Assembly (NCBI GenBank): GCA_017472965.1
Contig: JAFUNR010000023.1
Coordinates: 45,530-109,529, forward strand
DNA: 64,000 nucleotides
Direction: 5' to 3'
From: Oscillospiraceae bacterium
GTDB lineage: Bacteria; Bacillota; Clostridia; Oscillospirales; Ruminococcaceae
The notes under the pieces were generated by a model that was given only the letters and a program-made list of their open reading frames with translations, ran no database searches and was not told where the DNA came from. The position numbers and the translations under genes were made by a program. Below, piece after piece: positions 1 through 64,000 of this stretch. Numbering within the stretch: the first letter of the stretch is position 1; each line of letters starts with the position of its first letter.

Positions 1-608
1 GCAAGACCACCATCACCAACCTGATCAACCGCTTTTATGATATCGACGACGGCAAGATCCGCTACGACGGCATCAACATCACCAAGATCAAAAAGGCTGA
101 TCTGCGCCGTTCGCTGGGCGTGGTGCTGCAGGATGTCAACCTGTTCACCGGCACGGTGATGGAAAACATCCGCTACGGCAATCTGGATGCCACCGACGAG
201 GAGTGCATCGCGGCGGCGAAGCTTGCCAACGCCCAAGATTTCATCAGCCGTCTGCCCGATGGCTACAACACCGAGCTGACCAACAACGGCGGCAACCTTT
301 CGCAGGGTCAGCGCCAGCTGATCTCCATTGCCCGTGCGGCGGTGGCCGATCCCCCGGTGATGATCCTGGACGAAGCCACCTCCTCCATCGATACCCGCAC
401 CGAGGCACTGGTGCAGCGCGGCATGGATGCCCTGATGTACGGCCGCACCGTGTTCGTCATCGCACACCGGCTTTCCACCGTCCACAACTCCGACTGCATC
501 ATGGTGCTGGATCACGGCGTGATCATCGAGCGCGGCACCCATGAGCAGCTCATCGAGCAGCAGGGCCAGTACTACCGTCTTTATACCGGCGCATTCGAGC
601 TGGAATAA
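1..608 (+). CDS. ABC transporter ATP-binding/permease protein, C-terminal part (5' truncated by window)
   Basis: The open frame enters at base 3 (KTTITNLINRFYD), just inside the Walker A motif, and ends with TAA at 608. It is the nucleotide-binding domain of an ABC half-exporter. Visible are the Q-loop (VVLQDVNLFTG), the signature LSQGQ, Walker B VMILDEATSSID and the H-loop VIAHRLSTV. The long helical linker style and the NGGNLSQGQRQ context are typical of type IV (MsbA/BmrA-like) multidrug or lipid exporters. The permease half lies outside the window, so the substrate cannot be inferred. The last 20-odd bases of the gene are repeated about 60 bp downstream. Confidence 0.93.
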   Translation, partial: KTTITNLINRFYDIDDGKIRYDGINITKIKKADLRRSLGVVLQDVNLFTGTVMENIRYGNLDATDEECIAAAKLANAQDFISRLPDGYNTELTNNGGNLSQGQRQLISIARAAVADPPVMILDEATSSIDTRTEALVQRGMDALMYGRTVFVIAHRLSTVHNSDCIMVLDHGVIIERGTHEQLIEQQGQYYRLYTGAFELE

Positions 609-670
609 AGAGGAGACATTTCCTGCCGGTGTAAAGACATTACACACGGCGCATTCGAGCTGGAATAAAA
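587..670 (+). repeat. Direct duplication of the ABC gene 3' tip
   Basis: CGGCGCATTCGAGCTGGAAT followed by AAA occurs at about 587-609, where it encodes the last residues and stop of the ABC protein, and again at about 647-669, just ahead of the terminator. The second copy is non-coding. The pattern fits a small tandem duplication or a repair scar at the gene end. Confidence 0.9.
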
Positions 671-680
671 TGCTGCAAAA

Positions 681-718
681 AGACCCGCGGCCTGAACCGA
701 CAGGCTGCGGGCCTTCTT
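681..718 (+). terminator. Rho-independent terminator of the ABC transporter gene
   Basis: Stem 684-694 pairs with 701-711 (CCCGCGGCCTG with CAGGCTGCGGG, one G-U), with a 6-nt loop and a CCTTCTT tail. Confidence 0.85.
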
Positions 719-719
719 C

Positions 720-965
720 ATGTCAACCGGCAGTTGTGAAAAGTTTTCCGTCTGCGGTATGGGAAACCGGCTGCCCTGCTTCAATGCGGACGGGCTGGGG
801 GCGTTTGTCAGTGCCTCCCGCAGTATCCTGTACGCTTACGGAGCATTTCCCGGCTTTGACGGTACCCGCGAAGGCTATCGGGCATCCGTCCGTGCACAGG
901 CGCAGGCCATGCAGCGGGATGTGTATGCCGCGCTGAAAGCGCACTGCGGCAGCCTTTGCTATTGA
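720..965 (+). pseudogene. 3' remnant of pyrF (orotidine 5'-phosphate decarboxylase)
   Basis: The 81-codon frame reads CFNADGLGAFVSASRSILYAY, then a stretch ending in AQAMQRDVYAAL. This matches the C-terminal phosphate-binding end of the long (type 2, about 300 aa) OMP decarboxylases, where NEDGLGAIVNSSRGIxYAY precedes the last helices. The family N-terminus, including the catalytic DxKxxDI region, is absent, and the frame begins directly behind the upstream terminator without a good ribosome binding site. It is best read as a truncated, non-functional copy; a full pyrF presumably lies elsewhere. The assignment rests on motif memory, not alignment. Confidence 0.6.
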
Positions 966-985
966 AATCGGCTTGAAGAAAGAAA

Positions 986-1022
986 ACAGATGCAGCAGAG
1001 GGGTTCTGCTGCGTCTGTTCTT
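986..1022 (+). terminator. Terminator-like hairpin after the pyrF remnant
   Basis: Stem 986-998 (ACAGATGCAGCAG) pairs with 1006-1018, followed by TCTT. It may be the original pyrF terminator. Confidence 0.75.
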
Positions 1023-1099
1023 GTCAAACCGGCTTTTCTGTGGTAGGATGTAAACGGAGAAAACGGTATCGGACGGACCGGCGAAGGGAGGGTTTCGGG

Positions 1100-1429
1100 T
1101 TGCTCGGTAAATGTGTCATGTGGACGGTGACCTTCGGCTGTGCGGTTTTGTTCTTTGCGATCGGCATATATGCCCGGAAGCGGCAAACTCCCATGGGATT
1201 CTGGGCGGGTACGGAGCTGAAAGCTTCGCAGCTCACCGATGTGGAGCAGTACAACAGGGAAAATGCCCTGCTGTGGCAGCGGTATTCGCTGTGGTATTTT
1301 GCGGCGGGGCTGGCAGAGTTCTGGAGCACAGCTGCGGCGGCGGTGCTGCTGGCGCTGGGCGGTACGGTGGGCATCGCTCTTTTGATCGTTTCCTATAACA
1401 GGATCTTCAAAAAATATACTGTACAATGA
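1100..1429 (+). CDS. Small membrane protein of unknown function
   Basis: The protein has 109 aa from a TTG start at 1100, chosen because GAAGGGAGGG lies just upstream. An in-frame start at 1040 has no ribosome binding site and would add a highly basic, unlikely N-terminus. Two hydrophobic segments are visible (about residues 5-22 and 70-100) around a central soluble piece containing GFWAGTELKASQL and YNRENALLWQRYS. The topology resembles small SdpI/DUF-type membrane proteins of Clostridia, but I do not recognise a named family. It sits 19 bp before the esterase gene and may be co-transcribed with it. Confidence 0.6.
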   Translation: MLGKCVMWTVTFGCAVLFFAIGIYARKRQTPMGFWAGTELKASQLTDVEQYNRENALLWQRYSLWYFAAGLAEFWSTAAAAVLLALGGTVGIALLIVSYNRIFKKYTVQ

Positions 1430-1448
1430 ATTCCGGCGGAGGTGTGTG

Positions 1449-2201
1449 ATGATCCATTCCTTTTTGCTGATCGGACAATCGAATATGGCGGGGCGGGGCT
1501 TTGTGAACGAGGCTGTGCCCGTGGAGCTTTCCCGCATAAAGCTGCTGCGCAACGGTCTGTGGACGCCGGCATTCCGGCCCTTCAGCGCCGACCGCGGCTT
1601 TGCGGGGGTCAATCTTGCGGAAAGCTTTGCCGAAAGATATGCAGCGGAGCAGGCTGCGGAGGCGGGCATCATCGCCTGCGCCGACGGCGGCACAAGGCTG
1701 GAGCAGTGGATGCCCGGCCAGCCGCTTTACGATAACGCGGTGAACAATGCACGACTTGCCATGCGCTCCTCGCAGCTGGCGGGCATTCTGTGGCATCAGG
1801 GCGAGGGCGATATGGCTGACGGCCGCTGGCAGGTGTATGAGCAGAATTTCAAAAGCTTTCTGCAGGCGCTGCGCAAGGATCTTGGGGCGGAGGATGTGCC
1901 GTTCCTCATCGGCGGTCTGGGCGATTTTCTGGCTGAGTGTTCGCTGATCGCACCGGAGACCCGTACCAACTATGCAAGGCTGAACGAAGCCTTTGCCGCC
2001 ATTGCCGCGCAGGAGAAAAACGTGGGCTTTGTATCGGCGCAGGGTCTCGGCGCAAATCCGGACAACCTTCATTTCAGCGCCGCAGCGCTGCATGAATTCG
2101 GCCTGCGGTATTATGAGGAATATAAAAAGCTGGATGTTCCGGTCGAAAAGCCGGCTGCAGCCGAAGATGCCGCACCCCGTACCGTATTGGAAGCGCTGTA
2201 A
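1449..2201 (+). CDS. SASA-domain carbohydrate (sialate O-acetyl-type) esterase
   Basis: This 250-aa protein is an SGNH-like carbohydrate esterase. The nucleophile block GQSNMAG lies at residues 9-15 with Ser11, a central WHQGEGD block at about 115-121, and the C-terminal NLHFS block (about residue 205) gives the candidate His. These blocks match sialate O-acetylesterase/acetylxylan esterase (CE6-like) proteins, which remove acetyl groups from sugars. There is no signal peptide, so it is probably cytoplasmic. ATG 1449 has GGCGGAGG 6 bases upstream; a GTG at 1446 is a less likely start. The neighbouring arabinose genes suggest acetylated plant glycan fragments as substrate, which is inference. 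Confidence 0.82.
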   Translation: MIHSFLLIGQSNMAGRGFVNEAVPVELSRIKLLRNGLWTPAFRPFSADRGFAGVNLAESFAERYAAEQAAEAGIIACADGGTRLEQWMPGQPLYDNAVNNARLAMRSSQLAGILWHQGEGDMADGRWQVYEQNFKSFLQALRKDLGAEDVPFLIGGLGDFLAECSLIAPETRTNYARLNEAFAAIAAQEKNVGFVSAQGLGANPDNLHFSAAALHEFGLRYYEEYKKLDVPVEKPAAAEDAAPRTVLEAL

Positions 2202-2684
2202 AAAGAGGTGCTGTTTGTGGCGGAAAAAGCACTGTGTGTTCTGGCCGGATATGATCCTGCAGGGGCTTCCTGCAGGGATGAAAGAGTTCTCCCGTTTTCG
2301 GGGGGAGGTTGCTTCGCTGCATTTGTGTGCGTTTTTTCCGCCGGGGCATATTCTTGCCGTACTGTTGAAAAAAGCACACTGGCGCAAAAAAGATATCGTG
2401 ACATAAAAACTCCGGAGAGTAATTCTATTCTCCGGAGTTTTGTGTTTCGTTAAAATTGCGGATGAAAACAGGAAATCGGAAAGAGACTTCCGCAGTACCT
2501 CCTGCAGGGGTCTTGCGGTCGGGATTGCGTCATTACAGCAAAGACAGCGGAGGACAGCGAGCTGTTTTTTGTAAATAAAATGCATTTGCCTACTCCCATT
2601 TTTTGACAGTTTGTGCTACACTGATACTGAATAGATCTGCGCTGCAGAAGGATACCCCACATTCAAGGAAAAGAGGAAAAGAAT
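2202..2684. other. Intergenic region: doubtful short frame, terminator, ara promoter region
   Basis: This 483-bp stretch holds no convincing gene. A frame at 2208-2453 begins with AEKALCVLAGYDP, which faintly recalls the N-terminus of 2'-5' RNA ligase-like proteins, but the rest does not continue the family. It could be a decayed fragment. A strong terminator lies at 2405-2447. Upstream of the kinase gene, TTGACA (2603-2608) and an extended -10-like TGC-TACACT (2615-2622) are seen but not at standard spacing to each other, so the exact promoter is unresolved. Confidence 0.5.
2405..2447 (+). terminator. Rho-independent terminator
   Basis: AAAACTCCGGAGA (2406-2418) pairs with TCTCCGGAGTTTT (2429-2441), and the 3' side continues TGTGTTT. 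It is the end of the esterase transcript and is near-symmetric, so it can work in both directions. Confidence 0.88.
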
Positions 2685-4223
2685 ATGAGCACGAAGGAAA
2701 AGACTGCGCTGGGCATCGAACTGGGCTCCACCCGCATCAAGGCGGTGGCCATCGATGCACAGCACAAGCCGGTGACCTCCGGCGATTTCACATGGGCCGC
2801 ACGGTATGAAAACGGTATCTGGACCTACGATCTGCCGGATGTGTGGAAGGGCCTGAAAACGGCGCTTTCCGCAGTGCAGGACAGGGAAAATGTGGGCGTG
2901 CTGGGTATCTCCGGCATGATGCACGGCTATCTTGCCTTTGACGAAAACTGGCAGCTGCTGGTGCCGTTCCGCACATGGCAGAATACCATCACCGCCCCCG
3001 CCGCCGCGGAGCTGACCGCAAGCTTCGGTTTCAATGTGCCCCAGCGCTGGAGCATCGCCCATCTGTATCAGGCAGTGCTCAACGGCGAGGAGCATCTGCC
3101 GCGGCTGGCGCACATCACCACGCTGGCGGGCTATGTGCACTATATGCTCACCGGCGTCAACGCCGTGGGCGTGGGCGAGGCCTCCGGCATCTTCCCCATC
3201 GATTCCGATACGCTGGATTATGATGCCGCTATGGTGGAGAAATGCAACGCTCTGCTGAAAGCGCACGGCTTTGAAAAAGATGTGCGGGATGTGATGCCCG
3301 CGGTGCTTGCCGCCGGCGAGGATGCCGGCTGCATCACCGAAGCCGGCAGCGCACTGCTGGACGGTCTGCTTGCTGCCGGCATCCCTGTCTGCCCGCCGGA
3401 GGGCGACGGCGGCACCGGCATGACTGCCACCAATTCTGTGGCGCCCCGCACCGGCAATGTCAGTGCAGGCACCTCCATCTTTGCCATGGTGGTGCTGGAA
3501 AAAATGCTGGAAAATGTGTATGAGGAGATCGATCTCGTCACCACCCCCAGCGGCAGGCCGGTGGCCATGGTGCACTGCAACAACTGCACCAACGACACCA
3601 ATGCGTGGGTCGGCGTGCTGGGCGAGGCTGCCGCGCTGATGGGCGCACAGTTCTCCGTCGGCGAGCTGTTCACAAAGCTGTATCAGAAGAGCCTTGAGGG
3701 CGAGGCCGACTGCGGCGGTGTGCTGGTATGCAACTATCTGGCGGGCGAGGGTGTTACCCATATGGATACCGGCCGGCCGCTGGTGGCCCGCCGTGCGGAT
3801 TCCCGTTTTACGCTGGCCAATTTCTTTAAGGCGCAGCTGTACTCCACCATGGCAACGCTGCATCTGGGCATGGATATCCTTGCCAAAGAGAAGGTGGCCA
3901 TCGATAGCATGACCGGTCACGGCGGTTTGTTCAAGACCCCCGGCGTGGGCCAGAAATACATGGCCGCCGCCTGCGGTGCGCCCATCACCTGCATGGAGAC
4001 TGCCGGCGAGGGCGGCCCCTACGGCATGGCGCTGCTGGCCGCCTACCTGCTGCGCAAGGCAGAGGGTGAAACGCTGGAGGATTATCTGAATGACCGGGTG
4101 TTTGCCGGTGTCACCGGTACCACCCTTGCACCCGAAGCGGCGGATATCGCCGGCTTTGCCGCCTATATTGCGGAATACAAAAAGCTGCTGGCAGTGGAAC
4201 AGACCGCCATCGAGGCACTGTGA
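2685..4223 (+). CDS. FGGY-family carbohydrate kinase, predicted L-ribulokinase
   Basis: This 512-aa protein is an FGGY sugar kinase with the N-terminal phosphate loop GIELGSTRIKA (residues about 10-20), the second-domain nucleotide block SAGTSIFAMV (about 265-275) and the C-terminal TGHGGLFKTPGVGQ block. It is shorter than classical AraB (about 560 aa) and belongs to a clostridial branch found next to araA. Its position directly before araA (44 bp) and araD gives the likely reaction: ATP-dependent phosphorylation of L-ribulose to L-ribulose 5-phosphate in the cytoplasm. The start has AAGAGGAAAAG upstream. Xylulokinase or another ketose kinase is the alternative; context favours ribulose. Confidence 0.85.
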   Translation: MSTKEKTALGIELGSTRIKAVAIDAQHKPVTSGDFTWAARYENGIWTYDLPDVWKGLKTALSAVQDRENVGVLGISGMMHGYLAFDENWQLLVPFRTWQNTITAPAAAELTASFGFNVPQRWSIAHLYQAVLNGEEHLPRLAHITTLAGYVHYMLTGVNAVGVGEASGIFPIDSDTLDYDAAMVEKCNALLKAHGFEKDVRDVMPAVLAAGEDAGCITEAGSALLDGLLAAGIPVCPPEGDGGTGMTATNSVAPRTGNVSAGTSIFAMVVLEKMLENVYEEIDLVTTPSGRPVAMVHCNNCTNDTNAWVGVLGEAAALMGAQFSVGELFTKLYQKSLEGEADCGGVLVCNYLAGEGVTHMDTGRPLVARRADSRFTLANFFKAQLYSTMATLHLGMDILAKEKVAIDSMTGHGGLFKTPGVGQKYMAAACGAPITCMETAGEGGPYGMALLAAYLLRKAEGETLEDYLNDRVFAGVTGTTLAPEAADIAGFAAYIAEYKKLLAVEQTAIEAL

Positions 4224-4267
4224 ACGCCGCTGGCCCCTTTTAATAAAAGGAGAGAAGGAGAAAGAAA

Positions 4268-5740
4268 ATGAGCAAATACAATTTCTGGTTTGTGGTGGGT
4301 TCGCAGGATCTGTACGGCGAGGAGGTGCTGCAGACTGTGGCTGTCCGCGCCGCCGAAATGGCCGAAACCATGAGCAAAAGCCTGCCCTATCCGCTGATCT
4401 ATAAGGTAACGGCCATGTCCAACGCGCAGATCACCGATATCGTCAAGGAGGCAAACTATGACGATACCTGCGCCGGTATCATCACCTGGTGCCACACCTT
4501 CTCCCCCAGCAAAATGTGGATCAACGGCCTTACCTCTCTGCAGAAGCCCTGGTGCCATTTTGCCACCCAGTACAACGAAGCGATCCCCAACGAAGAGATC
4601 GATATGGACTTTATGAATCTGAATCAGGCCGCCCACGGTGACCGTGAGCACGGCTTTATCGGTGCGCGCCTGCGCACCCCGCGCAAGGTCATTGCCGGTT
4701 ACTGGAAGCGCCCGGAGGTGCTGGCGCGTATCGGCAGCTGGATGAAGGCTGCGGTGGGCGTTTCCGTCAGCAAGAGCCTGAAGGTGATGCGTTTCGGCGA
4801 CAATATGCGCGAGGTCGCCGTCACCGAGGGCGATAAGGTGGAAGTGCAGGCAAAGCTGGGCTGGCAGGTGAATACCTGGGCTGTGGGCGATCTGGTGAAG
4901 ATGATGAACGAGGTCACCGATGCCGAGATCGATGCTCTGGTGGCCGAGTATGCCGCTGCATACGATATTGCCACCGACAATACGGCGGCGATTCGCTATC
5001 AGGCCCGCGAGGAGATCGCCATGAAGAAGATGCTGGATGCCAACGGCTGCAAGGCGTTCTCCAACACCTTCCAGGATCTGTACGGTATGGAGCAGCTGCC
5101 CGGTCTGGCCAGCCAGCACCTGATGGCACAGGGCTACGGCTACGGCGGCGAGGGCGACTGGAAGGTATCCGCCATGACCGCCATCATGAAAGCCATGGGC
5201 GAGGGCGGCAACGGCGCTTCCGCTTTCATGGAGGATTATACCTATCATCTGGCAGAGGGCGAGGAGTATTCTCTTGGCGCACACATGCTGGAGGTCTGCC
5301 CCAGCCTTGCCGCCGCGGATTTCCGTCCCCGTATCGAGACCCATCATCTGGGCATCGGCATGAACGAAAAGGATCCCGCCCGTCTGGTGTTCGAGGGCAA
5401 GGCCGGTCCCGCCATTGTGGTCAGTCTGGTGGATATGGGCGGCCGTCTGCGCCTGATCGTGCAGGATATCGAGTGCGTCAAGCCCATCCTGCCCATGCCC
5501 AACCTGCCGGTGGCCCGCGTTATGTGGCGTGCCATGCCCAACCTGACCGATGGTGTGGAGTGCTGGATCACCGCCGGCGGCGCACACCATACCGTGCTTT
5601 CCTATGATGTCACCGCCGACCAGATGAAGGACTGGGCACGCATGATGGATATCGAGTTTGTGCATATCACCAAAGATACCACGCTGGATGCGCTGGAAAA
5701 GGAGCTTTTCCTCAACGATCTGGCATGGAAGCTGAAATAA
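4268..5740 (+). CDS. araA: L-arabinose isomerase
   Basis: The 490-aa protein has the typical AraA opening [12 protein letters not shown], the block [16 protein letters not shown] and the region with [14 protein letters not shown]. The active-site part has a glutamate in [15 protein letters not shown] and histidines in ETHHLGI and AGGAHHT, matching the Mn2+-binding Glu/His set known for the family. It converts L-arabinose to L-ribulose in the cytoplasm. Length is close to that of other AraA proteins (about 500 aa). GGAGAGAAGGAG precedes the ATG. It is the middle gene of an operon whose next gene begins 10 bp downstream. Confidence 0.97.
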
Positions 5741-5750
5741 GGAGACCGTC

Positions 5751-6449
5751 ATGCTGGAACAACTGAAATATGAGGTCTGCGAGGCCAATCTGCAGCTGCC
5801 GAAGCACGGTCTTGTCACCTTTACATGGGGCAATGTTTCCGCTGTTGACCGCGAAAGAGGTCTGATGGTCATCAAGCCCAGCGGCGTGGATTACGACGGC
5901 ATGACCCCCGCCGATATGGTGGTGGTATCGCTTGCCACCGGTGAGCGGGTGGAGGGCCGCTGGAAGCCTTCCTCCGATACCGCCACCCATGTGGCACTGT
6001 ACAATGCCTTCCCCGCGCTGGGCGGCATTGTGCATACCCATTCCCGCTGGGCCACCAGCTTTGCACAGGCCGGGCGGGGTATTCCCGCCTTTGGCACCAC
6101 CCACGGCGACTATTTTTACGGCGAGATCCCCTGCACCCGCAAAATGACCCCGGAGGAGATCGCCGGCGAGTACGAGATGGAGACCGGCGGCGTGATCATC
6201 GAAACCTTCGGCGAACGGGGCATCGATCCGGCGCAGGTGCCGGCGGTGCTGGTGAACAGCCACGGCCCCTTTGCGTGGGGTACGGATGCCGCCGATGCGG
6301 TGCACAATGCCGTGGTGCTGGAGGAGTGCGCCTTTATGGCGCTGCAGGCGCTGACGCTGAATCCGGCGCTTGCCCCCATGCAGCAGGAGCTGCTGGATAA
6401 GCACTATCTGCGCAAGCATGGCGCAAACGCCTATTACGGTCAGAATTGA
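5751..6449 (+). CDS. araD: L-ribulose-5-phosphate 4-epimerase
   Basis: This 232-aa class II aldolase-fold protein catalyses L-ribulose 5-phosphate to D-xylulose 5-phosphate, the last step before the pentose phosphate pathway. Family blocks seen: [15 protein letters not shown] and [10 protein letters not shown] near the N-terminus, the zinc site HTHSRWAT with further His in NSHGPFAWG, and the AVVLEECA helix. The C-terminal [14 protein letters not shown] is the classic AraD end. It starts 10 bp after araA with AAGGAG upstream. Confidence 0.97.
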
Positions 6450-6469
6450 ATAAAACAGAGGTGCGAAAC

Positions 6470-7102
6470 ATGAAAGTGTATTCTGTCTTTGATCCCGAAT
6501 TCAAGCCCTACGGTCAGGTGGTGGAGGGCTGCGATGTCAGCGAGCTGCTGGCGGTTATGGAAAAGTATCCTCTGCCCGAAAGCGGCACGCTGTATGAGCG
6601 AAGCCTGCCTGAAATGGAAGCCTGTGCCGTGTTTGAGGATCTGCAGCAGCGGGTCTACGGCGGTATGCCCATTCAGCTGGGCCTGTGCTGGGGCCGCAAC
6701 GATCAGCTGAACTGTCTGGAATACCACCGCGACAGTGAGCTGAATCTGAGCACCGGCGATCTGGTGATGCTGTATGCCAAGCAGGATGAGATCGAAAACG
6801 GCGTGCTGGATACCGCGAAGGTCAAGGCCTTCCGCGTGCCCGCCGGTGTACTGATGGAGTGCTACGCCACCACGCTGCACTACGCTCCCTGTCATCTGAA
6901 TGAACAGGAAGGCTTTCGTATGGCGGTGGCGCTGCCCCGCGGTACCAACGGCCCCCGACCCGGCATCGAAGTGCGCAGCGCCGAGGACCGGCTGCTGCTG
7001 GCCTGCAATAAATGGCTGCTGGCCCATCCCGAATCCAAGGAAGCTGCCGAGGGCGCCTATGTGGGCCTGAAAGGCGATAATATCCGGTTCGCTTTGGATT
7101 GA
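6470..7102 (+). CDS. DUF4867-like cupin-type protein of the arabinose operon
   Basis: The protein has 210 aa from ATG 6470, chosen because AGAGGTG lies just upstream. An upstream TTG at 6446 would overlap araD. The centre reads LNLSTGDLVMLYAKQ, AFRVPAGVLMECYATTLHYAP and MAVALPRGTN, a pattern of a beta-barrel (cupin-like) protein similar to ureidoglycolate-lyase-fold domains. I place it in the DUF4867 type found beside pentose genes in Firmicutes. Its tight linkage (20 bp) to araD suggests a role with an arabinose pathway sugar or sugar phosphate, such as mutarotation or repair. That role is inference. Confidence 0.6.
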   Translation: MKVYSVFDPEFKPYGQVVEGCDVSELLAVMEKYPLPESGTLYERSLPEMEACAVFEDLQQRVYGGMPIQLGLCWGRNDQLNCLEYHRDSELNLSTGDLVMLYAKQDEIENGVLDTAKVKAFRVPAGVLMECYATTLHYAPCHLNEQEGFRMAVALPRGTNGPRPGIEVRSAEDRLLLACNKWLLAHPESKEAAEGAYVGLKGDNIRFALD

Positions 7103-7158
7103 GCGCCGGAAGCACGAAGCGTGTGTGCTGATTTTTCAAGGGAAAGGGGGCGGCGGTT

Positions 7159-7740
7159 TTGGCATTGATCATCGGTCTTGTGCCGATTTTACTGGTGCTG
7201 GGCATCAGCGGTGCAGTGGTGTATCTGCTGGTCGCACGGGAGGCAAGGCGTAAGGAACTCGTCATAGAACTGCCGATCCCGACCCATCTGAAAGATCATT
7301 TCGTTCCGCTGGGGGATAAAAACACCGGCAGACAGGTCAGCGGCGCCATCCGCTGCAGCTGCGGCTGCGGGGATCTTGCCGTATGGTCGAGCAATGAGCG
7401 GCGGCTGGTGATCCCGGTGTGCGGGCAGTGCGAAAAGATCTTTCTGCTGTTTGATGCCGGCAGGCACGGCTGGAACGGCTTTGTCTGCGGCGAGGATCCG
7501 CTTGTGCGCAGTGAACCGGTGGAGGAATTCTGCTGTCCGAAATGCGGGCAGAGCAGCTTTGGCATCGGTGCGGTGATCACATCACAGGGCAAAGAGGATT
7601 TCTGCAGACAGGCGCTCACCGGTGAGGATGATCTGACACCGGAGGATTGGGTGAATGCCTTTGATTATATCGGTATCTCACTGCGGTGCAGGAACTGCGG
7701 CTGGACGGACAGGCGCTGGAGCCGGCAGGAGACGCTGTAG
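7159..7740 (+). CDS. Membrane-anchored zinc-ribbon protein, unknown function
   Basis: The protein has 193 aa with a TTG start at 7159 behind GGAAAGGGGG. An N-terminal hydrophobic segment (residues about 2-26) is followed by a soluble domain with Cys pairs CSCGCG, CGQCEK, CCPKCG and CRNCG, which fit two zinc ribbons. I do not recognise a family. It lies 56 bp after the DUF4867-like gene and 75 bp before the glycosidase-like gene on the same strand, so it may be part of the same transcript, but nothing in it points to sugar metabolism. Confidence 0.7.
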   Translation: MALIIGLVPILLVLGISGAVVYLLVAREARRKELVIELPIPTHLKDHFVPLGDKNTGRQVSGAIRCSCGCGDLAVWSSNERRLVIPVCGQCEKIFLLFDAGRHGWNGFVCGEDPLVRSEPVEEFCCPKCGQSSFGIGAVITSQGKEDFCRQALTGEDDLTPEDWVNAFDYIGISLRCRNCGWTDRRWSRQETL

Positions 7741-7815
7741 TACCGCAGGATATCCGGATCGGATGACAGATATGGGCTGCAAAACGGCAGCCGATCAGGA
7801 AAAGGAGTGCATACA

Positions 7816-10032
7816 ATGAAACAGCAGCATGCGATCCCCTTTGACCCGCAGACGGCGGGCGGATATCTGTATCTTTCGGGCGGCAGCCATTCCAGCGGTA
7901 AGGGCTGTCCGGACTGGGGCTCCAACGATCCGGCAGAGCTTCGCTTTATCGGCGACCGTCTCGGTACGCTTGTGCTGCAGTATGCGGATGGCAGCAGCGG
8001 ACGCGTGCCGCTTGTGCTGGGCTACACACTGTGGCTGCGCTGTATACGGTATGAGCTCTGCGCACCCTTTTTCGGCGAAGGGCGCGATGAAGAACTGGCG
8101 CAGGGGATGCAGCGCAGTCTGCAGCTTTTCGGCGCATGGGAAGGTGCGGAGGAATGGCTGCTGCGCATTGCGCTGCCGAAGCCCCTTGCCGGTGTGCGTG
8201 TGGAGCCTGCCGAAGAAAAGAACGGTACGCCGGTATTTGATAAAGCGTACTGTGCGGGGGAGCCTGCGGAGGAAGCGCAGCGGGCCTTTTTTGCCGCGCA
8301 TACCGTCATGCCGGATGCACCCGTTCCCGCTTTTGTGAGCGCCGCACTGGATGCGGTGTGCCATGCGCTGCACACCTTTGAGTCTGATTTTGAAGCCGCG
8401 CCGGAGGAATTTGTCTTTCCGCAGCCGCCGCAGGGTTTTCAGCCGGTATTTGCCGGTACGCGGCTGGCGGCTGTTGCCACCGGCAGTGTCTATCATAATA
8501 TGAAGGATCTGGGCAGCCGTACCGATGCGGACGGCTTCCTGCACACCTCTTATCCCGATGCGCCCTCCTGGTGGTACGACGGCTTCGGACCGTATGTGCC
8601 GCGGGTGGGCAGCTACACGGCAAATTTTTATTCCCGCGATGCGGGCCGTGCCATCATGACTCTGGCCGCCTATGGGTACGTGGATGCCGCGGCGGCAGCC
8701 TGCGGCTTTGGCAACCGGTGGATGATGTACTACCGTGAGCAGGGGCTGCAGCTGGCCGGTGTGCCCATTCCGGGGCACTACAGTGTCATGCCCAATACGC
8801 CGCTGATCTATTCGCAGGTGCTGACAAAGCTGGCGAAGCCCGCGCTGGCGGATGACCCGGACGGCTCGCAGCTTTCGGCATGGCCCACCCGCTACACTTT
8901 TGAGCGCTTCGGGGAGGGGCACGGGAATGTGGGCAATCCGGAGACGGATGGTCACGGCCTGATGATGATGGCCAACCGGGCTGCATGGCGTGCGCAGGGC
9001 GCCGATCCGGACTATGTGCGCAAAAACTGGACATACATCAACGAGATGGCGGAGTGGATCCTCTGGAGCTATGCGCATCCGGAGCTTTCCTTTGTGGAAA
9101 ACGATCTGCTTTACGGCGAGACGGAAGCCGCCATGAATGATTATACTCTGTATGCCAATGTGCCCTGTTATCTGGGGCTTCTGAGTCTTGCAGAAATGGC
9201 ACAGGCGGCGGGCGAGGAGGCTGCGGCCGAAAGCTGGCGGCAGACTGCCGGCCGGCTGCGGCGGGCCATCGATGCGCATCTGACGGACGGGCAGGGCTGG
9301 AAGGCGGAGAAGTTCGGCTTCCACCATGATCCGGTGCTGACCATGCTGGCGGATGTGTACGGCTACGATACGGCGGATATGCCCGCCGACTGGGTCGCCC
9401 GCAGCCGCGCAAGCTATGAGACCGATCGGCTGAATGCGGCGCAGCACGGCTGGTACGGCCCCAAGGGCATCGGCTATGATCATGCCATGATCACCCAGAA
9501 TGCGCTGCTGCTGGACCGAATGGCGGATGCGGACGGACTGCTGAACTCTCTGTGCAAGCTGAGCTATGCGCCCCGTCTGCCGGAGCCGTACCTGATCCCC
9601 GAAGCTCTGAGCGTGGATGCCGCAAAGGGCGTACTGCGCCGGCAGGGAGATCTTGGCAATCTGGTGCAGCAGGCCGAAGCCATGAAGTGCTGGCTGCTGG
9701 CGGTGGGCGTTTCGCCGCTGCGGGAGGGCTCCGTGAAGGTGATGCCCCGGCTGCCCGCCGGCTGGAGCGTTAAGGTGCAGGCCGCGCCGGTGCCCGCAAG
9801 CGGTCTGTGCGCCGCGCTGCAGGTGAGCGCTGTGAGCGAAAATACCCAGAGCATCGAGCTGCATTTTGCAGGGGAAGGGGATGCCCGTCTGCAGGTGCGC
9901 TTCGGCCCGTTTGATGCAAAATACGATACGGCGCAGGTAAAGCTGAACGGCGCCGCACACACCCTGCCGCTGCAGCAAAGCGGTGACAGCAAATGGGCAT
10001 GGCTGGAACTGTCGGCTCTGCCGCGGCAGTAA
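7816..10032 (+). CDS. Six-hairpin glycosidase-like protein
   Basis: This 738-aa cytoplasmic protein has no signal peptide. An N-terminal beta-rich part (about 1-200) is followed by a helical region with the aromatic blocks SWWYDGFGPYVPRVGSYTAN, DAGRAIMTLAAYGY, and repeated helices ending in LPEPYLIPEALS and GNLVQQAEAMKCWLLAVG. This is the layout of (alpha/alpha)6 barrel glycosidases of the amylo-alpha-1,6-glucosidase/rhamnosidase/trehalase structural group. A short beta-domain closes the protein. Candidate acids include the Asp of WWYDG and the Glu of PEPYLIPEA. ATG 7816 has AAAGGAG upstream. The exact family and substrate are not recognised; the arabinose context suggests plant glycans. Confidence 0.6.
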   Translation: MKQQHAIPFDPQTAGGYLYLSGGSHSSGKGCPDWGSNDPAELRFIGDRLGTLVLQYADGSSGRVPLVLGYTLWLRCIRYELCAPFFGEGRDEELAQGMQRSLQLFGAWEGAEEWLLRIALPKPLAGVRVEPAEEKNGTPVFDKAYCAGEPAEEAQRAFFAAHTVMPDAPVPAFVSAALDAVCHALHTFESDFEAAPEEFVFPQPPQGFQPVFAGTRLAAVATGSVYHNMKDLGSRTDADGFLHTSYPDAPSWWYDGFGPYVPRVGSYTANFYSRDAGRAIMTLAAYGYVDAAAAACGFGNRWMMYYREQGLQLAGVPIPGHYSVMPNTPLIYSQVLTKLAKPALADDPDGSQLSAWPTRYTFERFGEGHGNVGNPETDGHGLMMMANRAAWRAQGADPDYVRKNWTYINEMAEWILWSYAHPELSFVENDLLYGETEAAMNDYTLYANVPCYLGLLSLAEMAQAAGEEAAAESWRQTAGRLRRAIDAHLTDGQGWKAEKFGFHHDPVLTMLADVYGYDTADMPADWVARSRASYETDRLNAAQHGWYGPKGIGYDHAMITQNALLLDRMADADGLLNSLCKLSYAPRLPEPYLIPEALSVDAAKGVLRRQGDLGNLVQQAEAMKCWLLAVGVSPLREGSVKVMPRLPAGWSVKVQAAPVPASGLCAALQVSAVSENTQSIELHFAGEGDARLQVRFGPFDAKYDTAQVKLNGAAHTLPLQQSGDSKWAWLELSALPRQ

Positions 10033-10068
10033 GCTGCGTTTGGCCGGGCCGGAAATCAAAAATATGAA

Positions 10069-10107
10069 AAAAGGAACCGCTGCACGGCTGATGCAGCGGT
10101 TCCTTTA
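10069..10107. terminator. Bidirectional terminator between convergent genes
   Basis: AAAGGAACCGCTGCA (10070-10084) pairs perfectly with TGCAGCGGTTCCTTT (10092-10106). A-rich and T-rich flanks on both sides serve the sugar operon on the plus strand and the rhomboid-like gene on the minus strand. Confidence 0.92.
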
Positions 10108-10134
10108 TATTTGAGTGTTCTTTTGCGGTGGTGT

Positions 10135-10797
10135 TCAGCGGCGGTTGTTGCGGCGGAACTGTGCGCGGCTGCGCCAGTATTTGCTGTCATTCCCGATGCG
10201 CTTGATGAAATCCGGTCCGAAGAACAGGAAGAAGTTGACAAGGCTCATCACGATGGCGATGCGCACCGGCCAGCTGCCGGTGATGAAGGAGAACAGAAAC
10301 AGCACCGCATCCAGCAGCGCCAGCCATTTCACTTTGATGGGGATGAAGAAGAACAGCAGCACCTGCATATCGGGGTAAAGCACTGCAAAGGCAAAGAAAA
10401 GCGACATATTCAAAAAGTAGTTGTCCGCGCTGCCGGTGATAAGGCAGGAGATGATCGCCCCGATCACGCCGAACAGGTAGTACATGTTGAAACGGAAGCT
10501 GCCCCAGGTGCTTTCCAGAGAACCGCCGATCCAGTAATAAAAGTACAGGCTGAGCACGATGAAAACGGGGGTGGACTGCGGCGGCAGGAAGATAAAGGTG
10601 AAAAGCCGCCACACCTGCCCGCGCAGCAGGGCATCGCGGGAAAGATACAGATACCCGGCAAGGTTGATGGTGGGGTTCAGCAGATCCGCCACATACACCA
10701 GCGCCATGCCGATGACCACCGTCATCATCAGATTGGGGATGGCCTTGCGGCCGTATTTGTACTCAAGGCGGTACAGCCAGTTTTTCACAAAAGTCAC
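10135..10797 (-). CDS. Rhomboid-fold membrane protein, probably not a protease
   Basis: This 220-aa protein has about six hydrophobic segments with the rhomboid-like sequence RGQVWRLFTFIFLPP and a following WIGGSLESTWGSFRFN block. The active-site GxSG of rhomboid proteases is not visible; the matching helix reads ADNYFLNMSLFFAFAVLYPD. It therefore resembles the catalytically inactive rhomboid/Derlin-like proteins of Firmicutes. The C-terminus is basic and cytoplasmic. The gene is transcribed away from the DUF896 gene and ends at a shared terminator. A role in handling membrane proteins is a family-level guess. Confidence 0.75.
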   Translation of the reverse strand: MTFVKNWLYRLEYKYGRKAIPNLMMTVVIGMALVYVADLLNPTINLAGYLYLSRDALLRGQVWRLFTFIFLPPQSTPVFIVLSLYFYYWIGGSLESTWGSFRFNMYYLFGVIGAIISCLITGSADNYFLNMSLFFAFAVLYPDMQVLLFFFIPIKVKWLALLDAVLFLFSFITGSWPVRIAIVMSLVNFFLFFGPDFIKRIGNDSKYWRSRAQFRRNNRR

Positions 10798-10910
10798 TCC
10801 TTTGTTGTGTGTGGGGCAGCACGCAGACTGCTCATATTTATTTTAGCACATTGTTTTGCGAGAAATAAAACAAATTGTAAATTTCCGGTAAAAAGATCTG
10901 CAGCGGGGAC

Positions 10911-10940
10911 TTGACAGCCATGGTACAATAGGGGTAGAAA
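10911..10940 (+). promoter_or_regulatory. Probable promoter of the DUF896 gene
   Basis: TTGACA at 10911-10916 with TAGAAA at 10935-10940 (spacer 18). TACAAT at 10924-10929 is an alternative -10 with a weaker -35. Confidence 0.5.
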
Positions 10941-10973
10941 GAGTAAATGACCCGCAGCGTGAAGGAGAGTACG

Positions 10974-11192
10974 ATGGAACAGAAAAAAATCGACCGCATC
11001 AACGAGCTTGCCCGCAAAAGCAAAACGCCGGAAGGTCTGACCGAGGCTGAGCTGGCAGAACAGAAGGAGCTGCGTGCCGAGTATATTGCCGGCTTCCGCG
11101 CCAGTCTGCGCAGTCAGCTGGACGGCATCGTGGTGCAGGAGGCCGACGGCAGCCGCCACAAACTGAATAAGAAGGATCCGGTAAAGCACTGA
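10974..11192 (+). CDS. DUF896 family protein
   Basis: This 72-aa protein contains RINELARKSKTPEGLTEAEL and EQKELRAEYIAGFRASLRSQ, the hallmark of the DUF896 (YnzC-like) family. These are small helical proteins of Firmicutes, some of which are in SOS regulons. ATG 10974 follows GAAGGAGAG. The C-terminal LNKKDPVKH is variable. The gene stands alone, with its own promoter region and a terminator directly after it. Biochemical function is unknown. Confidence 0.9.
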   Translation: MEQKKIDRINELARKSKTPEGLTEAELAEQKELRAEYIAGFRASLRSQLDGIVVQEADGSRHKLNKKDPVKH

Positions 11193-11199
11193 AGAAAGC

Positions 11200-11233
11200 A
11201 AAGCGGCTGTTTGAAACGCAGCCGCTTTTTTCT
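11200..11233. terminator. Terminator between DUF896 and the convergent methyltransferase gene
   Basis: AAGCGGCTG (11201-11209) pairs with CAGCCGCTT (11219-11227), followed by TTTTTCTTT. Confidence 0.85.
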
Positions 11234-11258
11234 TTGCGTCGGAAAGGAAGAACGACGG

Positions 11259-12551
11259 TCAGCGCTCAAGCACCATAGCGCCCCAGCGGGCGGCAATGGC
11301 CCGCTGGGCGGGTGTGCGGCACACGGCGGCGCACCGGCCGGGGAAAATGCGCAGCGCATTTTCCAGCACGGCATCGTCATCGGCGGCAACGGCGACCGGC
11401 AGCGGCGACATAAAGCAGGCGCAGGCAAGGCGGCGCGCATCGTCGGTGCTGTGCAGCTGTACCAGTGCGCACGCGGCTTCGCCGTCGGCTGCATCCGGAA
11501 GGGCATCCTCCAGATCCTCGTTGCAGGGGATGGCTTCGCTCAGCACAAGGCCGGCTTCGCCGCCGGCGGTTTCGGCAAAGACGCGGTTTTCGAAGCACAG
11601 CGGCAGACCGGCGGGCTCCGGCTTTCCGGCGGCTTCGGCTTCGGGGATGCGGCAAAGCTTTGCCAGCAGGGTGCGCAGCGGGCCGGCGGCACAGCCGGTT
11701 TGGGGCAGTGCAGCGTTCAGTGCGGCGATGTGTTCCGGCGTGCTCTGACAGCAGCCGCCCAGCAAAAATACCCCCTGCTGCGCCATAGCGGCGCAGGCTT
11801 CGCCAAAGGCGGCGGGAGACAGCGGGGCATCCGGTGTGCCGGCGTTGGGCTTTACCAGCAGCGGAATGCGGGCGTATTTTTGCAGCGCAGGCAGCAGCGA
11901 GGCCATGTCCTGTGCACCGGTGGAGCAGTTCAGCCCCACGGCATCGGCACCGGCAGCCTGCAGCGCCAGCACGGCGGCATCTGCCGGCATACCGGAGACG
12001 GTGCGTCCGCCGTTTTCCAGCGTTACACTGGCCAGCACCGGCAGGCCGCAGTCCCGTGCGGCCACCACGGCGGCGCGCACATCGCCCAGACTCATCATTG
12101 TTTCGGCAAAGATCAGATCTGCGCCGGCCTGCTTCAGTGCGGCGATCTGCTCGGTGTAAATGGCAACAAGCTCCTCGAAAGAGGTATCCCCGAAGGGCTC
12201 GCAGAAAAGCCCGGTGGGGGATACATCGCCCGCCACCAGTGCTTTGCCTGCGGCGGCCTCCACCGTCAGCGCGGCAAGACGGCGGTTCAACTCAGTTACA
12301 TTGTCCTGCTCGCCGAACTGCTTCAGCCGGGCGCGGTTGGCGCCGAAGGTGGGGGTCAGCAGGATCCGGCTGCCGGCGGCAAGGTAGCGGCGCTGCCAGT
12401 CGATGAGTACCTGCGGGTGCTCCAGCACCCAGCGCTCCACGCAGACGCCTTTGGGCATACCGGCGGCCATCAGCCCGGTGCCGGTGCCGCCGTCCAGCAG
12501 GACAAAGGGGTGCTGACACAGTCCGGCAAACAGTGCAGTGCGGTCATTCAT
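11259..12551 (-). CDS. Homocysteine S-methyltransferase family protein with a shortened pterin-like tail
   Basis: The 430-aa protein begins with the homocysteine-binding barrel (residues about 14-300), with LLDGGTGTGL, LTPTFGANRARL, FAETMMSL, and the zinc cysteines in LNCS and GGCC. This is the MetH N-terminal type that transfers methyl groups to homocysteine. The last 130 residues include DDDAVLENALRIFPGR, which resembles the pterin-binding domain of MetH but is too short to be complete, and no cobalamin domain follows. It is either a trimmed MetH relying on partner proteins or a distinct methyltransferase. It lies 30 bp after the MATE gene on the minus strand with a GAGGAG site. Confidence 0.8.
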   Translation of the reverse strand: MNDRTALFAGLCQHPFVLLDGGTGTGLMAAGMPKGVCVERWVLEHPQVLIDWQRRYLAAGSRILLTPTFGANRARLKQFGEQDNVTELNRRLAALTVEAAAGKALVAGDVSPTGLFCEPFGDTSFEELVAIYTEQIAALKQAGADLIFAETMMSLGDVRAAVVAARDCGLPVLASVTLENGGRTVSGMPADAAVLALQAAGADAVGLNCSTGAQDMASLLPALQKYARIPLLVKPNAGTPDAPLSPAAFGEACAAMAQQGVFLLGGCCQSTPEHIAALNAALPQTGCAAGPLRTLLAKLCRIPEAEAAGKPEPAGLPLCFENRVFAETAGGEAGLVLSEAIPCNEDLEDALPDAADGEAACALVQLHSTDDARRLACACFMSPLPVAVAADDDAVLENALRIFPGRCAAVCRTPAQRAIAARWGAMVLER

Positions 12552-12581
12552 GAAAAGATCTCCTCGCTGTGAAAGGCCCCA

Positions 12582-13964
12582 TCAGGCCTTTTTCGTTTTG
12601 ACAGGCGGCAGTTCGCCGTCCCGGGGCAGGCTGCGGGTCAGGATCACATAGCAGATAATATGAGCCAGGGCGGTGAGGATCCACGAGATCGGGTAGGAGA
12701 GATAGAGGTTATTCAGAGTGGGATCCAGCGGGAAGATCACTTTGACCCAGAAAATGCGGAAGGCACAGGCACCCAGCAGAGAAACGATCATCGGCGTGAT
12801 GGAATAGCCCAGTCCGCGCAGACCGCCCACCATCACATCCATGATGCCGCAGATGAAGTAGGTGAAGCTGAAGATGATCAGACGGCGGATGCCGGCGGCG
12901 ATGACCTCCGGCTGGCCGGGGGCGTAAATATTGAGCAGAGGATCGCGGAACAGATAGAACAGGATGCCGATGATCAGACCGGTGGCCACCACCAGCACCT
13001 GACAGCGCAGCAGAATGCTGCGGGTGCGCTTATACTGCCTTGCGCCGTAGTTCTGGCCGGTAAAGGCCAGTGCCGCATGATAGAAGGAGTTCATCGCCAC
13101 ATAGATGAAGCCCTCCAGATTGGCGGAGGCGGAATTGCCGGCCACCACTGTGGAGCCGAAGCTGTTGACGGTGGACTGGATGATCACATTGGAAAGCGAG
13201 AACAGCGTGCCCTGCAGACCGGCGGGCAGACCCACACGCACCATTTCCAGCAGATCGGCGCCGTGGATGCCGATGCGGTGCGCATCGAAACGGTAGCACT
13301 CGTGGGTGCGCATCAGACAGCTCAGCACCAGCGCCGCAGACATATACTGCGAGACGATGGTGGCCAGCGCCACGCCTGCTACGCTCATGTGGAACACGAT
13401 GACGAACACCAGATTCAGCGCAACATTCACCAGGCCGGAGACCGCCAGATAATAAAGCGGCCGCTTGGTATCGCCGGCGGCGCGCAGCACGGCCGCGCCG
13501 AAGTTGTAAAGCATCATGCCCGGCAGACCGAGAAAATAGATGCGCAGATACAGGGTGGAAAGATCGATGACATCGGCGGGGGAATCCATCAGCGTCAGCG
13601 CGGTACGGGCAAAGAGAAAACCGAAGATCCCCAGGATCACACCGCCCAGCACGCTGACGGTGACGGCTGTCTGTACCGCACGGCCGACCTCCTGCTGCTT
13701 GCCTGCGCCAAGGCGCTGCGCCACAAGGACGCTGGTACCAACAGAAAGCCCCAGAAACAGGTTGACGATCAGATTGATCAGCGAGCCGCAGCTGCCCACC
13801 GCCGCCAGCGCCTGACTGCCGGCAAAGCGGCCCACCACCACCACGTCGGCGGCGTTGTAAAGCAGCTGCAGAATGCTGCTGGCCATCAGCGGCAGGGTGT
13901 ACAGGATCAGGTTTTTGTAAAGCGGACCGTGAAGCATGTCGATATCGTGGGATCGCAGTTTCAT
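12582..13964 (-). CDS. MATE family efflux transporter
   Basis: This 460-aa membrane protein has about 12 hydrophobic helices. The N-terminus (MLHGPLYKNLILYTLPLMAS) and the block NAADVVVVGRFAGSQALAAV are typical of the DinF/NorM-like MATE branch common in Clostridia. It exports cationic compounds or drugs against a Na+ or H+ gradient. AAAGGAG precedes the ATG on the minus strand. The methyltransferase gene follows 30 bp downstream, so the two are probably one operon. Substrate unknown. Confidence 0.93.
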   Translation of the reverse strand: MKLRSHDIDMLHGPLYKNLILYTLPLMASSILQLLYNAADVVVVGRFAGSQALAAVGSCGSLINLIVNLFLGLSVGTSVLVAQRLGAGKQQEVGRAVQTAVTVSVLGGVILGIFGFLFARTALTLMDSPADVIDLSTLYLRIYFLGLPGMMLYNFGAAVLRAAGDTKRPLYYLAVSGLVNVALNLVFVIVFHMSVAGVALATIVSQYMSAALVLSCLMRTHECYRFDAHRIGIHGADLLEMVRVGLPAGLQGTLFSLSNVIIQSTVNSFGSTVVAGNSASANLEGFIYVAMNSFYHAALAFTGQNYGARQYKRTRSILLRCQVLVVATGLIIGILFYLFRDPLLNIYAPGQPEVIAAGIRRLIIFSFTYFICGIMDVMVGGLRGLGYSITPMIVSLLGACAFRIFWVKVIFPLDPTLNNLYLSYPISWILTALAHIICYVILTRSLPRDGELPPVKTKKA

Positions 13965-14032
13965 TTTTTCTCCTTTGTTTTCAGTAAAATGACCGTATTA
14001 ACCAGCAAAATAAGTACATTAAATAATAGTAT

Positions 14033-14064
14033 ACAACCTTTTGCAAAGAAAAACAACCTTTTGC
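14033..14064. repeat. Pair of direct repeats between divergent MATE and parA genes
   Basis: ACAACCTTTTGC occurs at 14033-14044 and 14053-14064, exactly 20 bp apart (two helical turns). The position in a divergent promoter region fits a regulator binding site. Confidence 0.55.
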
Positions 14065-14098
14065 CTGCGGTTAATCTGCCGCCTGCCGCAGTTTTGCA

Positions 14099-14127
14099 TT
14101 GACTTTCCCGTTGGCGGAGGTTATACT
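14099..14127 (+). promoter_or_regulatory. Sigma-A type promoter of the ParA-like gene
   Basis: TTGACT (14099-14104), spacer 17, TATACT (14122-14127). The ATG lies 62 bp downstream of the -10. Confidence 0.85.
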
Positions 14128-14188
14128 GTTCTTATAAATCAACCGAAAATATGCGCGGGGTATACCGGCGCACAAGCGGAGGCGGACT

Positions 14189-14980
14189 ATGAAAAAAACT
14201 GTCACCATCTGCTTTGCCAACAACAAAGGCGGCAGCGGCAAATCCACCACCTGCGGCAACGTGGGGTATTATCTGGCACAGCAGGGCAAAAAGGTGCTTC
14301 TGCTGGACGGCGATATGCAGCTGAATCTGTCGCTTTCCTTCTTTTCCGAAGAAGAGGTGCTGGGTATGGCGCAAAGCGAACAGAATCTTTACCATGCGGT
14401 GCGTCTGCAGAAGGATCTTGCGGATTTCATCGTCCATACTCCGTACGAGAATCTGGATCTGATCCCCTCCAGCACACTGATGAGCGGCATCGAGTACGAG
14501 CTGTTCACCAAGTGGCAGCGGGAGCTGATCCTGCGCAAATGTCTGCAGTCGGTCAAGGAAAGCGGCGAGTACGATTACATCCTGATGGATGCACCCCCCA
14601 CGCTGGGCGGCTGGGCCATGAACCTGCTGTGCGCATCGGATTGGCTGCTCATCCCGGTGGAGGCTTCGCCCTGGGGGCTGTTCGGCCTTGCCAATATGTT
14701 TGAATTCTTCAACACCGTGCGCCAGATCTCTCCAGAACTGGGGCTGCTGGGTATCGTGGTCACCAAAGTCAACGAGCGCAAGAACTACTTTCGTCAGACC
14801 ATGGATGTGCTGCGCGGCATGGAGAATGTATATACCTTTGAAAGCTATATCAAGGTGGATGCCTCCATCGAGTGGGCGCAGGATGCCAGTCAGCCTGTGG
14901 GTGCATTCCGCAGGGGCTGCCGCAGCGCCGCCGAGTACGAGGCGCTGGCCAAAGAGATCGATGCAAGGCTCAACGCATAA
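14189..14980 (+). CDS. Orphan ParA/Soj-type ATPase
   Basis: The 263-aa protein starts CFANNKGGSGKSTTCGNVGYY, the deviant Walker A (KGGSGKST) of ParA/MinD ATPases with the signature lysine. LLLDGDMQLNLS is the Walker A' block and YDYILMDAPPTLGGWAMN is Walker B. ATP-dependent dimerisation on DNA or membrane is the family mechanism. No ParB, parS-like repeats or replication gene is near, so it is not an obvious chromosome or plasmid partition pair. The gene has its own promoter and terminator and lies just upstream of the GH cluster. Such lone ParA proteins can position other large complexes; that role is speculation. Confidence 0.85.
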   Translation: MKKTVTICFANNKGGSGKSTTCGNVGYYLAQQGKKVLLLDGDMQLNLSLSFFSEEEVLGMAQSEQNLYHAVRLQKDLADFIVHTPYENLDLIPSSTLMSGIEYELFTKWQRELILRKCLQSVKESGEYDYILMDAPPTLGGWAMNLLCASDWLLIPVEASPWGLFGLANMFEFFNTVRQISPELGLLGIVVTKVNERKNYFRQTMDVLRGMENVYTFESYIKVDASIEWAQDASQPVGAFRRGCRSAAEYEALAKEIDARLNA

Positions 14981-15015
14981 AACAAAAATACGCTGCATAT
15001 CGCAGCGAAAAGCCG

Positions 15016-15044
15016 GGCTGCCGCAGGAATGCGGCGGCCTTTTC
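15016..15044 (+). terminator. Terminator after the ParA-like gene
   Basis: GGCTGCCGCA (15016-15025) pairs with TGCGGCGGCC (15030-15039), loop GGAA, followed by TTTTC. Confidence 0.8.
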
Positions 15045-15067
15045 ATTTGCGTGAATTCTGTGCAACT

Positions 15068-15120
15068 TTGCCAAAAAGTTTTCCCACTTTTGACAAAAGG
15101 GAGAAACTGAAAAACCGGCA
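15068..15120 (+). promoter_or_regulatory. Conserved upstream regulatory box of GH-1
   Basis: TTGCCAAAAAG (15068-15078) and GGGAGAAACTGAAAAA (15099-15114) are shared with the region before GH-2. The second box starts 54 bp before the -10, as in GH-2 and GH-3. CCGGCA (15115-15120) and TGCCGG (15141-15146) form an inverted repeat around the -35. Confidence 0.65.
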
Positions 15121-15129
15121 CGGAAAGCA

Positions 15130-15158
15130 TGGACTTTTTTTGCCGGCTGTGATATAGT
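15130..15158 (+). promoter_or_regulatory. Promoter of GH-1
   Basis: TGGACT (15130-15135), spacer 17, TATAGT (15153-15158) with a TGA extended -10 element directly before it. Confidence 0.75.
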
Positions 15159-15221
15159 ACGGATGAAAACCAATGATATCAGTTGGTTGAATTACGGAAA
15201 GGGAAAAAGGAGACGACATTT

Positions 15222-18188
15222 ATGGATGTCATCAAAAATGAAGGCGTATTCCGCCTGTATGACAAACACTCCACCGTGATCCTGACGGACGAGCGCCAGC
15301 TGGACCGCATCATCGAAGGTCCCGACACGCCGCTTTTTGTGGATGAGGATCTGGGCTTTTCTGCCGAGCGCCAGAAGCTGAACAAGAACGATACCGAGAC
15401 GCTTCGTTCCAAGTGCGAGGAGGCTGCTGCCCGCGGCTGTACCCGTATGGAGGTCTCTTATGACTTCTTCTTCGGCGGCAGCTCCCGCTGCAACTACCCC
15501 AGCGATGAGACCACCATCAAGGCCTTCAAGGTCATCCATGATACCGCAAAGGAATACGGTATGGCCTTCGGCGCTTCCATCCTGAACCCGCTGGATACCG
15601 GCGGCGGCTGGATCAAGCAGAGTGACGAGACCGGCTTTACCTATCAGTATCTGGAGACCGAGATCAAGCCGGACGGCAGCTACTGCGCCAATATGAGCTG
15701 CCAGCGCCAGTGGAACAACAACAAGGGCCCCATCCATCCCATCCCCTACAAGGTGCTGGCTTTTGCCTTTAATGAGGAGCGTGTGGGCGATACCCCGTAT
15801 TTCTATGTGGATGAGAATGCCATCACGGATATCTCCGAAACCGCTTCCTACGCCATCGAGGAGGAGAAGACCTCCATTTCCCGCGATGGCTTCGGCACCT
15901 GCCCCATGACCATCAGCGGCAAGTGGGATGCCCCCACTGCCAACCGCGTGCTGTGCGTCATGGTCTACCGCACCCCCGAGCTGGATTATTTTGCCCCCAG
16001 CGCACTGGAGTTCACCAAAAAGACCATGGATGAACACAACGCCGCCGGCATCAGCTACGAGGGCTTCTATTCCGACGAGATGCACATCCAGTTCGACTGG
16101 GATCTGGAGCGCCATTTCGGTGAGACCGAGATCAACACCCGTTACCTGACTCCCGCTTTCATGAAGGTGTATGCGGAGAAGTACGGCGAGAAGTATCTGG
16201 ATTTCCCCAAATACCTGATCTACATGGCCTACCACCAGCATGACTTCCTGCCCGGCGCCGAGGGCAAGGAAAACGCTCAGCATGTCTTTGGCAAGACCCC
16301 CGAAGCCATCAACGAGACATGGCTGTTCCGCAACCGCTACTTTGAGCTGCTGCAGCGCACCGTGGTGGATCTGTCCAAGAATGCCAAGGCGTATGCCGAG
16401 GGTCTGTGGGGCGCTCCCATCATGACCCGTGCCCACGCCACCTGGCAGGAAAGCCCCACCTGCGACCATTATTACCATCAGCCCAACGCCATCGGCGGCT
16501 TTGATGTGCAGGATCAGCTGGGCGAGGAATTTGCCGATGTGAAGGTGGATTCCCCCATCGAGCGCCGCGTGGCCATGGAGGCCGCCAAGGTGAAGAAAGC
16601 CAAGGAGCTGGGCATCACCCGCTACGATTACACCCCGTGGTATGTGTGGAGCTCCTCCATCCGCGAGAACATCGCCGGCGGCTACGACTATTTCAAGTGG
16701 GCCGAGTTCCTGTCCGGCGCCGGCACCGACCATGCCGAGGGCGGCTATCTGGATCGCAACTACCATTCGCAGGCACTGGCTGCCAGCTTTGGCGAGGTCA
16801 ATGATTTCGGTCAGGCCTACTGCGCCTGCTGGGGCCATCCCCGCAAGATCAGCCAGCGCTTCCAGAATGTCACCGCCGCTTACGGCAACGCCGCCGGTAT
16901 CGAGCGTTACGGCTTCGTCAACGGTGTTGACAACCGCGAGACCGACGTTCTGGCACTGTATCCCATCAAGCTGAACAACGCCGAGGAGCGTTTCGGCAGC
17001 TGGACCGTGCTGTACGGCTACTGCAACTATATCACCGAGGCCAAGCTGCTGGATTACGCCACCGTCACCGAGGATGGCTGTCTGCTGGTGAACGGCAAAA
17101 AGTACCGCTGCCTGGTCGCTCTGTTCGAGCCGTTCCTGGATGAAAAGACCTTCGCTCTGATCGAGAAGTTCCTGGCCGCCGGCGGCAAGGTGCTGTGGAT
17201 GGGTATTCCCGCCCTGTACGACAACACCGGCGCTGAGGCTGCAGCCCGCTTCAACAGCATTTTCGGTCTGGAAAGCATCGTTCCCGCCTGCGCCGGCGAA
17301 AAGCACAAGGGCGAGAGCGTCAGCTTCTGCGGCAGCTTTGATAACGTGAAGGATATGTACATCCCCACCGATTTCATCGTGGATTTCGTCTATCCCTGCG
17401 TTCCCGCTGCAGGCTCTGAGGTCGTGGCCATGCTGGGCGGCAAGCCCGTCGCCGTCAGCAAGAAGTATGCAAACGGCGGTCAGGCCGTGTTTGCCGGCTT
17501 CCGTGTGCGCGATGATCAGTCCCAGTCGCTGGATGTGGATGTGGATACTCTGTATACCGTGCTGTGCGGCATGGATGCCTACCGTCCCGGTTCGCTGGAG
17601 GTTGCCAGCCGCGCCACCGGCGCCGAGTATGTGATGAACACCTTCCCCAACGGCTCCATTGCCGTTGCACCTCACTTCCGTGAGATCTATGAGAGCTGGG
17701 AGGGCAAGTTCTTCCGTGAGCCCGATTATGACGATGCCATTCTGGAATCCCGCGGCATCGGCGAGGCTTACATCGATCTGGATCAGGATATTGCCGGCCG
17801 TCACATTCAGTACACCGGCAAGAACTTCCTTGCCTACGATCTCAAGCCCTGCGGCTGCGTACGCGGCTTCTGGGGCGAGGATACCGACGGCATCACGGTG
17901 GACGGCGTCAAGTCTGTCTTTGCCGACCGCAAGGCAAACTTCCAGTTCGCCCCCGTGCCCGAAAAGTATCTGGCCGACGGCCTGAAGAATGTGGTCATGG
18001 CCACCTGCTGGACCGAGGGCACCACTCTGACCGTGCCCGCTGCGGGCAAGGGTGCGCCGAAGGTACTGGCCTGCGCCGAGCGTCTGTTCAAGGCGGATAT
18101 CCCCGTGGAGCATACCTATGCCGATGGCAAGGTGACCTTCACCGTCACCCCCGAGCTGACCGGCAAGCATATCATGATCATTTTCTGA
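15222..18188 (+). CDS. GH-1: putative glycoside hydrolase of a roughly 1000-aa paralogous family (subtype A)
   Basis: The protein has 988 aa from ATG 15222, which follows AAAAAGGAG; an in-frame start at 15183 is less likely. It has no signal peptide. Residues about 70-540 look like a TIM-barrel part with EVSYDFFFGG (77-86), VYRTPELDYF (248-257), FYSDEMHIQFDW (282-293) and GAGTDHAEG (499-507). Residues about 570-830 (DVLALYPIKLNN, ALIEKFLAAGGKVLWM) resemble the Rossmann-like trimerisation domain of GH42/GH106-type enzymes. A beta-rich C-terminus follows. Asp285/Glu286 in the invariant SDEMH are the best catalytic candidates. Substrate unknown. The family call is structural inference; what is certain is homology to the three genes downstream. 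Confidence 0.6.
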   Translation: MDVIKNEGVFRLYDKHSTVILTDERQLDRIIEGPDTPLFVDEDLGFSAERQKLNKNDTETLRSKCEEAAARGCTRMEVSYDFFFGGSSRCNYPSDETTIKAFKVIHDTAKEYGMAFGASILNPLDTGGGWIKQSDETGFTYQYLETEIKPDGSYCANMSCQRQWNNNKGPIHPIPYKVLAFAFNEERVGDTPYFYVDENAITDISETASYAIEEEKTSISRDGFGTCPMTISGKWDAPTANRVLCVMVYRTPELDYFAPSALEFTKKTMDEHNAAGISYEGFYSDEMHIQFDWDLERHFGETEINTRYLTPAFMKVYAEKYGEKYLDFPKYLIYMAYHQHDFLPGAEGKENAQHVFGKTPEAINETWLFRNRYFELLQRTVVDLSKNAKAYAEGLWGAPIMTRAHATWQESPTCDHYYHQPNAIGGFDVQDQLGEEFADVKVDSPIERRVAMEAAKVKKAKELGITRYDYTPWYVWSSSIRENIAGGYDYFKWAEFLSGAGTDHAEGGYLDRNYHSQALAASFGEVNDFGQAYCACWGHPRKISQRFQNVTAAYGNAAGIERYGFVNGVDNRETDVLALYPIKLNNAEERFGSWTVLYGYCNYITEAKLLDYATVTEDGCLLVNGKKYRCLVALFEPFLDEKTFALIEKFLAAGGKVLWMGIPALYDNTGAEAAARFNSIFGLESIVPACAGEKHKGESVSFCGSFDNVKDMYIPTDFIVDFVYPCVPAAGSEVVAMLGGKPVAVSKKYANGGQAVFAGFRVRDDQSQSLDVDVDTLYTVLCGMDAYRPGSLEVASRATGAEYVMNTFPNGSIAVAPHFREIYESWEGKFFREPDYDDAILESRGIGEAYIDLDQDIAGRHIQYTGKNFLAYDLKPCGCVRGFWGEDTDGITVDGVKSVFADRKANFQFAPVPEKYLADGLKNVVMATCWTEGTTLTVPAAGKGAPKVLACAERLFKADIPVEHTYADGKVTFTVTPELTGKHIMIIF

Positions 18189-18199
18189 CCGGCTGCCGC

Positions 18200-18266
18200 A
18201 AGCACCGTGCTGAAGCATCGTGCTGAAGCACCGTGCTGAAGCATTGTGCTGAAGCACCGTATAAAG
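18200..18266 (+). repeat. Imperfect 13-bp tandem repeat after GH-1
   Basis: AAGCAYYGTGCTG is repeated from 18200 with period 13: four full units and a partial fifth. A shorter version lies after GH-2 at 21564-21605. Confidence 0.85.
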
Positions 18267-18274
18267 TTTTCCCG

Positions 18275-18317
18275 CAGGAGGCGGCGCACGCTGTGCGCTG
18301 CCTCCTGTTTTGCGTTT
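18275..18317 (+). terminator. Terminator of GH-1
   Basis: A 15-bp stem, 18275-18289 with 18293-18307 (CAGGAGGCGGCGCAC and its partner, one G-U), followed by TTTTGCGTTTT. A nearly identical hairpin ends GH-2. Confidence 0.88.
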
Positions 18318-18372
18318 TGCTCCGCGTCTGAGGGCGTGCTGCAGATCCGTTGTCTGATGCACACAGGCGGTT

Positions 18373-18427
18373 TTGCCAAAAAGCTTTGCCGGTTTTGGTG
18401 AAAAAGGGAGAATCTGAAAAAAGCCGG
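18373..18427 (+). promoter_or_regulatory. Conserved upstream regulatory box of GH-2
   Basis: TTGCCAAAAAG (18373-18383) and GGGAGAATCTGAAAAAA (18406-18422) followed by GCCGG. The second box starts 54 bp before the -10, as in GH-1. Confidence 0.65.
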
Positions 18428-18436
18428 AGGAATGCG

Positions 18437-18465
18437 TTGCTTTTTTCAGACGGCTGTGCTATATA
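18437..18465 (+). promoter_or_regulatory. Promoter of GH-2
   Basis: TTGCTT (18437-18442), spacer 17, TATATA (18460-18465) with a TGC extended -10 element. Confidence 0.75.
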
Positions 18466-18521
18466 GAAGCTGAAAATATGCTGTGTCATCCGGGTATGGT
18501 ACGGCGAAAGGAGAGGGAGCT

Positions 18522-21500
18522 ATGGAGGTAATCAAAAAAGTCGGTCCGCTGGAGCTGCGGGAGAGTTTCGTACGCATCAGGCTGACGGATGATCGTCAGC
18601 TGGATCGCGTCCTTGCCGGCCCCGAGACCCCGCTGTTTGACGATCTGGAAGAGAACTACGAGTCCAGAAACCTGTACGAGAACAAAAATGAATCCCTTCT
18701 GGACCGTGTCAGGGAAGGGGAAAAAAGCAAAAGCAAAGCGGGAAGAGTGTCCTTTTCCTATGACTTTTTCTACGGCGGCACTACGCGTCACAACTATCCC
18801 AGCGACGACATCACCATCAAGGTGTTCAAAGTGGTGCACGATACCGCCAAAGAGCACGGCATGGGCTTTGAAGCATCCATTCTTTCCCCGCTGGATACCG
18901 GCGGCGGCTGGGCCAGGATGAGTGACGAGACAGGCTTCACCATGCAGTATCTGGAGACCGATATCAAACCCGACGGCAGCTACGCTGCGGATATGGTGGG
19001 CCAGCGCCAGTGGTGCAATAACAAGGGGCCTGTCCGCCTGACGCCGTATCAGGTGCTGGTATATGCTTTCAATGAAGAGCGCGTGGGCGATACCCCGTAT
19101 TTCTACGTGGACGAAAATGCCATCGTGAATATCTCCTCCACCGCCTCCTATGTGCTGGAAACCGATAAGGAGACCATCACCGGTTGGTCGGGTTACGGCA
19201 GCTGCCCGCTGCACATCAGCGGCAAATGGGAAAATCCCACCGCAAACCGCGCGCTGTGCATCATGGTGTACCGCACGCCGGAGCTGGATTATTTTGCCGA
19301 CAGCGCCCACGCCTTTATGAAAAAAATGCTGGATGACCACAACGCCGCCGGCATCAGCTACCGCGGCTTCTACTCCGATGAGATGCACATCCAGTTTGAC
19401 TGGAACAGATGCGAGCACTTCGGCGAGACCGAGATCAACACCCGCTACGTCACCCCTGCGCTGGCAAAGGTATTTGCGGAGAAATACGGAGAGAAGTACC
19501 GTGATTTTGCCAAGTACCTCATCTACATGGCCTACCATCAGCACGACTTCCTGCCCGGCGAGGAGGGCAGGGAGAACGCCCAGCACATCTTTGGCAAAAC
19601 CCCGCAGGACGCATACAATACCTGGCTGTTTCGCAACCGCTACTTCGAGCTGCTGCAGCGCACGGTGGTGGACCTTTCCAAGGAGGCCAAGGCCTATGGG
19701 GAAAAGCTGTGGGGCGGCCCCATCCTGACCAAGGCTCACGCCACGTGGGAGGAAAGCCCCACCTGTGACCGCATCTCCACGGTGGATTTCTACAAACAGG
19801 TGAGAGAAGAGTACCCCGATGTGGACGATAATTCACCGGTTGACAGGCGCATCGCCAGAGATCTGGCCATCGCCGCCAAAAAGAAAGAGCTGGGGGTATC
19901 CCACTACGATTATACCCCGCTGTTTGACTGGTCGTCCTCCATCTGCGAGAATATGGCTGCCTGCTACGACTACTTCAAGTGGAACGAATTCCTCACCGGC
20001 AGCGGTACCGATCACGCCGAGGACCCCATTCTGGACCGCACCTATTACAGTCAGGCGCTGGCGGCCAGCTTTGCCGAGCTCAACGATTTTGAAAGCGCCT
20101 ACAGTTGTTGCTGGGGTATGCCCGGTAAGGTGGCGGATATGTTTGGCCGCGTCACCATCGCTTACGGCGTCAGTCAGTCCGGCCGCATGCCGCATCGCGA
20201 TGAGACCACCTTCGTCAACGGTCTGGGCACCCGCCGCACCGATGTGCTGGCGCTGTATCCCATCAAGCTGAACAACGTGGAAGAGCGCTTCGGCAGCTGG
20301 ATGGTGCAGTACGGCTACTGCAACTACATCACCGAGGAAAAGCTGCTGGAGAATGCCGTTATCACCGAAAACGGCACCCTGTGCATCAAGGGGCAGGAGC
20401 ACCGCTGTCTGGTGGTCATGTTCGAGCCGTTCCTTGAGGAAAAGACCTTTGTTCTGATCGAGAAGTTCCTGGCTGCCGGCGGCAAGGTGCTGTGGATGAG
20501 CATTCCCGCGCTGACTGACGCCACCGGTGCAGACACTACCGCCCGGTTCAACGCCATGTTCGGCATGGAAAAGGTGGCAGGCGGCGGCTTCGGCGAAAAA
20601 CTGCAGGGCGCAAAGGTCAGATTTACCGGTCGATTTGCCGGCATCAGGGAGATGACCGTCCCCACAAGCTTTATCGTGGATATGGTTTACCCCTGCGTCC
20701 CCGCTGCGGACGGCGAAGCCTTTGCTGCCGTGGACGGAAAGAGCGTCGGCGTCTGCAAGCCTTATGCAAACGGCGGTCTGGCGGTGTATGCCGGCTTCCG
20801 CGTGCGCGATGACCAGTCCGCCAGTCTGGGCGAGGATATCGATACCCTGTACCGTATGCTGATGGCCATGGAGGCCTACCGGCCCGATTCGCTGGAGGCC
20901 CGCGGCCGCGAGCCCAGCTCCCGCTATGTATACAATACCTTTGCCGATGGCTCCGTCGCCGTTGCACCGCATTACCGCGGTATTGAGGAGGGCTGGGCCG
21001 GCATGCTCTACCGTGACCGGGCGTACGACGAAGCTTTGCTGACTGTCCGCACCGATATCCCCGAGCCCGTGGTGGAACTCGACGAGAACATCGACGGCCA
21101 CAGCATCCGCTTTGCCGGTGACGAGATTCTGGCCTACCGTCTGGACGATAACGGCGCGCCCGTGGCCTTCTTTGGTGTGGGCACCGACGGCATCGAGGTG
21201 GACGGCAGGAAGTATACCTTCGCTGACCGCAAGGCTAAGTTCGAGTTTGCCCCCGTGCCCGAGCGCTACCGCGCCGACGGCCTGAAAAATGTGGTGTTCG
21301 TCACCTGCTGGACCGAGGGCGCTGTGCTCACCATCCCTGCCGCAGGCGAGGGTGCGCCGCGGGTGCTGGCCTGTACATGGGATATGTTTGACGCCTCCAC
21401 CCCCGTGGAGCACAAGTGGGACGGCCGTAATGTCACCTTTACCGTTACGCCGGAGCTGGTTGCCGATCGTGTTGCCAACTTAACCGTTATGCCGGGGTCG

Positions 21501-21530
21501 GTTGCCCCTCGCATTGCCATTGTATTCTGA
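18522..21530 (+). CDS. GH-2: putative glycoside hydrolase paralog (subtype B)
   Basis: The protein has 1002 aa from ATG 18522 (GAAAGGAGAGGGAG upstream). It shares the whole layout of GH-1, including YDFFYGG, FYSDEMHIQFDW, FGETEINTRYVTP, ESPTCD, GSGTDHAE and the AAGGKVLWM domain. It belongs with GH-3 to subtype B: the N-terminal SLLDRVREGEKSKSK linker replaces the RSKCEEAAARGC stretch of subtype A, and the segment after ESPTCD lacks the GGFDV block. In the central SDEMH region the usual DWDLERHFG reads DWNRCEHFG. The C-terminus has about 14 extra residues (VANLTVMPGSVAP) before the final IAIVF, absent from the other copies. Substrate unknown. Confidence 0.6.
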   Translation: MEVIKKVGPLELRESFVRIRLTDDRQLDRVLAGPETPLFDDLEENYESRNLYENKNESLLDRVREGEKSKSKAGRVSFSYDFFYGGTTRHNYPSDDITIKVFKVVHDTAKEHGMGFEASILSPLDTGGGWARMSDETGFTMQYLETDIKPDGSYAADMVGQRQWCNNKGPVRLTPYQVLVYAFNEERVGDTPYFYVDENAIVNISSTASYVLETDKETITGWSGYGSCPLHISGKWENPTANRALCIMVYRTPELDYFADSAHAFMKKMLDDHNAAGISYRGFYSDEMHIQFDWNRCEHFGETEINTRYVTPALAKVFAEKYGEKYRDFAKYLIYMAYHQHDFLPGEEGRENAQHIFGKTPQDAYNTWLFRNRYFELLQRTVVDLSKEAKAYGEKLWGGPILTKAHATWEESPTCDRISTVDFYKQVREEYPDVDDNSPVDRRIARDLAIAAKKKELGVSHYDYTPLFDWSSSICENMAACYDYFKWNEFLTGSGTDHAEDPILDRTYYSQALAASFAELNDFESAYSCCWGMPGKVADMFGRVTIAYGVSQSGRMPHRDETTFVNGLGTRRTDVLALYPIKLNNVEERFGSWMVQYGYCNYITEEKLLENAVITENGTLCIKGQEHRCLVVMFEPFLEEKTFVLIEKFLAAGGKVLWMSIPALTDATGADTTARFNAMFGMEKVAGGGFGEKLQGAKVRFTGRFAGIREMTVPTSFIVDMVYPCVPAADGEAFAAVDGKSVGVCKPYANGGLAVYAGFRVRDDQSASLGEDIDTLYRMLMAMEAYRPDSLEARGREPSSRYVYNTFADGSVAVAPHYRGIEEGWAGMLYRDRAYDEALLTVRTDIPEPVVELDENIDGHSIRFAGDEILAYRLDDNGAPVAFFGVGTDGIEVDGRKYTFADRKAKFEFAPVPERYRADGLKNVVFVTCWTEGAVLTIPAAGEGAPRVLACTWDMFDASTPVEHKWDGRNVTFTVTPELVADRVANLTVMPGSVAPRIAIVF

Positions 21531-21563
21531 ATGAAACAGACCCGCTGCCGTGCAGACGGGCTG

Positions 21564-21605
21564 AAGCACCGTGCTGAAGCATTGTGTTAAAGCACCGCAT
21601 AAAGC
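21564..21605 (+). repeat. Degenerate copy of the 13-bp repeat after GH-2
   Basis: AAGCACCGTGCTG, AAGCATTGTGTTA and a partial third unit in tandem. It is the same family as the array at 18200-18266, followed by the same type of terminator. Confidence 0.8.
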
Positions 21606-21611
21606 TTTCCC

Positions 21612-21650
21612 GCAGGAGGCGGCGCACGCTGTGTGCTGCCTCCTGCTTTT
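21612..21650 (+). terminator. Terminator of GH-2
   Basis: GCAGGAGGCGGCGCAC (21612-21627) pairs with 21631-21646, followed by TTTTTG. It is near-identical to the GH-1 terminator. Confidence 0.88.
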
Positions 21651-21706
21651 TGCGCCGTTGCCGCAGCTGTGGAGTTTTGTGCTATGTTTTGCGTTGATTT
21701 GTGCTA

Positions 21707-21735
21707 TTGCGGTTTCAGGTGCGGTACTGTATAAT
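21707..21735 (+). promoter_or_regulatory. Promoter of the lyase-like gene
   Basis: TTGCGG (21707-21712), spacer 17, consensus TATAAT (21730-21735). It does not carry the -54 box of the GH genes. It also rules out a coding start at 21571. Confidence 0.85.
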
Positions 21736-21789
21736 GAGGACAGGCGGAAAGCCGTTCAACGAAAAGGAAGAGGAAAAGGAGAAAGTCTC

Positions 21790-23610
21790 ATGAGCATTGC
21801 TGAACAGAATGCCCGTTTTGCGCAGGGCTGGGAGTATAACCGCGGCAAGCCGGTGGTGCATGTGCCGGTGGAACCGCCCATTTTTGCAGGGCACCCCTGT
21901 GTTGCACGCGGGTTTTCCTACCATCTGTGCACCTTTGTGCTGCGCGTGTTCCATAACCGCGAGACAGAGTTTTATGCCGATGCCAACGCGGCAATGATCG
22001 AAAACTGTCAGTATTACATCGATCACACCGATGTGCGTGATGACCGCGATTCCTTTTACTGGAATATTGCCGAGCTGTGCCGTGCCATGCTGCGCTACGG
22101 CAGCCGCGGCTTTGAGGAGCCGGGTCTTGTCAGTCCCGAGGCGGAGCGGATCTTTCTGGAGATGGCGCTGGGCTATGTGCGGGATAACTCTTCCTTTGAA
22201 AATGCAAAAAGCGATGTGGAATCCACATGGCGCATCTATGAAAGCGAAAACCATCATGTGCAGAAGAACTCTGCCATCTGGCAGCTGTGCCTGGTTCTTG
22301 AGCGCTGGGGTCTGGGAGAGGAGATGCTCACCGGCGGTACGGTGAAGCAGCATTTCGATGCATGGACCGCATTTTTCACCACATGGATGCGCACCCGCGC
22401 CACACGCTCCATGTTTGTGGAGGTGCAGAGCAAGGTCTACGGCGTGCATACCATGAAAAATATCTACGCCATCTACGATTTTGCCCCCACCGAAGAGCTG
22501 CGCACGCTGACAAAGAATTTCATCGATCTGTTCTGGGCGCTGTGGGCTCAGGAACAGCTGGACGGCATTCAGGGCGGCGGCCAGAGCCGGATCTATCCGA
22601 AAACCGGTGTCGAGACGAAGGGTGAGACTGCCGAATGGGCCTGGTACTACTGCGGTGTGGGCGAGTTCAGCGCCCCGCGTGAGATGGTGCATGTGCTGCT
22701 GGATTGCGGCTACCGTATGCCGGAATACATCGAGGATATGATCCACAATGCGGAAAAGCGCGGCACTTATACGGTGGAAAGCCGTCCCTACGGCAAATCC
22801 TCGCCGCTGGATAACTACCCCGATTACCGCATCGATACCGACTGGGGCCATATCTACCGCTACACCTACTGCACACCGCGTTATATCCTCGGCACGCTGA
22901 TGTGTCCCCAGCTCACCCATGAGGACTGGATCATGATCAGCAGCCAGAACCGCTGGCAGGGTGTCACCTTCACCGAGCCCGATGCGGTGGTTTCGGTGCT
23001 GCCCCGCCCGAACAGCATCCACAATATCCGCACGACCGTTGCAGAGATCGCCTTCAATGCCTTCTGGAGCATGCAGTGCGAGAGCACGCTGGTCAGCCAG
23101 AAGGTGGGGTACTACGATGGCACCATGCGCGTATGGCTTTCCGATGCGGGCGGCATTCTGGGATCTCTGACCGAAAAGGCCGGCTGGAACTTTGTGCGCT
23201 GCGGCGATGTGTATGTGGCCATCCGCATCTGTAAGGGTGGCTATACGCTGGGCGTGGAGCCCTCGCTGCCCAACGGCAAGGGCCGCTGGATGATCTGCGA
23301 TACCCCGGATACCCCGGTGATCCTTGAGGTGGGCACCGAAAAGGAATACGGCAGCTTTGAGGGCTTTATGGATGCGGTCGCGCCCTGTGCCCCTGTGTGG
23401 GAGGGCGATACCATGAAGTATCACTCCCTGTCCGGCCACGATTTCGTCATGCTCACCGCCGAGGACGGTAATTCCACCGTAGACGGCGAGTACTATGTCA
23501 AAAAGCCGGATTTCAGCTTCCGCAGCCCCTTTGTCAACGGCAAATGGGATGGCGACAAAGTGGAGATCACCTATGACGGCGAGACCCGGGTGCTGGATTT
23601 CACCCTGTAA
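21790..23610 (+). CDS. Polysaccharide-lyase-like protein (alpha/alpha toroid plus beta-sandwich)
   Basis: The protein has 606 aa from ATG 21790 (AAAAGGAG upstream, promoter just before). The first 370 residues are helical, with WNIAELCRAMLRYGSRG and WRIYESENHHVQKNSAIW; the SENHH motif (152-156) in an alpha/alpha toroid is reminiscent of heparinase/alginate-lyase-like enzymes. The rest is beta-rich (about 400-606; RWQGVTFTEPDAVVSVLPRP, GYYDGTMRVWLSD), like the sandwich domains that follow such toroids. No signal peptide. It lies between GH-2 and GH-3, so it probably acts on the same glycan. Family and reaction are not recognised; a hydrolase with the same fold is equally possible. Confidence 0.5.
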   Translation: MSIAEQNARFAQGWEYNRGKPVVHVPVEPPIFAGHPCVARGFSYHLCTFVLRVFHNRETEFYADANAAMIENCQYYIDHTDVRDDRDSFYWNIAELCRAMLRYGSRGFEEPGLVSPEAERIFLEMALGYVRDNSSFENAKSDVESTWRIYESENHHVQKNSAIWQLCLVLERWGLGEEMLTGGTVKQHFDAWTAFFTTWMRTRATRSMFVEVQSKVYGVHTMKNIYAIYDFAPTEELRTLTKNFIDLFWALWAQEQLDGIQGGGQSRIYPKTGVETKGETAEWAWYYCGVGEFSAPREMVHVLLDCGYRMPEYIEDMIHNAEKRGTYTVESRPYGKSSPLDNYPDYRIDTDWGHIYRYTYCTPRYILGTLMCPQLTHEDWIMISSQNRWQGVTFTEPDAVVSVLPRPNSIHNIRTTVAEIAFNAFWSMQCESTLVSQKVGYYDGTMRVWLSDAGGILGSLTEKAGWNFVRCGDVYVAIRICKGGYTLGVEPSLPNGKGRWMICDTPDTPVILEVGTEKEYGSFEGFMDAVAPCAPVWEGDTMKYHSLSGHDFVMLTAEDGNSTVDGEYYVKKPDFSFRSPFVNGKWDGDKVEITYDGETRVLDFTL

Positions 23611-23704
23611 ACGAACGGGATCATGCAAACAGGCAGAGCAGCTGTGCTTTACGGCTGCTCTGCTTTTTTTGAATATTGCACAAAATCCCCATGATTTTTT
23701 GGGC

Positions 23705-23732
23705 AAAAGGAAGAACGTAAAAAAACACCGGA
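23705..23732 (+). promoter_or_regulatory. Conserved upstream regulatory box of GH-3
   Basis: GGAAGAACGTAAAAAAAC then CCGG. The box starts 54 bp before the -10, aligning with GH-1 and GH-2 but with more mismatches. Confidence 0.55.
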
Positions 23733-23739
23733 AAAAGCA

Positions 23740-23768
23740 TTGCCCTTTGCCTTTTTCTGTGATATAAA
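23740..23768 (+). promoter_or_regulatory. Promoter of GH-3
   Basis: TTGCCC (23740-23745), spacer 17, TATAAA (23763-23768) with a TGA extended -10 element. Confidence 0.75.
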
Positions 23769-23826
23769 GAGTTTGAAAAAGGCGTTTGGCAAGCCACGCC
23801 GCGTCCCTATAGAAGGAGGAACTTTT

Positions 23827-26784
23827 ATGGAAGTTGTCAAAAAAGTCGGCCCGCTTCAGCTGCGTGTGCGCGGCGGCGGCATCACCCTGACAGATGAGCG
23901 CCAGCTGGAGCGCATCATCGCCGGCCCCGAGACCCCGCTGTTCGGTGAGCTGGATGAAAACCGCGAATCCAAATCTCTGTATAAGGATAAAAGCGAGTCG
24001 CTGATGACCCGCATCAAGGCGGCGGAAGAGCGCAACGGCTCCATGTTCTCCATCGCGTACGACTATTTCTTCGGCGGCACCAGCCGCAGCAACTACCCCA
24101 GCGACGATATCACCGTCAAGGCCTTCAAGGTGGTGCATGACACCGCCAAGGAGCACGGCATGAAGTTTGAGGCCTCCATCCTCTCTCCGCTGGATACCGG
24201 CGGCGGCTGGGCCAAGATGAGCGATGAGACCGGCTTTTCCATGCAGTATCTGGAAACCGACATCAAGCCCGACGGCAGCTATGCCGCGGATCTGGTGGGT
24301 CAGATCCAGTGGGTCAACAACAAGGGTCCCATCCGTCTGACTCCGCACCATGTGCTGGTGTACGCCTTCAACGAGGAGCGTGTGGAGGGCACCCCGTATT
24401 TCTATGTGGATGAAAACGCCATCGTGGATATCTCCTCCACTGCAAGCTATGTGATGGAGACCGACAAGGCGGAGGGCACCGGCTACATCCGCTGCCCGCT
24501 GCACATCTCCGGCAAGTGGGAGAACCCCACCGCCAACCGTGCGCTGTGCATCATGGTGTACCGCACCCCCGAGCTGGATTATTTTGCACCCAGCGCCATG
24601 GAATTCATGAAAAAGCTGCTGGATGACCACAACGCTGCCGGCATCAGCTACGGCGCCTTCTATTCCGACGAGATGCACATCCAGTTCGACTGGGATCTGG
24701 AGCGCCATTTCGGCGAGACCGAGATCAACACCCGCTATGTCACCCCCGCGCTGGGTAAGGTCTATGCGGAAAAATACGGCGAGAAGTACCGCGATTTTGC
24801 CAAGTATCTGATCTACATGGCATACCATCAGCACGATTTCCTGCCCGGCGAGGAAGGTGTGGAGAACGCCCAGCATGTCTTTGGCAAAACGCCGCAGGAT
24901 ATCGCCAATACATGGCTGTTCCGCAACCGCTATTTTGAGCTGCTGCAGCGCACTGTGGTGGATCTCTCCAATAAATCCAAGGAATATGCCGAAAGCCTGT
25001 GGGGCGGCCCCATCCTGACCCACGCCCACGCCACATGGCAGGAAAGCCCCACCTGCGACCATTTCTCCACGGTGGATCTGCGCGCCGCTCTGGGCGAGGA
25101 ATACGCCGGCATCGATGAAAAGACCTCCTCTCTGGAGGACCGCGCACGGCTGCAGGAGGCTCTGGCAGCCAAGGAGGACGAGCTGGGCGTATCCCACTAC
25201 GATTACACCCCGCTGTATGCGTGGAGCTCCTCCATCCGCGAGAATATCTCCGCCTGCTACGACTACTTCAAGTGGAATGAGTTCCTCACCGGCTCCGGCA
25301 CCGACCACGCCGAGTGCGGCTTCACCAGTGACCGCAACTACTATGCGCAGTGTCTGGGCGCCAGCTTCGCCGATCTGAACGATTACGAGTCCGCCTATGC
25401 CGCCTGCTGGGGCATGCCCGGCAAGGTGATGGATATGTACGGCCGTATCAATATCGTTTACGGTGTCGGTCAGGCGGGCCCCGTGCCGCATGCCAACGAG
25501 GCCACCTTCGTCAACGGTCTGGGCACCCGCCGCACCGATGTGCTGGCCATGTATCCCATCAAGCTGAACAACGTGGAAGAGCGCTTCGGCAGCTGGATGG
25601 TGCAGTACGGCTACTGCAACTACATCACCGAGGAAAAGCTGCTGGAGAATGCCGTTGTCACCGAAAAGGGTACGCTGCGTGTCAAGGGACAGGAATACCG
25701 CTGTCTGGTGGTCATGTTCGAGCCGTTCCTCGATGACAGGACCTTCGACCTGCTGGAGCAGTTCCTTTCTGCCGGCGGCAAGGTGGTTTGGATGAGCATC
25801 CCCGCACTGACCAATGCAGCGGGCGAGGATGTGACCGAACACTTCAGGAAGCTGTTCGGCCTGAAGAGCATCGCCGCCGCCAGCGAGGGCAAAAAGTGTC
25901 AGGGCGCCGAGATCGCCTTCACCGGCCGTCTGTCCGGCATCCATGCCATGAAGGTGCCCACCGATTTCGTGGTGGATATGGTGTATCCCTGTCTGGCCGA
26001 TGCCGGTGCGGAGCCCGTCGCCACCCTGAATGACCACTGTGTGGGTGTCTGCAAGCCTTATGCAAACGGCGGTCTGGCAGTGTATGCCGGCTTCCGTGTG
26101 CGTGATGACCAGTCCGGCTCCACCGGTAAGGATGTTGACAGCCTGTACCGTGTGCTGATGCGCATCGGCGCATACCGTCCCGGTTCGCTGGAGGCCCGCG
26201 GCCGTGAGCCCGGCAGCAAGTATGTGTACAACACTTTTGCCGATGGCTCCATCGCCGTTGCTCCGCATATGCGCGGCATCCGCGAAGCATGGGAGGGCCC
26301 CTTCTTCCGCGATAAGGAGTATGACGCCGTGGCGCTGTCCCGCCGTCCGGATATCGTTGACCCCGTGGTGGAGCTCAACGAGGAGATCGCCGGCCGCAAC
26401 ATCCGCTTTGCCGGTGACGATGTCCTGGCCTACCGTCTGGATGATAACGGCGCACCCGTGGCCTTCTTCGGCGTGGGTACCGACGGCATCGAGGTGGACG
26501 GCAAAAAGTACACCTTTGCCGACCGCAAGGCCAAGTTCGAGTTCACCCCCGTGCCCGAGCGCTACCGTGCCGACGGCCTGAAGAATGTGGTGTTCGTCAC
26601 CTGCTGGACGGAGGGCGCCGTGCTGACGATCCCCGCCGCCGGCGAGGGCGCCCCGCAGGTGCTGGGCTGCGAATGGGATCTGTTTGGGGCCAATATCCCT
26701 GTGGAGCACAAGTGGGATGGCCGTAATGTCACCTTCACCGTCACTCCCGAGCTGGCGGCAAAGCACATCGCCATCGTGTTCTGA
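23827..26784 (+). CDS. GH-3: putative glycoside hydrolase paralog (subtype B)
   Basis: The protein has 985 aa from ATG 23827 with AGAAGGAGG upstream; the in-frame start at 23740 lies inside the promoter and is rejected. It keeps all invariant family blocks: YDYFFGG, VYRTPELDYF, FYSDEMHIQFDWDLERHFG, YLIYMAYHQHDFLPG, ESPTCD, GSGTDHAE and LSAGGKVVWM. It is closest to GH-2: both carry CSTVD/FSTVD-type sequence after ESPTCD, a PHANEATFVNGLGTRRTD-type block, and nearly identical C-terminal thirds (FFGVGTDGIEVDG, WTEGAVLTIPAAGEGAP). Cytoplasmic, substrate unknown. Confidence 0.6.
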   Translation: MEVVKKVGPLQLRVRGGGITLTDERQLERIIAGPETPLFGELDENRESKSLYKDKSESLMTRIKAAEERNGSMFSIAYDYFFGGTSRSNYPSDDITVKAFKVVHDTAKEHGMKFEASILSPLDTGGGWAKMSDETGFSMQYLETDIKPDGSYAADLVGQIQWVNNKGPIRLTPHHVLVYAFNEERVEGTPYFYVDENAIVDISSTASYVMETDKAEGTGYIRCPLHISGKWENPTANRALCIMVYRTPELDYFAPSAMEFMKKLLDDHNAAGISYGAFYSDEMHIQFDWDLERHFGETEINTRYVTPALGKVYAEKYGEKYRDFAKYLIYMAYHQHDFLPGEEGVENAQHVFGKTPQDIANTWLFRNRYFELLQRTVVDLSNKSKEYAESLWGGPILTHAHATWQESPTCDHFSTVDLRAALGEEYAGIDEKTSSLEDRARLQEALAAKEDELGVSHYDYTPLYAWSSSIRENISACYDYFKWNEFLTGSGTDHAECGFTSDRNYYAQCLGASFADLNDYESAYAACWGMPGKVMDMYGRINIVYGVGQAGPVPHANEATFVNGLGTRRTDVLAMYPIKLNNVEERFGSWMVQYGYCNYITEEKLLENAVVTEKGTLRVKGQEYRCLVVMFEPFLDDRTFDLLEQFLSAGGKVVWMSIPALTNAAGEDVTEHFRKLFGLKSIAAASEGKKCQGAEIAFTGRLSGIHAMKVPTDFVVDMVYPCLADAGAEPVATLNDHCVGVCKPYANGGLAVYAGFRVRDDQSGSTGKDVDSLYRVLMRIGAYRPGSLEARGREPGSKYVYNTFADGSIAVAPHMRGIREAWEGPFFRDKEYDAVALSRRPDIVDPVVELNEEIAGRNIRFAGDDVLAYRLDDNGAPVAFFGVGTDGIEVDGKKYTFADRKAKFEFTPVPERYRADGLKNVVFVTCWTEGAVLTIPAAGEGAPQVLGCEWDLFGANIPVEHKWDGRNVTFTVTPELAAKHIAIVF

Positions 26785-26799
26785 GTGTTTTCGCATCAC

Positions 26800-26857
26800 C
26801 CGCGGGGGCTGCCGGTTTCCGGCGGCTCCCGCTTGTGTCATACCTGCTTTTATGACA
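26800..26857 (+). promoter_or_regulatory. Two hairpins in the GH-3/GH-4 intergenic region
   Basis: A GC-rich stem, GGGGCTGCCGG with CCGGCGGCTCCC (about 26805-26830), has no T-run. A 7-bp inverted repeat, TGTCATA (26836-26842) with TATGACA (26851-26857), lies just before the ribosome binding site of GH-4. They may act in mRNA processing, attenuation or as an operator. No clear promoter or -54 box is seen, so GH-4 may be read through from GH-3. Confidence 0.5.
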
Positions 26858-26873
26858 GCGGAAAGGAATCGGT

Positions 26874-29840
26874 ATGGAGATCATCAAAAAAGAGGGCGTC
26901 ATGCATCTGCCGCCTCACCACAGCACCATCATCCTGACCAGCGAAAAACAGCTGGAACGCATCATCGAAGGCCCGGATACCCCGCTTTTTGAGGATGAAG
27001 AGCTGGGGCTTTCCGCAGAAAGACAAAAGCTCAACCGCGAAAAGAAGGAAACCGTGCGCACCAAGTGTGCCGCTGCCGCGGCAAGAGGCTGCGACCGGGT
27101 GGAAGTATCCTACGATTTCTTCTTCGGCGGCAGTATGCGTACTTTTTATCCCAGCGATGAGATCACCATCAAGGCGTTCAAGGTCATTCACGACACGGCA
27201 AAGGAATACGGCATGGGCTTCGGCGCTTCGGTGCTCAATCCGCTGGATATCGGCGGCGGCTGGGCCAAGGTCAGCGATGAAACCGGCTTTTCTTATCAAT
27301 ATCTGGAGACGGAGATCAGGCCCGATGGCAGCTATGCCGTGGATATGGTGGGGCAGCGGCAGTGGTACAATAATAAAGGCCCTATCCGTCTGACACCGTA
27401 TAAGGCGCTGGTCTATGCTTTCAACGAGGAGCGCATAGACGATACCCCGTATTTCTATGTGGATGAAAACGCTATCGTGGATATCTCCTCAACAGCCTCT
27501 TATGTGATGGAAACCGACAGGGAGACCGGCGACGGCTACATCCGCTGCCCGCTGCATATCTTTGGCAAATGGGAGAACCCCACTGCCAACCGGGCGCTGT
27601 GCATCATGGTGTACCGTACCCCCGAGCTGGATTATTTTGCCCCCAGCGCATCGGCCTTCCTGAAGGAGACACTGGATCGGCACAATGCAGCCGGCATCAC
27701 CTACACCGGTTTTTATTCCGATGAAATGCACATCCAGTTCGACTGGGATCTGGAGCGTCATTTCGGTGAGACCGAAATCAATACCCGTTATCTGACGCCC
27801 GGTCTGGCAAAGGTGTATGCGGAGAAGTATGGCGAAAAGTACCGGGACTTTGCGAAATATCTCATCTATATGGCCTATCATCAGCATGACTTTCTGCCCG
27901 GTGAGGAAGGCGGGGAGAATGCGCAGCATGTGTTCGGCAAAACGCCGGAGGCCATCAACGGGACATGGCTGTTCCGCAACCGGTATTTTGAGCTGCTGCA
28001 GCGCACGGTGGTGGATCTGTGCTGCGAGGCCAAGGCCTATGCCGAGAGCCTGTGGGGCGGCCCCATTATGACCCGTGCCCATGCCACATGGCAGGAAAGC
28101 CCCACCTGCGATCATTACTACCGAAGTGCAAACAATATCGGCGGCTTTGATGTCAGCGACCGGCTGGGTGATGCGTATGCGGATGTGACGCTGCAGTCCC
28201 CGCCGAAGCGCCGGGCCGAAATGGAGCTCGCCAAGGCGGCAAAGGCGCAGGAGCTGGGGATCAGCCGTTACGACTATACGCCGTGGTATGACTGGGGCGC
28301 TTCGATCCGGGAAAATATTTCCGCCTGCTATGATTACTTTAAGTGGAACGAATACTTTACCGGTGCCGGCACCGATCACGCCGAGGGCGGCAACCTTGAC
28401 CGGAATTATTATGCCCAGTGCCTTGCGGCCAGCTTCCATGAGCTGAATCAATTTGATTTTGCCCGCTGTTCCGCATGGGGCATGCCTGCGCCGGTGCTGA
28501 AGCTGTTTTACAACATAGCGGCGGCTTTTGGCAACTGGCATACCCTGCCGATGAGCTTTGTCAACGACCGCGGCACCCGCCGCACCGATGTGCTGGCGCT
28601 GTATCCCATCAAGCTGAACAATGCGGAGGAACGCTTTGGCAGCTGGATGGTCCAGTACGGCTACTGCAACTATATCACGGAGGAAAAGCTGCTGGAGAAT
28701 GCCTCCGTTACCGCAGACGGCTGCCTGCTGGTGCGGGGACAGAAGTTCCGCTGTCTGACCGTGCTGTTCGAGCCGTTCCTCCACGAAAAGACCTTTGCCC
28801 TGATCGAGGAATTCCTTGCTGCCGGCGGCCGTGTGCTGTGGATGAGCATTCCCGCGCTGTATGACTCGATGGGTGCAGATACCGCCGGACGCTTCAAAAA
28901 GATCTTTGGCATCCGCAGCATCGTCCCCGCCAGTGCAGGCGAAAAGCATGGCGGCGCCGGTGTGCAGTTTACCGGCAGCCTTGCCGGTGTGGCGGATATG
29001 GAGATCCCCACTGACTTCCTTGTGGACTTTGTCTACCCCTGTACCCCGGCAGACGGTGCGGAGACAGTTGCTGTACTGAACGGCAAAACGGTGGCTGTGT
29101 GCAAAAAATACGCGGGCGGCGGTCAGGCGGTGTATGCCGGCTTCCGTGTGCGGGACGATCAGTCCGGTTCACTGGGGAAAGAGGTCGATACCCTGTTCCG
29201 GGTGCTGTGCGCTATGGGAGCGTATCGCCCCGGTTCGCTGGAGGTGCGCAGCCGTACACCGGGCGCGAAATATATGATGAATGTATTTGCCAACGGGGCG
29301 GTTTCGGTCGCACCGCACTTCCGTCAGGTCTATGAGAGCTGGGAGGGCAAATACTTCCGCGAGAAGGATTTTGATGATGCCGTTTTGGCGCAGCGCCCCG
29401 ATATTCCGGACGGCAGTATTTTGCTGGAAAACGAGCAGATCAACGGGCACAGCATCGGCTTTGCCGGTACCGGTCATGTGATGTGGCGGCTGGATGATGC
29501 CGGGGTGCCTGTGGCGCTGCGCTGCGAGGGTGCGGCGGGCATCACGGTGGACGGCGTTCCGTATATCTATGCCGATCGCCCCGCCTCCTTTGAGTTTGCT
29601 CCCATTGCGCCCGCATTCCTTGCCGATGGCGTGAAAGCGGCGGTGGGAGTCCTTGCACCTGCAGCCGGTGTCACATTGAGTATACCTGTTCCCGGTGAAG
29701 GAGAGCCGCAGGTACTGGCCTGTCGGGATGTCTGGTTTGACGCATCGGTTCCGGTGCAGCACACCTGTGCCGATGGCCGCATGAGCTTTACCGTCACCCC
29801 GGAGCTTGCCGGAAAAAATATTCTGATCGTATTTGTGTAA
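26874..29840 (+). CDS. GH-4: putative glycoside hydrolase paralog (subtype A)
   Basis: The protein has 988 aa, the same length as GH-1, from ATG 26874 (GGAAAGGA upstream). Like GH-1 it has FEDEELGLSAERQKLN-type and RTKCAAAAARGCDRVEV-type sequence near the N-terminus, and DHYYRSANNIGGFDVSDRLG after ESPTC, so it is subtype A. Invariant blocks FYSDEMHIQFDWDLERHFG, AYHQHDFLPG, GAGTDHAEG and LAAGGRVLWM are all present. Its C-terminal third is the most divergent (ALRCEGAAGITVDGV). The UroD-family gene follows 66 bp downstream with no terminator between, so the two are probably co-transcribed. Confidence 0.6.
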   Translation: MEIIKKEGVMHLPPHHSTIILTSEKQLERIIEGPDTPLFEDEELGLSAERQKLNREKKETVRTKCAAAAARGCDRVEVSYDFFFGGSMRTFYPSDEITIKAFKVIHDTAKEYGMGFGASVLNPLDIGGGWAKVSDETGFSYQYLETEIRPDGSYAVDMVGQRQWYNNKGPIRLTPYKALVYAFNEERIDDTPYFYVDENAIVDISSTASYVMETDRETGDGYIRCPLHIFGKWENPTANRALCIMVYRTPELDYFAPSASAFLKETLDRHNAAGITYTGFYSDEMHIQFDWDLERHFGETEINTRYLTPGLAKVYAEKYGEKYRDFAKYLIYMAYHQHDFLPGEEGGENAQHVFGKTPEAINGTWLFRNRYFELLQRTVVDLCCEAKAYAESLWGGPIMTRAHATWQESPTCDHYYRSANNIGGFDVSDRLGDAYADVTLQSPPKRRAEMELAKAAKAQELGISRYDYTPWYDWGASIRENISACYDYFKWNEYFTGAGTDHAEGGNLDRNYYAQCLAASFHELNQFDFARCSAWGMPAPVLKLFYNIAAAFGNWHTLPMSFVNDRGTRRTDVLALYPIKLNNAEERFGSWMVQYGYCNYITEEKLLENASVTADGCLLVRGQKFRCLTVLFEPFLHEKTFALIEEFLAAGGRVLWMSIPALYDSMGADTAGRFKKIFGIRSIVPASAGEKHGGAGVQFTGSLAGVADMEIPTDFLVDFVYPCTPADGAETVAVLNGKTVAVCKKYAGGGQAVYAGFRVRDDQSGSLGKEVDTLFRVLCAMGAYRPGSLEVRSRTPGAKYMMNVFANGAVSVAPHFRQVYESWEGKYFREKDFDDAVLAQRPDIPDGSILLENEQINGHSIGFAGTGHVMWRLDDAGVPVALRCEGAAGITVDGVPYIYADRPASFEFAPIAPAFLADGVKAAVGVLAPAAGVTLSIPVPGEGEPQVLACRDVWFDASVPVQHTCADGRMSFTVTPELAGKNILIVFV

Positions 29841-29906
29841 ACATCGTCCAACGCTACGGTGTGTGAAAAAGCTGTGCTTGTCAATAACAAAAAAGGTGGT
29901 ATTCCT

Positions 29907-31001
29907 ATGAGTGAAGTGATCAAAAAAGCCCCCGAGACAATGACCTCCAAGCAGCGCGTACGCAATACCTTTGCCCGCGAGAAAACCGATCGCGTGCCCA
30001 TTGATGTCAGCTTTAATGAGGATATTTACCGTCGTACCATGCGGGCACTGGGCGCAAAGAACAATGAAGAGCTGCTGGAGGGCCTGGGCGTGGATTTCCG
30101 TGCGGCGGGTGCACCCTATACCGGCCCGCTGCTTTATCCCGAAAAGCCCGGCAGAAATGTGGATCCCGTTTACGGCTTCTACACCCGCTGGGTGGAGCAC
30201 GGCAGCGGCGGCTACCACGATTTCTGTGATTTCCCCCTGAAGGATGCGGACAGTGAGACCATCTTCAATTTTCCGGTGCCCTCTGCGGATGATTTCGATT
30301 ATGACAGCGCGGAAGCCTATATGCGCGCCCATGCGGATAAAGCTCTCTATGTGGGCAATGCCGGCATCGCGGATATCATCAACTCCATCGGCCGCGTGAT
30401 GAGCATGGAGGATACCCTTGTCAACCTGATGACCGAGGACGAGGCAACGCTGGATCTGGTGGATCGCAAGCTGGACATGGAGCTGGGACAGATGGAGCGG
30501 CTGCTTGCCCGCTGCGGTGATATCGTCGATTTTGTGTGGCTCGGCGAGGATCTGGGTACCCAGATCGCCCCGATGATCAGTCTGGATATGTACCGCCGTG
30601 TACTGCGTCCCCGCCACCAGCGGTTTGTGGATCTGGCCAAAAGCTACGGCAAGCCGGTGATGATGCACAACTGCGGCTCCTCCAGCTGGGTGTATCCCGA
30701 TTTTCTGGAGATGGGCATCACCGCTGTCGATACCCTGCAGCCGGAGGCTGCCAATATGTCTCCTGCATATCTGAAGCAGAATTTCGGCGACCGCATGGTA
30801 TTCCATGGCTGCATCTCCACCGCAGGCCCGCTTTCCTTCGGCACCCCCGAGCAGGTGCGGGAGGAGGTGCGCTCCACACTGGAGATCATGATGCCCGGCG
30901 GCGGTTATATGCTGGCGCCCACCCACGCCATTCAGGACAATACCCCCACCGAAAACCTGCTGGCCATGTATCAGGCTGCCCACGATTTCGGCAGATACTG
31001 A
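29907..31001 (+). CDS. UroD-superfamily corrinoid-type methyltransferase
   Basis: The protein has 364 aa from ATG 29907 (AAAAGGTGG upstream). The barrel of the uroporphyrinogen decarboxylase superfamily is seen in RVRNTFAREKTDRVPID, GEDLGTQ, and GGGYMLAPTHAIQDNTPTEN. HNC (254-256) plus Cys302 in HGCIST form the HxC...C zinc site that marks the MtaA/CmuA-like methyltransferases, not HemE. Such proteins move methyl groups between a corrinoid protein, a thiol and a methylated substrate. No corrinoid protein is nearby. Its place at the end of the GH cluster suggests that the glycan is O-methylated, or that the protein handles another methyl donor; this is speculation. Confidence 0.8.
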   Translation: MSEVIKKAPETMTSKQRVRNTFAREKTDRVPIDVSFNEDIYRRTMRALGAKNNEELLEGLGVDFRAAGAPYTGPLLYPEKPGRNVDPVYGFYTRWVEHGSGGYHDFCDFPLKDADSETIFNFPVPSADDFDYDSAEAYMRAHADKALYVGNAGIADIINSIGRVMSMEDTLVNLMTEDEATLDLVDRKLDMELGQMERLLARCGDIVDFVWLGEDLGTQIAPMISLDMYRRVLRPRHQRFVDLAKSYGKPVMMHNCGSSSWVYPDFLEMGITAVDTLQPEAANMSPAYLKQNFGDRMVFHGCISTAGPLSFGTPEQVREEVRSTLEIMMPGGGYMLAPTHAIQDNTPTENLLAMYQAAHDFGRY

Positions 31002-31016
31002 TCCGGATGTGAAAAG

Positions 31017-31058
31017 AAGCGGACAGGACACATGCAAAGTGTTCTGTCCGCTTTTTTA
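31017..31058 (+). terminator. Terminator of the GH/UroD cluster
   Basis: AAGCGGACAGGACAC (31017-31031) pairs with GTGTTCTGTCCGCTT (31039-31053) with one G-U, then TTTTATT. Confidence 0.92.
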
Positions 31059-31168
31059 TTGTCCGCTTTGATGATTGTTTGTCGGCGTTCGGCTCCCGCA
31101 AACATGAATCCCTCTTTGCACTGCATATACTGATAAGGCTATCGGACGGTGCAAAGGGAGGAACACGC

Positions 31169-32752
31169 ATGGGCAGACGGGGACTGTTTTTGAAAAATGC
31201 CGTGGTGCTGACAGCGGCCACGCTGGCGCTGCGGCTGATCGGCATGGTGTTCCGGGTGGTGATCTCCAACAGGCTGGGCGCTGAGGGTATGGGCCTGTAC
31301 CAGATCGTGCTTTCGGTGTATATGCTGGCCACCACACTGGCAAGTGCCGGGATCTCGCTGGCAGTGACACGGCTGGTCAGCGAGGAACAGATCCGTACCC
31401 ACCGTGCGGGAATGAAAAAGCTGATGGGCTTCTGTATCGCTGTCAGCGCCGTGCTGGGCGCGGTGGTGGGCGCGGTGCTGTACGCTGCCGCCGGGATACT
31501 GGCCGCCCGCTGGATCGGTGAACCGGAAAGCGCCGGCAGCCTGCAGGTGCTCAGCCTGAGTATGCCGTTTCTGGCGGTTTCCGCCGCACTGCGGGGATAT
31601 TTTACCGCACGGCGGCGCATCGCATTTTCCAGCATGGCTCAGCTGCTGGAGCAGGGGGTCAAATTCGCCGCCTGTATGCTGCTCATCGGCGCATGGGGCG
31701 TGAACGATGCCGTGTTCGGGTGTTTTCTGGTGATGGCAGCGGATACCCTCTCCGAGTGGTTCAGCTTTGTCTTTCAGTACATCGGTTACCGGGCCGATGT
31801 GCGCCGTCTGCCGCAAAAGGGACTGCCGCTGGCCCGCACGCCTCCGCTGCATCAGCGCATGCTGGAGATCGCTGCGCCGGTGGCGGGGGTGCGCATCGTC
31901 GGCAGCGCGCTGTATACCGTGGAAAATACCCTTGTCCCCTCGCTGCTGGAAAGATATTTTTCCTCTGCGCAGGGGCTTGCCGCTGAAGCTGCCCGCAGCG
32001 GGGCGCTGGCACAATGGGGTCAGCTCAAGGGGATGGGCATTCCGGTGCTGATGTTCCCCTCCACGCTGCTGGCCTCTTTTGTTCTGCTTCTGGTGCCGGA
32101 GCTTTCCGAGCTGCGTGCCCGCGGCGACAGGCAGCGCTCACAGCAGGTGATCGCCCTTTCGCTGCAGGTGACGCTGACGGCTGCCATTGGGGTGGCGGCA
32201 GGGCTGTACCTGCTGGCAGAGCCGCTGTGCGAGGCCATCTACCCCGGACAGGGCATCGGCTTTTATGTACAGGTGCTGGCTCCGCTGGTGCCGTTCATGT
32301 ATCTGGAAAATGTGGCGGAGGGAATGCTCAAGGGGCTGGGAGAGCAGAAAATCACCTTTCGCTATTCTCTCATCAATGTGGCGGTGCGCCTTGTGCTGAT
32401 CGCCGTACTGGTGCCCCGTGCCGGGATGCGGGGTTTTCTGTGGATGATGCTCGTCGATAATGTGGTCACGGCACTGCTGCACGCCAATCGCGTGCTGGTG
32501 GTGATGCAGATGCGTGTGGATTGGCCCCGCTGGGTGCTGCGGCCGCTGGCGGCGGCTGCGGCGGTTTACGGCTGCGGCTTTTTTGTGTGCAGATGGCTGC
32601 GCACCGCCGGACAGGACGGCCTGTGGGCGGCACTTTTCACCGGCGCGGGTATGGCGGCAATTTATCTTGTGCTGCTGCCGGTGCTGCGCTGTTTTACGCC
32701 GCAGCAGCTGCGGGAACTGTTCGCTCTGACAAAGGCGGGGCGAAAAAGGTGA
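31169..32752 (+). CDS. SpoVB/MurJ-like lipid flippase (MOP superfamily)
   Basis: This 527-aa protein has about 14 hydrophobic segments. The start RRGLFLKNAVVLTAATLALR and the block RLGAEGMGLYQIVLSVYMLATTLASAG are typical of the SpoVB/YtgP-like branch of polysaccharide flippases. It probably moves lipid-linked cell wall or polysaccharide precursors across the membrane. ATG 31169 has GGGAGGAA upstream; the open frame continues upstream to 31079 without a second site. It follows the GH cluster terminator, and a TATACT (-10-like) lies at 31126. Role in sporulation versus vegetative wall growth cannot be told. Confidence 0.88.
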   Translation: MGRRGLFLKNAVVLTAATLALRLIGMVFRVVISNRLGAEGMGLYQIVLSVYMLATTLASAGISLAVTRLVSEEQIRTHRAGMKKLMGFCIAVSAVLGAVVGAVLYAAAGILAARWIGEPESAGSLQVLSLSMPFLAVSAALRGYFTARRRIAFSSMAQLLEQGVKFAACMLLIGAWGVNDAVFGCFLVMAADTLSEWFSFVFQYIGYRADVRRLPQKGLPLARTPPLHQRMLEIAAPVAGVRIVGSALYTVENTLVPSLLERYFSSAQGLAAEAARSGALAQWGQLKGMGIPVLMFPSTLLASFVLLLVPELSELRARGDRQRSQQVIALSLQVTLTAAIGVAAGLYLLAEPLCEAIYPGQGIGFYVQVLAPLVPFMYLENVAEGMLKGLGEQKITFRYSLINVAVRLVLIAVLVPRAGMRGFLWMMLVDNVVTALLHANRVLVVMQMRVDWPRWVLRPLAAAAAVYGCGFFVCRWLRTAGQDGLWAALFTGAGMAAIYLVLLPVLRCFTPQQLRELFALTKAGRKR

Positions 32753-32791
32753 ATTTTCCGTAAAAAACCGGGGAAAAGCAGAGCGAAGGAC

Positions 32792-32820
32792 TGGAATCTG
32801 CCAAAAAAATGTGCTATACT
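32792..32820 (+). promoter_or_regulatory. Promoter of the DEAD-box helicase gene
   Basis: TGGAAT (32792-32797), spacer 17, TATACT (32815-32820) with a TGC extended -10. Confidence 0.78.
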
Positions 32821-32858
32821 TAAATCCGTATGTGAAGATATGGAGAATGGAGTATCGC

Positions 32859-34049
32859 ATGGAACTGCAGACCGATTACAACGCCCTGCCGCTTTCGCCG
32901 GAGATGAAACAGGCGATCGCCAAAATGGGCTTTACCGAAATGACCGAGGTGCAGGCCAAGGTCATCCCGCTGATGCTGGAGGGTAAGGATGTCACCGCCA
33001 AGGCGCCCACCGGCACCGGCAAGACCTGTGCTTTCGGTATCCCCCTGATCGAAAACCTGACCGAGGAGGGTCATGATCCGCAGGCCCTGATCCTGTGCCC
33101 CACCCGCGAGCTGTGCATCCAGATCGTGGAGGAGCTGCGCAGCCTGTGTGCTTTCAAGCCGTGGGCGCGTATTGCCTGTATCTATGGCGGGCAGAATATC
33201 AACAGGCAGATCGATTATCTCAAGGGCGGCTGCCACATCGTGGTGGCCACTCCCGGCCGTTTTATGGACCATGTCAACCGCCGCACTCTGCAGGTGAAGA
33301 ACATCACCCGCGTGATGCTGGATGAGGCCGATGAGATGCTGGATATGGGCTTTTATAAGGATGTGCGCCGTATTCTGGATCTGGTGAAGAACAAAAAGCA
33401 GGTGCTGATGTTCAGCGCTACCATCAGCCGCGAGGTGATGGATATCGGCTGGCTGTATCAGAATGATCCCGAAGAGGTGACTGTACTGCCCGTGGAGGAA
33501 AGCCAGCCCAAGATCACCCAGTATTCGCTGCGTACCACCGGCCGCAACAAGGTGACGGATATCAGCCAGATCATGATAAGCGAGGGCTACAAGCGCGCCA
33601 TCGTGTTCTGCAATACCAAATATACCACCTCCATGGTGTGCGATGCTTTGTGTGAGCGCAATTTCCTTGCCGACTGTATCCACGGCGATATGTCCCAGAA
33701 GGAGCGCAATCAGGTCATGGGCGATTTCCGTGCGGACAAGTTCGCCGTTCTGGTTGCCACCGATGTGGCCGCCCGCGGCATCGATATCAGCGATATCGAG
33801 GTGGTGTTCAACTACGACATCCCCGACTCCAACGATTACTACCTGCACCGCATCGGCCGCACCGGCCGTGCCAAGCGCGAGGGCATCAGCTATCTGCTGG
33901 TCACCCCCGAGGATGAGACCCGTGTACGCAATCTGGTGCGCTGTGTCAAGGCTCCGCTCAACCCCGTCAAGTTCTATGACGGCAAGCTGATCCCCGACGA
34001 GGGTGTTCAGTATGGCGGCGGCGTACAGCTGCTGGATTTTATTCACTGA
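32859..34049 (+). CDS. DEAD-box RNA helicase
   Basis: The protein has 396 aa with all core motifs in order: Q-motif region (EMTEVQAKVIP), motif I APTGTGKT, PTRELCIQ, TPGRFMDH, DEADEMLDMGF, FSATIS, then domain 2 with IVFCNT, VATDVAARGIDI and HRIGRTGRAKREG. It unwinds RNA in ribosome assembly, cold adaptation or mRNA decay. It is short, ending soon after the core, so it lacks the C-terminal RNA-binding tail of CshA/DeaD. I chose ATG 32859 because GGAG lies 6 bases upstream; ATG 32847 has its SD too close, and 32811 is inside the promoter. Confidence 0.95.
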   Translation: MELQTDYNALPLSPEMKQAIAKMGFTEMTEVQAKVIPLMLEGKDVTAKAPTGTGKTCAFGIPLIENLTEEGHDPQALILCPTRELCIQIVEELRSLCAFKPWARIACIYGGQNINRQIDYLKGGCHIVVATPGRFMDHVNRRTLQVKNITRVMLDEADEMLDMGFYKDVRRILDLVKNKKQVLMFSATISREVMDIGWLYQNDPEEVTVLPVEESQPKITQYSLRTTGRNKVTDISQIMISEGYKRAIVFCNTKYTTSMVCDALCERNFLADCIHGDMSQKERNQVMGDFRADKFAVLVATDVAARGIDISDIEVVFNYDIPDSNDYYLHRIGRTGRAKREGISYLLVTPEDETRVRNLVRCVKAPLNPVKFYDGKLIPDEGVQYGGGVQLLDFIH

Positions 34050-34089
34050 TCAACAATCAACATCGCGCAAGCGAAGAAAGAGGTTTATC

Positions 34090-34290
34090 ATGACTGCTAT
34101 CACCAAACAGACCATCATCGGCGATATTCTGGATGCTGCTCCCGACACCGCCAAGTATTTCCTCGAGATCGGCATGCACTGCCTGGGCTGCCCCCACTCC
34201 CGCGGCGAGAGCATTGAAGAGGCCTGCATGGTTCACGGCACCAACGCGGACGAGCTGGTTGCCAAGCTGAACGCCCACATCAACGGCTGA
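34090..34290 (+). CDS. DUF1858 redox-disulfide/ScdA-like small protein
   Basis: This 66-aa protein reads TIIGDILDAAPDTAKYFLEIGMHCLGCPHS, the DUF1858 pattern with a CxxC pair (CLGC) and a third Cys in EEACMVHG. Such domains occur as the N-terminal part of ScdA/YtfE and beside hybrid cluster proteins, where they may handle iron or nitrosative stress. It has its own AAGAGG site and overlaps the ATG of the next gene by one base (ATGA context), so it is translationally coupled to trmK. Confidence 0.88.
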   Translation: MTAITKQTIIGDILDAAPDTAKYFLEIGMHCLGCPHSRGESIEEACMVHGTNADELVAKLNAHING

Positions 34291-35051
34291 TGCCGCTGAC
34301 GGAACGCGAACACAAAGCAGGGGAGCTGACGCAGTGCGCGGCAGCTCCTCTTGCTGCACGCGAAAAACTTTCTCTGGATGAGCGCCTTGCCGCTGCTGCC
34401 GCACTGGTGAAACCCGGTGCCCGTGTGGCGGATGTGGGCTGTGATCACGGCAAGCTGTCGGTGTATCTGGCCAAAAAAGGCATTGCTGCGCAGGTGATCG
34501 CCATCGATGTGCGCCCCCAGCCGCTGGAAAAAGCGAGGGCGCTGGTGGAGAAAACAGGCTGCGGTCAGTTGGTGGAGTGCCGGCTGGCCGACGGCCTTTC
34601 CTGTGTTCTGCCCGGTGAGGTGGATACTGTTATTCTGGCAGGTATCAGCGGTATCACGGCCTGCGAGATCCTTGCCGCTGCCCCGTGGACGAAGGATGCG
34701 GCGGTGCGTATTATCGCCGTGCCTGCCAACAAGGCCAATGTGCTGCGCCGCTGGCTGGCAGAAAACGGTTATGCACTGGAGCAGGAGATCGCTGCTGTGG
34801 CGGCAAACCGCCCCTATACCGCCCTTGCGGCCCGCTGGAACGGAAAAGCTTTTGTTCCGGATGAGTGCTGGTGCCGGTTGGGCTTGCTGGCGGATGCCCC
34901 CGGCGAAGCCGCTGCCGCCTACCGCGAAAAGGTGCTGCACCAGCTGGAACGGCAGCTTGCCGGCGAAACGGCAGGTGTGCACCATACGGAGGATCGGTGT
35001 GCTGCGCTGCGCACCGTGTATGAAGAGGTGAAAAAACGATGCAGCAGGTGA
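34290..35051 (+). CDS. trmK: tRNA (adenine(22)-N1)-methyltransferase TrmK
   Basis: This 253-aa class I SAM methyltransferase has motif I VADVGCDHGKLSVYLA and the acidic loop IAIDVRPQPLEKA, as in the YqfN/TrmK family that methylates N1 of A22 in tRNA. The family motif usually written AGMGG reads AGISG here (about residues 116-120), a change at a conserved loop. The C-terminal helical coiled part is present. The start codon overlaps the previous stop, and the gene overlaps the Nif3 gene by 13 bp, the usual Firmicutes trmK-Nif3 pair. Confidence 0.9.
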   Translation: MPLTEREHKAGELTQCAAAPLAAREKLSLDERLAAAAALVKPGARVADVGCDHGKLSVYLAKKGIAAQVIAIDVRPQPLEKARALVEKTGCGQLVECRLADGLSCVLPGEVDTVILAGISGITACEILAAAPWTKDAAVRIIAVPANKANVLRRWLAENGYALEQEIAAVAANRPYTALAARWNGKAFVPDECWCRLGLLADAPGEAAAAYREKVLHQLERQLAGETAGVHHTEDRCAALRTVYEEVKKRCSR

Positions 35052-35800
35052 GTGTACAGGATGTGCTGCGGCTGCTGGAGCAGCTGGCGCCGCCCGCGCT
35101 GGCGGAAGGCTGGGATAATGTGGGTCTGCTGGTGGAAAGCGAAGGCCCGGTCACTGGGATCCTGACGGTGCTGGATATCACGGATGCTGCCGTGGAGGAA
35201 GCCATCGCCAGAGGGTACAACCTGATTGCGGCACACCATCCGGTGATCTTTCGCCCGGTGAAATCCTTGCATTATAATAATGTAATATATAAGATGGCGC
35301 AGGCAGGCATCTCCGCCATTTGCATGCACACCAATCTGGACTGTGCTGCGGGCGGCACGGGGGACACTCTTGCCGCGCTGCTGGGTCTGCAGAATGTGCA
35401 GACCTATGCGGTGGACGGGGATGAGAACCTTGGCCGCATCGGCACACTGCTGCAGCCGATGAGTATGCCGCAGCTGGCGGCACTGTGCCGCGATGTCCTG
35501 CATACGCCGGTGCGTTATGTGGAAAACAGCCGTGCCGTCAGCCGTGTGGCGGTCGTCACCGGTTCCGGCGACTATATCGAGGATGCTCTGGCCGCCGGTG
35601 CGGATGCGCTGGTCACCGGCGAGGTGGGCTACCACAAAGCCATGGATGCCGCCGCAGCGGGCCTTGGCGTGGTAGAGGCCGGGCACTTCGGCACCGAAGC
35701 CCCCATCGCCGCTGTTTTGAAAGAAAAGCTTGCCGCCGCCTTCCCGGCACTGCCGGTGCGGGTGAGCGAAACCATGAAAGATGTGTTCCGGACGCTGTGA
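35039..35800 (+). CDS. Nif3-like dinuclear metal centre protein
   Basis: This 253-aa protein of the Nif3/YqfO family has metal-binding blocks AAHHPVIFRPVK, CMHTNLDCAAGGTGDTLA and EAGHFGTEA, which supply the His/Glu/Asp ligands of a two-metal site. It is the short form without the PII-like insert of B. subtilis YqfO. It has been annotated as GTP cyclohydrolase I type 2, but the true substrate in this branch is unsettled. Start ATG 35039 lies within the end of trmK and is preceded by GAAGAGGTG. Confidence 0.92.
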   Translation: MQQVSVQDVLRLLEQLAPPALAEGWDNVGLLVESEGPVTGILTVLDITDAAVEEAIARGYNLIAAHHPVIFRPVKSLHYNNVIYKMAQAGISAICMHTNLDCAAGGTGDTLAALLGLQNVQTYAVDGDENLGRIGTLLQPMSMPQLAALCRDVLHTPVRYVENSRAVSRVAVVTGSGDYIEDALAAGADALVTGEVGYHKAMDAAAAGLGVVEAGHFGTEAPIAAVLKEKLAAAFPALPVRVSETMKDVFRTL

Positions 35801-35840
35801 GCCCTCTGCGGGGGTCTGTCCGTGAAGAAAGGAGACTCCC

Positions 35841-37589
35841 ATGGCATTGGACGCTGCCGTGCTGGCGCTGCTGGCAAAGGAACTGAAAGCCGAACTGCTG
35901 GATGCAAAGATCGACAAGATCGGCCAGCCCACGCGGGATGAGGCGGTGCTCACCCTGCGCACCCGTACCGCTACCCGTAAGCTGCTGCTCTCGGCGCGCA
36001 GCGGCTCTGCCCGTGCGGGTATCACCACCGAAACCTTTGAAAACCCCGATGTGCCGCCCAGCTTCTGCATGCTGCTGCGCAAGCATCTGATCGGCGGTCG
36101 GCTGCTGGATGTGCGTACCGTTCCCAGCGAGCGCATCCTGTTCTTCGATTTCCAGTGTGTCAATGAGATGGGCGATCTGGTCAGACGCACGCTGGCTGCC
36201 GAGCTGATGGGCCGGTACTCCAACCTTGTGCTTATCCGTGAGGAGGATAAGATCGTTGATGCACTCAAGCGGGTGGATTTTGAAGACAGCGCCGTGCGGC
36301 AGCTGCTGCCCGGTCTGACCTACACGCTGCCGGAGCAGCCGGATAAGCTGCCCTTCCTTTCGGCGGGCGGCGCAGCGGTGGTGGAAGCCGCACGCGCCCT
36401 GCCGCACACTGCGGCGGACGCTCTGATGAAATCCGTCACCGGTATCGGGCCGGTGCTCTGCCGCGAGGCGGTGTGGCGCACCTTTGGTGCACAGGAGCCG
36501 CAGGCAGATGCCATGACGCAGGAGCAGGCACAGGCGCTTGCACAGACAGTCGATGAGATCATTCGTCTGTATCACGAGGCTCCGGTGCCCACGCTGGTGT
36601 TTTCGCCGGAGGGTAAGCCCACCGAGTTCAGCTTCCTGCCGCTGACCCAGTATCTGCCCCGCTGTGAGCTGCGGGAGTACCCCGATTTCAGCTCACTGCT
36701 GGATGATTACTACCGCACCAAAGACCGCGCCGAGCGTCTGCGGCAGAAAAGCCGCGAGCTGAGCAAGCAGGTGCACAATCTGTATGACCGCGCCCTGCGT
36801 AAGCAGACCGCCCGCCGCGAAGAACTTGCCCAGAGCGAAAAGAGCGACCATCTGCGGCTGTGGGGCGAATTGATCTCCGCCAATCTGTGGCAGATCCCCG
36901 CCGGTGTGCGCAGCGTCACGCTGAACAATTACTATACCGGCGAGGATATTGCCATCCCGCTGGATCCCCGCTGGTCTCCCTCTCAGAACGCACAGCGCTA
37001 TTTCAAGGAATACAAAAAGAAACAGACCGCGGTGCAGATGCTGACAAAGCTGCTGGAGGAGAGTGCTGTGGAGATTGAGTATCTGGCCACCGTACTGGAC
37101 GAGATCGGCCGCGCCGAGGGCGAGCGCGCTCTCAACGATATCCGGATGGAGCTCAAGGGGCAGGGATATCTCAAGTATTTCAAGCTGCGGGAGAAAAAAC
37201 AGAAGCCGGCGGATTATATCCGCTACCGCTCCTCCGACGGGTTTGAAATTCTGGTAGGCCGCAACAACCTGCAGAACGATAAGCTCACCCTGCACACCGC
37301 CCGCGGCAAGGATCTGTGGTTCCACACCAAAAATGCCCCCGGAAGCCACACGGTGGTGATGAGCGAGGGCAGGGATATTCCCGATACCACCAAGAACGAA
37401 GCCGCCATGATCGCGGTGTGGCATTCCAGTCAGAAAAACTCCGCCAAGGTGGCGGTGGATTACACGGAGGTGCGCAATATCCGCAAAACCGGTGATCTGC
37501 GCCCCGGCATGGTGCTTTACGAGCACTATGAGACCGCCTATATCACACCGGATGAAACGGCCATTGAAAAGCTTTTGGAAAAGGCGTAA
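35841..37589 (+). CDS. rqcH: Ribosome quality control protein RqcH (NFACT)
   Basis: This 582-aa protein has NFACT-N (residues 1 to about 250), a coiled-coil segment (about 290-420) and NFACT-R (about 450-570; VGRNNLQNDKLTLHTA, KDLWFHTKNAPGSHTV). It binds obstructed 50S subunits and adds Ala tails to stalled nascent chains. The position matching the Asp97-Arg98 pair known to be needed in B. subtilis RqcH reads Glu97-Arg98 here (PSERILFF), a conservative change. GAAAGGAG precedes the ATG. It is the last gene before the ribosomal locus. Confidence 0.95.
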   Translation: MALDAAVLALLAKELKAELLDAKIDKIGQPTRDEAVLTLRTRTATRKLLLSARSGSARAGITTETFENPDVPPSFCMLLRKHLIGGRLLDVRTVPSERILFFDFQCVNEMGDLVRRTLAAELMGRYSNLVLIREEDKIVDALKRVDFEDSAVRQLLPGLTYTLPEQPDKLPFLSAGGAAVVEAARALPHTAADALMKSVTGIGPVLCREAVWRTFGAQEPQADAMTQEQAQALAQTVDEIIRLYHEAPVPTLVFSPEGKPTEFSFLPLTQYLPRCELREYPDFSSLLDDYYRTKDRAERLRQKSRELSKQVHNLYDRALRKQTARREELAQSEKSDHLRLWGELISANLWQIPAGVRSVTLNNYYTGEDIAIPLDPRWSPSQNAQRYFKEYKKKQTAVQMLTKLLEESAVEIEYLATVLDEIGRAEGERALNDIRMELKGQGYLKYFKLREKKQKPADYIRYRSSDGFEILVGRNNLQNDKLTLHTARGKDLWFHTKNAPGSHTVVMSEGRDIPDTTKNEAAMIAVWHSSQKNSAKVAVDYTEVRNIRKTGDLRPGMVLYEHYETAYITPDETAIEKLLEKA

Positions 37590-37640
37590 AACGACATTGG
37601 TCAAAAGTGAGAATTTTTAAAAATTTTTTCTACTTTTTTT

Positions 37641-37671
37641 ACAAAACCTCTTGCAATGCAGGAGGTTTTGT
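37641..37671. terminator. Hairpin between rqcH and the S10 leader
   Basis: ACAAAACCTC (37641-37650) pairs with GAGGTTTTGT (37662-37671). It may end rqcH transcription, though its 3' arm overlaps the promoter that follows. Confidence 0.6.
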
Positions 37672-37679
37672 GCTATCAT
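37651..37679 (+). promoter_or_regulatory. Promoter of the S10 leader/operon
   Basis: TTGCAA (37651-37656), spacer 17, TATCAT (37674-37679) with a TGC extended -10. The predicted start is near 37686, right at the edge of the structured region. Confidence 0.8.
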
Positions 37680-37684
37680 ATACT

Positions 37685-37995
37685 ACGGCTGCGAAAGGCT
37701 TGTGTAACTAACAAGAGCTGCGCAAGCCGAGATATGCGTTGAGGCGGGAGGTTACCGCACGCCGGTGGCAACACCAATGTGCAATTTCCGCTGAGTATGT
37801 CTGGTCAAGAACCGGGCGAAAGAATACTGGATAGCAAAGGGTTATGTTCGTCAAGTTACTCGATGAACCAATTTCCACGCTAATTTGCTGAAGATTCTTT
37901 CCGGGAGAACTGCGTGCGGTTCACCGGATTTTGTAATGCAAAGGCGTGAGACACCCGGAGCGGTGTACAAGTATTTATCGTACCGCCCACAAAAT
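37685..37995 (+). ncRNA. Candidate structured RNA or S10-operon leader
   Basis: About 300 nt between the promoter and the rpsJ ribosome binding site hold no ORF but many consecutive stems. GGCTTG pairs with CAAGCC (about 37697-37729). A GGTGGCAACACC hairpin carries a GNRA-type loop (about 37764-37775). GTTCGTC pairs with GATGAAC (about 37846-37868). TCCGG...GAAC pairs with GTTC...CCGGA (about 37900-37928). GCGGT pairs with ACCGC (37960-37986). The purine-rich link CCGGGCGAAAGAATACTGGA is unpaired in this model. It could be a ribosomal-protein autoregulatory leader, a stand-alone RNA (for example a raiA-type RNA), or a relic of a retroelement RNA. I cannot assign a family by eye. Confidence 0.5.
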
Positions 37996-38014
37996 TTTAC
38001 AAGGAGGCGATACC

Positions 38015-38326
38015 ATGGCAGTCAAGGAAAAAATCAGAATTCGTCTGAAGAGCTACGATGCTCAGCTGATCGATACCGCAGCGGAGAGAATCGTTGAAAC
38101 CGTCAAGCGCTCCGGCGCCCGCGTTTCCGGTCCCATCCCCCTGCCCACCGATCGTGAGATCGTCACCATCCTGCGCGCCGTCCATAAGTACAAGGACAGC
38201 CGTGAGCAGTTTGAGATGCGTACTCACAAGCGCCTGATCGACGTTCTGAAACCTTCCAACAAAACTGTGGAGGCTCTGCAGGGCCTTCAGCTCCCTGCCG
38301 GCGTTGAGATCGAGATCCAGCTGTAA
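38015..38326 (+). CDS. rpsJ: 30S ribosomal protein S10
   Basis: This 103-aa S10 protein ([34 protein letters not shown]) is a head protein of the 30S subunit and also the NusE transcription factor. It is first in the S10 operon. ATG 38015 follows AAGGAGG; the open frame upstream runs through the structured leader and is not coding. Normal length. Confidence 0.98.
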
Positions 38327-38465
38327 GCGTTAAGTTCGGCCGCTGCGCTGCAAGCCGAAAACTGACATTTAAGCATTGAAGGATACATCGAGATCGACCC
38401 GCAGAGAGGTCATGTTGACCGGCTGGATCGGTCAACCAATAACCTATTAGGAGGCATACAACATC

Positions 38466-39098
38466 ATGCAAAAAGGAATCATTGCAAAGAAGGTCGGCAT
38501 GACTCAGCTGTTCGACGAGAACGGCAAGGTCGTCCCCGTGACGATCGTTGAGGCCGGCCCCTGCACCGTGGTGCAGAAGAAGACCGTCGAAAGCGACGGC
38601 TACCAGGCTGTTCAGCTGGGCTTCGGCGAAGTCACCTCCAAGCATCTGACCAAGGCTGTTGCCGGTCATTTTGCCAAGGCTGACGTCGCTCCCAAGAAGA
38701 CCCTGCGCGAGTTCCGTCTGGAGGACATTTCCGCTCTGAACATCGGCGATGTGCTGAAGGCTGACGTCTTCACCGCCGGTGATGCCGTTGATGTCTGCGG
38801 CATCAGCAAGGGCAAGGGCTACGCCGGCTACATCAAGCGCTGGAACGGTCACCGTCTGCGCGAGAGCCACGGCACCGGCCCCGTTGCCCGTCATGCCGGT
38901 TCCATGGGCGCCATCTCTGATCCCAGCCGTGTGTTCAAGGGCAAGAAGCTGCCCGGCCACATGGGCGCCGAGAAGGTGACTGTGCAGAACCTGAAGGTCG
39001 TCAAGGTTGACGCCGAGAATAATCTGATCGCTATCAAGGGCGCGATCCCCGGCCCCAAGGGCGGTGTGATCACCATCGCCAATAGCGTGAAGGCGTAA
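38466..39098 (+). CDS. rplC: 50S ribosomal protein L3
   Basis: This 210-aa L3 begins [20 protein letters not shown] and has the peptidyl-transferase-near loop with [11 protein letters not shown] and the GHMG block. It is an early assembly protein of the 50S. A 139-bp spacer after rpsJ contains a small hairpin (TTGACCG with CGGTCAA). ATTAGGAGG precedes the ATG. Confidence 0.98.
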
Positions 39099-39113
39099 GG
39101 AGGAAAGCGCACA

Positions 39114-39734
39114 ATGAAATTTGACGTTTTGAACAAAAACGGCGAGAAGGTCTCCAGTGTTGAGCTTTCCGATGCCGTCTTCGGTATCACTCCGAATGAA
39201 AAAGTGATGCACGCTGCCGTGGTCAACTTCCTGGCCAACCAGCGTCAGGGTACCCAGAGCACCAAGACCCGCGCCGAGGTTTCCGGCGGCGGTCGTAAGC
39301 CCTGGCGTCAGAAGGGTACCGGTCATGCCCGTCAGGGTTCCACCCGTGCTCCCCAGTGGACTCACGGTGGCGTCGCTCTGGGCCCCAAGCCCCGCGATTA
39401 CAGCTACACCCTGAACAAGAAGGTCAAGCGTCTGGCCATCAAGTCCGCTCTGTCTGACAAGGCTGCCAACGGCAACCTGATCATCGTCGACAGCCTGGCT
39501 GTGGAAGAGTACAAGACCAAGACCGTTGTCAACCTGCTGGCTGCTGTCGGCGCCGAGGGCAAGAGCCTGGTCGCCACCGCTGCTCTGGAGGAAAAGCTGG
39601 TGAAGAGCGCCGCCAACATCCCCGGCGTCAAGACCAGCATGGCCGCTAATGTCAACACCTACGACGTGCTGAACGCCGACAAGCTGGTTGTTGATCTGGA
39701 CGGCGCCAAGAAACTCGAGGAGGTCTTCGCATAA
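39114..39734 (+). CDS. rplD: 50S ribosomal protein L4
   Basis: This 206-aa L4 carries the exit-tunnel loop GGGRKPWRQKGTGHARQGS. In other bacteria L4 represses its own operon by binding the leader, so it is the first candidate ligand for the structured leader upstream of rpsJ. It lies 15 bp after rplC and its TAATG stop overlaps the rplW start. Confidence 0.98.
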   Translation: MKFDVLNKNGEKVSSVELSDAVFGITPNEKVMHAAVVNFLANQRQGTQSTKTRAEVSGGGRKPWRQKGTGHARQGSTRAPQWTHGGVALGPKPRDYSYTLNKKVKRLAIKSALSDKAANGNLIIVDSLAVEEYKTKTVVNLLAAVGAEGKSLVATAALEEKLVKSAANIPGVKTSMAANVNTYDVLNADKLVVDLDGAKKLEEVFA

Positions 39735-40030
39735 TGAAAGTTGCACCTCAGAACATCGTGCTGGCTCCGGTCATCACCGAAGATTCCATGGGCCGTCTGG
39801 CCATGAACAAGTACACCTTCAAGGTGGCCAGCAACGCCACCAAGATCGACATCGCCGCCGCCGTTGAAGAGCTGTTCGGCGTGAAGGTCGCGAAGGTCAA
39901 CACCATGCATGTGCGCGGTCGTATGCGCCGTCAGGGCATGCATCAGGGCATGACTCCCGGCTACAAGAAGGCCATCGTCACCCTGACTGCCGACAGCAAG
40001 GGCATCCCCTTCTTCGAGAGCATGGTGTAA
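39734..40030 (+). CDS. rplW: 50S ribosomal protein L23
   Basis: This 98-aa L23 (VLAPVITEDSMGRLAMNKYT, MHVRGRMRRQG) sits at the tunnel exit and docks trigger factor and SRP. It shares one base with the rplD stop (TAATG), so translation is coupled. Standard length. Confidence 0.97.
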   Translation: MKVAPQNIVLAPVITEDSMGRLAMNKYTFKVASNATKIDIAAAVEELFGVKVAKVNTMHVRGRMRRQGMHQGMTPGYKKAIVTLTADSKGIPFFESMV

Positions 40031-40106
40031 TTGAAGCTGGCAAATGCAAGCTTCCCTTATGGGTGAATGAACCCGATAATTTCATTAACAAAGGAGAAAT
40101 ACCGAA

Positions 40107-40937
40107 ATGGCTATCAAGAAATACAGCCCGACTACGCCCGGTCGCCGCGGTATGACCACTCAGGACTACAGTGGTCTGTCCAAGGTCGCTCCCGAGCGCA
40201 GCCTGCTGGAGCCGATGAAGAAGTCGGCCGGCCGCAACAACACCGGTCGCATCACCGTTCGCCACCATGGCGGCGGCAACCGTACCAAGTACCGTGTCAT
40301 CGATTTCAAGCGTGACAAGGTCGATATGTCCGCCACTGTGCTGACTCTGGAGTACGATCCCAACCGCAGCGCTCTGATCAGCCTGGTCCAGTACGAGGAC
40401 GGCGAGAAGCGCTACATCATCGCCGCTGACGGCATGAATGTGGGCGATAAGATCATGAGCGGCGCCAGCGCCGACATCAAGCCCGGCAACTGCCTGCCCT
40501 TCGCCAACATCCCCGTTGGTACCATTATCCACAACATTGAGATGTACCCCGGCAAGGGCGCCCAGCTGGTGCGTTCCGCCGGCAACATGGCTCAGCTGAT
40601 GGGTAAGGAGAACGGCTACGCTCTGGTGCGTCTGCCCTCCGGCGAGATGCGTCAGTTCCCCCTGAACTGCGTGGCCTCCATCGGCCAGGTAGGCAACCTG
40701 GATCATGAAAACGTCAACTACGGCAAAGCCGGCCGTAAGCGTCACATGGGTTGGCGTCCCACCGTCCGCGGTAGCGTCATGAACCCCTGCGACCATCCCC
40801 ACGGCGGTGGTGAGGGTCGCTGCCCGATCGGTCGTTCCGGTCCTGTCACTCCCTGGGGCAAGCCTGCTCTGGGCCTGAAGACCCGCAACACCAAGAAGGC
40901 AAGCGGCAAGTTCATCGTCAAGCATCGTGACGTGTAA
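40107..40937 (+). CDS. rplB: 50S ribosomal protein L2
   Basis: This 276-aa L2 carries the conserved [13 protein letters not shown] block near the peptidyl transferase centre (histidine-rich, here [10 protein letters not shown]) and the N-terminal [12 protein letters not shown] start. It bridges the subunits and binds 23S domain IV. 76 bp after rplW, with AAAGGAGAA upstream. Confidence 0.98.
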
Positions 40938-40954
40938 GAAAGGAGAACACACAA

Positions 40955-41227
40955 ATGGGTAGAAGTGTTAAAAAGGGACCTTTTGTACAGCCTGTTCTTC
41001 TGAAGCGCGTGCGCGAGATGAACGCTGCTGGTGAGAAGCGTGTGCTCAAGACCTGGAGCCGCTCCTCTACGATTTTCCCTGATTTTGTTGGTCATACCTT
41101 TGCGGTGCATGACGGCCGCAAGCACGTTCCTGTCTATGTGACCGAGGATATGGTCGGCCACAAGCTGGGCGAGTTTGCCCCCACCCGCACCTTCCGCGGC
41201 CATGCCGGCGCGAAGACTACGAAGTAA
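40955..41227 (+). CDS. rpsS: 30S ribosomal protein S19
   Basis: This 90-aa S19 ([38 protein letters not shown]) is part of the 30S head and pairs with S13. 17 bp after rplB with AAAGGAGAA. Normal length and C-terminal [11 protein letters not shown]. Confidence 0.98.
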
Positions 41228-41240
41228 GGAGGAAGTTCAA

Positions 41241-41579
41241 ATGGAAGCGAAAGCTTATCTGCGTTATGTGCGCATCGCTCCCCGCAAGGTTCAGATCGTG
41301 TGTGACATGATCCGCAACCAGAAGCTGGACAAAGCCCTGGCCATGATGCAATACACCCCGAAAGCAGCCTGCGAGCCTCTTTACAAGCTGGTGAAGAGCG
41401 CTGCAGCCAATGCTGAGAACAATTTCAACATGGATAAGAACAACCTGTATGTCGCCGAGTGCTTCGTCACTCCCGGCCCCACTCTGAAGCGTATCCGCGC
41501 TCGCGATAAGGGTCGTGCGTACAGAGTCCTCAAGAGAACCAGCCACATCACGGTCGTTCTCAAAGAGATGGAAGGCTAA
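41241..41579 (+). CDS. rplV: 50S ribosomal protein L22
   Basis: This 112-aa L22 (YLRYVRIAPRKVQIVCDMIR, GPTLKRIRARDKGRAYRV) lines the exit tunnel with L4. ATG 41241 follows AAGGAGGAA; the frame extends upstream into rpsS but that part is not coding. Confidence 0.98.
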   Translation: MEAKAYLRYVRIAPRKVQIVCDMIRNQKLDKALAMMQYTPKAACEPLYKLVKSAAANAENNFNMDKNNLYVAECFVTPGPTLKRIRARDKGRAYRVLKRTSHITVVLKEMEG

Positions 41580-41592
41580 GAGGAGGTAAACT

Positions 41593-42324
41593 ATGGGTCA
41601 GAAAGTCAATCCCCACGGTTTGCGTGTAGGCGTCATCAAGGATTGGGACAGCCGCTGGTTCGCCAATAAGAAGGACTTTGGCGATACCCTGGTCGAGGAT
41701 TACAACATCCGCAAGGTTCTGAAGAAGCAGCTGTACGCCTCCGGCGTTTCCAAAATCGAGATCGAGCGCACCACCGACCGTGTCAAGATCAACATCTACT
41801 GCGCTAAGCCCGGTATGGTCATCGGCCGTCAGGGCGCTGAAAAGGAAAAGCTGCAGGATCAGATGAAGAAGATGATCGGCAAAGAGGTCATCGTCAACAT
41901 CGTCGAGATCCGCAACCCCGATACCAATGCTCAGCTGGTGGCTGAGAGCATCGCTTCCCAGCTGGAGCGCCGCACCTCTTTCCGCCGCGCTATGAAGATG
42001 AGCATCGGCCGTGCCATGCGCATGGGCGCTAAGGGTATCAAGTGCAACCTGTCCGGTCGTCTGGCCGGCGCCGACATCGCCCGCAGCGAGGAGTACCATG
42101 AGGGTACCATCCCCCTGCAGACCCTGCGCGCTGACATCGATTACGGCTTTGCAGAGGCTGCCACCACCTACGGCCGCATCGGCGTCAAGGTGTGGATCTA
42201 CAAGGGCGAGGTCCTGAAGGGCCAGGCTCCCGCTGAGGAAGTTCGCCCCCCCAAGAGATTCGACGGCGAGCGTCGTGATCGTCGCAACGATCGCCGCGCT
42301 CCCCGCAGAGAAGGAGGCAACTGA
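41593..42324 (+). CDS. rpsC: 30S ribosomal protein S3
   Basis: This 243-aa S3 has the KH domain [15 protein letters not shown] and the C-terminal domain of the mRNA entry site. It ends in a very arginine-rich tail ([16 protein letters not shown]), longer than in many homologs. AAGAGGAGG precedes the ATG; 2 bp separate it from rplP. Confidence 0.98.
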
Positions 42325-42326
42325 TA

Positions 42327-42749
42327 ATGTTACTGCCTAAACGTGTTAAATACCGTCGCGTTCAGCGCGGTCGCATGACCGGTAAAGCCAGCCGTGGCAA
42401 TAAGGTCAACCAGGGTGAATATGGCATCATGGCTACCGAGCCCGCCTGGATCACCTCCAACCAGATCGAAGCAGCCCGTATCGCCATGACCCGTTACATC
42501 AAGCGTGGCGGTCAGGTCTGGATCAAGATCTTCCCCGACAAGCCCGTCACCGAGAAGCCCGCTGAGACCCGCATGGGTTCCGGTAAGGGCAGCCCCGAGT
42601 ACTGGGTCGCTGTCGTCAAGCCCGGTCGCGTTATGTTCGAGATCGGCGGCGTTTCCAAGGATCTGGCCTATGAGGCTCTGCGTCTGGCCATGCACAAGCT
42701 GCCCTGCAAGTGCAAGATCGTAGCCCGTGAAGAGGAGGTTGCTGAGTAA
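42327..42749 (+). CDS. rplP: 50S ribosomal protein L16
   Basis: This 140-aa L16 ([38 protein letters not shown]) binds near the A-site tRNA elbow. It uses AGAAGGAGG inside the rpsC end as ribosome binding site, and its stop overlaps the rpmC start by one base. Confidence 0.98.
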
Positions 42750-42946
42750 TGAAAGCTAGTGAAATCCGCGAGATGAACAGCGAAGCTCTGAACAAGAAGC
42801 TGGCCGACCTGAAGGAAGAGCTGTTCAACCTGCGTTTCCAGCACGCCATCAACCAGCTGGAGAATCCGGGCCGCATCACCGCCGTCAAGAAGGATATCGC
42901 CCGTGTCAAGACCGCCCTTCGCGCCATTGAGCTGAAGGCTGAATAA
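42749..42946 (+). CDS. rpmC: 50S ribosomal protein L29
   Basis: This 65-aa two-helix L29 ([27 protein letters not shown]) sits at the tunnel exit beside L23. It overlaps rplP by one base (TAATG). Confidence 0.97.
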
Positions 42947-42966
42947 GAGTAGAGAGGAGAGAAACA

Positions 42967-43221
42967 ATGGAACGCAATCTGAGAAAGACTCGTGTGGGCG
43001 TTGTCACCTCCGACAAGATGGACAAGACCATCGTCGTGTCCGTCCTTGACAACGTCAAGCATCCTCTCTACAAGAAGATCATCAAGCGCACCGTGAAGTT
43101 CAAGGCTCATGACGAGAACAACGAGTGTGGCATCGGTGACCGCGTAGAGATCATGGAGACCCGTCCCCTGTCCAAGGATAAGCGCTGGAGACTGGTCCGC
43201 ATCATCGAGAAGGCGAAATAA
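42967..43221 (+). CDS. rpsQ: 30S ribosomal protein S17
   Basis: This 84-aa S17 ([37 protein letters not shown]) is an early 16S-binding OB-fold protein. 20 bp after rpmC with GAGAGGAGAG; 90 bp follow before rplN. Confidence 0.97.
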
Positions 43222-43311
43222 GATTTTCGATAGGGGCGGTTCATCATCCGCCCAAAGCTGTGCGGGCACACAGCCCGCGCTGCTTCCACTAACATTAAGG
43301 AGGAACGCACT

Positions 43312-43680
43312 GTGGTACAGATGCAAACCTATCTCAAGGTGGCTGACAACACCGGCGCGAAAGAGATCATGTGCATTCGCGTGCTGGGCGGCACCCGTAA
43401 GAGATATGCAAGAGTGGGCGACGTTATCGTTGCCTCTGTTAAGAAGAGCACTCCCGGCGGCGTGTGCAAGAAGGGCGATGTGGTCAAGGCCGTTATCGTC
43501 CGCAGCAAGAGCCCGCTGCGCCGTGAGGATGGCAGCTACATCCGTTTCGATGAGAACGCTGCTGTTATCATCCGTGAAGACAAGAATCCGAGAGGCACCC
43601 GTATTTTTGGACCTGTTGCCCGCGAGCTGCGTGAGAACGGCTATCTGAAAATCTTGAGCCTGGCTCCGGAATCGCTGTAA
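43312..43680 (+). CDS. rplN: 50S ribosomal protein L14
   Basis: This 122-aa L14 ([40 protein letters not shown] type end) lies at the subunit interface and is the binding site of RsfS. It starts with GTG behind TTAAGGAGGAA. The 90-bp spacer before it holds GGGCACACAGCCC-like pairing only. Confidence 0.97.
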
Positions 43681-43694
43681 GGAGGACATACGAA

Positions 43695-44009
43695 ATGAAT
43701 AAAGTGCATGTCAAGACCGGCGATACCGTGATGATCATCAGCGGTAAAGACCGTGGCAAGTCCGGCAAGGTGCTGGCCGTGAGCCCCGCCGAGGGCAAGG
43801 TCCTGGTCGAGGGCCTGAACATGGTCACCAAGCACGTCAAGGCCCGCCGTCAGGGCGAGCAGGGCGGCATCGTGAAAGCCGAAGGCGCTCTGTATGCAAG
43901 CAAGGTCATGCCCGTTTGCCCCAAGTGCGGCAAGGCTGTCCGTGTTGGCCACGTCATGAAGGACGACAAGAAGGTCCGCGTCTGCAAGAAGTGCGGCGCT
44001 GAAATCTGA
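43695..44009 (+). CDS. rplX: 50S ribosomal protein L24
   Basis: This 104-aa L24 has the KOW motif TVMIISGKDRGKSGKVLAVS. The C-terminal half carries CPKCGK and CKKCGAE, a zinc-binding pair in this version. It starts 50S assembly. 14 bp after rplN with AAGGAGG. Confidence 0.97.
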   Translation: MNKVHVKTGDTVMIISGKDRGKSGKVLAVSPAEGKVLVEGLNMVTKHVKARRQGEQGGIVKAEGALYASKVMPVCPKCGKAVRVGHVMKDDKKVRVCKKCGAEI

Positions 44010-44027
44010 TAGGAGGAGGAAAGACTA

Positions 44028-44570
44028 ATGGCATCTAGACTGAAAGAGCGTTACGCCAGCGAGGTCGCTCCTGCTCTGATGAAGAAGTTTCAGTACAAGA
44101 GCGTGATGCAGATCCCCAAGCTGGATAAGATCGTCATCAACGTTGGCTGCGGCGAAGCCCGCGAGAATCCGAAGGTGCTGGACGCTGTTGTCGGCGATCT
44201 GAGCAAGATCACCGGCCAGAAGCCCATCATCTGCAAGGCCAAGAAGAGCGTTGCGAACTTCAAACTGCGCGAGGGCATGCCCATCGGCGTTAAGGTCACC
44301 CTGCGCGGCGACCGTATGTACGAGTTCATGGACCGTTTCTTCAATGTGGCTCTGCCCCGTGTCCGCGACTTCCGCGGCATCAACGGCGACGCCTTCGATG
44401 GTCGCGGCAACTACAGCTGCGGCATCAAGGAGCAGATCATTTTCCCCGAGATCGAGTACGATAAGATCGACGCTGTCCGTGGTATGGACATCTGCTTCGT
44501 TACCACTGCACAGACCGATGAAGAGGGCAAGGAGCTGCTGAAGGCTCTGGGCGCCCCCTTTGCGAACTAA
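44028..44570 (+). CDS. rplE: 50S ribosomal protein L5
   Basis: This 180-aa L5 ([51 protein letters not shown]) binds 5S rRNA and contacts P-site tRNA. 18 bp after rplX with AGGAGGAGG. Confidence 0.98.
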
Positions 44571-44584
44571 GGGAGGGAAAATAA

Positions 44585-44770
44585 GTGGCTAAGACCAGTA
44601 TGAAAATCAAGCAGAAGGCTGAGCCCAAGTTCAGCACTCGTGCTTACACCCGCTGCAAGATCTGCGGCCGTCCCCACGCTTACCTTCGCAAGTACGGCGT
44701 CTGCCGTATCTGCTTCCGCGAGCTGGCTTACAAGGGCCAGATCCCCGGCGTCAAGAAGGCCAGCTGGTAA
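44585..44770 (+). CDS. rpsZ: 30S ribosomal protein S14, zinc type
   Basis: This 61-aa S14 has the four-cysteine zinc form (CKICGRPH and CRICF), the type Z protein of Firmicutes, instead of the longer zinc-free S14. GTG start behind GGGAGGG. A strong 8-bp hairpin (44778-44796) lies in the spacer after it. Confidence 0.97.
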
Positions 44771-44777
44771 TCAACCG

Positions 44778-44796
44778 GCGGCCTTCGGAAGGCCGC
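44778..44796 (+). promoter_or_regulatory. Strong hairpin between rpsZ and rpsH
   Basis: GCGGCCTT pairs with AAGGCCGC around a CGG loop, with no T-run. A second pairing, CCGTGG with CCACGG (about 44818-44852), follows. Possible mRNA processing or S8-type regulatory site in the spc segment. Confidence 0.5.
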
Positions 44797-44892
44797 AGCT
44801 CACTTTCGTGTCCGAACCCGTGGAAGGTTGCCGCTTGCGGCAAGACCCCACGGTGTAACCTGACTAAAATATTATTTAGGAGGTAACTACCC

Positions 44893-45288
44893 ATGCAAAT
44901 CACCGATCCCGTCGCTGATCTGCTGACCCGCATCCGCAACGCCAGCAGCGCTCGCCATGCTACGGTCGATGTTCCTGCTTCCAACCTGAAGAAGGCTATC
45001 TGCAACATTCTGGTTGAAGAGGGCTATGTCAAGAGCGTCCAGTCCATCGAGGACAACAAGCAGGGCACCCTGCGTCTGACGCTGAAGTACGAGAACAACA
45101 AGCCGGTCATCTCCGGCCTGCGCAGAGTCTCTAAACCCGGCCTGCGTATCTACACCAACTGCGAAGAGATGCCCAAAGTCATGAAGGGCCTGGGTGTCGC
45201 TATCATTTCCACTTCCAAAGGCGTTATGACCGATAAGGCTGCCCGTGCTGCGCACGTCGGCGGCGAAGTCCTCGCCTTTGTCTGGTAA
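44893..45288 (+). CDS. rpsH: 30S ribosomal protein S8
   Basis: This 131-aa S8 (MQITDPVADLLTRIRNASSA, VISTSKGVMTDKAARAAHVG) binds 16S helix 21 and in E. coli represses the spc operon. A 122-bp spacer precedes it; TTTAGGAGG is the ribosome binding site. Confidence 0.98.
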   Translation: MQITDPVADLLTRIRNASSARHATVDVPASNLKKAICNILVEEGYVKSVQSIEDNKQGTLRLTLKYENNKPVISGLRRVSKPGLRIYTNCEEMPKVMKGLGVAIISTSKGVMTDKAARAAHVGGEVLAFVW

Positions 45289-45306
45289 TCAGGGGGGCTT
45301 AAGACT

Positions 45307-45849
45307 ATGTCGAGAATCGGAAGAAAACCCGTGGTCATTCCTGCCGGTGTTGAGGTCGCTATCGACGGCCAGAACATCACGGTGAAAGGCCCCAAAGGCA
45401 CCTTGAATTCCACCATCCATCACCTGATCTCTGCCACTGTCGAGGGCAACCAGGTGATCGTTACCCGTGCCAATGACGAGAATCTGTCCCGCAGCGTGCA
45501 CGGTCTGTCCCGTACCCTGATCAATAACATGGTCGTGGGCGTCTCCGAAGGCTTCAAGAAGGAGCTGGAGGTTCAGGGCGTCGGCTACCGTGTCCAGAAG
45601 CAGGGCAAGGATCTGGTCATGACCCTGGGCTACTCTCATCCCGTCGTCATGAGCGACAACGACGACATCAAGATCGAAGTGCCTGATCAGTTCCACATCG
45701 TTGTCACCGGTATCGATAAGCAGAAAGTCGGTCAGTTCGCTGCCGAAGTTCGTGAGAAGCGTCCGCCTGAGCCTTATAAGGGCAAGGGTATCCGCTACGT
45801 CGGTGAGTTCGTTGCCCACAAAGAGGGCAAAACCGGTAAGGGTAAATAA
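45307..45849 (+). CDS. rplF: 50S ribosomal protein L6
   Basis: This 180-aa L6 (SRIGRKPVVIPAGVEV, RKRPPEPYKGKGIRYVGE-type end) sits near the sarcin-ricin loop. It is followed 18 bp later by rplR. Normal length. Confidence 0.98.
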   Translation: MSRIGRKPVVIPAGVEVAIDGQNITVKGPKGTLNSTIHHLISATVEGNQVIVTRANDENLSRSVHGLSRTLINNMVVGVSEGFKKELEVQGVGYRVQKQGKDLVMTLGYSHPVVMSDNDDIKIEVPDQFHIVVTGIDKQKVGQFAAEVREKRPPEPYKGKGIRYVGEFVAHKEGKTGKGK

Positions 45850-45867
45850 GGAAAGGAGTAAGAACAG

Positions 45868-46227
45868 ATGGTTAAAAAGATGGATAAAAACGCTGCTCGT
45901 CTGCGCCGTCACACCCGTGTTCGCGGCAAGATCAGCGGCACGGCGGAAATGCCCCGCCTGAACGTGTTCCGCTCCTCCAAACACATCTATGCCCAGATCA
46001 TCGACGACGTGGCTGGCGTGACTCTGGTCAGCGCTTCCAGCATGGACAAGGGCTTTGAGGCCAACGGCGGCAACGCTGAGGGCGCCAAGGCTGTCGGCGT
46101 TGCGATCGCCAAGAAGGCTTTGGAGAAGAACATCACCACCGTCGTATTCGACCGCGGCGGCTATGTTTATCACGGCCGTGTGCAGGCTCTGGCCGAGGGC
46201 GCCCGCGAAGGCGGCCTGAAGCTGTAA
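45868..46227 (+). CDS. rplR: 50S ribosomal protein L18
   Basis: This 119-aa L18 ([38 protein letters not shown]) binds 5S rRNA with L5. ATG 45868 follows AAAGGAG. Confidence 0.97.
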
Positions 46228-46239
46228 GGAGGGAATACG

Positions 46240-46743
46240 ATGCAAAAGTTCAACAATGCTCCGGAAACTGAGATGATCGAGAAGGTCGTCTACATCAACC
46301 GCGTTTCCAAAACCGTCAAGGGCGGCCGCGTCATGAAGTTCAGCGCGCTGGTCGTCGTGGGCGACGGCAAGGGCAACATCGGCTACGGCATGGGTAAGGC
46401 CGCCGAGGTTCCCGAAGCCATCCGTAAGGGCATCGAGAATGCCAAGAAGAATATGGTCAACGTTGCCCTGCGCGGCACCACCATCCCCCACGAGATCACC
46501 GGTATCTTCGGTGCCGGCCGTGTGCTGATGCGTCCCGCCGCTCCCGGTACCGGCGTTCTGGCCGGCGGCCCCGTTCGTGCCGTCCTGGAAGCCGCAGGTA
46601 TCAAGGACATCCGCGCCAAGTCTCTGCGTTCCAACAATCCCTGCAACGTCGTTGCTGCCACCTTTGCTGGCCTGCAGGCGCTGCGTACCGCTGAGCAGGT
46701 TGCCGCCATCCGTGGCAAGTCTGTCAAAGAAATTCTGGGTTAA
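46240..46743 (+). CDS. rpsE: 30S ribosomal protein S5
   Basis: This 167-aa S5 ([40 protein letters not shown]) acts in decoding accuracy and helicase activity at mRNA entry. 12 bp after rplR with AAGGAGGG. Confidence 0.98.
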
Positions 46744-46757
46744 GGAGGTAGCTGACA

Positions 46758-46979
46758 ATGGCTGAGAATACTAAGGCTGCCGCCAAGAAGGCTTCTGAAA
46801 AGACCGTTGCAACCGTTACCATCACTTTGAAGAAGAGCCTGATCGCTTGCAAGGAAAAGCAGATCGCTACCGCTCTGTCTCTGGGTCTGAAGCGTCCCGG
46901 TGATGTGACCGTTCAGCCCGACAATGCCGCCACCAAGGGTAAGATCGCTGTGATCTCTCACATGGTGGAGGTCCACTAA
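46758..46979 (+). CDS. rpmD: 50S ribosomal protein L30
   Basis: This 73-aa L30 is somewhat longer than the usual 60 aa because of an Ala/Lys-rich N-terminal extension ([18 protein letters not shown]) before the core [21 protein letters not shown] precedes the ATG. Confidence 0.95.
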
Positions 46980-47001
46980 AAAGACAGGAGGTGCAATCGC
47001 A

Positions 47002-47439
47002 ATGAAACTCCATGAGTTGCAGCCCGCTCTGGGCTCTAACAAGGAAGCCAAGCGCAAAGGCCGTGGTCACGGCTCCGGCAACGGTAAGACTGCCGGTTAT
47101 GGCCACAAGGGTCAGAAGGCTCGTTCCGGCGTCAAGAAGGCCGGTTTCGAGGGCGGCCAGATGCCGCAGCAGCGCCGTCTGCCCAAGCGCGGCTTCAATA
47201 ACATCTTCGCTACCGTTTACGCCAATGTCAAGGTGCAGGATCTGGAGCGTTTTGAGGATGGCAGCGTTGTCACCACTCAGACTCTGATCGACGCCGGCAT
47301 CATCAAAAAGCCTCTGGATGGCGTTAAGGTGCTGGGCAACGGTGAGCTGACCAAGAAGCTGACCGTTCAGGTCGCCGCCTTCAGTGCCGCCGCCAAAGAG
47401 AAGATCGAAAAGGTCGGCGGAAAGGCTGAGGTGATTTAA
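47002..47439 (+). CDS. rplO: 50S ribosomal protein L15
   Basis: This 145-aa L15 has the glycine/basic N-terminal tail ([20 protein letters not shown]) and [18 protein letters not shown]. It assembles late in the 50S. The stop is directly followed by the secY start. Confidence 0.98.
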
Positions 47440-48753
47440 GTGCTGAAGACTTTCCGTAACGCCTGGAAGATCGCTGAGCTGCGCAAGAAGATCCTCTTCA
47501 CGCTGTTCGTTCTGCTGATCTTCCGCCTGGGTGCCGCACTGCCTGTGCCTTTTATTGACGCCGGAGCGCTGGAATCCTGGTTCGGCAGTGATGCCGTTCA
47601 GGGCAGTATGTTCAATTATCTGGATATGCTGACCGGTGGCAGCTTCTCGCAGGCCACTGTGTTTGCCCTGTCCGTTACCCCCTACATCAACGCCTCCATC
47701 ATCATGCAGCTGCTCACAGTCGCCATTCCGGCACTGGAGCGGCTGAGCAAGGAAGGCGAAGAGGGCCGCAACGTGATCAACCGCATCACCCGCTACGTCA
47801 CTACAGGCATCGCTGCTCTGCTGGGTGTAATGTATTACTTCCTGCTGCGCAATCAGGGTGCTCTGTCTGACGAGGGCGTGTTTGCTGCACTGGTCATCAT
47901 CTTTACTTTCACTGCCGGTTCTATGTTGATCACCTGGCTCGGTGAGCAGATCGATACCCACGGCATCGGCAACGGCGTCTCTATGCTGATCTTCGCCGGT
48001 ATCGTGTCCCGTCTGTCCACTCTGCCCGGTCAGGCAGTTTCCTACCACAGTTATGCACAGATGCTGCGCCAGTTCGGTCAGCCCTGGGTTCAGATCTACA
48101 TCTTCCTGGTTCTGGCTGCCATTCTGAGCATCGTAAGCATCTTCTTCGCTGTGTTCATCACCAACGCCGAGCGCCGCATTCCCGTGCAGTACGCCAAGCG
48201 TGTGGTGGGCCGCAAGCAGTACGGCGGTCAGGCCAGCTACATCCCCCTGAAGGTGAACATGAGCGGCGTTCTGCCCGTCATCTTCGCCTCCTCCATCGTG
48301 TCGATCCCGGCCACCATTCTGATGTTCTTCCCGGCTCTGTCCGATAAGAAGATCATCGGCCCGGTGCTGAACTTCTTCAACATGAATGGCTGGGGCTACG
48401 CTGTGTTCTACGCCCTGCTGATCTTTGCTTTCAACTACTTCTATGTTGCCATCCAGTATAACCCCATCGAGATCGCCAACAACCTGCGGAGCAACAACGG
48501 TGTGATCCCCGGCGTTCGTCCCGGCAAGCCCACCAGTGATTTCATCACCCGTGCGCTGAGCAAGATCACCTTCATGGGCGGCATCTTCCTGGTTCTGCTG
48601 GCTGGCCTGCCCATCGTCATGGGCAACCTCACCGGCATTCAGATGCAGCTGGCCGGCACGTCTCTGCTGATCATGGTCGGCGTCGCGCTGGATACCTGCC
48701 GCAGTCTGGAGAGCTATATGCTCATGCGTCACCACAAGGGTTTCCTGGAATAA
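47440..48753 (+). CDS. secY: Preprotein translocase subunit SecY
   Basis: This 437-aa protein has ten membrane segments forming the Sec channel. Seen are IFRLGAALPVPFIDAGAL at TM1, ALSVTPYINASIIMQLL, the cytoplasmic loop with RRIPVQYAKRVVGRKQYGGQ, and the C-terminal IEIANNLRSNNGVIPGVRPG. It starts with GTG directly after the rplO stop, using the GAGGTGATT region as SD, so it is probably coupled. Confidence 0.98.
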   Translation: MLKTFRNAWKIAELRKKILFTLFVLLIFRLGAALPVPFIDAGALESWFGSDAVQGSMFNYLDMLTGGSFSQATVFALSVTPYINASIIMQLLTVAIPALERLSKEGEEGRNVINRITRYVTTGIAALLGVMYYFLLRNQGALSDEGVFAALVIIFTFTAGSMLITWLGEQIDTHGIGNGVSMLIFAGIVSRLSTLPGQAVSYHSYAQMLRQFGQPWVQIYIFLVLAAILSIVSIFFAVFITNAERRIPVQYAKRVVGRKQYGGQASYIPLKVNMSGVLPVIFASSIVSIPATILMFFPALSDKKIIGPVLNFFNMNGWGYAVFYALLIFAFNYFYVAIQYNPIEIANNLRSNNGVIPGVRPGKPTSDFITRALSKITFMGGIFLVLLAGLPIVMGNLTGIQMQLAGTSLLIMVGVALDTCRSLESYMLMRHHKGFLE

Positions 48754-48781
48754 ACTGCTTTTAAGGATTAGGAGGACCACA

Positions 48782-49414
48782 ATGAATCTGATTTTGTTGG
48801 GCGCTCCCGGTGCCGGCAAAGGCACCCAGGCGGAGATCGTCTGCGATAAGCTGGGTATTCCTACCATCAGCACCGGCAACGCTCTGCGTGCCGCCATCAA
48901 GGACGGTACCGAGATGGGTCTGAAGGCGAAGGAAGCTGTTGACGCCGGCCGCCTTGTCTCCGACGAGATCGTCGTCGGCATCGTCAAGGAAAGACTGGCG
49001 CAGGATGACTGCAAAAACGGCTTTATTCTGGATGGTATGCCCCGTACTGTTGCTCAGGCTCACGCTCTGGAGGACATGGGGGTCAACATCGATAAGGTCA
49101 TCGACATCGAGGTTTCGGACGAAGCGATCATCGCCCGTCTGTCCGGCCGCCGGGTTTGCTCTGCGTGTGGCGCAAGCTATCACACCGAGTATAAGCCCAG
49201 CAGCGTGGAGGGCGTGTGCGACCGCTGCAATGGTGCGCTGATCATCCGCAAGGATGACGAGCCCGCCACCGTGCTGGAGCGTCTGGCCACTTACCACGAG
49301 CAGACCGAGCCGCTGGTCGAGTTCTACCGTGAGCGCGGCAAGCTGGTGGTCGTGGAAGGCCAGGAGAAGGTGGAGGACACCTCCGCTCTGCTGCTGGCTG
49401 CGCTGGAGGCTTAA
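48782..49414 (+). CDS. adk: Adenylate kinase
   Basis: This 210-aa enzyme interconverts ATP plus AMP and 2 ADP. P-loop LGAPGAGKGTQAE, AMP site STGNALRAAI and LDGMPRTVAQA are present. The long lid carries CSACGASYH and CDRCN, four cysteines for a structural zinc as in Gram-positive Adk. TTAGGAGGA is upstream; map follows without a gap. Confidence 0.98.
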   Translation: MNLILLGAPGAGKGTQAEIVCDKLGIPTISTGNALRAAIKDGTEMGLKAKEAVDAGRLVSDEIVVGIVKERLAQDDCKNGFILDGMPRTVAQAHALEDMGVNIDKVIDIEVSDEAIIARLSGRRVCSACGASYHTEYKPSSVEGVCDRCNGALIIRKDDEPATVLERLATYHEQTEPLVEFYRERGKLVVVEGQEKVEDTSALLLAALEA

Positions 49415-50161
49415 ATGATTCCGGTCAAATCGTCTGCCGACATCCAAAAGATGCGGCGCGCCTGCCAGATCGCCGCAGCTGCCCTGAAAAAGGGCGGCGA
49501 GGCGGTCCGGCCCGGCATCACCACAGCACAGTTGGATAAGATCATTCATCAGACTATCGTTTCCATGGGCGGCAAGCCTGCCTGTCTGGGATACTGCGGC
49601 TTCCCTGCCGCTGCATGCATCAGCGTCAATGACGTTGTGATCCACGGCATCCCGGGCGGGCGGACGCTCAAGGAGGGAGACATCGTCGGTATCGACCTGT
49701 GTGTCTCCTGCGATGGGTTCATCGGCGACAATGCAGCCACCTTTGCCTGCGGGAGTATCGATCCCGAGGCACAGCGACTGCTGGATGTCACCAAAGAAGC
49801 TCTTGCCCGCGGCATTGCTGCCGCGCAGGCGGGCAGCCGGATCGGTGATATCAGCGCTGCAGTGCAGGGCTGGGTCGAGGAGAACGGATTTTCCTGCATC
49901 CGCGACTATACCGGCCACGGCATCGGCCGCGAAATGCACGAGGAACCCGAAGTACCCAACTATGGCAAGGCCGGTCACGGCCCTCGTCTGGTTCCGGGTA
50001 TGACCATCTGCATCGAGCCGATGGTCGCGCAGAAGGACTGGAAGGTCAAGGTGCTGTCCGATGGCTGGACGGCTGTGACCCGTGATGGCGGGCTGGCGGC
50101 TCATTTCGAGCACACCGTCGTCATCACCTCCAAGGGTCCGGTCATCCTGACCCAGCCATGA
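49415..50161 (+). CDS. map: Methionine aminopeptidase type I
   Basis: This 248-aa enzyme removes the initiator Met. Metal ligands are in GDIVGIDLCVSCDGFIGDNA, GHGIGREMHEEPEVPNYG and the final HFEHTVVIT. The ATG is contiguous with the adk stop. Length fits the type Ia form without extension. Confidence 0.98.
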   Translation: MIPVKSSADIQKMRRACQIAAAALKKGGEAVRPGITTAQLDKIIHQTIVSMGGKPACLGYCGFPAAACISVNDVVIHGIPGGRTLKEGDIVGIDLCVSCDGFIGDNAATFACGSIDPEAQRLLDVTKEALARGIAAAQAGSRIGDISAAVQGWVEENGFSCIRDYTGHGIGREMHEEPEVPNYGKAGHGPRLVPGMTICIEPMVAQKDWKVKVLSDGWTAVTRDGGLAAHFEHTVVITSKGPVILTQP

Positions 50162-50171
50162 GGAGGTTCTT

Positions 50172-50447
50172 ATGGATCTCTGCAAGGGCATGATCGTTCG
50201 CTCCCGCGCCGGCCGCGATGCCGGTCGCTGGTGCGTGATCATGGGGCTGGAAGAAAACTTCGCATGGATCGCTGACGGCGACCTGCGACCGATCGAAAAG
50301 CCCAAACGCAAAAAGCTGATGCATCTGGCCCGTACCAATACGGTGCTTGCGCCGGATGATTATTCCACAAACAACCGTCTGAAACAGGTTTTGGCGGCAT
50401 TTGGCCGTCCGGGCCCCATGCACGAAGGAGGGCAGGAGCTTGTCTAA
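50172..50447 (+). CDS. KOW-domain RNA-binding protein (L14e-like)
   Basis: This 91-aa protein has a KOW-like N-terminus ([20 protein letters not shown]) and a basic middle ([11 protein letters not shown]), as in the L14e/L27e-like proteins found between map and infA in many Clostridia. It probably binds rRNA or ribosomes; the role is unknown. GAGGAGG precedes the ATG; its last 8 bp overlap infA. Confidence 0.85.
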
Positions 50448-50658
50448 AGAAGATGTCATCGAAGTAGAGGGCACCGTCGTTGAGGCTATGCCCAATGCAA
50501 TGTTCAAAGTTGAACTGGCCAACGGCCATCAGCTGCTGGCCCATATCTCCGGTAAGCTGCGTATGAACTTCATCCGCATTCTGCCGGGTGATAAGGTAAC
50601 GCTGGAGATGTCCCCTTACGATCTGAATAAGGGCCGCATCACATGGCGCTCCAAGTAA
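50440..50658 (+). CDS. infA: Translation initiation factor IF-1
   Basis: The protein has 72 aa from a TTG at 50440, chosen because GGAGGGCAGGAG lies just before it and the product [20 protein letters not shown] has the exact IF-1 length. It binds the 30S A site with IF-2/IF-3. The OB-fold blocks [17 protein letters not shown] and LNKGRITWR are intact. It overlaps the KOW gene. Confidence 0.97.
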
Positions 50659-50795
50659 GAGACCGGGCACTCTGAATCAGAGACCGGGCACTTCGAGACG
50701 CAAGCGTTCCAAATATCCGCTATGTACCCATGCGTCGGTAGGCGCTGCCCTGCAGCGTACCCCGTTCGCTAATTGATTTAGGAAAGGTGAATGAA
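50659..50795 (+). other. Spacer with a short direct repeat between infA and rpmJ
   Basis: AGAGACCGGGCACT occurs twice, at about 50657-50670 and 50679-50692. No promoter or terminator is clear in this 137-bp spacer. Confidence 0.5.
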
Positions 50796-50909
50796 ATGAA
50801 AGTTAAACCTTCCGTGAAGCCCATCTGCGAAAAGTGCAAGGTGATCAAGCGCAAAGGCCGCGTCATGGTCATCTGCGAGAACCCCAAGCACAAACAGCGC
50901 CAGGGCTAA
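50796..50909 (+). CDS. rpmJ: 50S ribosomal protein L36
   Basis: The 37-aa protein reads [20 protein letters not shown], then a stretch with a further Cys and His ([12 protein letters not shown]). It is the zinc-containing (CxxC...CxxxxH) form. GGAAAGGTG precedes the ATG at 50796. It is often missed because of its length. Confidence 0.97.
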
Positions 50910-51000
50910 GCGAGACCCGGGCAGGGGGCTAAGTGCGTAGAATCCCGGCGCAGGCCCCGACATAGGACATGGGATGAACGAATTTAGGAGGCTAAATTTT

Positions 51001-51372
51001 ATGGCTCGTATTGCTGGTGTGGACCTGCCCCGCGACAAGCGCATTGAGGCTGGTCTGACCTACATCTACGGTATCGGCCCGAGCACTGCCAAGCGCATTC
51101 TGGCTGCTACCAACATCAACCCCGATACTCGCGTTAAGGACCTGACTGATGATGAAGCTCAGCTCATCCGTGACTATCTCGACGCCAACAACATCCTGGT
51201 CGAAGGCGACCTGCATCGTGACGTTGCTCTGAACATCAAGCGTCTGGTTGAGATTCAGTGCTACCGCGGTGTCCGTCATCGCAAGGGCCTGCCTGTGCAT
51301 GGCCAGCGTACCAAGACCAACGCCCGTACCCGTAAGGGCCCGAAGCGTACCGTCGCCAACAAGAAGAAATAA
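51001..51372 (+). CDS. rpsM: 30S ribosomal protein S13
   Basis: This 123-aa S13 ([40 protein letters not shown]) contacts P-site tRNA and bridges to L5. ATG 51001 follows TTTAGGAGG; the frame upstream to 50974 is not needed. Confidence 0.98.
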
Positions 51373-51390
51373 CCGAGGAGGAAAAGGCTA

Positions 51391-51798
51391 ATGGCTAAAG
51401 TAGCTGCAAAGAAGACTGTTGCTGCTCGTGGCAAGAAGCGCGAGCGCAAAAATATTGACCGTGGCGCTGCTCACATCCAGAGCACTTTCAACAACACCAT
51501 CGTCACGATCACTGATACGCAGGGCAACGCCGTTTCCTGGGCCAGCGCTGGCGGCCTCGGTTTCCGTGGCTCTCGTAAGAGCACTCCGTACGCTGCCCAG
51601 ATGGCTGCTGAGACCGCTGCCAAGGCTGCGATCGAGCATGGCATGAAGACTGTCGAGGTGTACGTCAAGGGTGTTGGCGCCGGCCGTGAGAGCGCGATCC
51701 GTGCTCTGCAGGCTGCCGGTCTGGAGGTAAACATGATCAAGGACGTTACCCCCGTGCCCCACAATGGCTGCCGTCCGCCGAAAAGACGTCGCGTTTGA
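51391..51798 (+). CDS. rpsK: 30S ribosomal protein S11
   Basis: This 135-aa S11 ([50 protein letters not shown] end) lines the 30S platform. 18 bp after rpsM with CGAGGAGG. Confidence 0.98.
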
Positions 51799-51819
51799 TA
51801 TAAGGGAGGACAATATACT

Positions 51820-52434
51820 ATGGCAAGATATACAGGCGCCGTTTGCCGCCAGTGCCGTCGTGAGGGTGAGAAGCTGTTCCTGAAGGGTGAGCGCTGCTAC
51901 TCCGACAAATGTGCTATGAACCGCAGAAGCTTTGCTCCCGGTCAGCATGGCCAGGCTCGCAAGAAGAACAGCGAGTATGGCATCCAGCTGCGCGCTAAGC
52001 AGAAGGCAAAGCGTTACTATGGTGTTCTGGAGAGCCAGTTCGCCAAGTACTTTGAGGAAGCTGAGCGTCAGAATGGCATCACCGGTGAAAATCTGCTTAA
52101 GATCCTTGAGAGCAGACTCGATAACGTTGTTTATCGCGCTGGCTTCGCGATGAGCCGTAAAGAGGCTCGTCAGCTGGTTCTGCATCGTCATTTCACTGTC
52201 AACGGCCACACCGTTAACATTCCTTCTTATCAGGTCAAGGCCGGCGATGTGATCGCTGTCAAGAGCCGCGACTGTGAGAAGATCAAAGAGTGCATCGAGA
52301 AGAATTCCGCTCGTCCCCTGGTCTCCTGGATGGAAGCCGGCGATATGGCCGTCACCGTCAAGAACCTGCCCGAGCGCAATGAGATCGACTTCAACGTTGA
52401 GGAGCATCTGATCGTCGAGTTGTACTCCAAGTAA
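51820..52434 (+). CDS. rpsD: 30S ribosomal protein S4
   Basis: This 204-aa S4 retains the N-terminal zinc motif (CRQC and CYSDKC), then the S4 RNA-binding domain ([20 protein letters not shown]). It starts 30S assembly and can autoregulate the alpha segment. AAGGGAGG precedes the ATG. Confidence 0.98.
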
Positions 52435-52483
52435 TCCGCACGGTAGCTTTGGGAATGCGAATCACAACAGGAGGATTTCTTAG

Positions 52484-53449
52484 ATGATAGAGATTGAACG
52501 CCCCAAGATCGAAGCAGAGATCCCGTCCGCTGATGGCCGCTACGGCAAGTTCGTTGTTGAGCCTCTGGAGCGTGGTTTCGGTACGACTTTGGGCAATAGC
52601 TTGAGACGTGTATTGCTTTCCTCGCTTCCCGGTGTAGCTGTTACTTCCATCAAGATCGATGGTGTGGTGCATGAGTTCTCTACGGTTCCCGGCGTGGCAG
52701 AAGATGTCACCGAGATCGTTCTGAATGTCAAAGGCATCAATGCCAAGCTGTTTGTTGACGGCCCCAAGACCGTCCGCTTTGAGGCCGTGGGTCCTTGTGA
52801 GGTCACCGCTGCCACTGTGAACAGTGCCAACGATCCCGAGCTGGAGATCCTGAATCCTGACCACCACCTGGCTACCCTCGATGAGGGTGCCAAGCTGGTC
52901 ATGGAGCTGGTCTTTGACAAGGGCCGCGGCTATGTTTCCGCTGAGCAGAACAAGCAGAATCTGGATAAGTCGGCTGCGATCAATACCATCGCCGTCGATA
53001 GCATCTATACCCCGGTGCTGAAGGTGAACTACACGGTGGAGCCCACCCGTGTGGGTCAGAGCATCAACTACGATAAGCTGACGCTGGAGTGCTGGACCGA
53101 TGGTACCATCAACGCGCAGGAGGCTGTCAGCCTGGCTGCTCGCGTGATGAGTGAGCATCTGGTGCAGTTCGTCAACCTGTCCTCTGAGGGCATGGCTGCC
53201 GAAATCATGGTGGCGAAGCCTGATGACAGCAAGGCGAAGACTCTCGAGATGACCATCGAAGAGTTGGATCTGTCTGTCCGCAGCTTTAACTGCTTGAAGC
53301 GCGCCGGTATCAACACGGTGGAAGATCTGATCAACAAGTCCGAGGACGAGATGATGAAAGTTCGCAACCTCGGCAGAAAGAGTCTGGAAGAGGTTGTTGC
53401 CAAGCTGGACTCTCTCGGCTTTAAGTTTTCCAAGGACGACGACAATTAA
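52484..53449 (+). CDS. rpoA: RNA polymerase alpha subunit
   Basis: This 321-aa alpha subunit has the N-terminal dimer domain ([20 protein letters not shown]) and the C-terminal helix-hairpin-helix domain ([32 protein letters not shown]) that reads UP elements. 49-bp spacers lie on both sides. ACAGGAGG precedes the ATG. Confidence 0.99.
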
Positions 53450-53498
53450 GGCCGTGCGTCCCTGATGACATTGAATGACTGCAAAGGAGTGAACCAGA

Positions 53499-53840
53499 AT
53501 GGCAGGCACTAGAAAACTGGGAAGAGCCAGCGACCATCGCCGCGCTATGCTGCGCGCTATGGTGACCTACCTGCTCGAGAACGGTAAGATCGAGACTACC
53601 GTTACCCGCGCCAAGGAAGTTCGCGCTGTGGCTGAAAAAATGATCACGCTGGGTAAGCAGGAAGACCTGCATTCCAAGCGTCAGGTGTTCTCCTTCATCA
53701 CGAAGGAGGCCGTGGCCAAGAAGACCATCGATGAGCTGGGCCCCAAGTATGCTGACCGTAACGGCGGCTACACCCGCATCATCAAGACCGGCGTTCGCCG
53801 TGGCGATGCTGCTGAGATGGCCATCATCGAGCTGGTCTGA
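53499..53840 (+). CDS. rplQ: 50S ribosomal protein L17
   Basis: This 113-aa L17 ([40 protein letters not shown]) is the last gene of the 32-gene locus. CAAAGGAG is the ribosome binding site, and a terminator follows 25 bp later. Confidence 0.98.
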
Positions 53841-53863
53841 TCCCGCCCGATCAAGCACACATT

Positions 53864-53901
53864 AAAAAAAGAGCTGTCGCGTAAGCGATGGCTCTTTTTC
53901 T
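53864..53901 (+). terminator. Terminator of the ribosomal/rpoA locus
   Basis: AAAAAGAGCTGTCGC (53866-53880) pairs with GCGATGGCTCTTTTT (53885-53899) around a GTAA loop, then CTTG. Confidence 0.9.
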
Positions 53902-53920
53902 TGTACAGCTGATAAAAGCA

Positions 53921-53959
53921 GAAAAAACAGGCAAACCCGCAATCGCGGGCTTGCCTGTT
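53921..53959 (-). terminator. Terminator of the coaX operon
   Basis: ACAGGCAAACCCGC (53927-53940) pairs with GCGGGCTTGCCTGT (53945-53958). An A-run at 53922-53927 gives the U-run on the minus strand. Confidence 0.88.
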
Positions 53960-53987
53960 GTACTATAGCAATAATCGACAATGATCG

Positions 53988-54782
53988 TCAGCGGGACTTT
54001 TTTGCCTGCTGCTCTGCGTTTTTCTTCCAGATAAGGGCAAGGCCTTTAAGCACCAGTGTCCTGTCGCACACCATGTTGTGCCGACAGTGGGGGGCGATCG
54101 CGGCACTCAAACCGCCGGTGGCAACGATAGATGCCGGTTCACTGTCCAGTGTTTCGGCAAAGCGGTCGAGAATACCATCTACCGCGCCTGCTGCTCCCCA
54201 GACAATGCCGGCACGCATGCAGTCCGCTGTGTTGGTGGGGATCGACTTATACGGCGGGGTAATGTCCGCACGGGGAAGCAGCGCAGCCCGGCGGGAGAGT
54301 GCCTCCAGCGAGATGGCAGCGCCCGGCAGAATGCAGCCGCCGGTAAAACGCCCACCGGCATCCACCAGCATAATTGTGGTGGCGGTACCCATATCCACAA
54401 TGACGCAAGGCAGCGGATACAGCTGCTTGGCGGCTACGGCGGCAGCCACCAGATCGCCCGCAATGGTGCCGGGATCATCAATGGCAATGTGCAGACCGGT
54501 TTTGACACCGGCACCCACGCAAAGCGGTTCACAGCCGCACAGCAGCTGTACAGCGCTTTTTACCGCTTCGGTGACAGGGGGCACCACGCTGGAAAGCGCA
54601 GCACCCGTAAAGACGGCAGGGTCGATCCCCGCAAGCTCCAACACCTGTTTTATTTTTGCTGCATAGCCGTAATCGGTTTCGCTGTGATCGGTGGCGATCT
54701 GCAGGATCTGTGTCACACTGCCGTCCGGCGCAGCACTGCCAAAGGAGATATGGGTGTTGCCGATGTCGATGGCAAGGATCAT
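53988..54782 (-). CDS. coaX: Type III pantothenate kinase
   Basis: This 264-aa ASKHA-fold kinase makes 4'-phosphopantothenate, the first step of coenzyme A synthesis. Seen are DIGNTHISFG at the start, DDPGTIAGDL, VDMGTATTIMLVD, GGCILPG and VATGGLS. It is the CoaX type that needs a monovalent cation and resists feedback by CoA. The ECF S component gene lies 18 bp upstream on the same strand. Confidence 0.96.
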   Translation of the reverse strand: MILAIDIGNTHISFGSAAPDGSVTQILQIATDHSETDYGYAAKIKQVLELAGIDPAVFTGAALSSVVPPVTEAVKSAVQLLCGCEPLCVGAGVKTGLHIAIDDPGTIAGDLVAAAVAAKQLYPLPCVIVDMGTATTIMLVDAGGRFTGGCILPGAAISLEALSRRAALLPRADITPPYKSIPTNTADCMRAGIVWGAAGAVDGILDRFAETLDSEPASIVATGGLSAAIAPHCRHNMVCDRTLVLKGLALIWKKNAEQQAKKSR

Positions 54783-54800
54783 GGCCGTTTCCTCCGCAGG

Positions 54801-55373
54801 TTATTTCTTTTTGCCCAGAGAGATGAGACGGACAACGGCAGGATTGAGCAGCACATTGATGCCAAATTCAATGAGAAAATTGATTCCAACAAGACCGCCG
54901 ATGATGTAAGCGCCCACGTTTTCAAAGCCCATGGAGGCGGCCCACTGGGTGATCGTGGGCATAAAGAACAGCTTACAGCCCAACAGGAAAACGCCGGTGT
55001 TGGTGATGGGACAAAGTACAGAGGCGATCGCGACGGCAAGCGTCACACTTTTTTTCTCCAGCAGACGGTAGACCAGGCCGGAGACAAGGCCTGCTGCTGC
55101 GCCCTTGCACAGCACGGTCAGTACAGTGCCCAGAGGATGCACCACCATAAAGGAGGATGCATCACCGGAGATCAACACCGCAAAGCCGAACACAAGGCCC
55201 AGCCATGCGCCGGCGCCCACGCCGTACAGCGCCGCGCCGACCACAACGGGGATCAGTACCAGTGTGATGGAGAAGGTGCCGAAGCGCAGTGCCATACTGA
55301 TCAGCTGCAGCACGATGACAATGGCCGTAAAAAGGCCGATGCCGACGATTTTCTTGGTATCTGTCTTTTTCAT
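54801..55373 (-). CDS. ECF transporter substrate-binding (S) component, predicted pantothenate-type
   Basis: This 190-aa membrane protein has about six helices. The N-terminus has the helix (VGIGLFTAIVIVLQLISMAL) with the small-residue face that docks the EcfT subunit, and LIPVVVGAALYGVGAGAWLG is the usual S-component core. Adjacency to coaX suggests pantothenate uptake (PanT-like); this is context-based. The energising EcfA/A'/T genes are not in the window. Confidence 0.85.
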   Translation of the reverse strand: MKKTDTKKIVGIGLFTAIVIVLQLISMALRFGTFSITLVLIPVVVGAALYGVGAGAWLGLVFGFAVLISGDASSFMVVHPLGTVLTVLCKGAAAGLVSGLVYRLLEKKSVTLAVAIASVLCPITNTGVFLLGCKLFFMPTITQWAASMGFENVGAYIIGGLVGINFLIEFGINVLLNPAVVRLISLGKKK

Positions 55374-55427
55374 TTGGATAAATCCTTTCTGCTGCTGTTT
55401 CGGTCAAGCCGAATATAGCGCATCTGC

Positions 55428-55456
55428 ATCATAGCACGATTTGACTTGCTTTTCAA
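55428..55456 (-). promoter_or_regulatory. Promoter of the ECF S-component/coaX operon
   Basis: On the minus strand TTGAAA (55456-55451), spacer 17, TATGAT (55433-55428), with a TGC extended -10. Confidence 0.82.
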
Positions 55457-55525
55457 GCGGAAAGCTGTATTTTCAGTCCGCATAAAAACTTTTTTCATAA
55501 ACAGCATATATTTTGTATTATTTGT

Positions 55526-55554
55526 TTGGCAAATCGAGGAAAATGTGGTATACT
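55526..55554 (+). promoter_or_regulatory. Promoter of the sufC-like gene
   Basis: TTGGCA (55526-55531), spacer 17, TATACT (55549-55554) with a TGG extended -10. A palindromic hairpin, AGGCCGCATGCGGCCT (55566-55581) followed by GTTTTG, lies just inside the transcript and could attenuate it. Confidence 0.85.
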
Positions 55555-55609
55555 ATATAAGATTAGGCCGCATGCGGCCTGTTTTGCGTGTAAAAGGAGA
55601 GGATCATTT

Positions 55610-56329
55610 TTGCTGGAGATCAAAAATCTGGCCTTTACCGTCGAGGATGAAAAAGGCCGTCAGACCATATTGGACGATTTGTCCCTTACAGTGCCCACCG
55701 GCCGACTGGTGGTCGTCACCGGCCCCAACGGCGGCGGCAAGACCACACTGGCCAAGGCTATTATGGGCCTGATCCCGCTGAACGGCGGTCAGATCCTATA
55801 CAACGGTACCGATATCACCGGTATGACCATTACCGAGCGCGCCCGAGCGGGCATTGGCTACGGTTTTCAGCAGCCGCCCCGTTTCAAGGGCATCCGCGTG
55901 CGGGATCTGCTGGATCTGGCTGCGGGTCGTAAGCTGAACCACGGCGAGTGCTGCACCTACCTGACAGAGGTAGGTTTGTGCGCCAAGGATTATCTGGATC
56001 GCGAGGTGGACACCAGCCTTTCCGGCGGCGAGGTCAAACGCATCGAGATCGCTACCGTGCTGGCCCGCGGCTGTGAATTGATGATTTTTGATGAGCCGGA
56101 AGCGGGTATTGACCTGTGGAGTTTTTCCCGCCTGACAGAGACCTTCCAGGCGCTGCATAAAAAGAGCGATGCCACCCTGATCATCATCTCCCATCAGGAG
56201 CGTATCATCCAGCTGGCGGACGAGATCGTGCTGGTGGCTGACGGTAAGGTGCAGCAGAAGGGTCCGAAGGAAGAGATGTTCCCCAAAATCATCGGTGCGG
56301 CGGTGACCAGCTGCTCCCGCATGAGCTGA
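55610..56329 (+). CDS. sufC: SufC-like Fe-S assembly ATPase
   Basis: The protein has 239 aa from a TTG at 55610, which has AAAAGGAGAGG upstream; starts further upstream lie before the transcription start. SufC-type ABC ATPase: Walker A VTGPNGGGKTTLAKAIMG, Q-loop GFQQPPRFKGI, signature LSGGEVKRIE, Walker B LMIFDEPEAGID, H-loop ISHQERI. It powers the SufB/D-type scaffold. Only one scaffold gene follows, without sufS or sufU. Confidence 0.93.
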   Translation: MLEIKNLAFTVEDEKGRQTILDDLSLTVPTGRLVVVTGPNGGGKTTLAKAIMGLIPLNGGQILYNGTDITGMTITERARAGIGYGFQQPPRFKGIRVRDLLDLAAGRKLNHGECCTYLTEVGLCAKDYLDREVDTSLSGGEVKRIEIATVLARGCELMIFDEPEAGIDLWSFSRLTETFQALHKKSDATLIIISHQERIIQLADEIVLVADGKVQQKGPKEEMFPKIIGAAVTSCSRMS

Positions 56330-56358
56330 CAGGACTTCAAAGGAGTAAGCAACAATAT

Positions 56359-57276
56359 ATGAATAAGATCGAAGAAGCCCTGCTGGAACAGGTCGCCGAC
56401 CTGCACGGCGTTCCCGAGGGTGCCTATAACATCCGCCGCAACGGCGAAAGCGCCGGCCGGCGTACCACCGAAAACATCGATATCGTCACCAAGACAGATC
56501 GTCCCGGCATCGAGGTGCACATCAAGCCCCACACCGTCAACGAAAGTGTGCACATTCCCGTGCTGCTTACCGCCACCGGCCTGAACGAGCTGGTGTACAA
56601 CGATTTTTACATCGGCGAAGGCTGCGATATCACCATCGTGGCAGGCTGCGGAATTCACAACGACGGTGACCAGAAAAGCGAACACAGCGGTATCCACACC
56701 TTCTATATCGGCAAGAATGCCCGCGTGCGTTATGTGGAAAAGCACTACGGCCAGGGTGAGGGCACCGGTGAACGCGTCATGAATCCCAAGACGGTGGCTT
56801 ATCTGGACGAGGGCGCTGTCTGCCGCATGGAGAATACCCAGATCCGCGGTGTGGACTCCACCAACCGCACCACCCGCTGCGTGTGCAAGGCCGGCAGTGA
56901 GCTGCTGATCACCGAAAAGCTGCTCACCCATGGCAGACAGACCGCTGAAAGCCGTGTGGATGTGATCCTCAACGGGGAGGGTGCCAAGGCACAGCTCACC
57001 TCCCGCACGGTGGCACAGGATGAATCCGTGCAGGTGTTCCACCCCAATGTAGAGGGCAATGCCGCCTGCTTCGGCCATGTGCAGTGCGATTCCATCATCA
57101 TGGGTCAGGCAAAGGTGCGTTCCGTGCCGGCCATCACCGCCAACCATGTGGATGCACAGCTGATCCACGAGGCCGCCATTGGTAAAATCGCCGGCGACCA
57201 GATCCTTAAGCTGATGACGCTGGGGCTGACTGAAGAGGAAGCGGAGGAGGAGATCCTCAACGGCTTCCTGAAATGA
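56359..57276 (+). CDS. SufB/SufD-family Fe-S scaffold protein (single, minimal SufB-like)
   Basis: This 305-aa protein has the beta-helix SufBD core: GEGCDITIVAGCGIHNDGDQ, HTFYIGKNARVRYVEKHY, LNGEGAKAQLTSRTVAQDES, and the C-terminal HEAAIGKIAGDQILKLMTLG, with the SufB-type GKI and a conserved HVQCDSIIMGQ. It is shorter than SufB (about 465 aa) and is the only scaffold next to SufC, so the pair fits the two-gene SMS-type minimal SUF system of anaerobes. Start ATG 56359 follows AAAGGAG. Confidence 0.88.
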   Translation: MNKIEEALLEQVADLHGVPEGAYNIRRNGESAGRRTTENIDIVTKTDRPGIEVHIKPHTVNESVHIPVLLTATGLNELVYNDFYIGEGCDITIVAGCGIHNDGDQKSEHSGIHTFYIGKNARVRYVEKHYGQGEGTGERVMNPKTVAYLDEGAVCRMENTQIRGVDSTNRTTRCVCKAGSELLITEKLLTHGRQTAESRVDVILNGEGAKAQLTSRTVAQDESVQVFHPNVEGNAACFGHVQCDSIIMGQAKVRSVPAITANHVDAQLIHEAAIGKIAGDQILKLMTLGLTEEEAEEEILNGFLK

Positions 57277-57284
57277 TCGATTAC

Positions 57285-57330
57285 GGCGGAGACACCGGTT
57301 TTCGGAGTCTCCGCCTGTCTGTTTTTGAAA
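57285..57330 (+). terminator. Terminator of the sufCB-like pair
   Basis: GGCGGAGAC (57285-57293) pairs with GTCTCCGCC (57307-57315), then TGTCTGTTTTT. Confidence 0.85.
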
Positions 57331-57419
57331 TTTGAACAATCTTAAAACTTTGTTTATTGTATTTCCTCTCCAAATGCGCTATAATGCATACAAATCGTTT
57401 TCATATAGAAAGGATCGGC

Positions 57420-58001
57420 ATGGAAACACAAACCCGATACCCTGCATTCACCAGACACCTGCCCAATGCGATGACGGCGCTGCGCATCATCGGTACGCTG
57501 GCGATGCTGTTTATTGTGCCGCTGAGCCCGGCATTTTATATTATTTATACCGTGTGTGGCCTGACGGATGTGCTGGACGGCCTGTTTGCCCGCTGGTTTC
57601 ATGCAGGCAGTGAGCTTGGCGCCAAGCTGGACAGTGCAGCGGATCTTTTGTATTATGCCGTTATGCTCATCCGGCTGATGCCGGTACTGTGGAAGCTGCT
57701 GCCGCTCGGCTTCTGGTGCTCGGTGGGGGTCGTGGTGCTGCTGCGGCTGACCTCTTATGGTGTGGCTGCTGTCAAGTACCGGCGGTTTGCCTCGCAGCAC
57801 ACATGGCTGAATAAGATCACCGGCGCGGGGGTATTCGGTGTTCCTTATGTGCTGGAACTTCCGGTGGCTGTGGGGTATTGCTGTATCGTTTGTGCCGTCT
57901 CGATGCTGGGCACTCTGGAGGAACTGGTCATCCATCTGCGCAGCAAAGTATACCATCCCGAAGTACGCTGCTTGTTCCAATCTGTTAAAATGGAGCAGTA
58001 A
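57420..58001 (+). CDS. CDP-alcohol phosphatidyltransferase family protein
   Basis: This 193-aa membrane protein carries the CDP-alcohol signature DVLDGLFARWFHAGSELGAK, continuing LDSAAD, i.e. D(x2)DG(x2)AR(x8)G(x3)D(x3)D. It has about six membrane segments and makes a phospholipid from a CDP-diacylglycerol-type donor. Phosphatidylglycerophosphate synthase-like is likely, but the acceptor alcohol cannot be read. ATG 57420 follows AGAAAGGAT. Confidence 0.88.
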   Translation: METQTRYPAFTRHLPNAMTALRIIGTLAMLFIVPLSPAFYIIYTVCGLTDVLDGLFARWFHAGSELGAKLDSAADLLYYAVMLIRLMPVLWKLLPLGFWCSVGVVVLLRLTSYGVAAVKYRRFASQHTWLNKITGAGVFGVPYVLELPVAVGYCCIVCAVSMLGTLEELVIHLRSKVYHPEVRCLFQSVKMEQ

Positions 58002-58020
58002 AATACAAAATGTAAAATCA

Positions 58021-58056
58021 AAGCCGCCGGCGTTCGTATCTGCCGGCGGTTTTTTG
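58021..58056 (+). terminator. Terminator before the amidohydrolase gene
   Basis: GCCGCCGGC (58023-58031) pairs with GCCGGCGGT (58042-58050), then TTTTTTG. The ribosome binding site of the next gene follows at once. Confidence 0.88.
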
Positions 58057-58066
58057 AGGAGAAAGC

Positions 58067-59668
58067 ATGAAAACTGTTTATTACAATGCCAAAGTGTATG
58101 CCGGTCAGCTGCCGCTGCAGCAGGCGTTTTCGGTGGAGGATGGCGTATTCGTCGAAGTCGGATCAAACGAAGATGCCTGCGGCTGGGCGGCGCAGCAGCG
58201 TGTGGATCTGGGAGGGTCATTTGTCTGTGCCGGCTTCAATGACAGCCATATGCACCTGCTGAATTTGGGCCAGACCCTTTGCATCGCGCCGCTGGCGCAG
58301 CACACGGCTTCGCTGCAGCAGCTGTTGGAATGTCTGCGCCGGACGCCGCCCGGCCGCGGCGGGTGGATCCTTGGCCGGGGCTGGAATCAGGACCTTTTTG
58401 CGGATACTGACCGGATGCCTGACCGGTGGGATCTGGACAAGGTCTCACAGCAGTACCCTGTCTGTGCGGTACGCGCCTGCGGCCACGCATTGGCGGTGAA
58501 CAGCAAAGCGCTGGAACTGCTGGGCGTTACTGCCGATACGCCGCAGCCGGAGGGCGGACATATCGGTATGCGTGACGGTCGGCCGGACGGCTTATTTTTT
58601 GACAATGCCATGAATGCGGTATATGCCGCGATCCCTATGCCGGATAAAAATGAGTTGAAGGCTATGCTGCGCAGTGCCTGCACAGTGCTCAATTCCTTCG
58701 GTATCACCGCCTGCGGCAGCGACGATTACTGCGTTTTTCTGGGATTGCCGTGGCAGAAGATCAATGAGGCGTTTCTGGAATTGGAAGCGGAGGGCGGCCT
58801 GACCGTCCGTGTGCGGGAGCAGGTCAATCTGACCACCGTTGATGCGCTGCAGTCCTATATTGATGCGCCGGATGCCTTAAAAAGAGGCAGGTTGTTTTGC
58901 GGCGGTCCGCTCAAGCTGTTGGGGGATGGTGCTCTCGGGGCGCGCACGGCGCTGCTCAGCCGACCCTATGCGGACGATCCCGAAACAAAGGGTCTGGGCG
59001 TTTTCACACAGGAACAGTTCGATGCGCTGATCAGCCTTGCGCATACGCATGGAATGCAGGTGGCGGTACACTGTATCGGCGATGGCTGTCTGGATCTGGT
59101 GCTGAACAGCATGGAAAAAGCGCTGGCGGCCCATCCCCGTGCAGATCACCGCCACGGCATCGTTCATTGCCAGATCACCCGTCCCGATCAGCTGCAGCGT
59201 ATGGCGGCACTGGGGCTGCATATCTATGCCCAGAGTATTTTTCTGGATTACGACCTGCATATTGTGGAGCAGCGTGTGGGCAGTGAGCTTGCCGCCAGCA
59301 GCTACAGCTGGAAAACGCTGGCACGGCTTGGCTGTACGGTCAGCAATGGCAGCGACTGCCCGGTGGAAGCACCGGATGTGATGGCGGGCATTCAGTGCGC
59401 CGTCACCCGCCGTGACCGCCGCGGGGCGGGGCCCTATCTGGAAAAGGAGGCCTTTTCCGTGCAGCAGGCGCTGGACAGCTTTACTTCGGCGGGTGCGTAC
59501 GCCTGTTTTGCCGAGGAGAAGCACGGCTGTATCCGTCCGGGCATGGCGGCGGATTTTACGGTACTGGGCAAAGATCCTTTTGCTGTGCCGGTCGAAGAGC
59601 TGCAGCATATCCCTGTACTGGCAACATATCTGGAGGGAAGACAGGTCTTTGCGGCAAAAAATGCATAA
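58067..59668 (+). CDS. Amidohydrolase family 3 (YtcJ-like) enzyme
   Basis: This 533-aa metal-dependent hydrolase has the metal-binding HMH of DSHMHLLNLGQTL, the insert typical of amidohydrolase_3 proteins, the later His blocks (VAVHCIGDG, HGIVHCQIT) and the terminal Asp in SNGSDCPVEAPD. The end HGCIRPGMAADFTVLGKDPF is the beta-subdomain return. Substrate unknown; YtcJ-like proteins hydrolyse N-formyl or amide bonds. TGAGGAGAAAG precedes the ATG. Confidence 0.93.
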   Translation: MKTVYYNAKVYAGQLPLQQAFSVEDGVFVEVGSNEDACGWAAQQRVDLGGSFVCAGFNDSHMHLLNLGQTLCIAPLAQHTASLQQLLECLRRTPPGRGGWILGRGWNQDLFADTDRMPDRWDLDKVSQQYPVCAVRACGHALAVNSKALELLGVTADTPQPEGGHIGMRDGRPDGLFFDNAMNAVYAAIPMPDKNELKAMLRSACTVLNSFGITACGSDDYCVFLGLPWQKINEAFLELEAEGGLTVRVREQVNLTTVDALQSYIDAPDALKRGRLFCGGPLKLLGDGALGARTALLSRPYADDPETKGLGVFTQEQFDALISLAHTHGMQVAVHCIGDGCLDLVLNSMEKALAAHPRADHRHGIVHCQITRPDQLQRMAALGLHIYAQSIFLDYDLHIVEQRVGSELAASSYSWKTLARLGCTVSNGSDCPVEAPDVMAGIQCAVTRRDRRGAGPYLEKEAFSVQQALDSFTSAGAYACFAEEKHGCIRPGMAADFTVLGKDPFAVPVEELQHIPVLATYLEGRQVFAAKNA

Positions 59669-59669
59669 A

Positions 59670-59726
59670 GAAAACGCCTGCTGCGGCGGTCGGGGATTCC
59701 GGCTTGCGCGGCAGGCGTATTTTTTG
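59670..59726. terminator. Bidirectional terminator between the amidohydrolase and GNAT genes
   Basis: AAAACGCCTGC (59671-59681) pairs with GCAGGCGT (59711-59718), which is followed by ATTTTTT. The loop is long and partly self-paired. Confidence 0.75.
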
Positions 59727-59747
59727 GAACAGAAAACAACCGGACGG

Positions 59748-60245
59748 TCAAAGGGGCTTTTCCAGCTCCTCCAGACCGTTTTTTTCATTGATGCGGCCGG
59801 TACGCACAAAACCCAGCTTTTCCCAGAAGGGGATCGCCTCGTCTGCGGTCAGGTACAGCATGGGGGCACGCCTGCGCCGGGCATACCGGCAGGCGCATCC
59901 CACCAGTGCAGCGGCGATGCCGCGGCGGCGCTCCTCGGGGATGACATACAGCTCACGGATGCAGCCCCAGCCCTCGTGAAAGCACCATGAGCTTGCGGGA
60001 TGATCCACCTGATAGTCGATAAAGCCGACGGGCTTTCCCTCCAGAAAGGCCAGCTGCAGCGGCACGCCCAGCGGGGCTTCGGCATAGATATCCCATGCCA
60101 GCTCCTGCGCCTGTTCGTCTGTCAGCGGCAGGTGTAGATCCTCGCGAAAATATCGCGTCAGCAGGCCGCAGAAGGCCTTCAGATGCCTTTTGCGGCACCG
60201 GCGGATCACAATACCGCGCCGGTTGAAAAGCGTTGATTTTGGCAT
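59748..60245 (-). CDS. GNAT family N-acetyltransferase
   Basis: The protein has 165 aa from the ATG at 60245, chosen for AAAGGAG upstream. The acetyl-CoA site is seen in LYVIPEERRRGIAAALVGCA (motif A) followed by AEEAIPFWEKLGF-type motif B (YLTADEAIPFWEKLGFVRTG). It transfers acetyl to an unknown amine, possibly a peptide or ribosomal target. The N-terminal basic residues IVIRRCRKRH are usual. Confidence 0.88.
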   Translation of the reverse strand: MPKSTLFNRRGIVIRRCRKRHLKAFCGLLTRYFREDLHLPLTDEQAQELAWDIYAEAPLGVPLQLAFLEGKPVGFIDYQVDHPASSWCFHEGWGCIRELYVIPEERRRGIAAALVGCACRYARRRRAPMLYLTADEAIPFWEKLGFVRTGRINEKNGLEELEKPL

Positions 60246-60289
60246 TTCAGCTCCTTTGTGCATCCGGCGATCCGATGCGGCGCCGCCGG

Positions 60290-60333
60290 AGAAAGAAAAA
60301 CGGAGAGCTGCCATGGCGTACGGCAGCTCTCCG
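60290..60333 (-). terminator. Terminator of the zinc-ribbon gene
   Basis: CGGAGAGCTGCC (60301-60312) pairs with GGCAGCTCTCCG (60322-60333). The A-run at 60290-60299 gives the U-run on the minus strand. Confidence 0.85.
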
Positions 60334-60362
60334 GATCCTGTGCAGGGAAATAGCGAAGGAAA

Positions 60363-60641
60363 TCAGCCGTTTTCCTTCATACGGGCAAAGCACTCGCTGC
60401 AGTAAACGGGGCGATCCTCACGGGGCTCAAAGGGCACACGGGCCTCTTTGCCGCAGGCAGCGCACACGGAGGTGTACAGGGTGCGGGGGCCTTTACCGGC
60501 ATTCTTGCGGGCATCGCGGCAGGATTTGCAGCGCTGGGGCTCGTTGGTGAAGCCTTTTTCGGCGTAGAATTCCTGCTCGCCGGCAGAAAATACGAACTCG
60601 TTGCCGCATTCCTTGCATACCAAAGTCTTGTCTTCGTACAT
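60363..60641 (-). CDS. Double zinc-ribbon protein
   Basis: This 92-aa protein begins YEDKTLVCKECGNEFVFSAG, continues EQEFYAEKGFTNEPQRCKSC, and ends with CAACGKEARVPFEPREDRP and CSECF. Four Cys pairs give two zinc sites, as in the small CxxC...CxxC zinc-binding proteins of Clostridia. GAGGAG precedes the start at 60641 on the minus strand. Possibly binds nucleic acid; function unknown. The T-rich stretch 60642-60670 upstream holds no clear promoter. Confidence 0.85.
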   Translation of the reverse strand: MYEDKTLVCKECGNEFVFSAGEQEFYAEKGFTNEPQRCKSCRDARKNAGKGPRTLYTSVCAACGKEARVPFEPREDRPVYCSECFARMKENG

Positions 60642-60739
60642 GATAGAGTCTCCTCTTTTTTTATTTTGCCCGCAGAAGGATCGATCAAACCGGGAAAGGA
60701 CCAAAACTAGAGGGGGCATTATTTATCCAAACAGACAGA

Positions 60740-61288
60740 TCAGGTGTGATCGTGCCTGTTCTTCAACTTGGCGCGCACCCGTGCAAGTGCGTTATCCACC
60801 GCCTTGGGGCTGATATCCAGCTTTTCGGCAATGGTGCGGTAATCGGCACCGTCCAGCCGCAGCAGCAGCACCTTTCGCTCCACAGTGCTCAGGTTGGTGC
60901 GCAGAATGCGAACCGTCGCCCGGTACTGCTCCTGATCCACGGCCTGTTCCTCCGGCCCGGGGGTGGGAGGGCCTTCTTCGATGGAGACAAAGGTGTTCAG
61001 AGGATGGTGCTTTTTACGGCCGGCACACTGCCGGGCATCGGAAATGCCGTTGCGGATACACCGCATGGCATAGGTTTCAAAGGAGACATTATCCTGTGCG
61101 CGGTAGCTTTCGATGGCGCGGAACAGGGCGATCAGACCCTCCTGCTCGGCATCCTCGCGCTCCAAGCCCGGTACGATGCTGCCGGCGGCGATCCGGCGGA
61201 TACCCGGCATCATGCGGGCAATGATCGCGGCCTGCGCCGTTTCATCCCCTTGACGGGCGGATTCCAGCATTGCAGGGGTCACATTCAT
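60740..61288 (-). CDS. Sigma-70 family factor, SigH-like
   Basis: The protein has 182 aa from the ATG at 61288. Region 2 shows LEREDAEQEGLIALFRAIES and SFETYAMRCIRNGI; region 4 shows LSTVERKVLLLRLDGADYRT and KAVDNALARVRAKLK. The last part strongly resembles the SigH (Spo0H) end, KSIDNALQRVKRKL. It therefore probably directs RNA polymerase to stationary-phase or competence genes. The SD GCGAGGAC is 10 bases upstream, a little far; a start 7 codons earlier is possible. Confidence 0.88.
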   Translation of the reverse strand: MNVTPAMLESARQGDETAQAAIIARMMPGIRRIAAGSIVPGLEREDAEQEGLIALFRAIESYRAQDNVSFETYAMRCIRNGISDARQCAGRKKHHPLNTFVSIEEGPPTPGPEEQAVDQEQYRATVRILRTNLSTVERKVLLLRLDGADYRTIAEKLDISPKAVDNALARVRAKLKNRHDHT

Positions 61289-61346
61289 AAATCCAAGTCC
61301 TCGCCGCATACATCGTTGGTAAAATAAACAATCATAGATTATATGT

Positions 61347-61375
61347 ATTGTACAAAATATTTTTTTGAAAGTCAA
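61347..61375 (-). promoter_or_regulatory. Promoter of the sigma factor gene
   Basis: On the minus strand TTGACT (61375-61370), spacer 17, TACAAT (61352-61347). Confidence 0.85.
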
Positions 61376-61495
61376 CATTTTTATGAATTGATCATAAAAT
61401 TCAGCGTTTCACACAGGAGAATAAAAGAGAGAATGGCAAGATTGCACAATATGACTGCTTATAAGTCAGTTTTCAGTGAGCCAAAGGAGGTACGG

Positions 61496-62293
61496 ATGAA
61501 GGCATATACAGCCAGAAAAACCATAAAAACGGGAAAAAAGACTGCGAAAGGAATGCGTTATATTCTTGCGGTGGCGGCGGTGCTTGCGGCTGCGACCGTA
61601 TGGCGGATGCTGTACCGCCCGCAGCAGCCGGTACAGCCGCATCTGCAGCGGCCGGCGCAGCGGATCACTGTAGCGGTGGATTCCGGCCACGGCGGTACGG
61701 ATACCGGTGCAAAAGGGCTGGTGAACGAAACGCAGGTCACGCAGACCACAGCGGCGGCGCTGCTGGCTCTGCTGCAGGCCGACGGAAATTTTGCGCCGGT
61801 GCAGGTACATACCGATGAGGAATGCCCCACACCGCAGCAGCGGGCGGCCATTGCGCAGCAGGCGGGCGCACAGCTTTTTCTTTCGCTGCACGCAAACAAG
61901 GATACCTCTTCTGCCAGTTATGGCTTTGAGTGCTATGCCGTACCTCCCGGTCGTGCTCAGCACGAGGAAAGCCTGCTGTTCGCCCGTATAGTCTGCGCCC
62001 GTATGGCGGCGGCAGGGGCGCGGCTGCGGGGTGAGGACGGCGTGCGCTACGCCTATTACCGCAGGGGCGCGAAGATCATGAAGGAATCCTCCGACAGCAG
62101 GGAATATGATCTGCCCACCTTCGGCGTGCTGCAGCAGGCGAGCTGCCCGGCGGTGCTCATCGAACAGTGCTTTATCAGCAATGCGCAGGATCTGGCACAG
62201 TGGGGCAGCGCCGGGGGCTGCGCGGCGGCGGCGTATTGCTATTATCAGGCGATCTGCGATTATTTCGGTACCGAACCCCTGCCGGCGCCATGA
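61496..62293 (+). CDS. N-acetylmuramoyl-L-alanine amidase, membrane-anchored
   Basis: The protein has 265 aa from ATG 61496 (AAAGGAGG). A basic N-terminus and one membrane segment (about 23-38; YILAVAAVLAAATVW) are followed by an Amidase_3 domain: VDSGHGGTDTGAKG (zinc His), LFLSLHANKD (second His), and VLIEQCFISN with the catalytic Glu. It cleaves the bond between MurNAc and L-Ala in the wall. CwlD-like architecture, so a role in spore cortex or in vegetative wall turnover is possible. Confidence 0.93.
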   Translation: MKAYTARKTIKTGKKTAKGMRYILAVAAVLAAATVWRMLYRPQQPVQPHLQRPAQRITVAVDSGHGGTDTGAKGLVNETQVTQTTAAALLALLQADGNFAPVQVHTDEECPTPQQRAAIAQQAGAQLFLSLHANKDTSSASYGFECYAVPPGRAQHEESLLFARIVCARMAAAGARLRGEDGVRYAYYRRGAKIMKESSDSREYDLPTFGVLQQASCPAVLIEQCFISNAQDLAQWGSAGGCAAAAYCYYQAICDYFGTEPLPAP

Positions 62294-62368
62294 AATGCGG
62301 CAGGAACTGCATCCGTTTTGGCGGGTAAGCGTTTCTGCGGTTTTGCAAAATGTTTGGGGGAAAGCGCA

Positions 62369-62397
62369 TTGCAGAAACAGACTTTTCGTGGTATACT
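62369..62397 (+). promoter_or_regulatory. Promoter of the MFS gene
   Basis: TTGCAG (62369-62374), spacer 17, TATACT (62392-62397). Confidence 0.85.
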
Positions 62398-62444
62398 AAA
62401 CCAGTAAATGTGCTTTGCACCGGATGATCAAAAGAGGAAAAGAT

Positions 62445-63776
62445 ATGAAACTGTTGAAAAGGCTGCGCAGTGCGCATTTCTTTACGCTGTTCAATTTTCA
62501 CGATGAATATGCCAAGGGCCGCAGCTGTCTGCTGCTGCATAATGCCCTTTTAAACGCCATCAGCTGGCTGAGCACCGGTCTTTTTTATACCAGCTTCCTG
62601 ATGGCCAACGGCATCAATATCGTCAATATCGGTATTCTGACATTTTTGCCGTACATTGCAAGCTGTTTCAGTATTTTCTCGCCCAGCATTCTGGAGCGGT
62701 TTGCCCGCCGCCGCTGGATCCTTGCAGGCGGCAGACTGGCCTATGATCTGATCATTTTGCTGGGTATCACCATCATGCCGCTGCTGGTGTCGGATCCCAC
62801 CACCAAGATGGTTCTTTTTGTGGTGCTGACCTTCACCGCCAATATCATCAATGCGCTTTTTTCCAGCGGATACATGGTATGGCATGTCAACTTCATTCCG
62901 GAATCGGTCCGTGCGGAATTCTTCTCCATCAACACCACCGTCACCAGCTTTATCGGCTGCGGTGCGGCGCTGCTTTCCAGCGTGGTAGCCGATGCGCTGG
63001 CGGGCTCCGCTTACGAGGATACCGTCATTGTCATCTTCCGTTATGTGGCACTGGCACTGGCAATGCTGGATCTTGTGATCCTTTCACTGCCCAAAGAATA
63101 CCCTTATAAAAAAAGCAAAGAGCTGCCCCGTCTGCGGCACATCGTCACCAAGCCTTTCCGGCACAAAAAGTTTGCGCTGACCATGGCGATGGTGTTTGCA
63201 TGGACCTTCTTTATCAATGTGCCGATGTCCTCGCTGAATTATTATCTGATCAACGATGTGGGCGTTACCTATTCCTTTATCTATATCATCAATATGTTCT
63301 ACCCGTTCTTCCTGCTGATCTTCATGCCGGTGTGGAAGAAATTCCTCAACCGCAAAGGCTGGTTCATCACCTTTGCGGTGGGCGGACTGCTGCACTGCCC
63401 CACAAACCTGCTGTATTCCTGCGTGACGGCGGCAAACTATAGCTGGCTGATCCCGATCGTGCGCCTGACCCAGCATTTCCTCGGTGTTGGCACCAATGTG
63501 GCATATGCCAATATGCTGTATATCAACCTGCCGGATTCGGATCAAACCAACTATGTGGCTTTCCACACGCTGGTGGTGAATATTGCCTCGTTCCTGGGTA
63601 TGATGGCAGGCACCGGCTTTGTGGCTGCCAATCCGGATATTCTGGTGCGTGTTTTCGGCACAGGCTTCACCAATGTGCAGATTCTGCTGTGGGTGGAGGC
63701 TCTCGGTGAGCTGCTGGTCCCGTTGGCGGTGCTGAAGCTGCTGCCGCAGCTGACACCGGATCCGGTACAGGCCTGA
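62445..63776 (+). CDS. Major facilitator superfamily transporter
   Basis: The protein has 443 aa from ATG 62445 (AAAGAGGAAAAG). About 12 membrane segments are visible. Loop 2-3 reads LERFARRRWILAGGRLAYD, a variant of the MFS GxxxDRxGRR motif, and the middle loop is basic (PYKKSKELPRLRHIVTKPFR). It belongs to the MFS group common next to wall genes in Clostridia. The substrate (sugar, drug or peptide) cannot be told. Confidence 0.85.
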   Translation: MKLLKRLRSAHFFTLFNFHDEYAKGRSCLLLHNALLNAISWLSTGLFYTSFLMANGINIVNIGILTFLPYIASCFSIFSPSILERFARRRWILAGGRLAYDLIILLGITIMPLLVSDPTTKMVLFVVLTFTANIINALFSSGYMVWHVNFIPESVRAEFFSINTTVTSFIGCGAALLSSVVADALAGSAYEDTVIVIFRYVALALAMLDLVILSLPKEYPYKKSKELPRLRHIVTKPFRHKKFALTMAMVFAWTFFINVPMSSLNYYLINDVGVTYSFIYIINMFYPFFLLIFMPVWKKFLNRKGWFITFAVGGLLHCPTNLLYSCVTAANYSWLIPIVRLTQHFLGVGTNVAYANMLYINLPDSDQTNYVAFHTLVVNIASFLGMMAGTGFVAANPDILVRVFGTGFTNVQILLWVEALGELLVPLAVLKLLPQLTPDPVQA

Positions 63777-63821
63777 ATGCTTTGCAGCTGACCGGTTTGG
63801 CAAAGATTTGCTGCAAAAAGG

Positions 63822-63850
63822 TTGACAAATCCCGCAAAATAAGGTATGCT
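63822..63850 (+). promoter_or_regulatory. Promoter of the tRNA-Leu gene
   Basis: TTGACA (63822-63827), spacer 17, TATGCT (63845-63850), 18 bp before the tRNA. Confidence 0.88.
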
Positions 63851-63867
63851 TATTGAGCACGAAATTT

Positions 63868-63948
63868 GCGGGCGTGGCGGAATGGCAGACGCGCTGGTCT
63901 TAGGAACCAGTCCAATGGGTGCAGGTTCGACCCCTGTCGCCCGCACCA
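63868..63948 (+). tRNA. tRNA-Leu(TAG)
   Basis: The acceptor arm GCGGGCG (63868-63874) pairs with CGCCCGC (63938-63944). The anticodon arm CTGGT-CTTAGGA-ACCAG gives anticodon TAG, reading CTA/CTN leucine codons. The T arm has TTCGACC, and CCA is encoded (63946-63948). The variable region is short for a leucine tRNA (about 10 nt). No RNA or gene is seen in the last 52 bp of the window. Confidence 0.95.
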
Positions 63949-64000
63949 TACTGTCCTGTGGTGTGGCCGCAAATGGTGTACACATCGCAGGCTGTTTGCC

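Follow-up and report, generated by a model that had tools for sequence, protein, structure and literature searches.

A tandem array of four paralogs from an unnamed, putatively glycan-active protein family with a GH106-like barrel

The window that we analyzed, a 64,000-nucleotide stretch of DNA from an Oscillospiraceae bacterium, contains an array of six open frames that are all located on the + strand (Table 1). As described in the initial annotation, they run in the order A-B, 'lyase-like' gene, B-A, with a UroD-superfamily gene last. An AGGA/GGAG sequence lies upstream of five of the six genes, with the UroD gene having AGGTGG instead. A foreign composition of the array was considered and dismissed, as its GC content is 58.2% relative to 58.0% for the whole window. 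The host is a gut-type Clostridia bacterium.

Table 1. Genes and predicted regulatory features of the array (window positions)
Feature	Position	Strand	Description
A1 leader	15050..15221	+	homologous to B1 and B2 leaders; promoter-like site at 15130-15158
A1 (P0001)	15222..18188	+	open frame, 988 aa; SDEMH-family member
Hairpin after A1	18274..18308	+	terminator-like; 16 pairs, T-rich tail
B1 leader	18330..18521	+	homologous to A1 and B2 leaders
B1 (P0002)	18522..21530	+	open frame, 1002 aa; SDEMH family, B clade
Hairpin after B1	21612..21646	+	terminator-like; 33/35 bases identical to hairpin after A1
P0003, 'lyase-like' gene	21790..23610	+	open frame, 606 aa; no family match
Hairpin after P0003	23631..23665	+	terminator-like; 16 pairs
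B2 leader	23640..23826	+	homologous to A1 and B1 leaders; start overlaps hairpin after P0003
B2 (P0004)	23827..26784	+	open frame, 985 aa; SDEMH family, B clade
A2 (P0005)	26874..29840	+	open frame, 988 aa; SDEMH family; ~90 bases past B2
P0006, UroD superfamily	29907..31001	+	open frame, 364 aa; PF01208; ~66 bases past A2

The four big genes code for full-length paralogs, three of which are 68, 63 and 62% identical to A1, and the similarity to A1 extends over the full length at a level far beyond chance. Regarding the sequence blocks that had been reported as invariant, FYSDEMHIQFDW, FGETEINTRY and GTDHAE are present in all four proteins, but AAGGKVLWM is exact in only two (A1 and B1). The division into A and B subtypes likewise stands in part. 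Specifically, RGC and GGFDV are limited to A1 and A2, and B1, B2 and a protein from family locus L008 form one clade with a support of 100/100, whereas A1 and A2 take no settled position in the tree and the A subtype has no clade support. Since the DNA identities of A1 to B1 (70.2%), B2 (71.1%) and A2 (70.5%) are nearly equal, A1 is as close to the B genes as it is to A2. Judged from their sequences, the four arose by tandem duplication, and they look mosaic. The suggestion that each subtype serves one linkage type is not supported, A being no resolved clade in the tree.

The regions between the genes argue against a single operon. Each of the three long gaps (after A1, B1 and P0003) holds a predicted 16-pair terminator-like stem, and the predicted leaders of A1, B1 and B2 are homologous. 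Because of these stems and leaders, four transcription units appear likelier than one operon, and the window looks like a clear case in which leader-gene-terminator units were duplicated in tandem. The leader of P0003 shows no homology to the A1 and B1 leaders, with scores that were reached by 16 and 74 of 100 shuffles, respectively. No terminator-like site is present in the B2-A2 gap, and none on the + strand is listed just 3' of the UroD gene. Of the three homologous leaders, only that of A1 has a site listed by the promoter scan. Note that site totals are at the level expected from shuffled sequences, with 20 terminator-like sites relative to 14.8 +/- 4.2 and seven promoter-like sites relative to 7.6 +/- 2.7.

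Among 100 near-relative genomes, a set that includes the host's own, full-length members were found only in the host (G000) and in a congener (G001). Linkage is partly kept in the congener, which has three family copies, two of them side by side with a UroD gene nearby and the third on another contig. Five other near relatives match only 54-142 positions of the GATase-like domain. When eight of nine such GATase-only loci were scanned, all eight matched the GH106 model PF17132 at E <= 0.001, six of them above its cut-off of 29 bits.

Searches located the SDEMH family as a whole at 59 loci, which belong to Clostridia, Bacteroidota, Spirochaetota, Armatimonadota and further phyla, with named carriers that include Parapedobacter defluvii, Echinicola pacifica and Ulvibacterium marinum. 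A search of viral_contigs gave 16 pattern matches, none of which was a true relative. The glycan setting that had been proposed agrees with the glycan-type neighbors of family loci elsewhere, and GH78- or GH106-type rhamnosidases occur within 18 of the 59 loci, a rough count given that genes were picked as longest frames and that flank lengths vary where contigs end. Longest-frame picking favors antisense frames in the high-GC genome of the host, and codon scoring was used for the UroD regions described below. No signal peptide is visible by eye in the Clostridia members, as had been noted, and the Bacteroidota relatives look exported. An alignment of 54 rows, comprising the four window proteins and 50 proteins from 49 of the 59 loci (query start <= 75, end >= 840; other loci were dropped), has many barrel carboxylates as well as His, Tyr and Trp residues that are invariant in 54/54 rows from several phyla.

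The four big proteins have no meaningful Pfam or NCBIfam match. By these searches the family is unnamed in Pfam and NCBIfam, and it could already carry a CAZy number. An AlphaFold model of an SDEMH protein is confident (pLDDT 91), and the domain plan of A1 comprises a barrel (~12-570), a GATase-like domain (~574-790) and a beta-rich C-terminal part. The whole model resembles GH42, GH164, GlmA-type and GH106 enzymes, and with the barrel alone GH106 (6q2f) tops Foldseek. A structure search that could have returned a non-carbohydrate family gave carbohydrate enzymes as its leading fold matches, and the initial annotation of an unrecognized glycoside hydrolase family holds at the level of the modeled fold.

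The model shares its overall fold with the GH106 alpha-L-rhamnosidases (RHA-P 6q2f, BT_0986 and the Ram106B group). However, it has a large beta-insertion at ~137-254, and none of the four proteins matches PF17132 at E <= 1. In the GH106 enzyme BT_0986, the metal-site Asp is D458 and the general base is E593. In a profile comparison, the D285/E286 residues of the SDEMH family match the D-E found in GH106 relatives (p 0.0019, with an HH probability of 14.5%), and a counterpart of E593 was not found in this comparison. A whole-alignment profile match to GH106 (97.5%) was rejected as independent evidence because it is carried by the GATase-like domain, the domain through which eight of the nine GH106-like rows were found. 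Note also that 6q2f is absent from the 50 VIA matches listed for the barrel-only model, which excludes nothing. Among the papers listed in literature searches, none was judged relevant to a family distantly related to GH106.

We consider it probable, without great confidence, that the SDEMH proteins constitute an unnamed GH family with a GH106-like barrel and act as cytoplasmic exo-glycosidases on imported, perhaps rhamnose-containing oligosaccharides. In such a scheme the (beta/alpha)8 barrel, most like that of GH106 and followed by the GATase-like and beta-rich domains, would trim imported oligosaccharides in the cytoplasm by general acid/base catalysis. The invariant D285 and E286, which would fall on the T-D-E motif when compared with GH106 relatives, may be metal ligand and acid/base, with E410, D415, D503 and E506 being candidates for the second catalytic residue. 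Specificity could be tuned by differences among the copies at ~415-445, and the location of many relatives near rhamnosidases makes L-rhamnose a possible component of the natural substrate.

Other carbohydrate enzymes also resemble the model. The enzymes GH42 (5xb7), GH164 (6t5o) and GlmA-type exo-glucosaminidases (5gsm, 8oug) match nearly the whole model and have the highest VIA scores. The family could be a retaining clan GH-A enzyme with a strand-4 acid/base and a strand-7 nucleophile that acts on a beta-linked sugar or an alpha-L-arabinopyranoside. We regard this as unlikely. The overall fold of solved GH42 is shared, but none of the four proteins matches PF02449 at E <= 1, the barrel alone matches GH42 poorly and the profile comparison gives p 0.067 over 18 columns. 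The GlmA-type sequence match (E 0.0059) lies in the GATase-like domain. The second and third Foldseek matches of the barrel, 2zut and 2zus, suggest a phosphorylase of the GH112 type, which would use phosphate to cleave a disaccharide in the cytoplasm. This is quite improbable, as the proteins have no Pfam match and the apparently exported Bacteroidota relatives would be in a poor place for a phosphorylase. That the fold has been kept and catalysis lost, leaving a binding or regulatory protein, would accord with the fact that no activity is known for the family, but the barrel residues invariant in every aligned row fit catalysis better and make such a role very improbable.

The UroD gene had been taken as a hint of O-methylated sugars, with the SDEMH genes and a corrinoid methyltransferase forming an O-methyl-sugar demethylation system. 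P0006 matches PF01208 at 63.4 bits, and it matches both an NCBIfam model of a methylcobalamin:CoM methyltransferase subfamily (E 6.3e-18) and the MtaA structure 4ay7 (E 6.2e-5). The MtaA/CmuA zinc site is His-Cys-Cys; P0006 has an HxC motif (HNC) but a His aligned to an MtaA Cys, a residue that could still bind zinc. O-demethylases do occur within the UroD superfamily (PMC10418091), and the host genome has one stand-alone corrinoid protein, which adjoins a GH43 gene. However, P0006 falls far under the NCBIfam cut-offs (64.9 versus 244 bits, 55.1 versus 235.4 for mtaA_cmuA and 50.5 versus 400 for MtaA). The congener keeps the UroD ortholog (70.8%) but has no match to PF02607, the corrinoid-protein model, RACo has a match in neither genome (85-88% complete), and a P0006 homologue is present at only three of the 59 family loci (L007, L029 and L039). 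The host genome has 26 UroD-family matches including P0006, and 20 other UroD regions have few GH genes, with GH43 in two and GH95 in one among the families listed (25 of 144) for their 116 proteins. The O-methyl-sugar claim is not supported by these results, and we judge such a system extremely improbable. Among the papers listed in literature searches, none was judged relevant to a UroD-glycan cluster or an AraC-B12 fusion.

A doubtful possibility of wider reach is that SDEMH is a new GH family that bridges GH106 and GH42/GH112 and has a novel activity, perhaps on a rare rhamnose-adjacent linkage, with the UroD protein working without a corrinoid partner in an unknown sugar reaction. For an enzyme family so widespread and conserved, with a good model, the lack of a Pfam or NCBIfam name leaves a blank in the catalog of glycan-degrading enzymes. 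Action next to rhamnose, if this is its role, could account for an absent step in the breakdown of pectic or ulvan-type glycans.

Finally, the 'lyase-like' P0003 has no Pfam (E <= 1), NCBIfam or PDB sequence match. Relatives were found in none of 60 other near relatives and in six of 390 other class genomes; these are 18-24% identical in the alignment, where E-N-H is invariant in all eight rows. On contig C57, the host's own assembly also carries the B2-A2-UroD end once more, with 99.5% identity over 5153 bp, which reflects either strain heterogeneity or a recent duplication.

The four big paralogs A1, B1, B2 and A2 (988, 1002, 985 and 988 amino acids) represent a real, well-conserved glycoside-hydrolase family, the SDEMH family, which judging by Pfam and NCBIfam is apparently unnamed. 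The initial annotation had recognised no named family here, which the profile searches bear out: neither Pfam nor NCBIfam gives a meaningful hit for any of the four (best E 0.063 and 0.015), and a phmmer search of the PDB with A1 gave only noise (E 0.19). By Foldseek, the best likeness of the modelled barrel is to GH106; we infer both activity and substrate. The placement of the six array genes also holds, all on the + strand, and full-length identity to A1 is 68% for A2, 63% for B1 and 62% for B2. All four paralogs carry exact copies of three of the four sequence blocks quoted, but AAGGKVLWM is exact in only two.

A pattern search of genome_contigs (YFYVDEN and FYSDEMH), which is biased to members retaining those blocks, matched 202 stretches, 59 of which are relatives, at 59 loci labelled Clostridia, Bacteroidota, Spirochaetota, Armatimonadota, Chloroflexi, Planctomycetota, Poribacteria and Deinococcales. 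Full-length members occur in 2 of 100 genomes, namely this one and a congener (loci L007 and L009 of a MAG labelled Faecalibacterium sp. UBA1762), where two copies lie side by side, with genes for an aldo-keto reductase and a UroD ortholog (70.8%) after them, and a different contig carries the third copy. Judged by eye, no signal-peptide-like start is seen in Clostridia members, as had been claimed for the array proteins, and 17 of 21 Bacteroidota members have such an N-terminus, the other four being cut or having unclear starts. At L023, L036, L056 and L060 the family gene is split into two frames, reflecting either assembly errors or decayed genes.

Fetched flanks place a BLAST cluster containing a Pfam-verified GH78-type protein at 13 of the 59 loci and one containing a verified GH106 protein at nine, with one or the other at 18 loci from several phyla (a raw count without background control). 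A third cluster, present at 16 loci and immediately 3' of the family gene in eight of them, has a GH99-like profile match (4acy, E 4e-7) and would be a second unnamed, GH99-like family. The Pfam scan, covering 84 of 132 same-strand neighbours, gave raw counts, again without background control, of nine PF17389, three PF17132 (GH106) and four sulfatase matches, together with five ABC-transporter membrane proteins and six xylose-isomerase-like barrels; the 25 families listed, of 74, include no further catalytic GH family. In this species, the FGGY kinase, L-arabinose isomerase, class II aldolase and DUF4867 genes upstream would speak for L-arabinose.

Coordinates of features in the window, in this genome (G000) and at loci of relatives
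Feature	Location	Remark
SASA-type esterase, FGGY kinase, L-arabinose isomerase, class II aldolase, DUF4867	window 1449-10029	upstream of array
Protein with below-cut-off PF17389 match	window 7807-10032	
Verified GH78-type protein	L053:6617-8368	
Verified GH106 protein	L045:4950-7943	
Third-cluster representative	L010:12831-14585	with 13 further proteins (alignment A5)
Second copy of B2-A2-UroD end	G000:C57:724-5801	99.5% over 5153 bp
P0006 homologues	L029:3183-4559; L039:438-1586	two Armatimonadota loci, near SDEMH genes, opposite strand
Stand-alone PF02607 protein	L091:7423-8085 (G000:C5)	only one in G000
999-aa frame	L124:2134-5130	
UroD-family gene	L124:6159-7124	
AraC-B12 gene, 520 aa	L124:7152-8711 (G000:C23)	AraC_binding, AraC-type HTH, B12-binding_2, B12-binding

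The proposed split into subtypes A and B stands for B, in that B1, B2 and a goat-colon protein (L008) form a clade with support of 100/100, but A1 and A2 do not form a resolved clade in the tree. The congener's three copies form a separate clade (100/99), so that the copies of one genome do not match those of the other as A and B. Clear A/B divergence is found at about residues 415-445, after a conserved E-S-P-T-C-D. Identity in 50-column blocks is a mosaic: in columns 201-250 A2 is 85% identical to B1 and 93% to B2 versus 57% to A1, and in columns 901-950 A1 is 74% identical to B1 and 72% to B2 versus 48% to A2. A simple reading would be gene conversion. The second copy on contig C57 may be either strain heterogeneity or a recent duplication.

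Predicted 16-pair terminator-like hairpins follow A1, B1 and the middle gene P0003, those of A1 and B1 being identical at 33 of 35 bases. Homology links the leaders of A1, B1 and B2: Smith-Waterman scores are 94 (A1-B1), 44 (A1-B2) and 62 (B1-B2), and 100 dinucleotide shuffles per pair never exceeded 30; by the same comparison the P0003 leader is unrelated to them. By eye, the L008 gene and the first L007 copy are each preceded by a resembling stretch. B2, A2 and the UroD gene are closely spaced with no terminator-like site in between. Given these hairpins, leaders and spacing, the array reads as A1 / B1 / P0003 / B2-A2-UroD, that is, not as a single operon but as putative duplicated units of leader, gene and terminator. 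Note that total numbers of promoter-like and terminator-like sites are at shuffle level. P0003 itself has no Pfam or NCBIfam match and no PDB sequence match, and relatives occur in 6 of 390 other genomes of the class. Its alignment has an invariant E-N-H, which we take to be reminiscent of polysaccharide lyases, making a lyase a possible lead only.

The last array gene, P0006, encodes a member of the UroD superfamily (63.4 bits versus a Pfam cut-off of 23.9), and its suggested link to O-methylated sugars is not supported. Specifically, P0006 scores far under methyltransferase cut-offs, the corrinoid-protein model PF02607 has no match in the congener, and the corrinoid activase RACo has none in either genome. 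UroD-type clusters described by Kountz and Balskus (PMC10418091) contain a corrinoid protein and an activase; unlike in those clusters, neither is seen in this array. PF01208 matches number 26 in this genome (2.9 Mb) and 12 in the congener (2.3 Mb), counted as stretches, so that gene numbers may be lower. Among 116 proteins scanned in 20 other UroD regions of this genome, AraC-type regulators are the commonest neighbours (nine), and GH genes are few among the 25 of 144 families listed. Because little or no corrinoid machinery was found in the two genomes, the scores are low and GH neighbours are few, a methyl-sugar role for the UroD gene is a minor rival.

This genome has two PF02607 proteins, one stand-alone and one fused to an AraC-type regulator. 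The stand-alone gene (L091) has a GH43 gene on one side and, on the other, three genes that by eye are arabinofuranosidase-like; a Pfam scan of one of these gave no match. At L124, an AraC-B12 gene lies directly 3' of a UroD-family gene and downstream of a 999-aa frame that matches the family's GATase-like domain (E 6.5e-4) and is probably GH106-like; the AraC-B12 protein is possibly a corrinoid- or methyl-sensing regulator.
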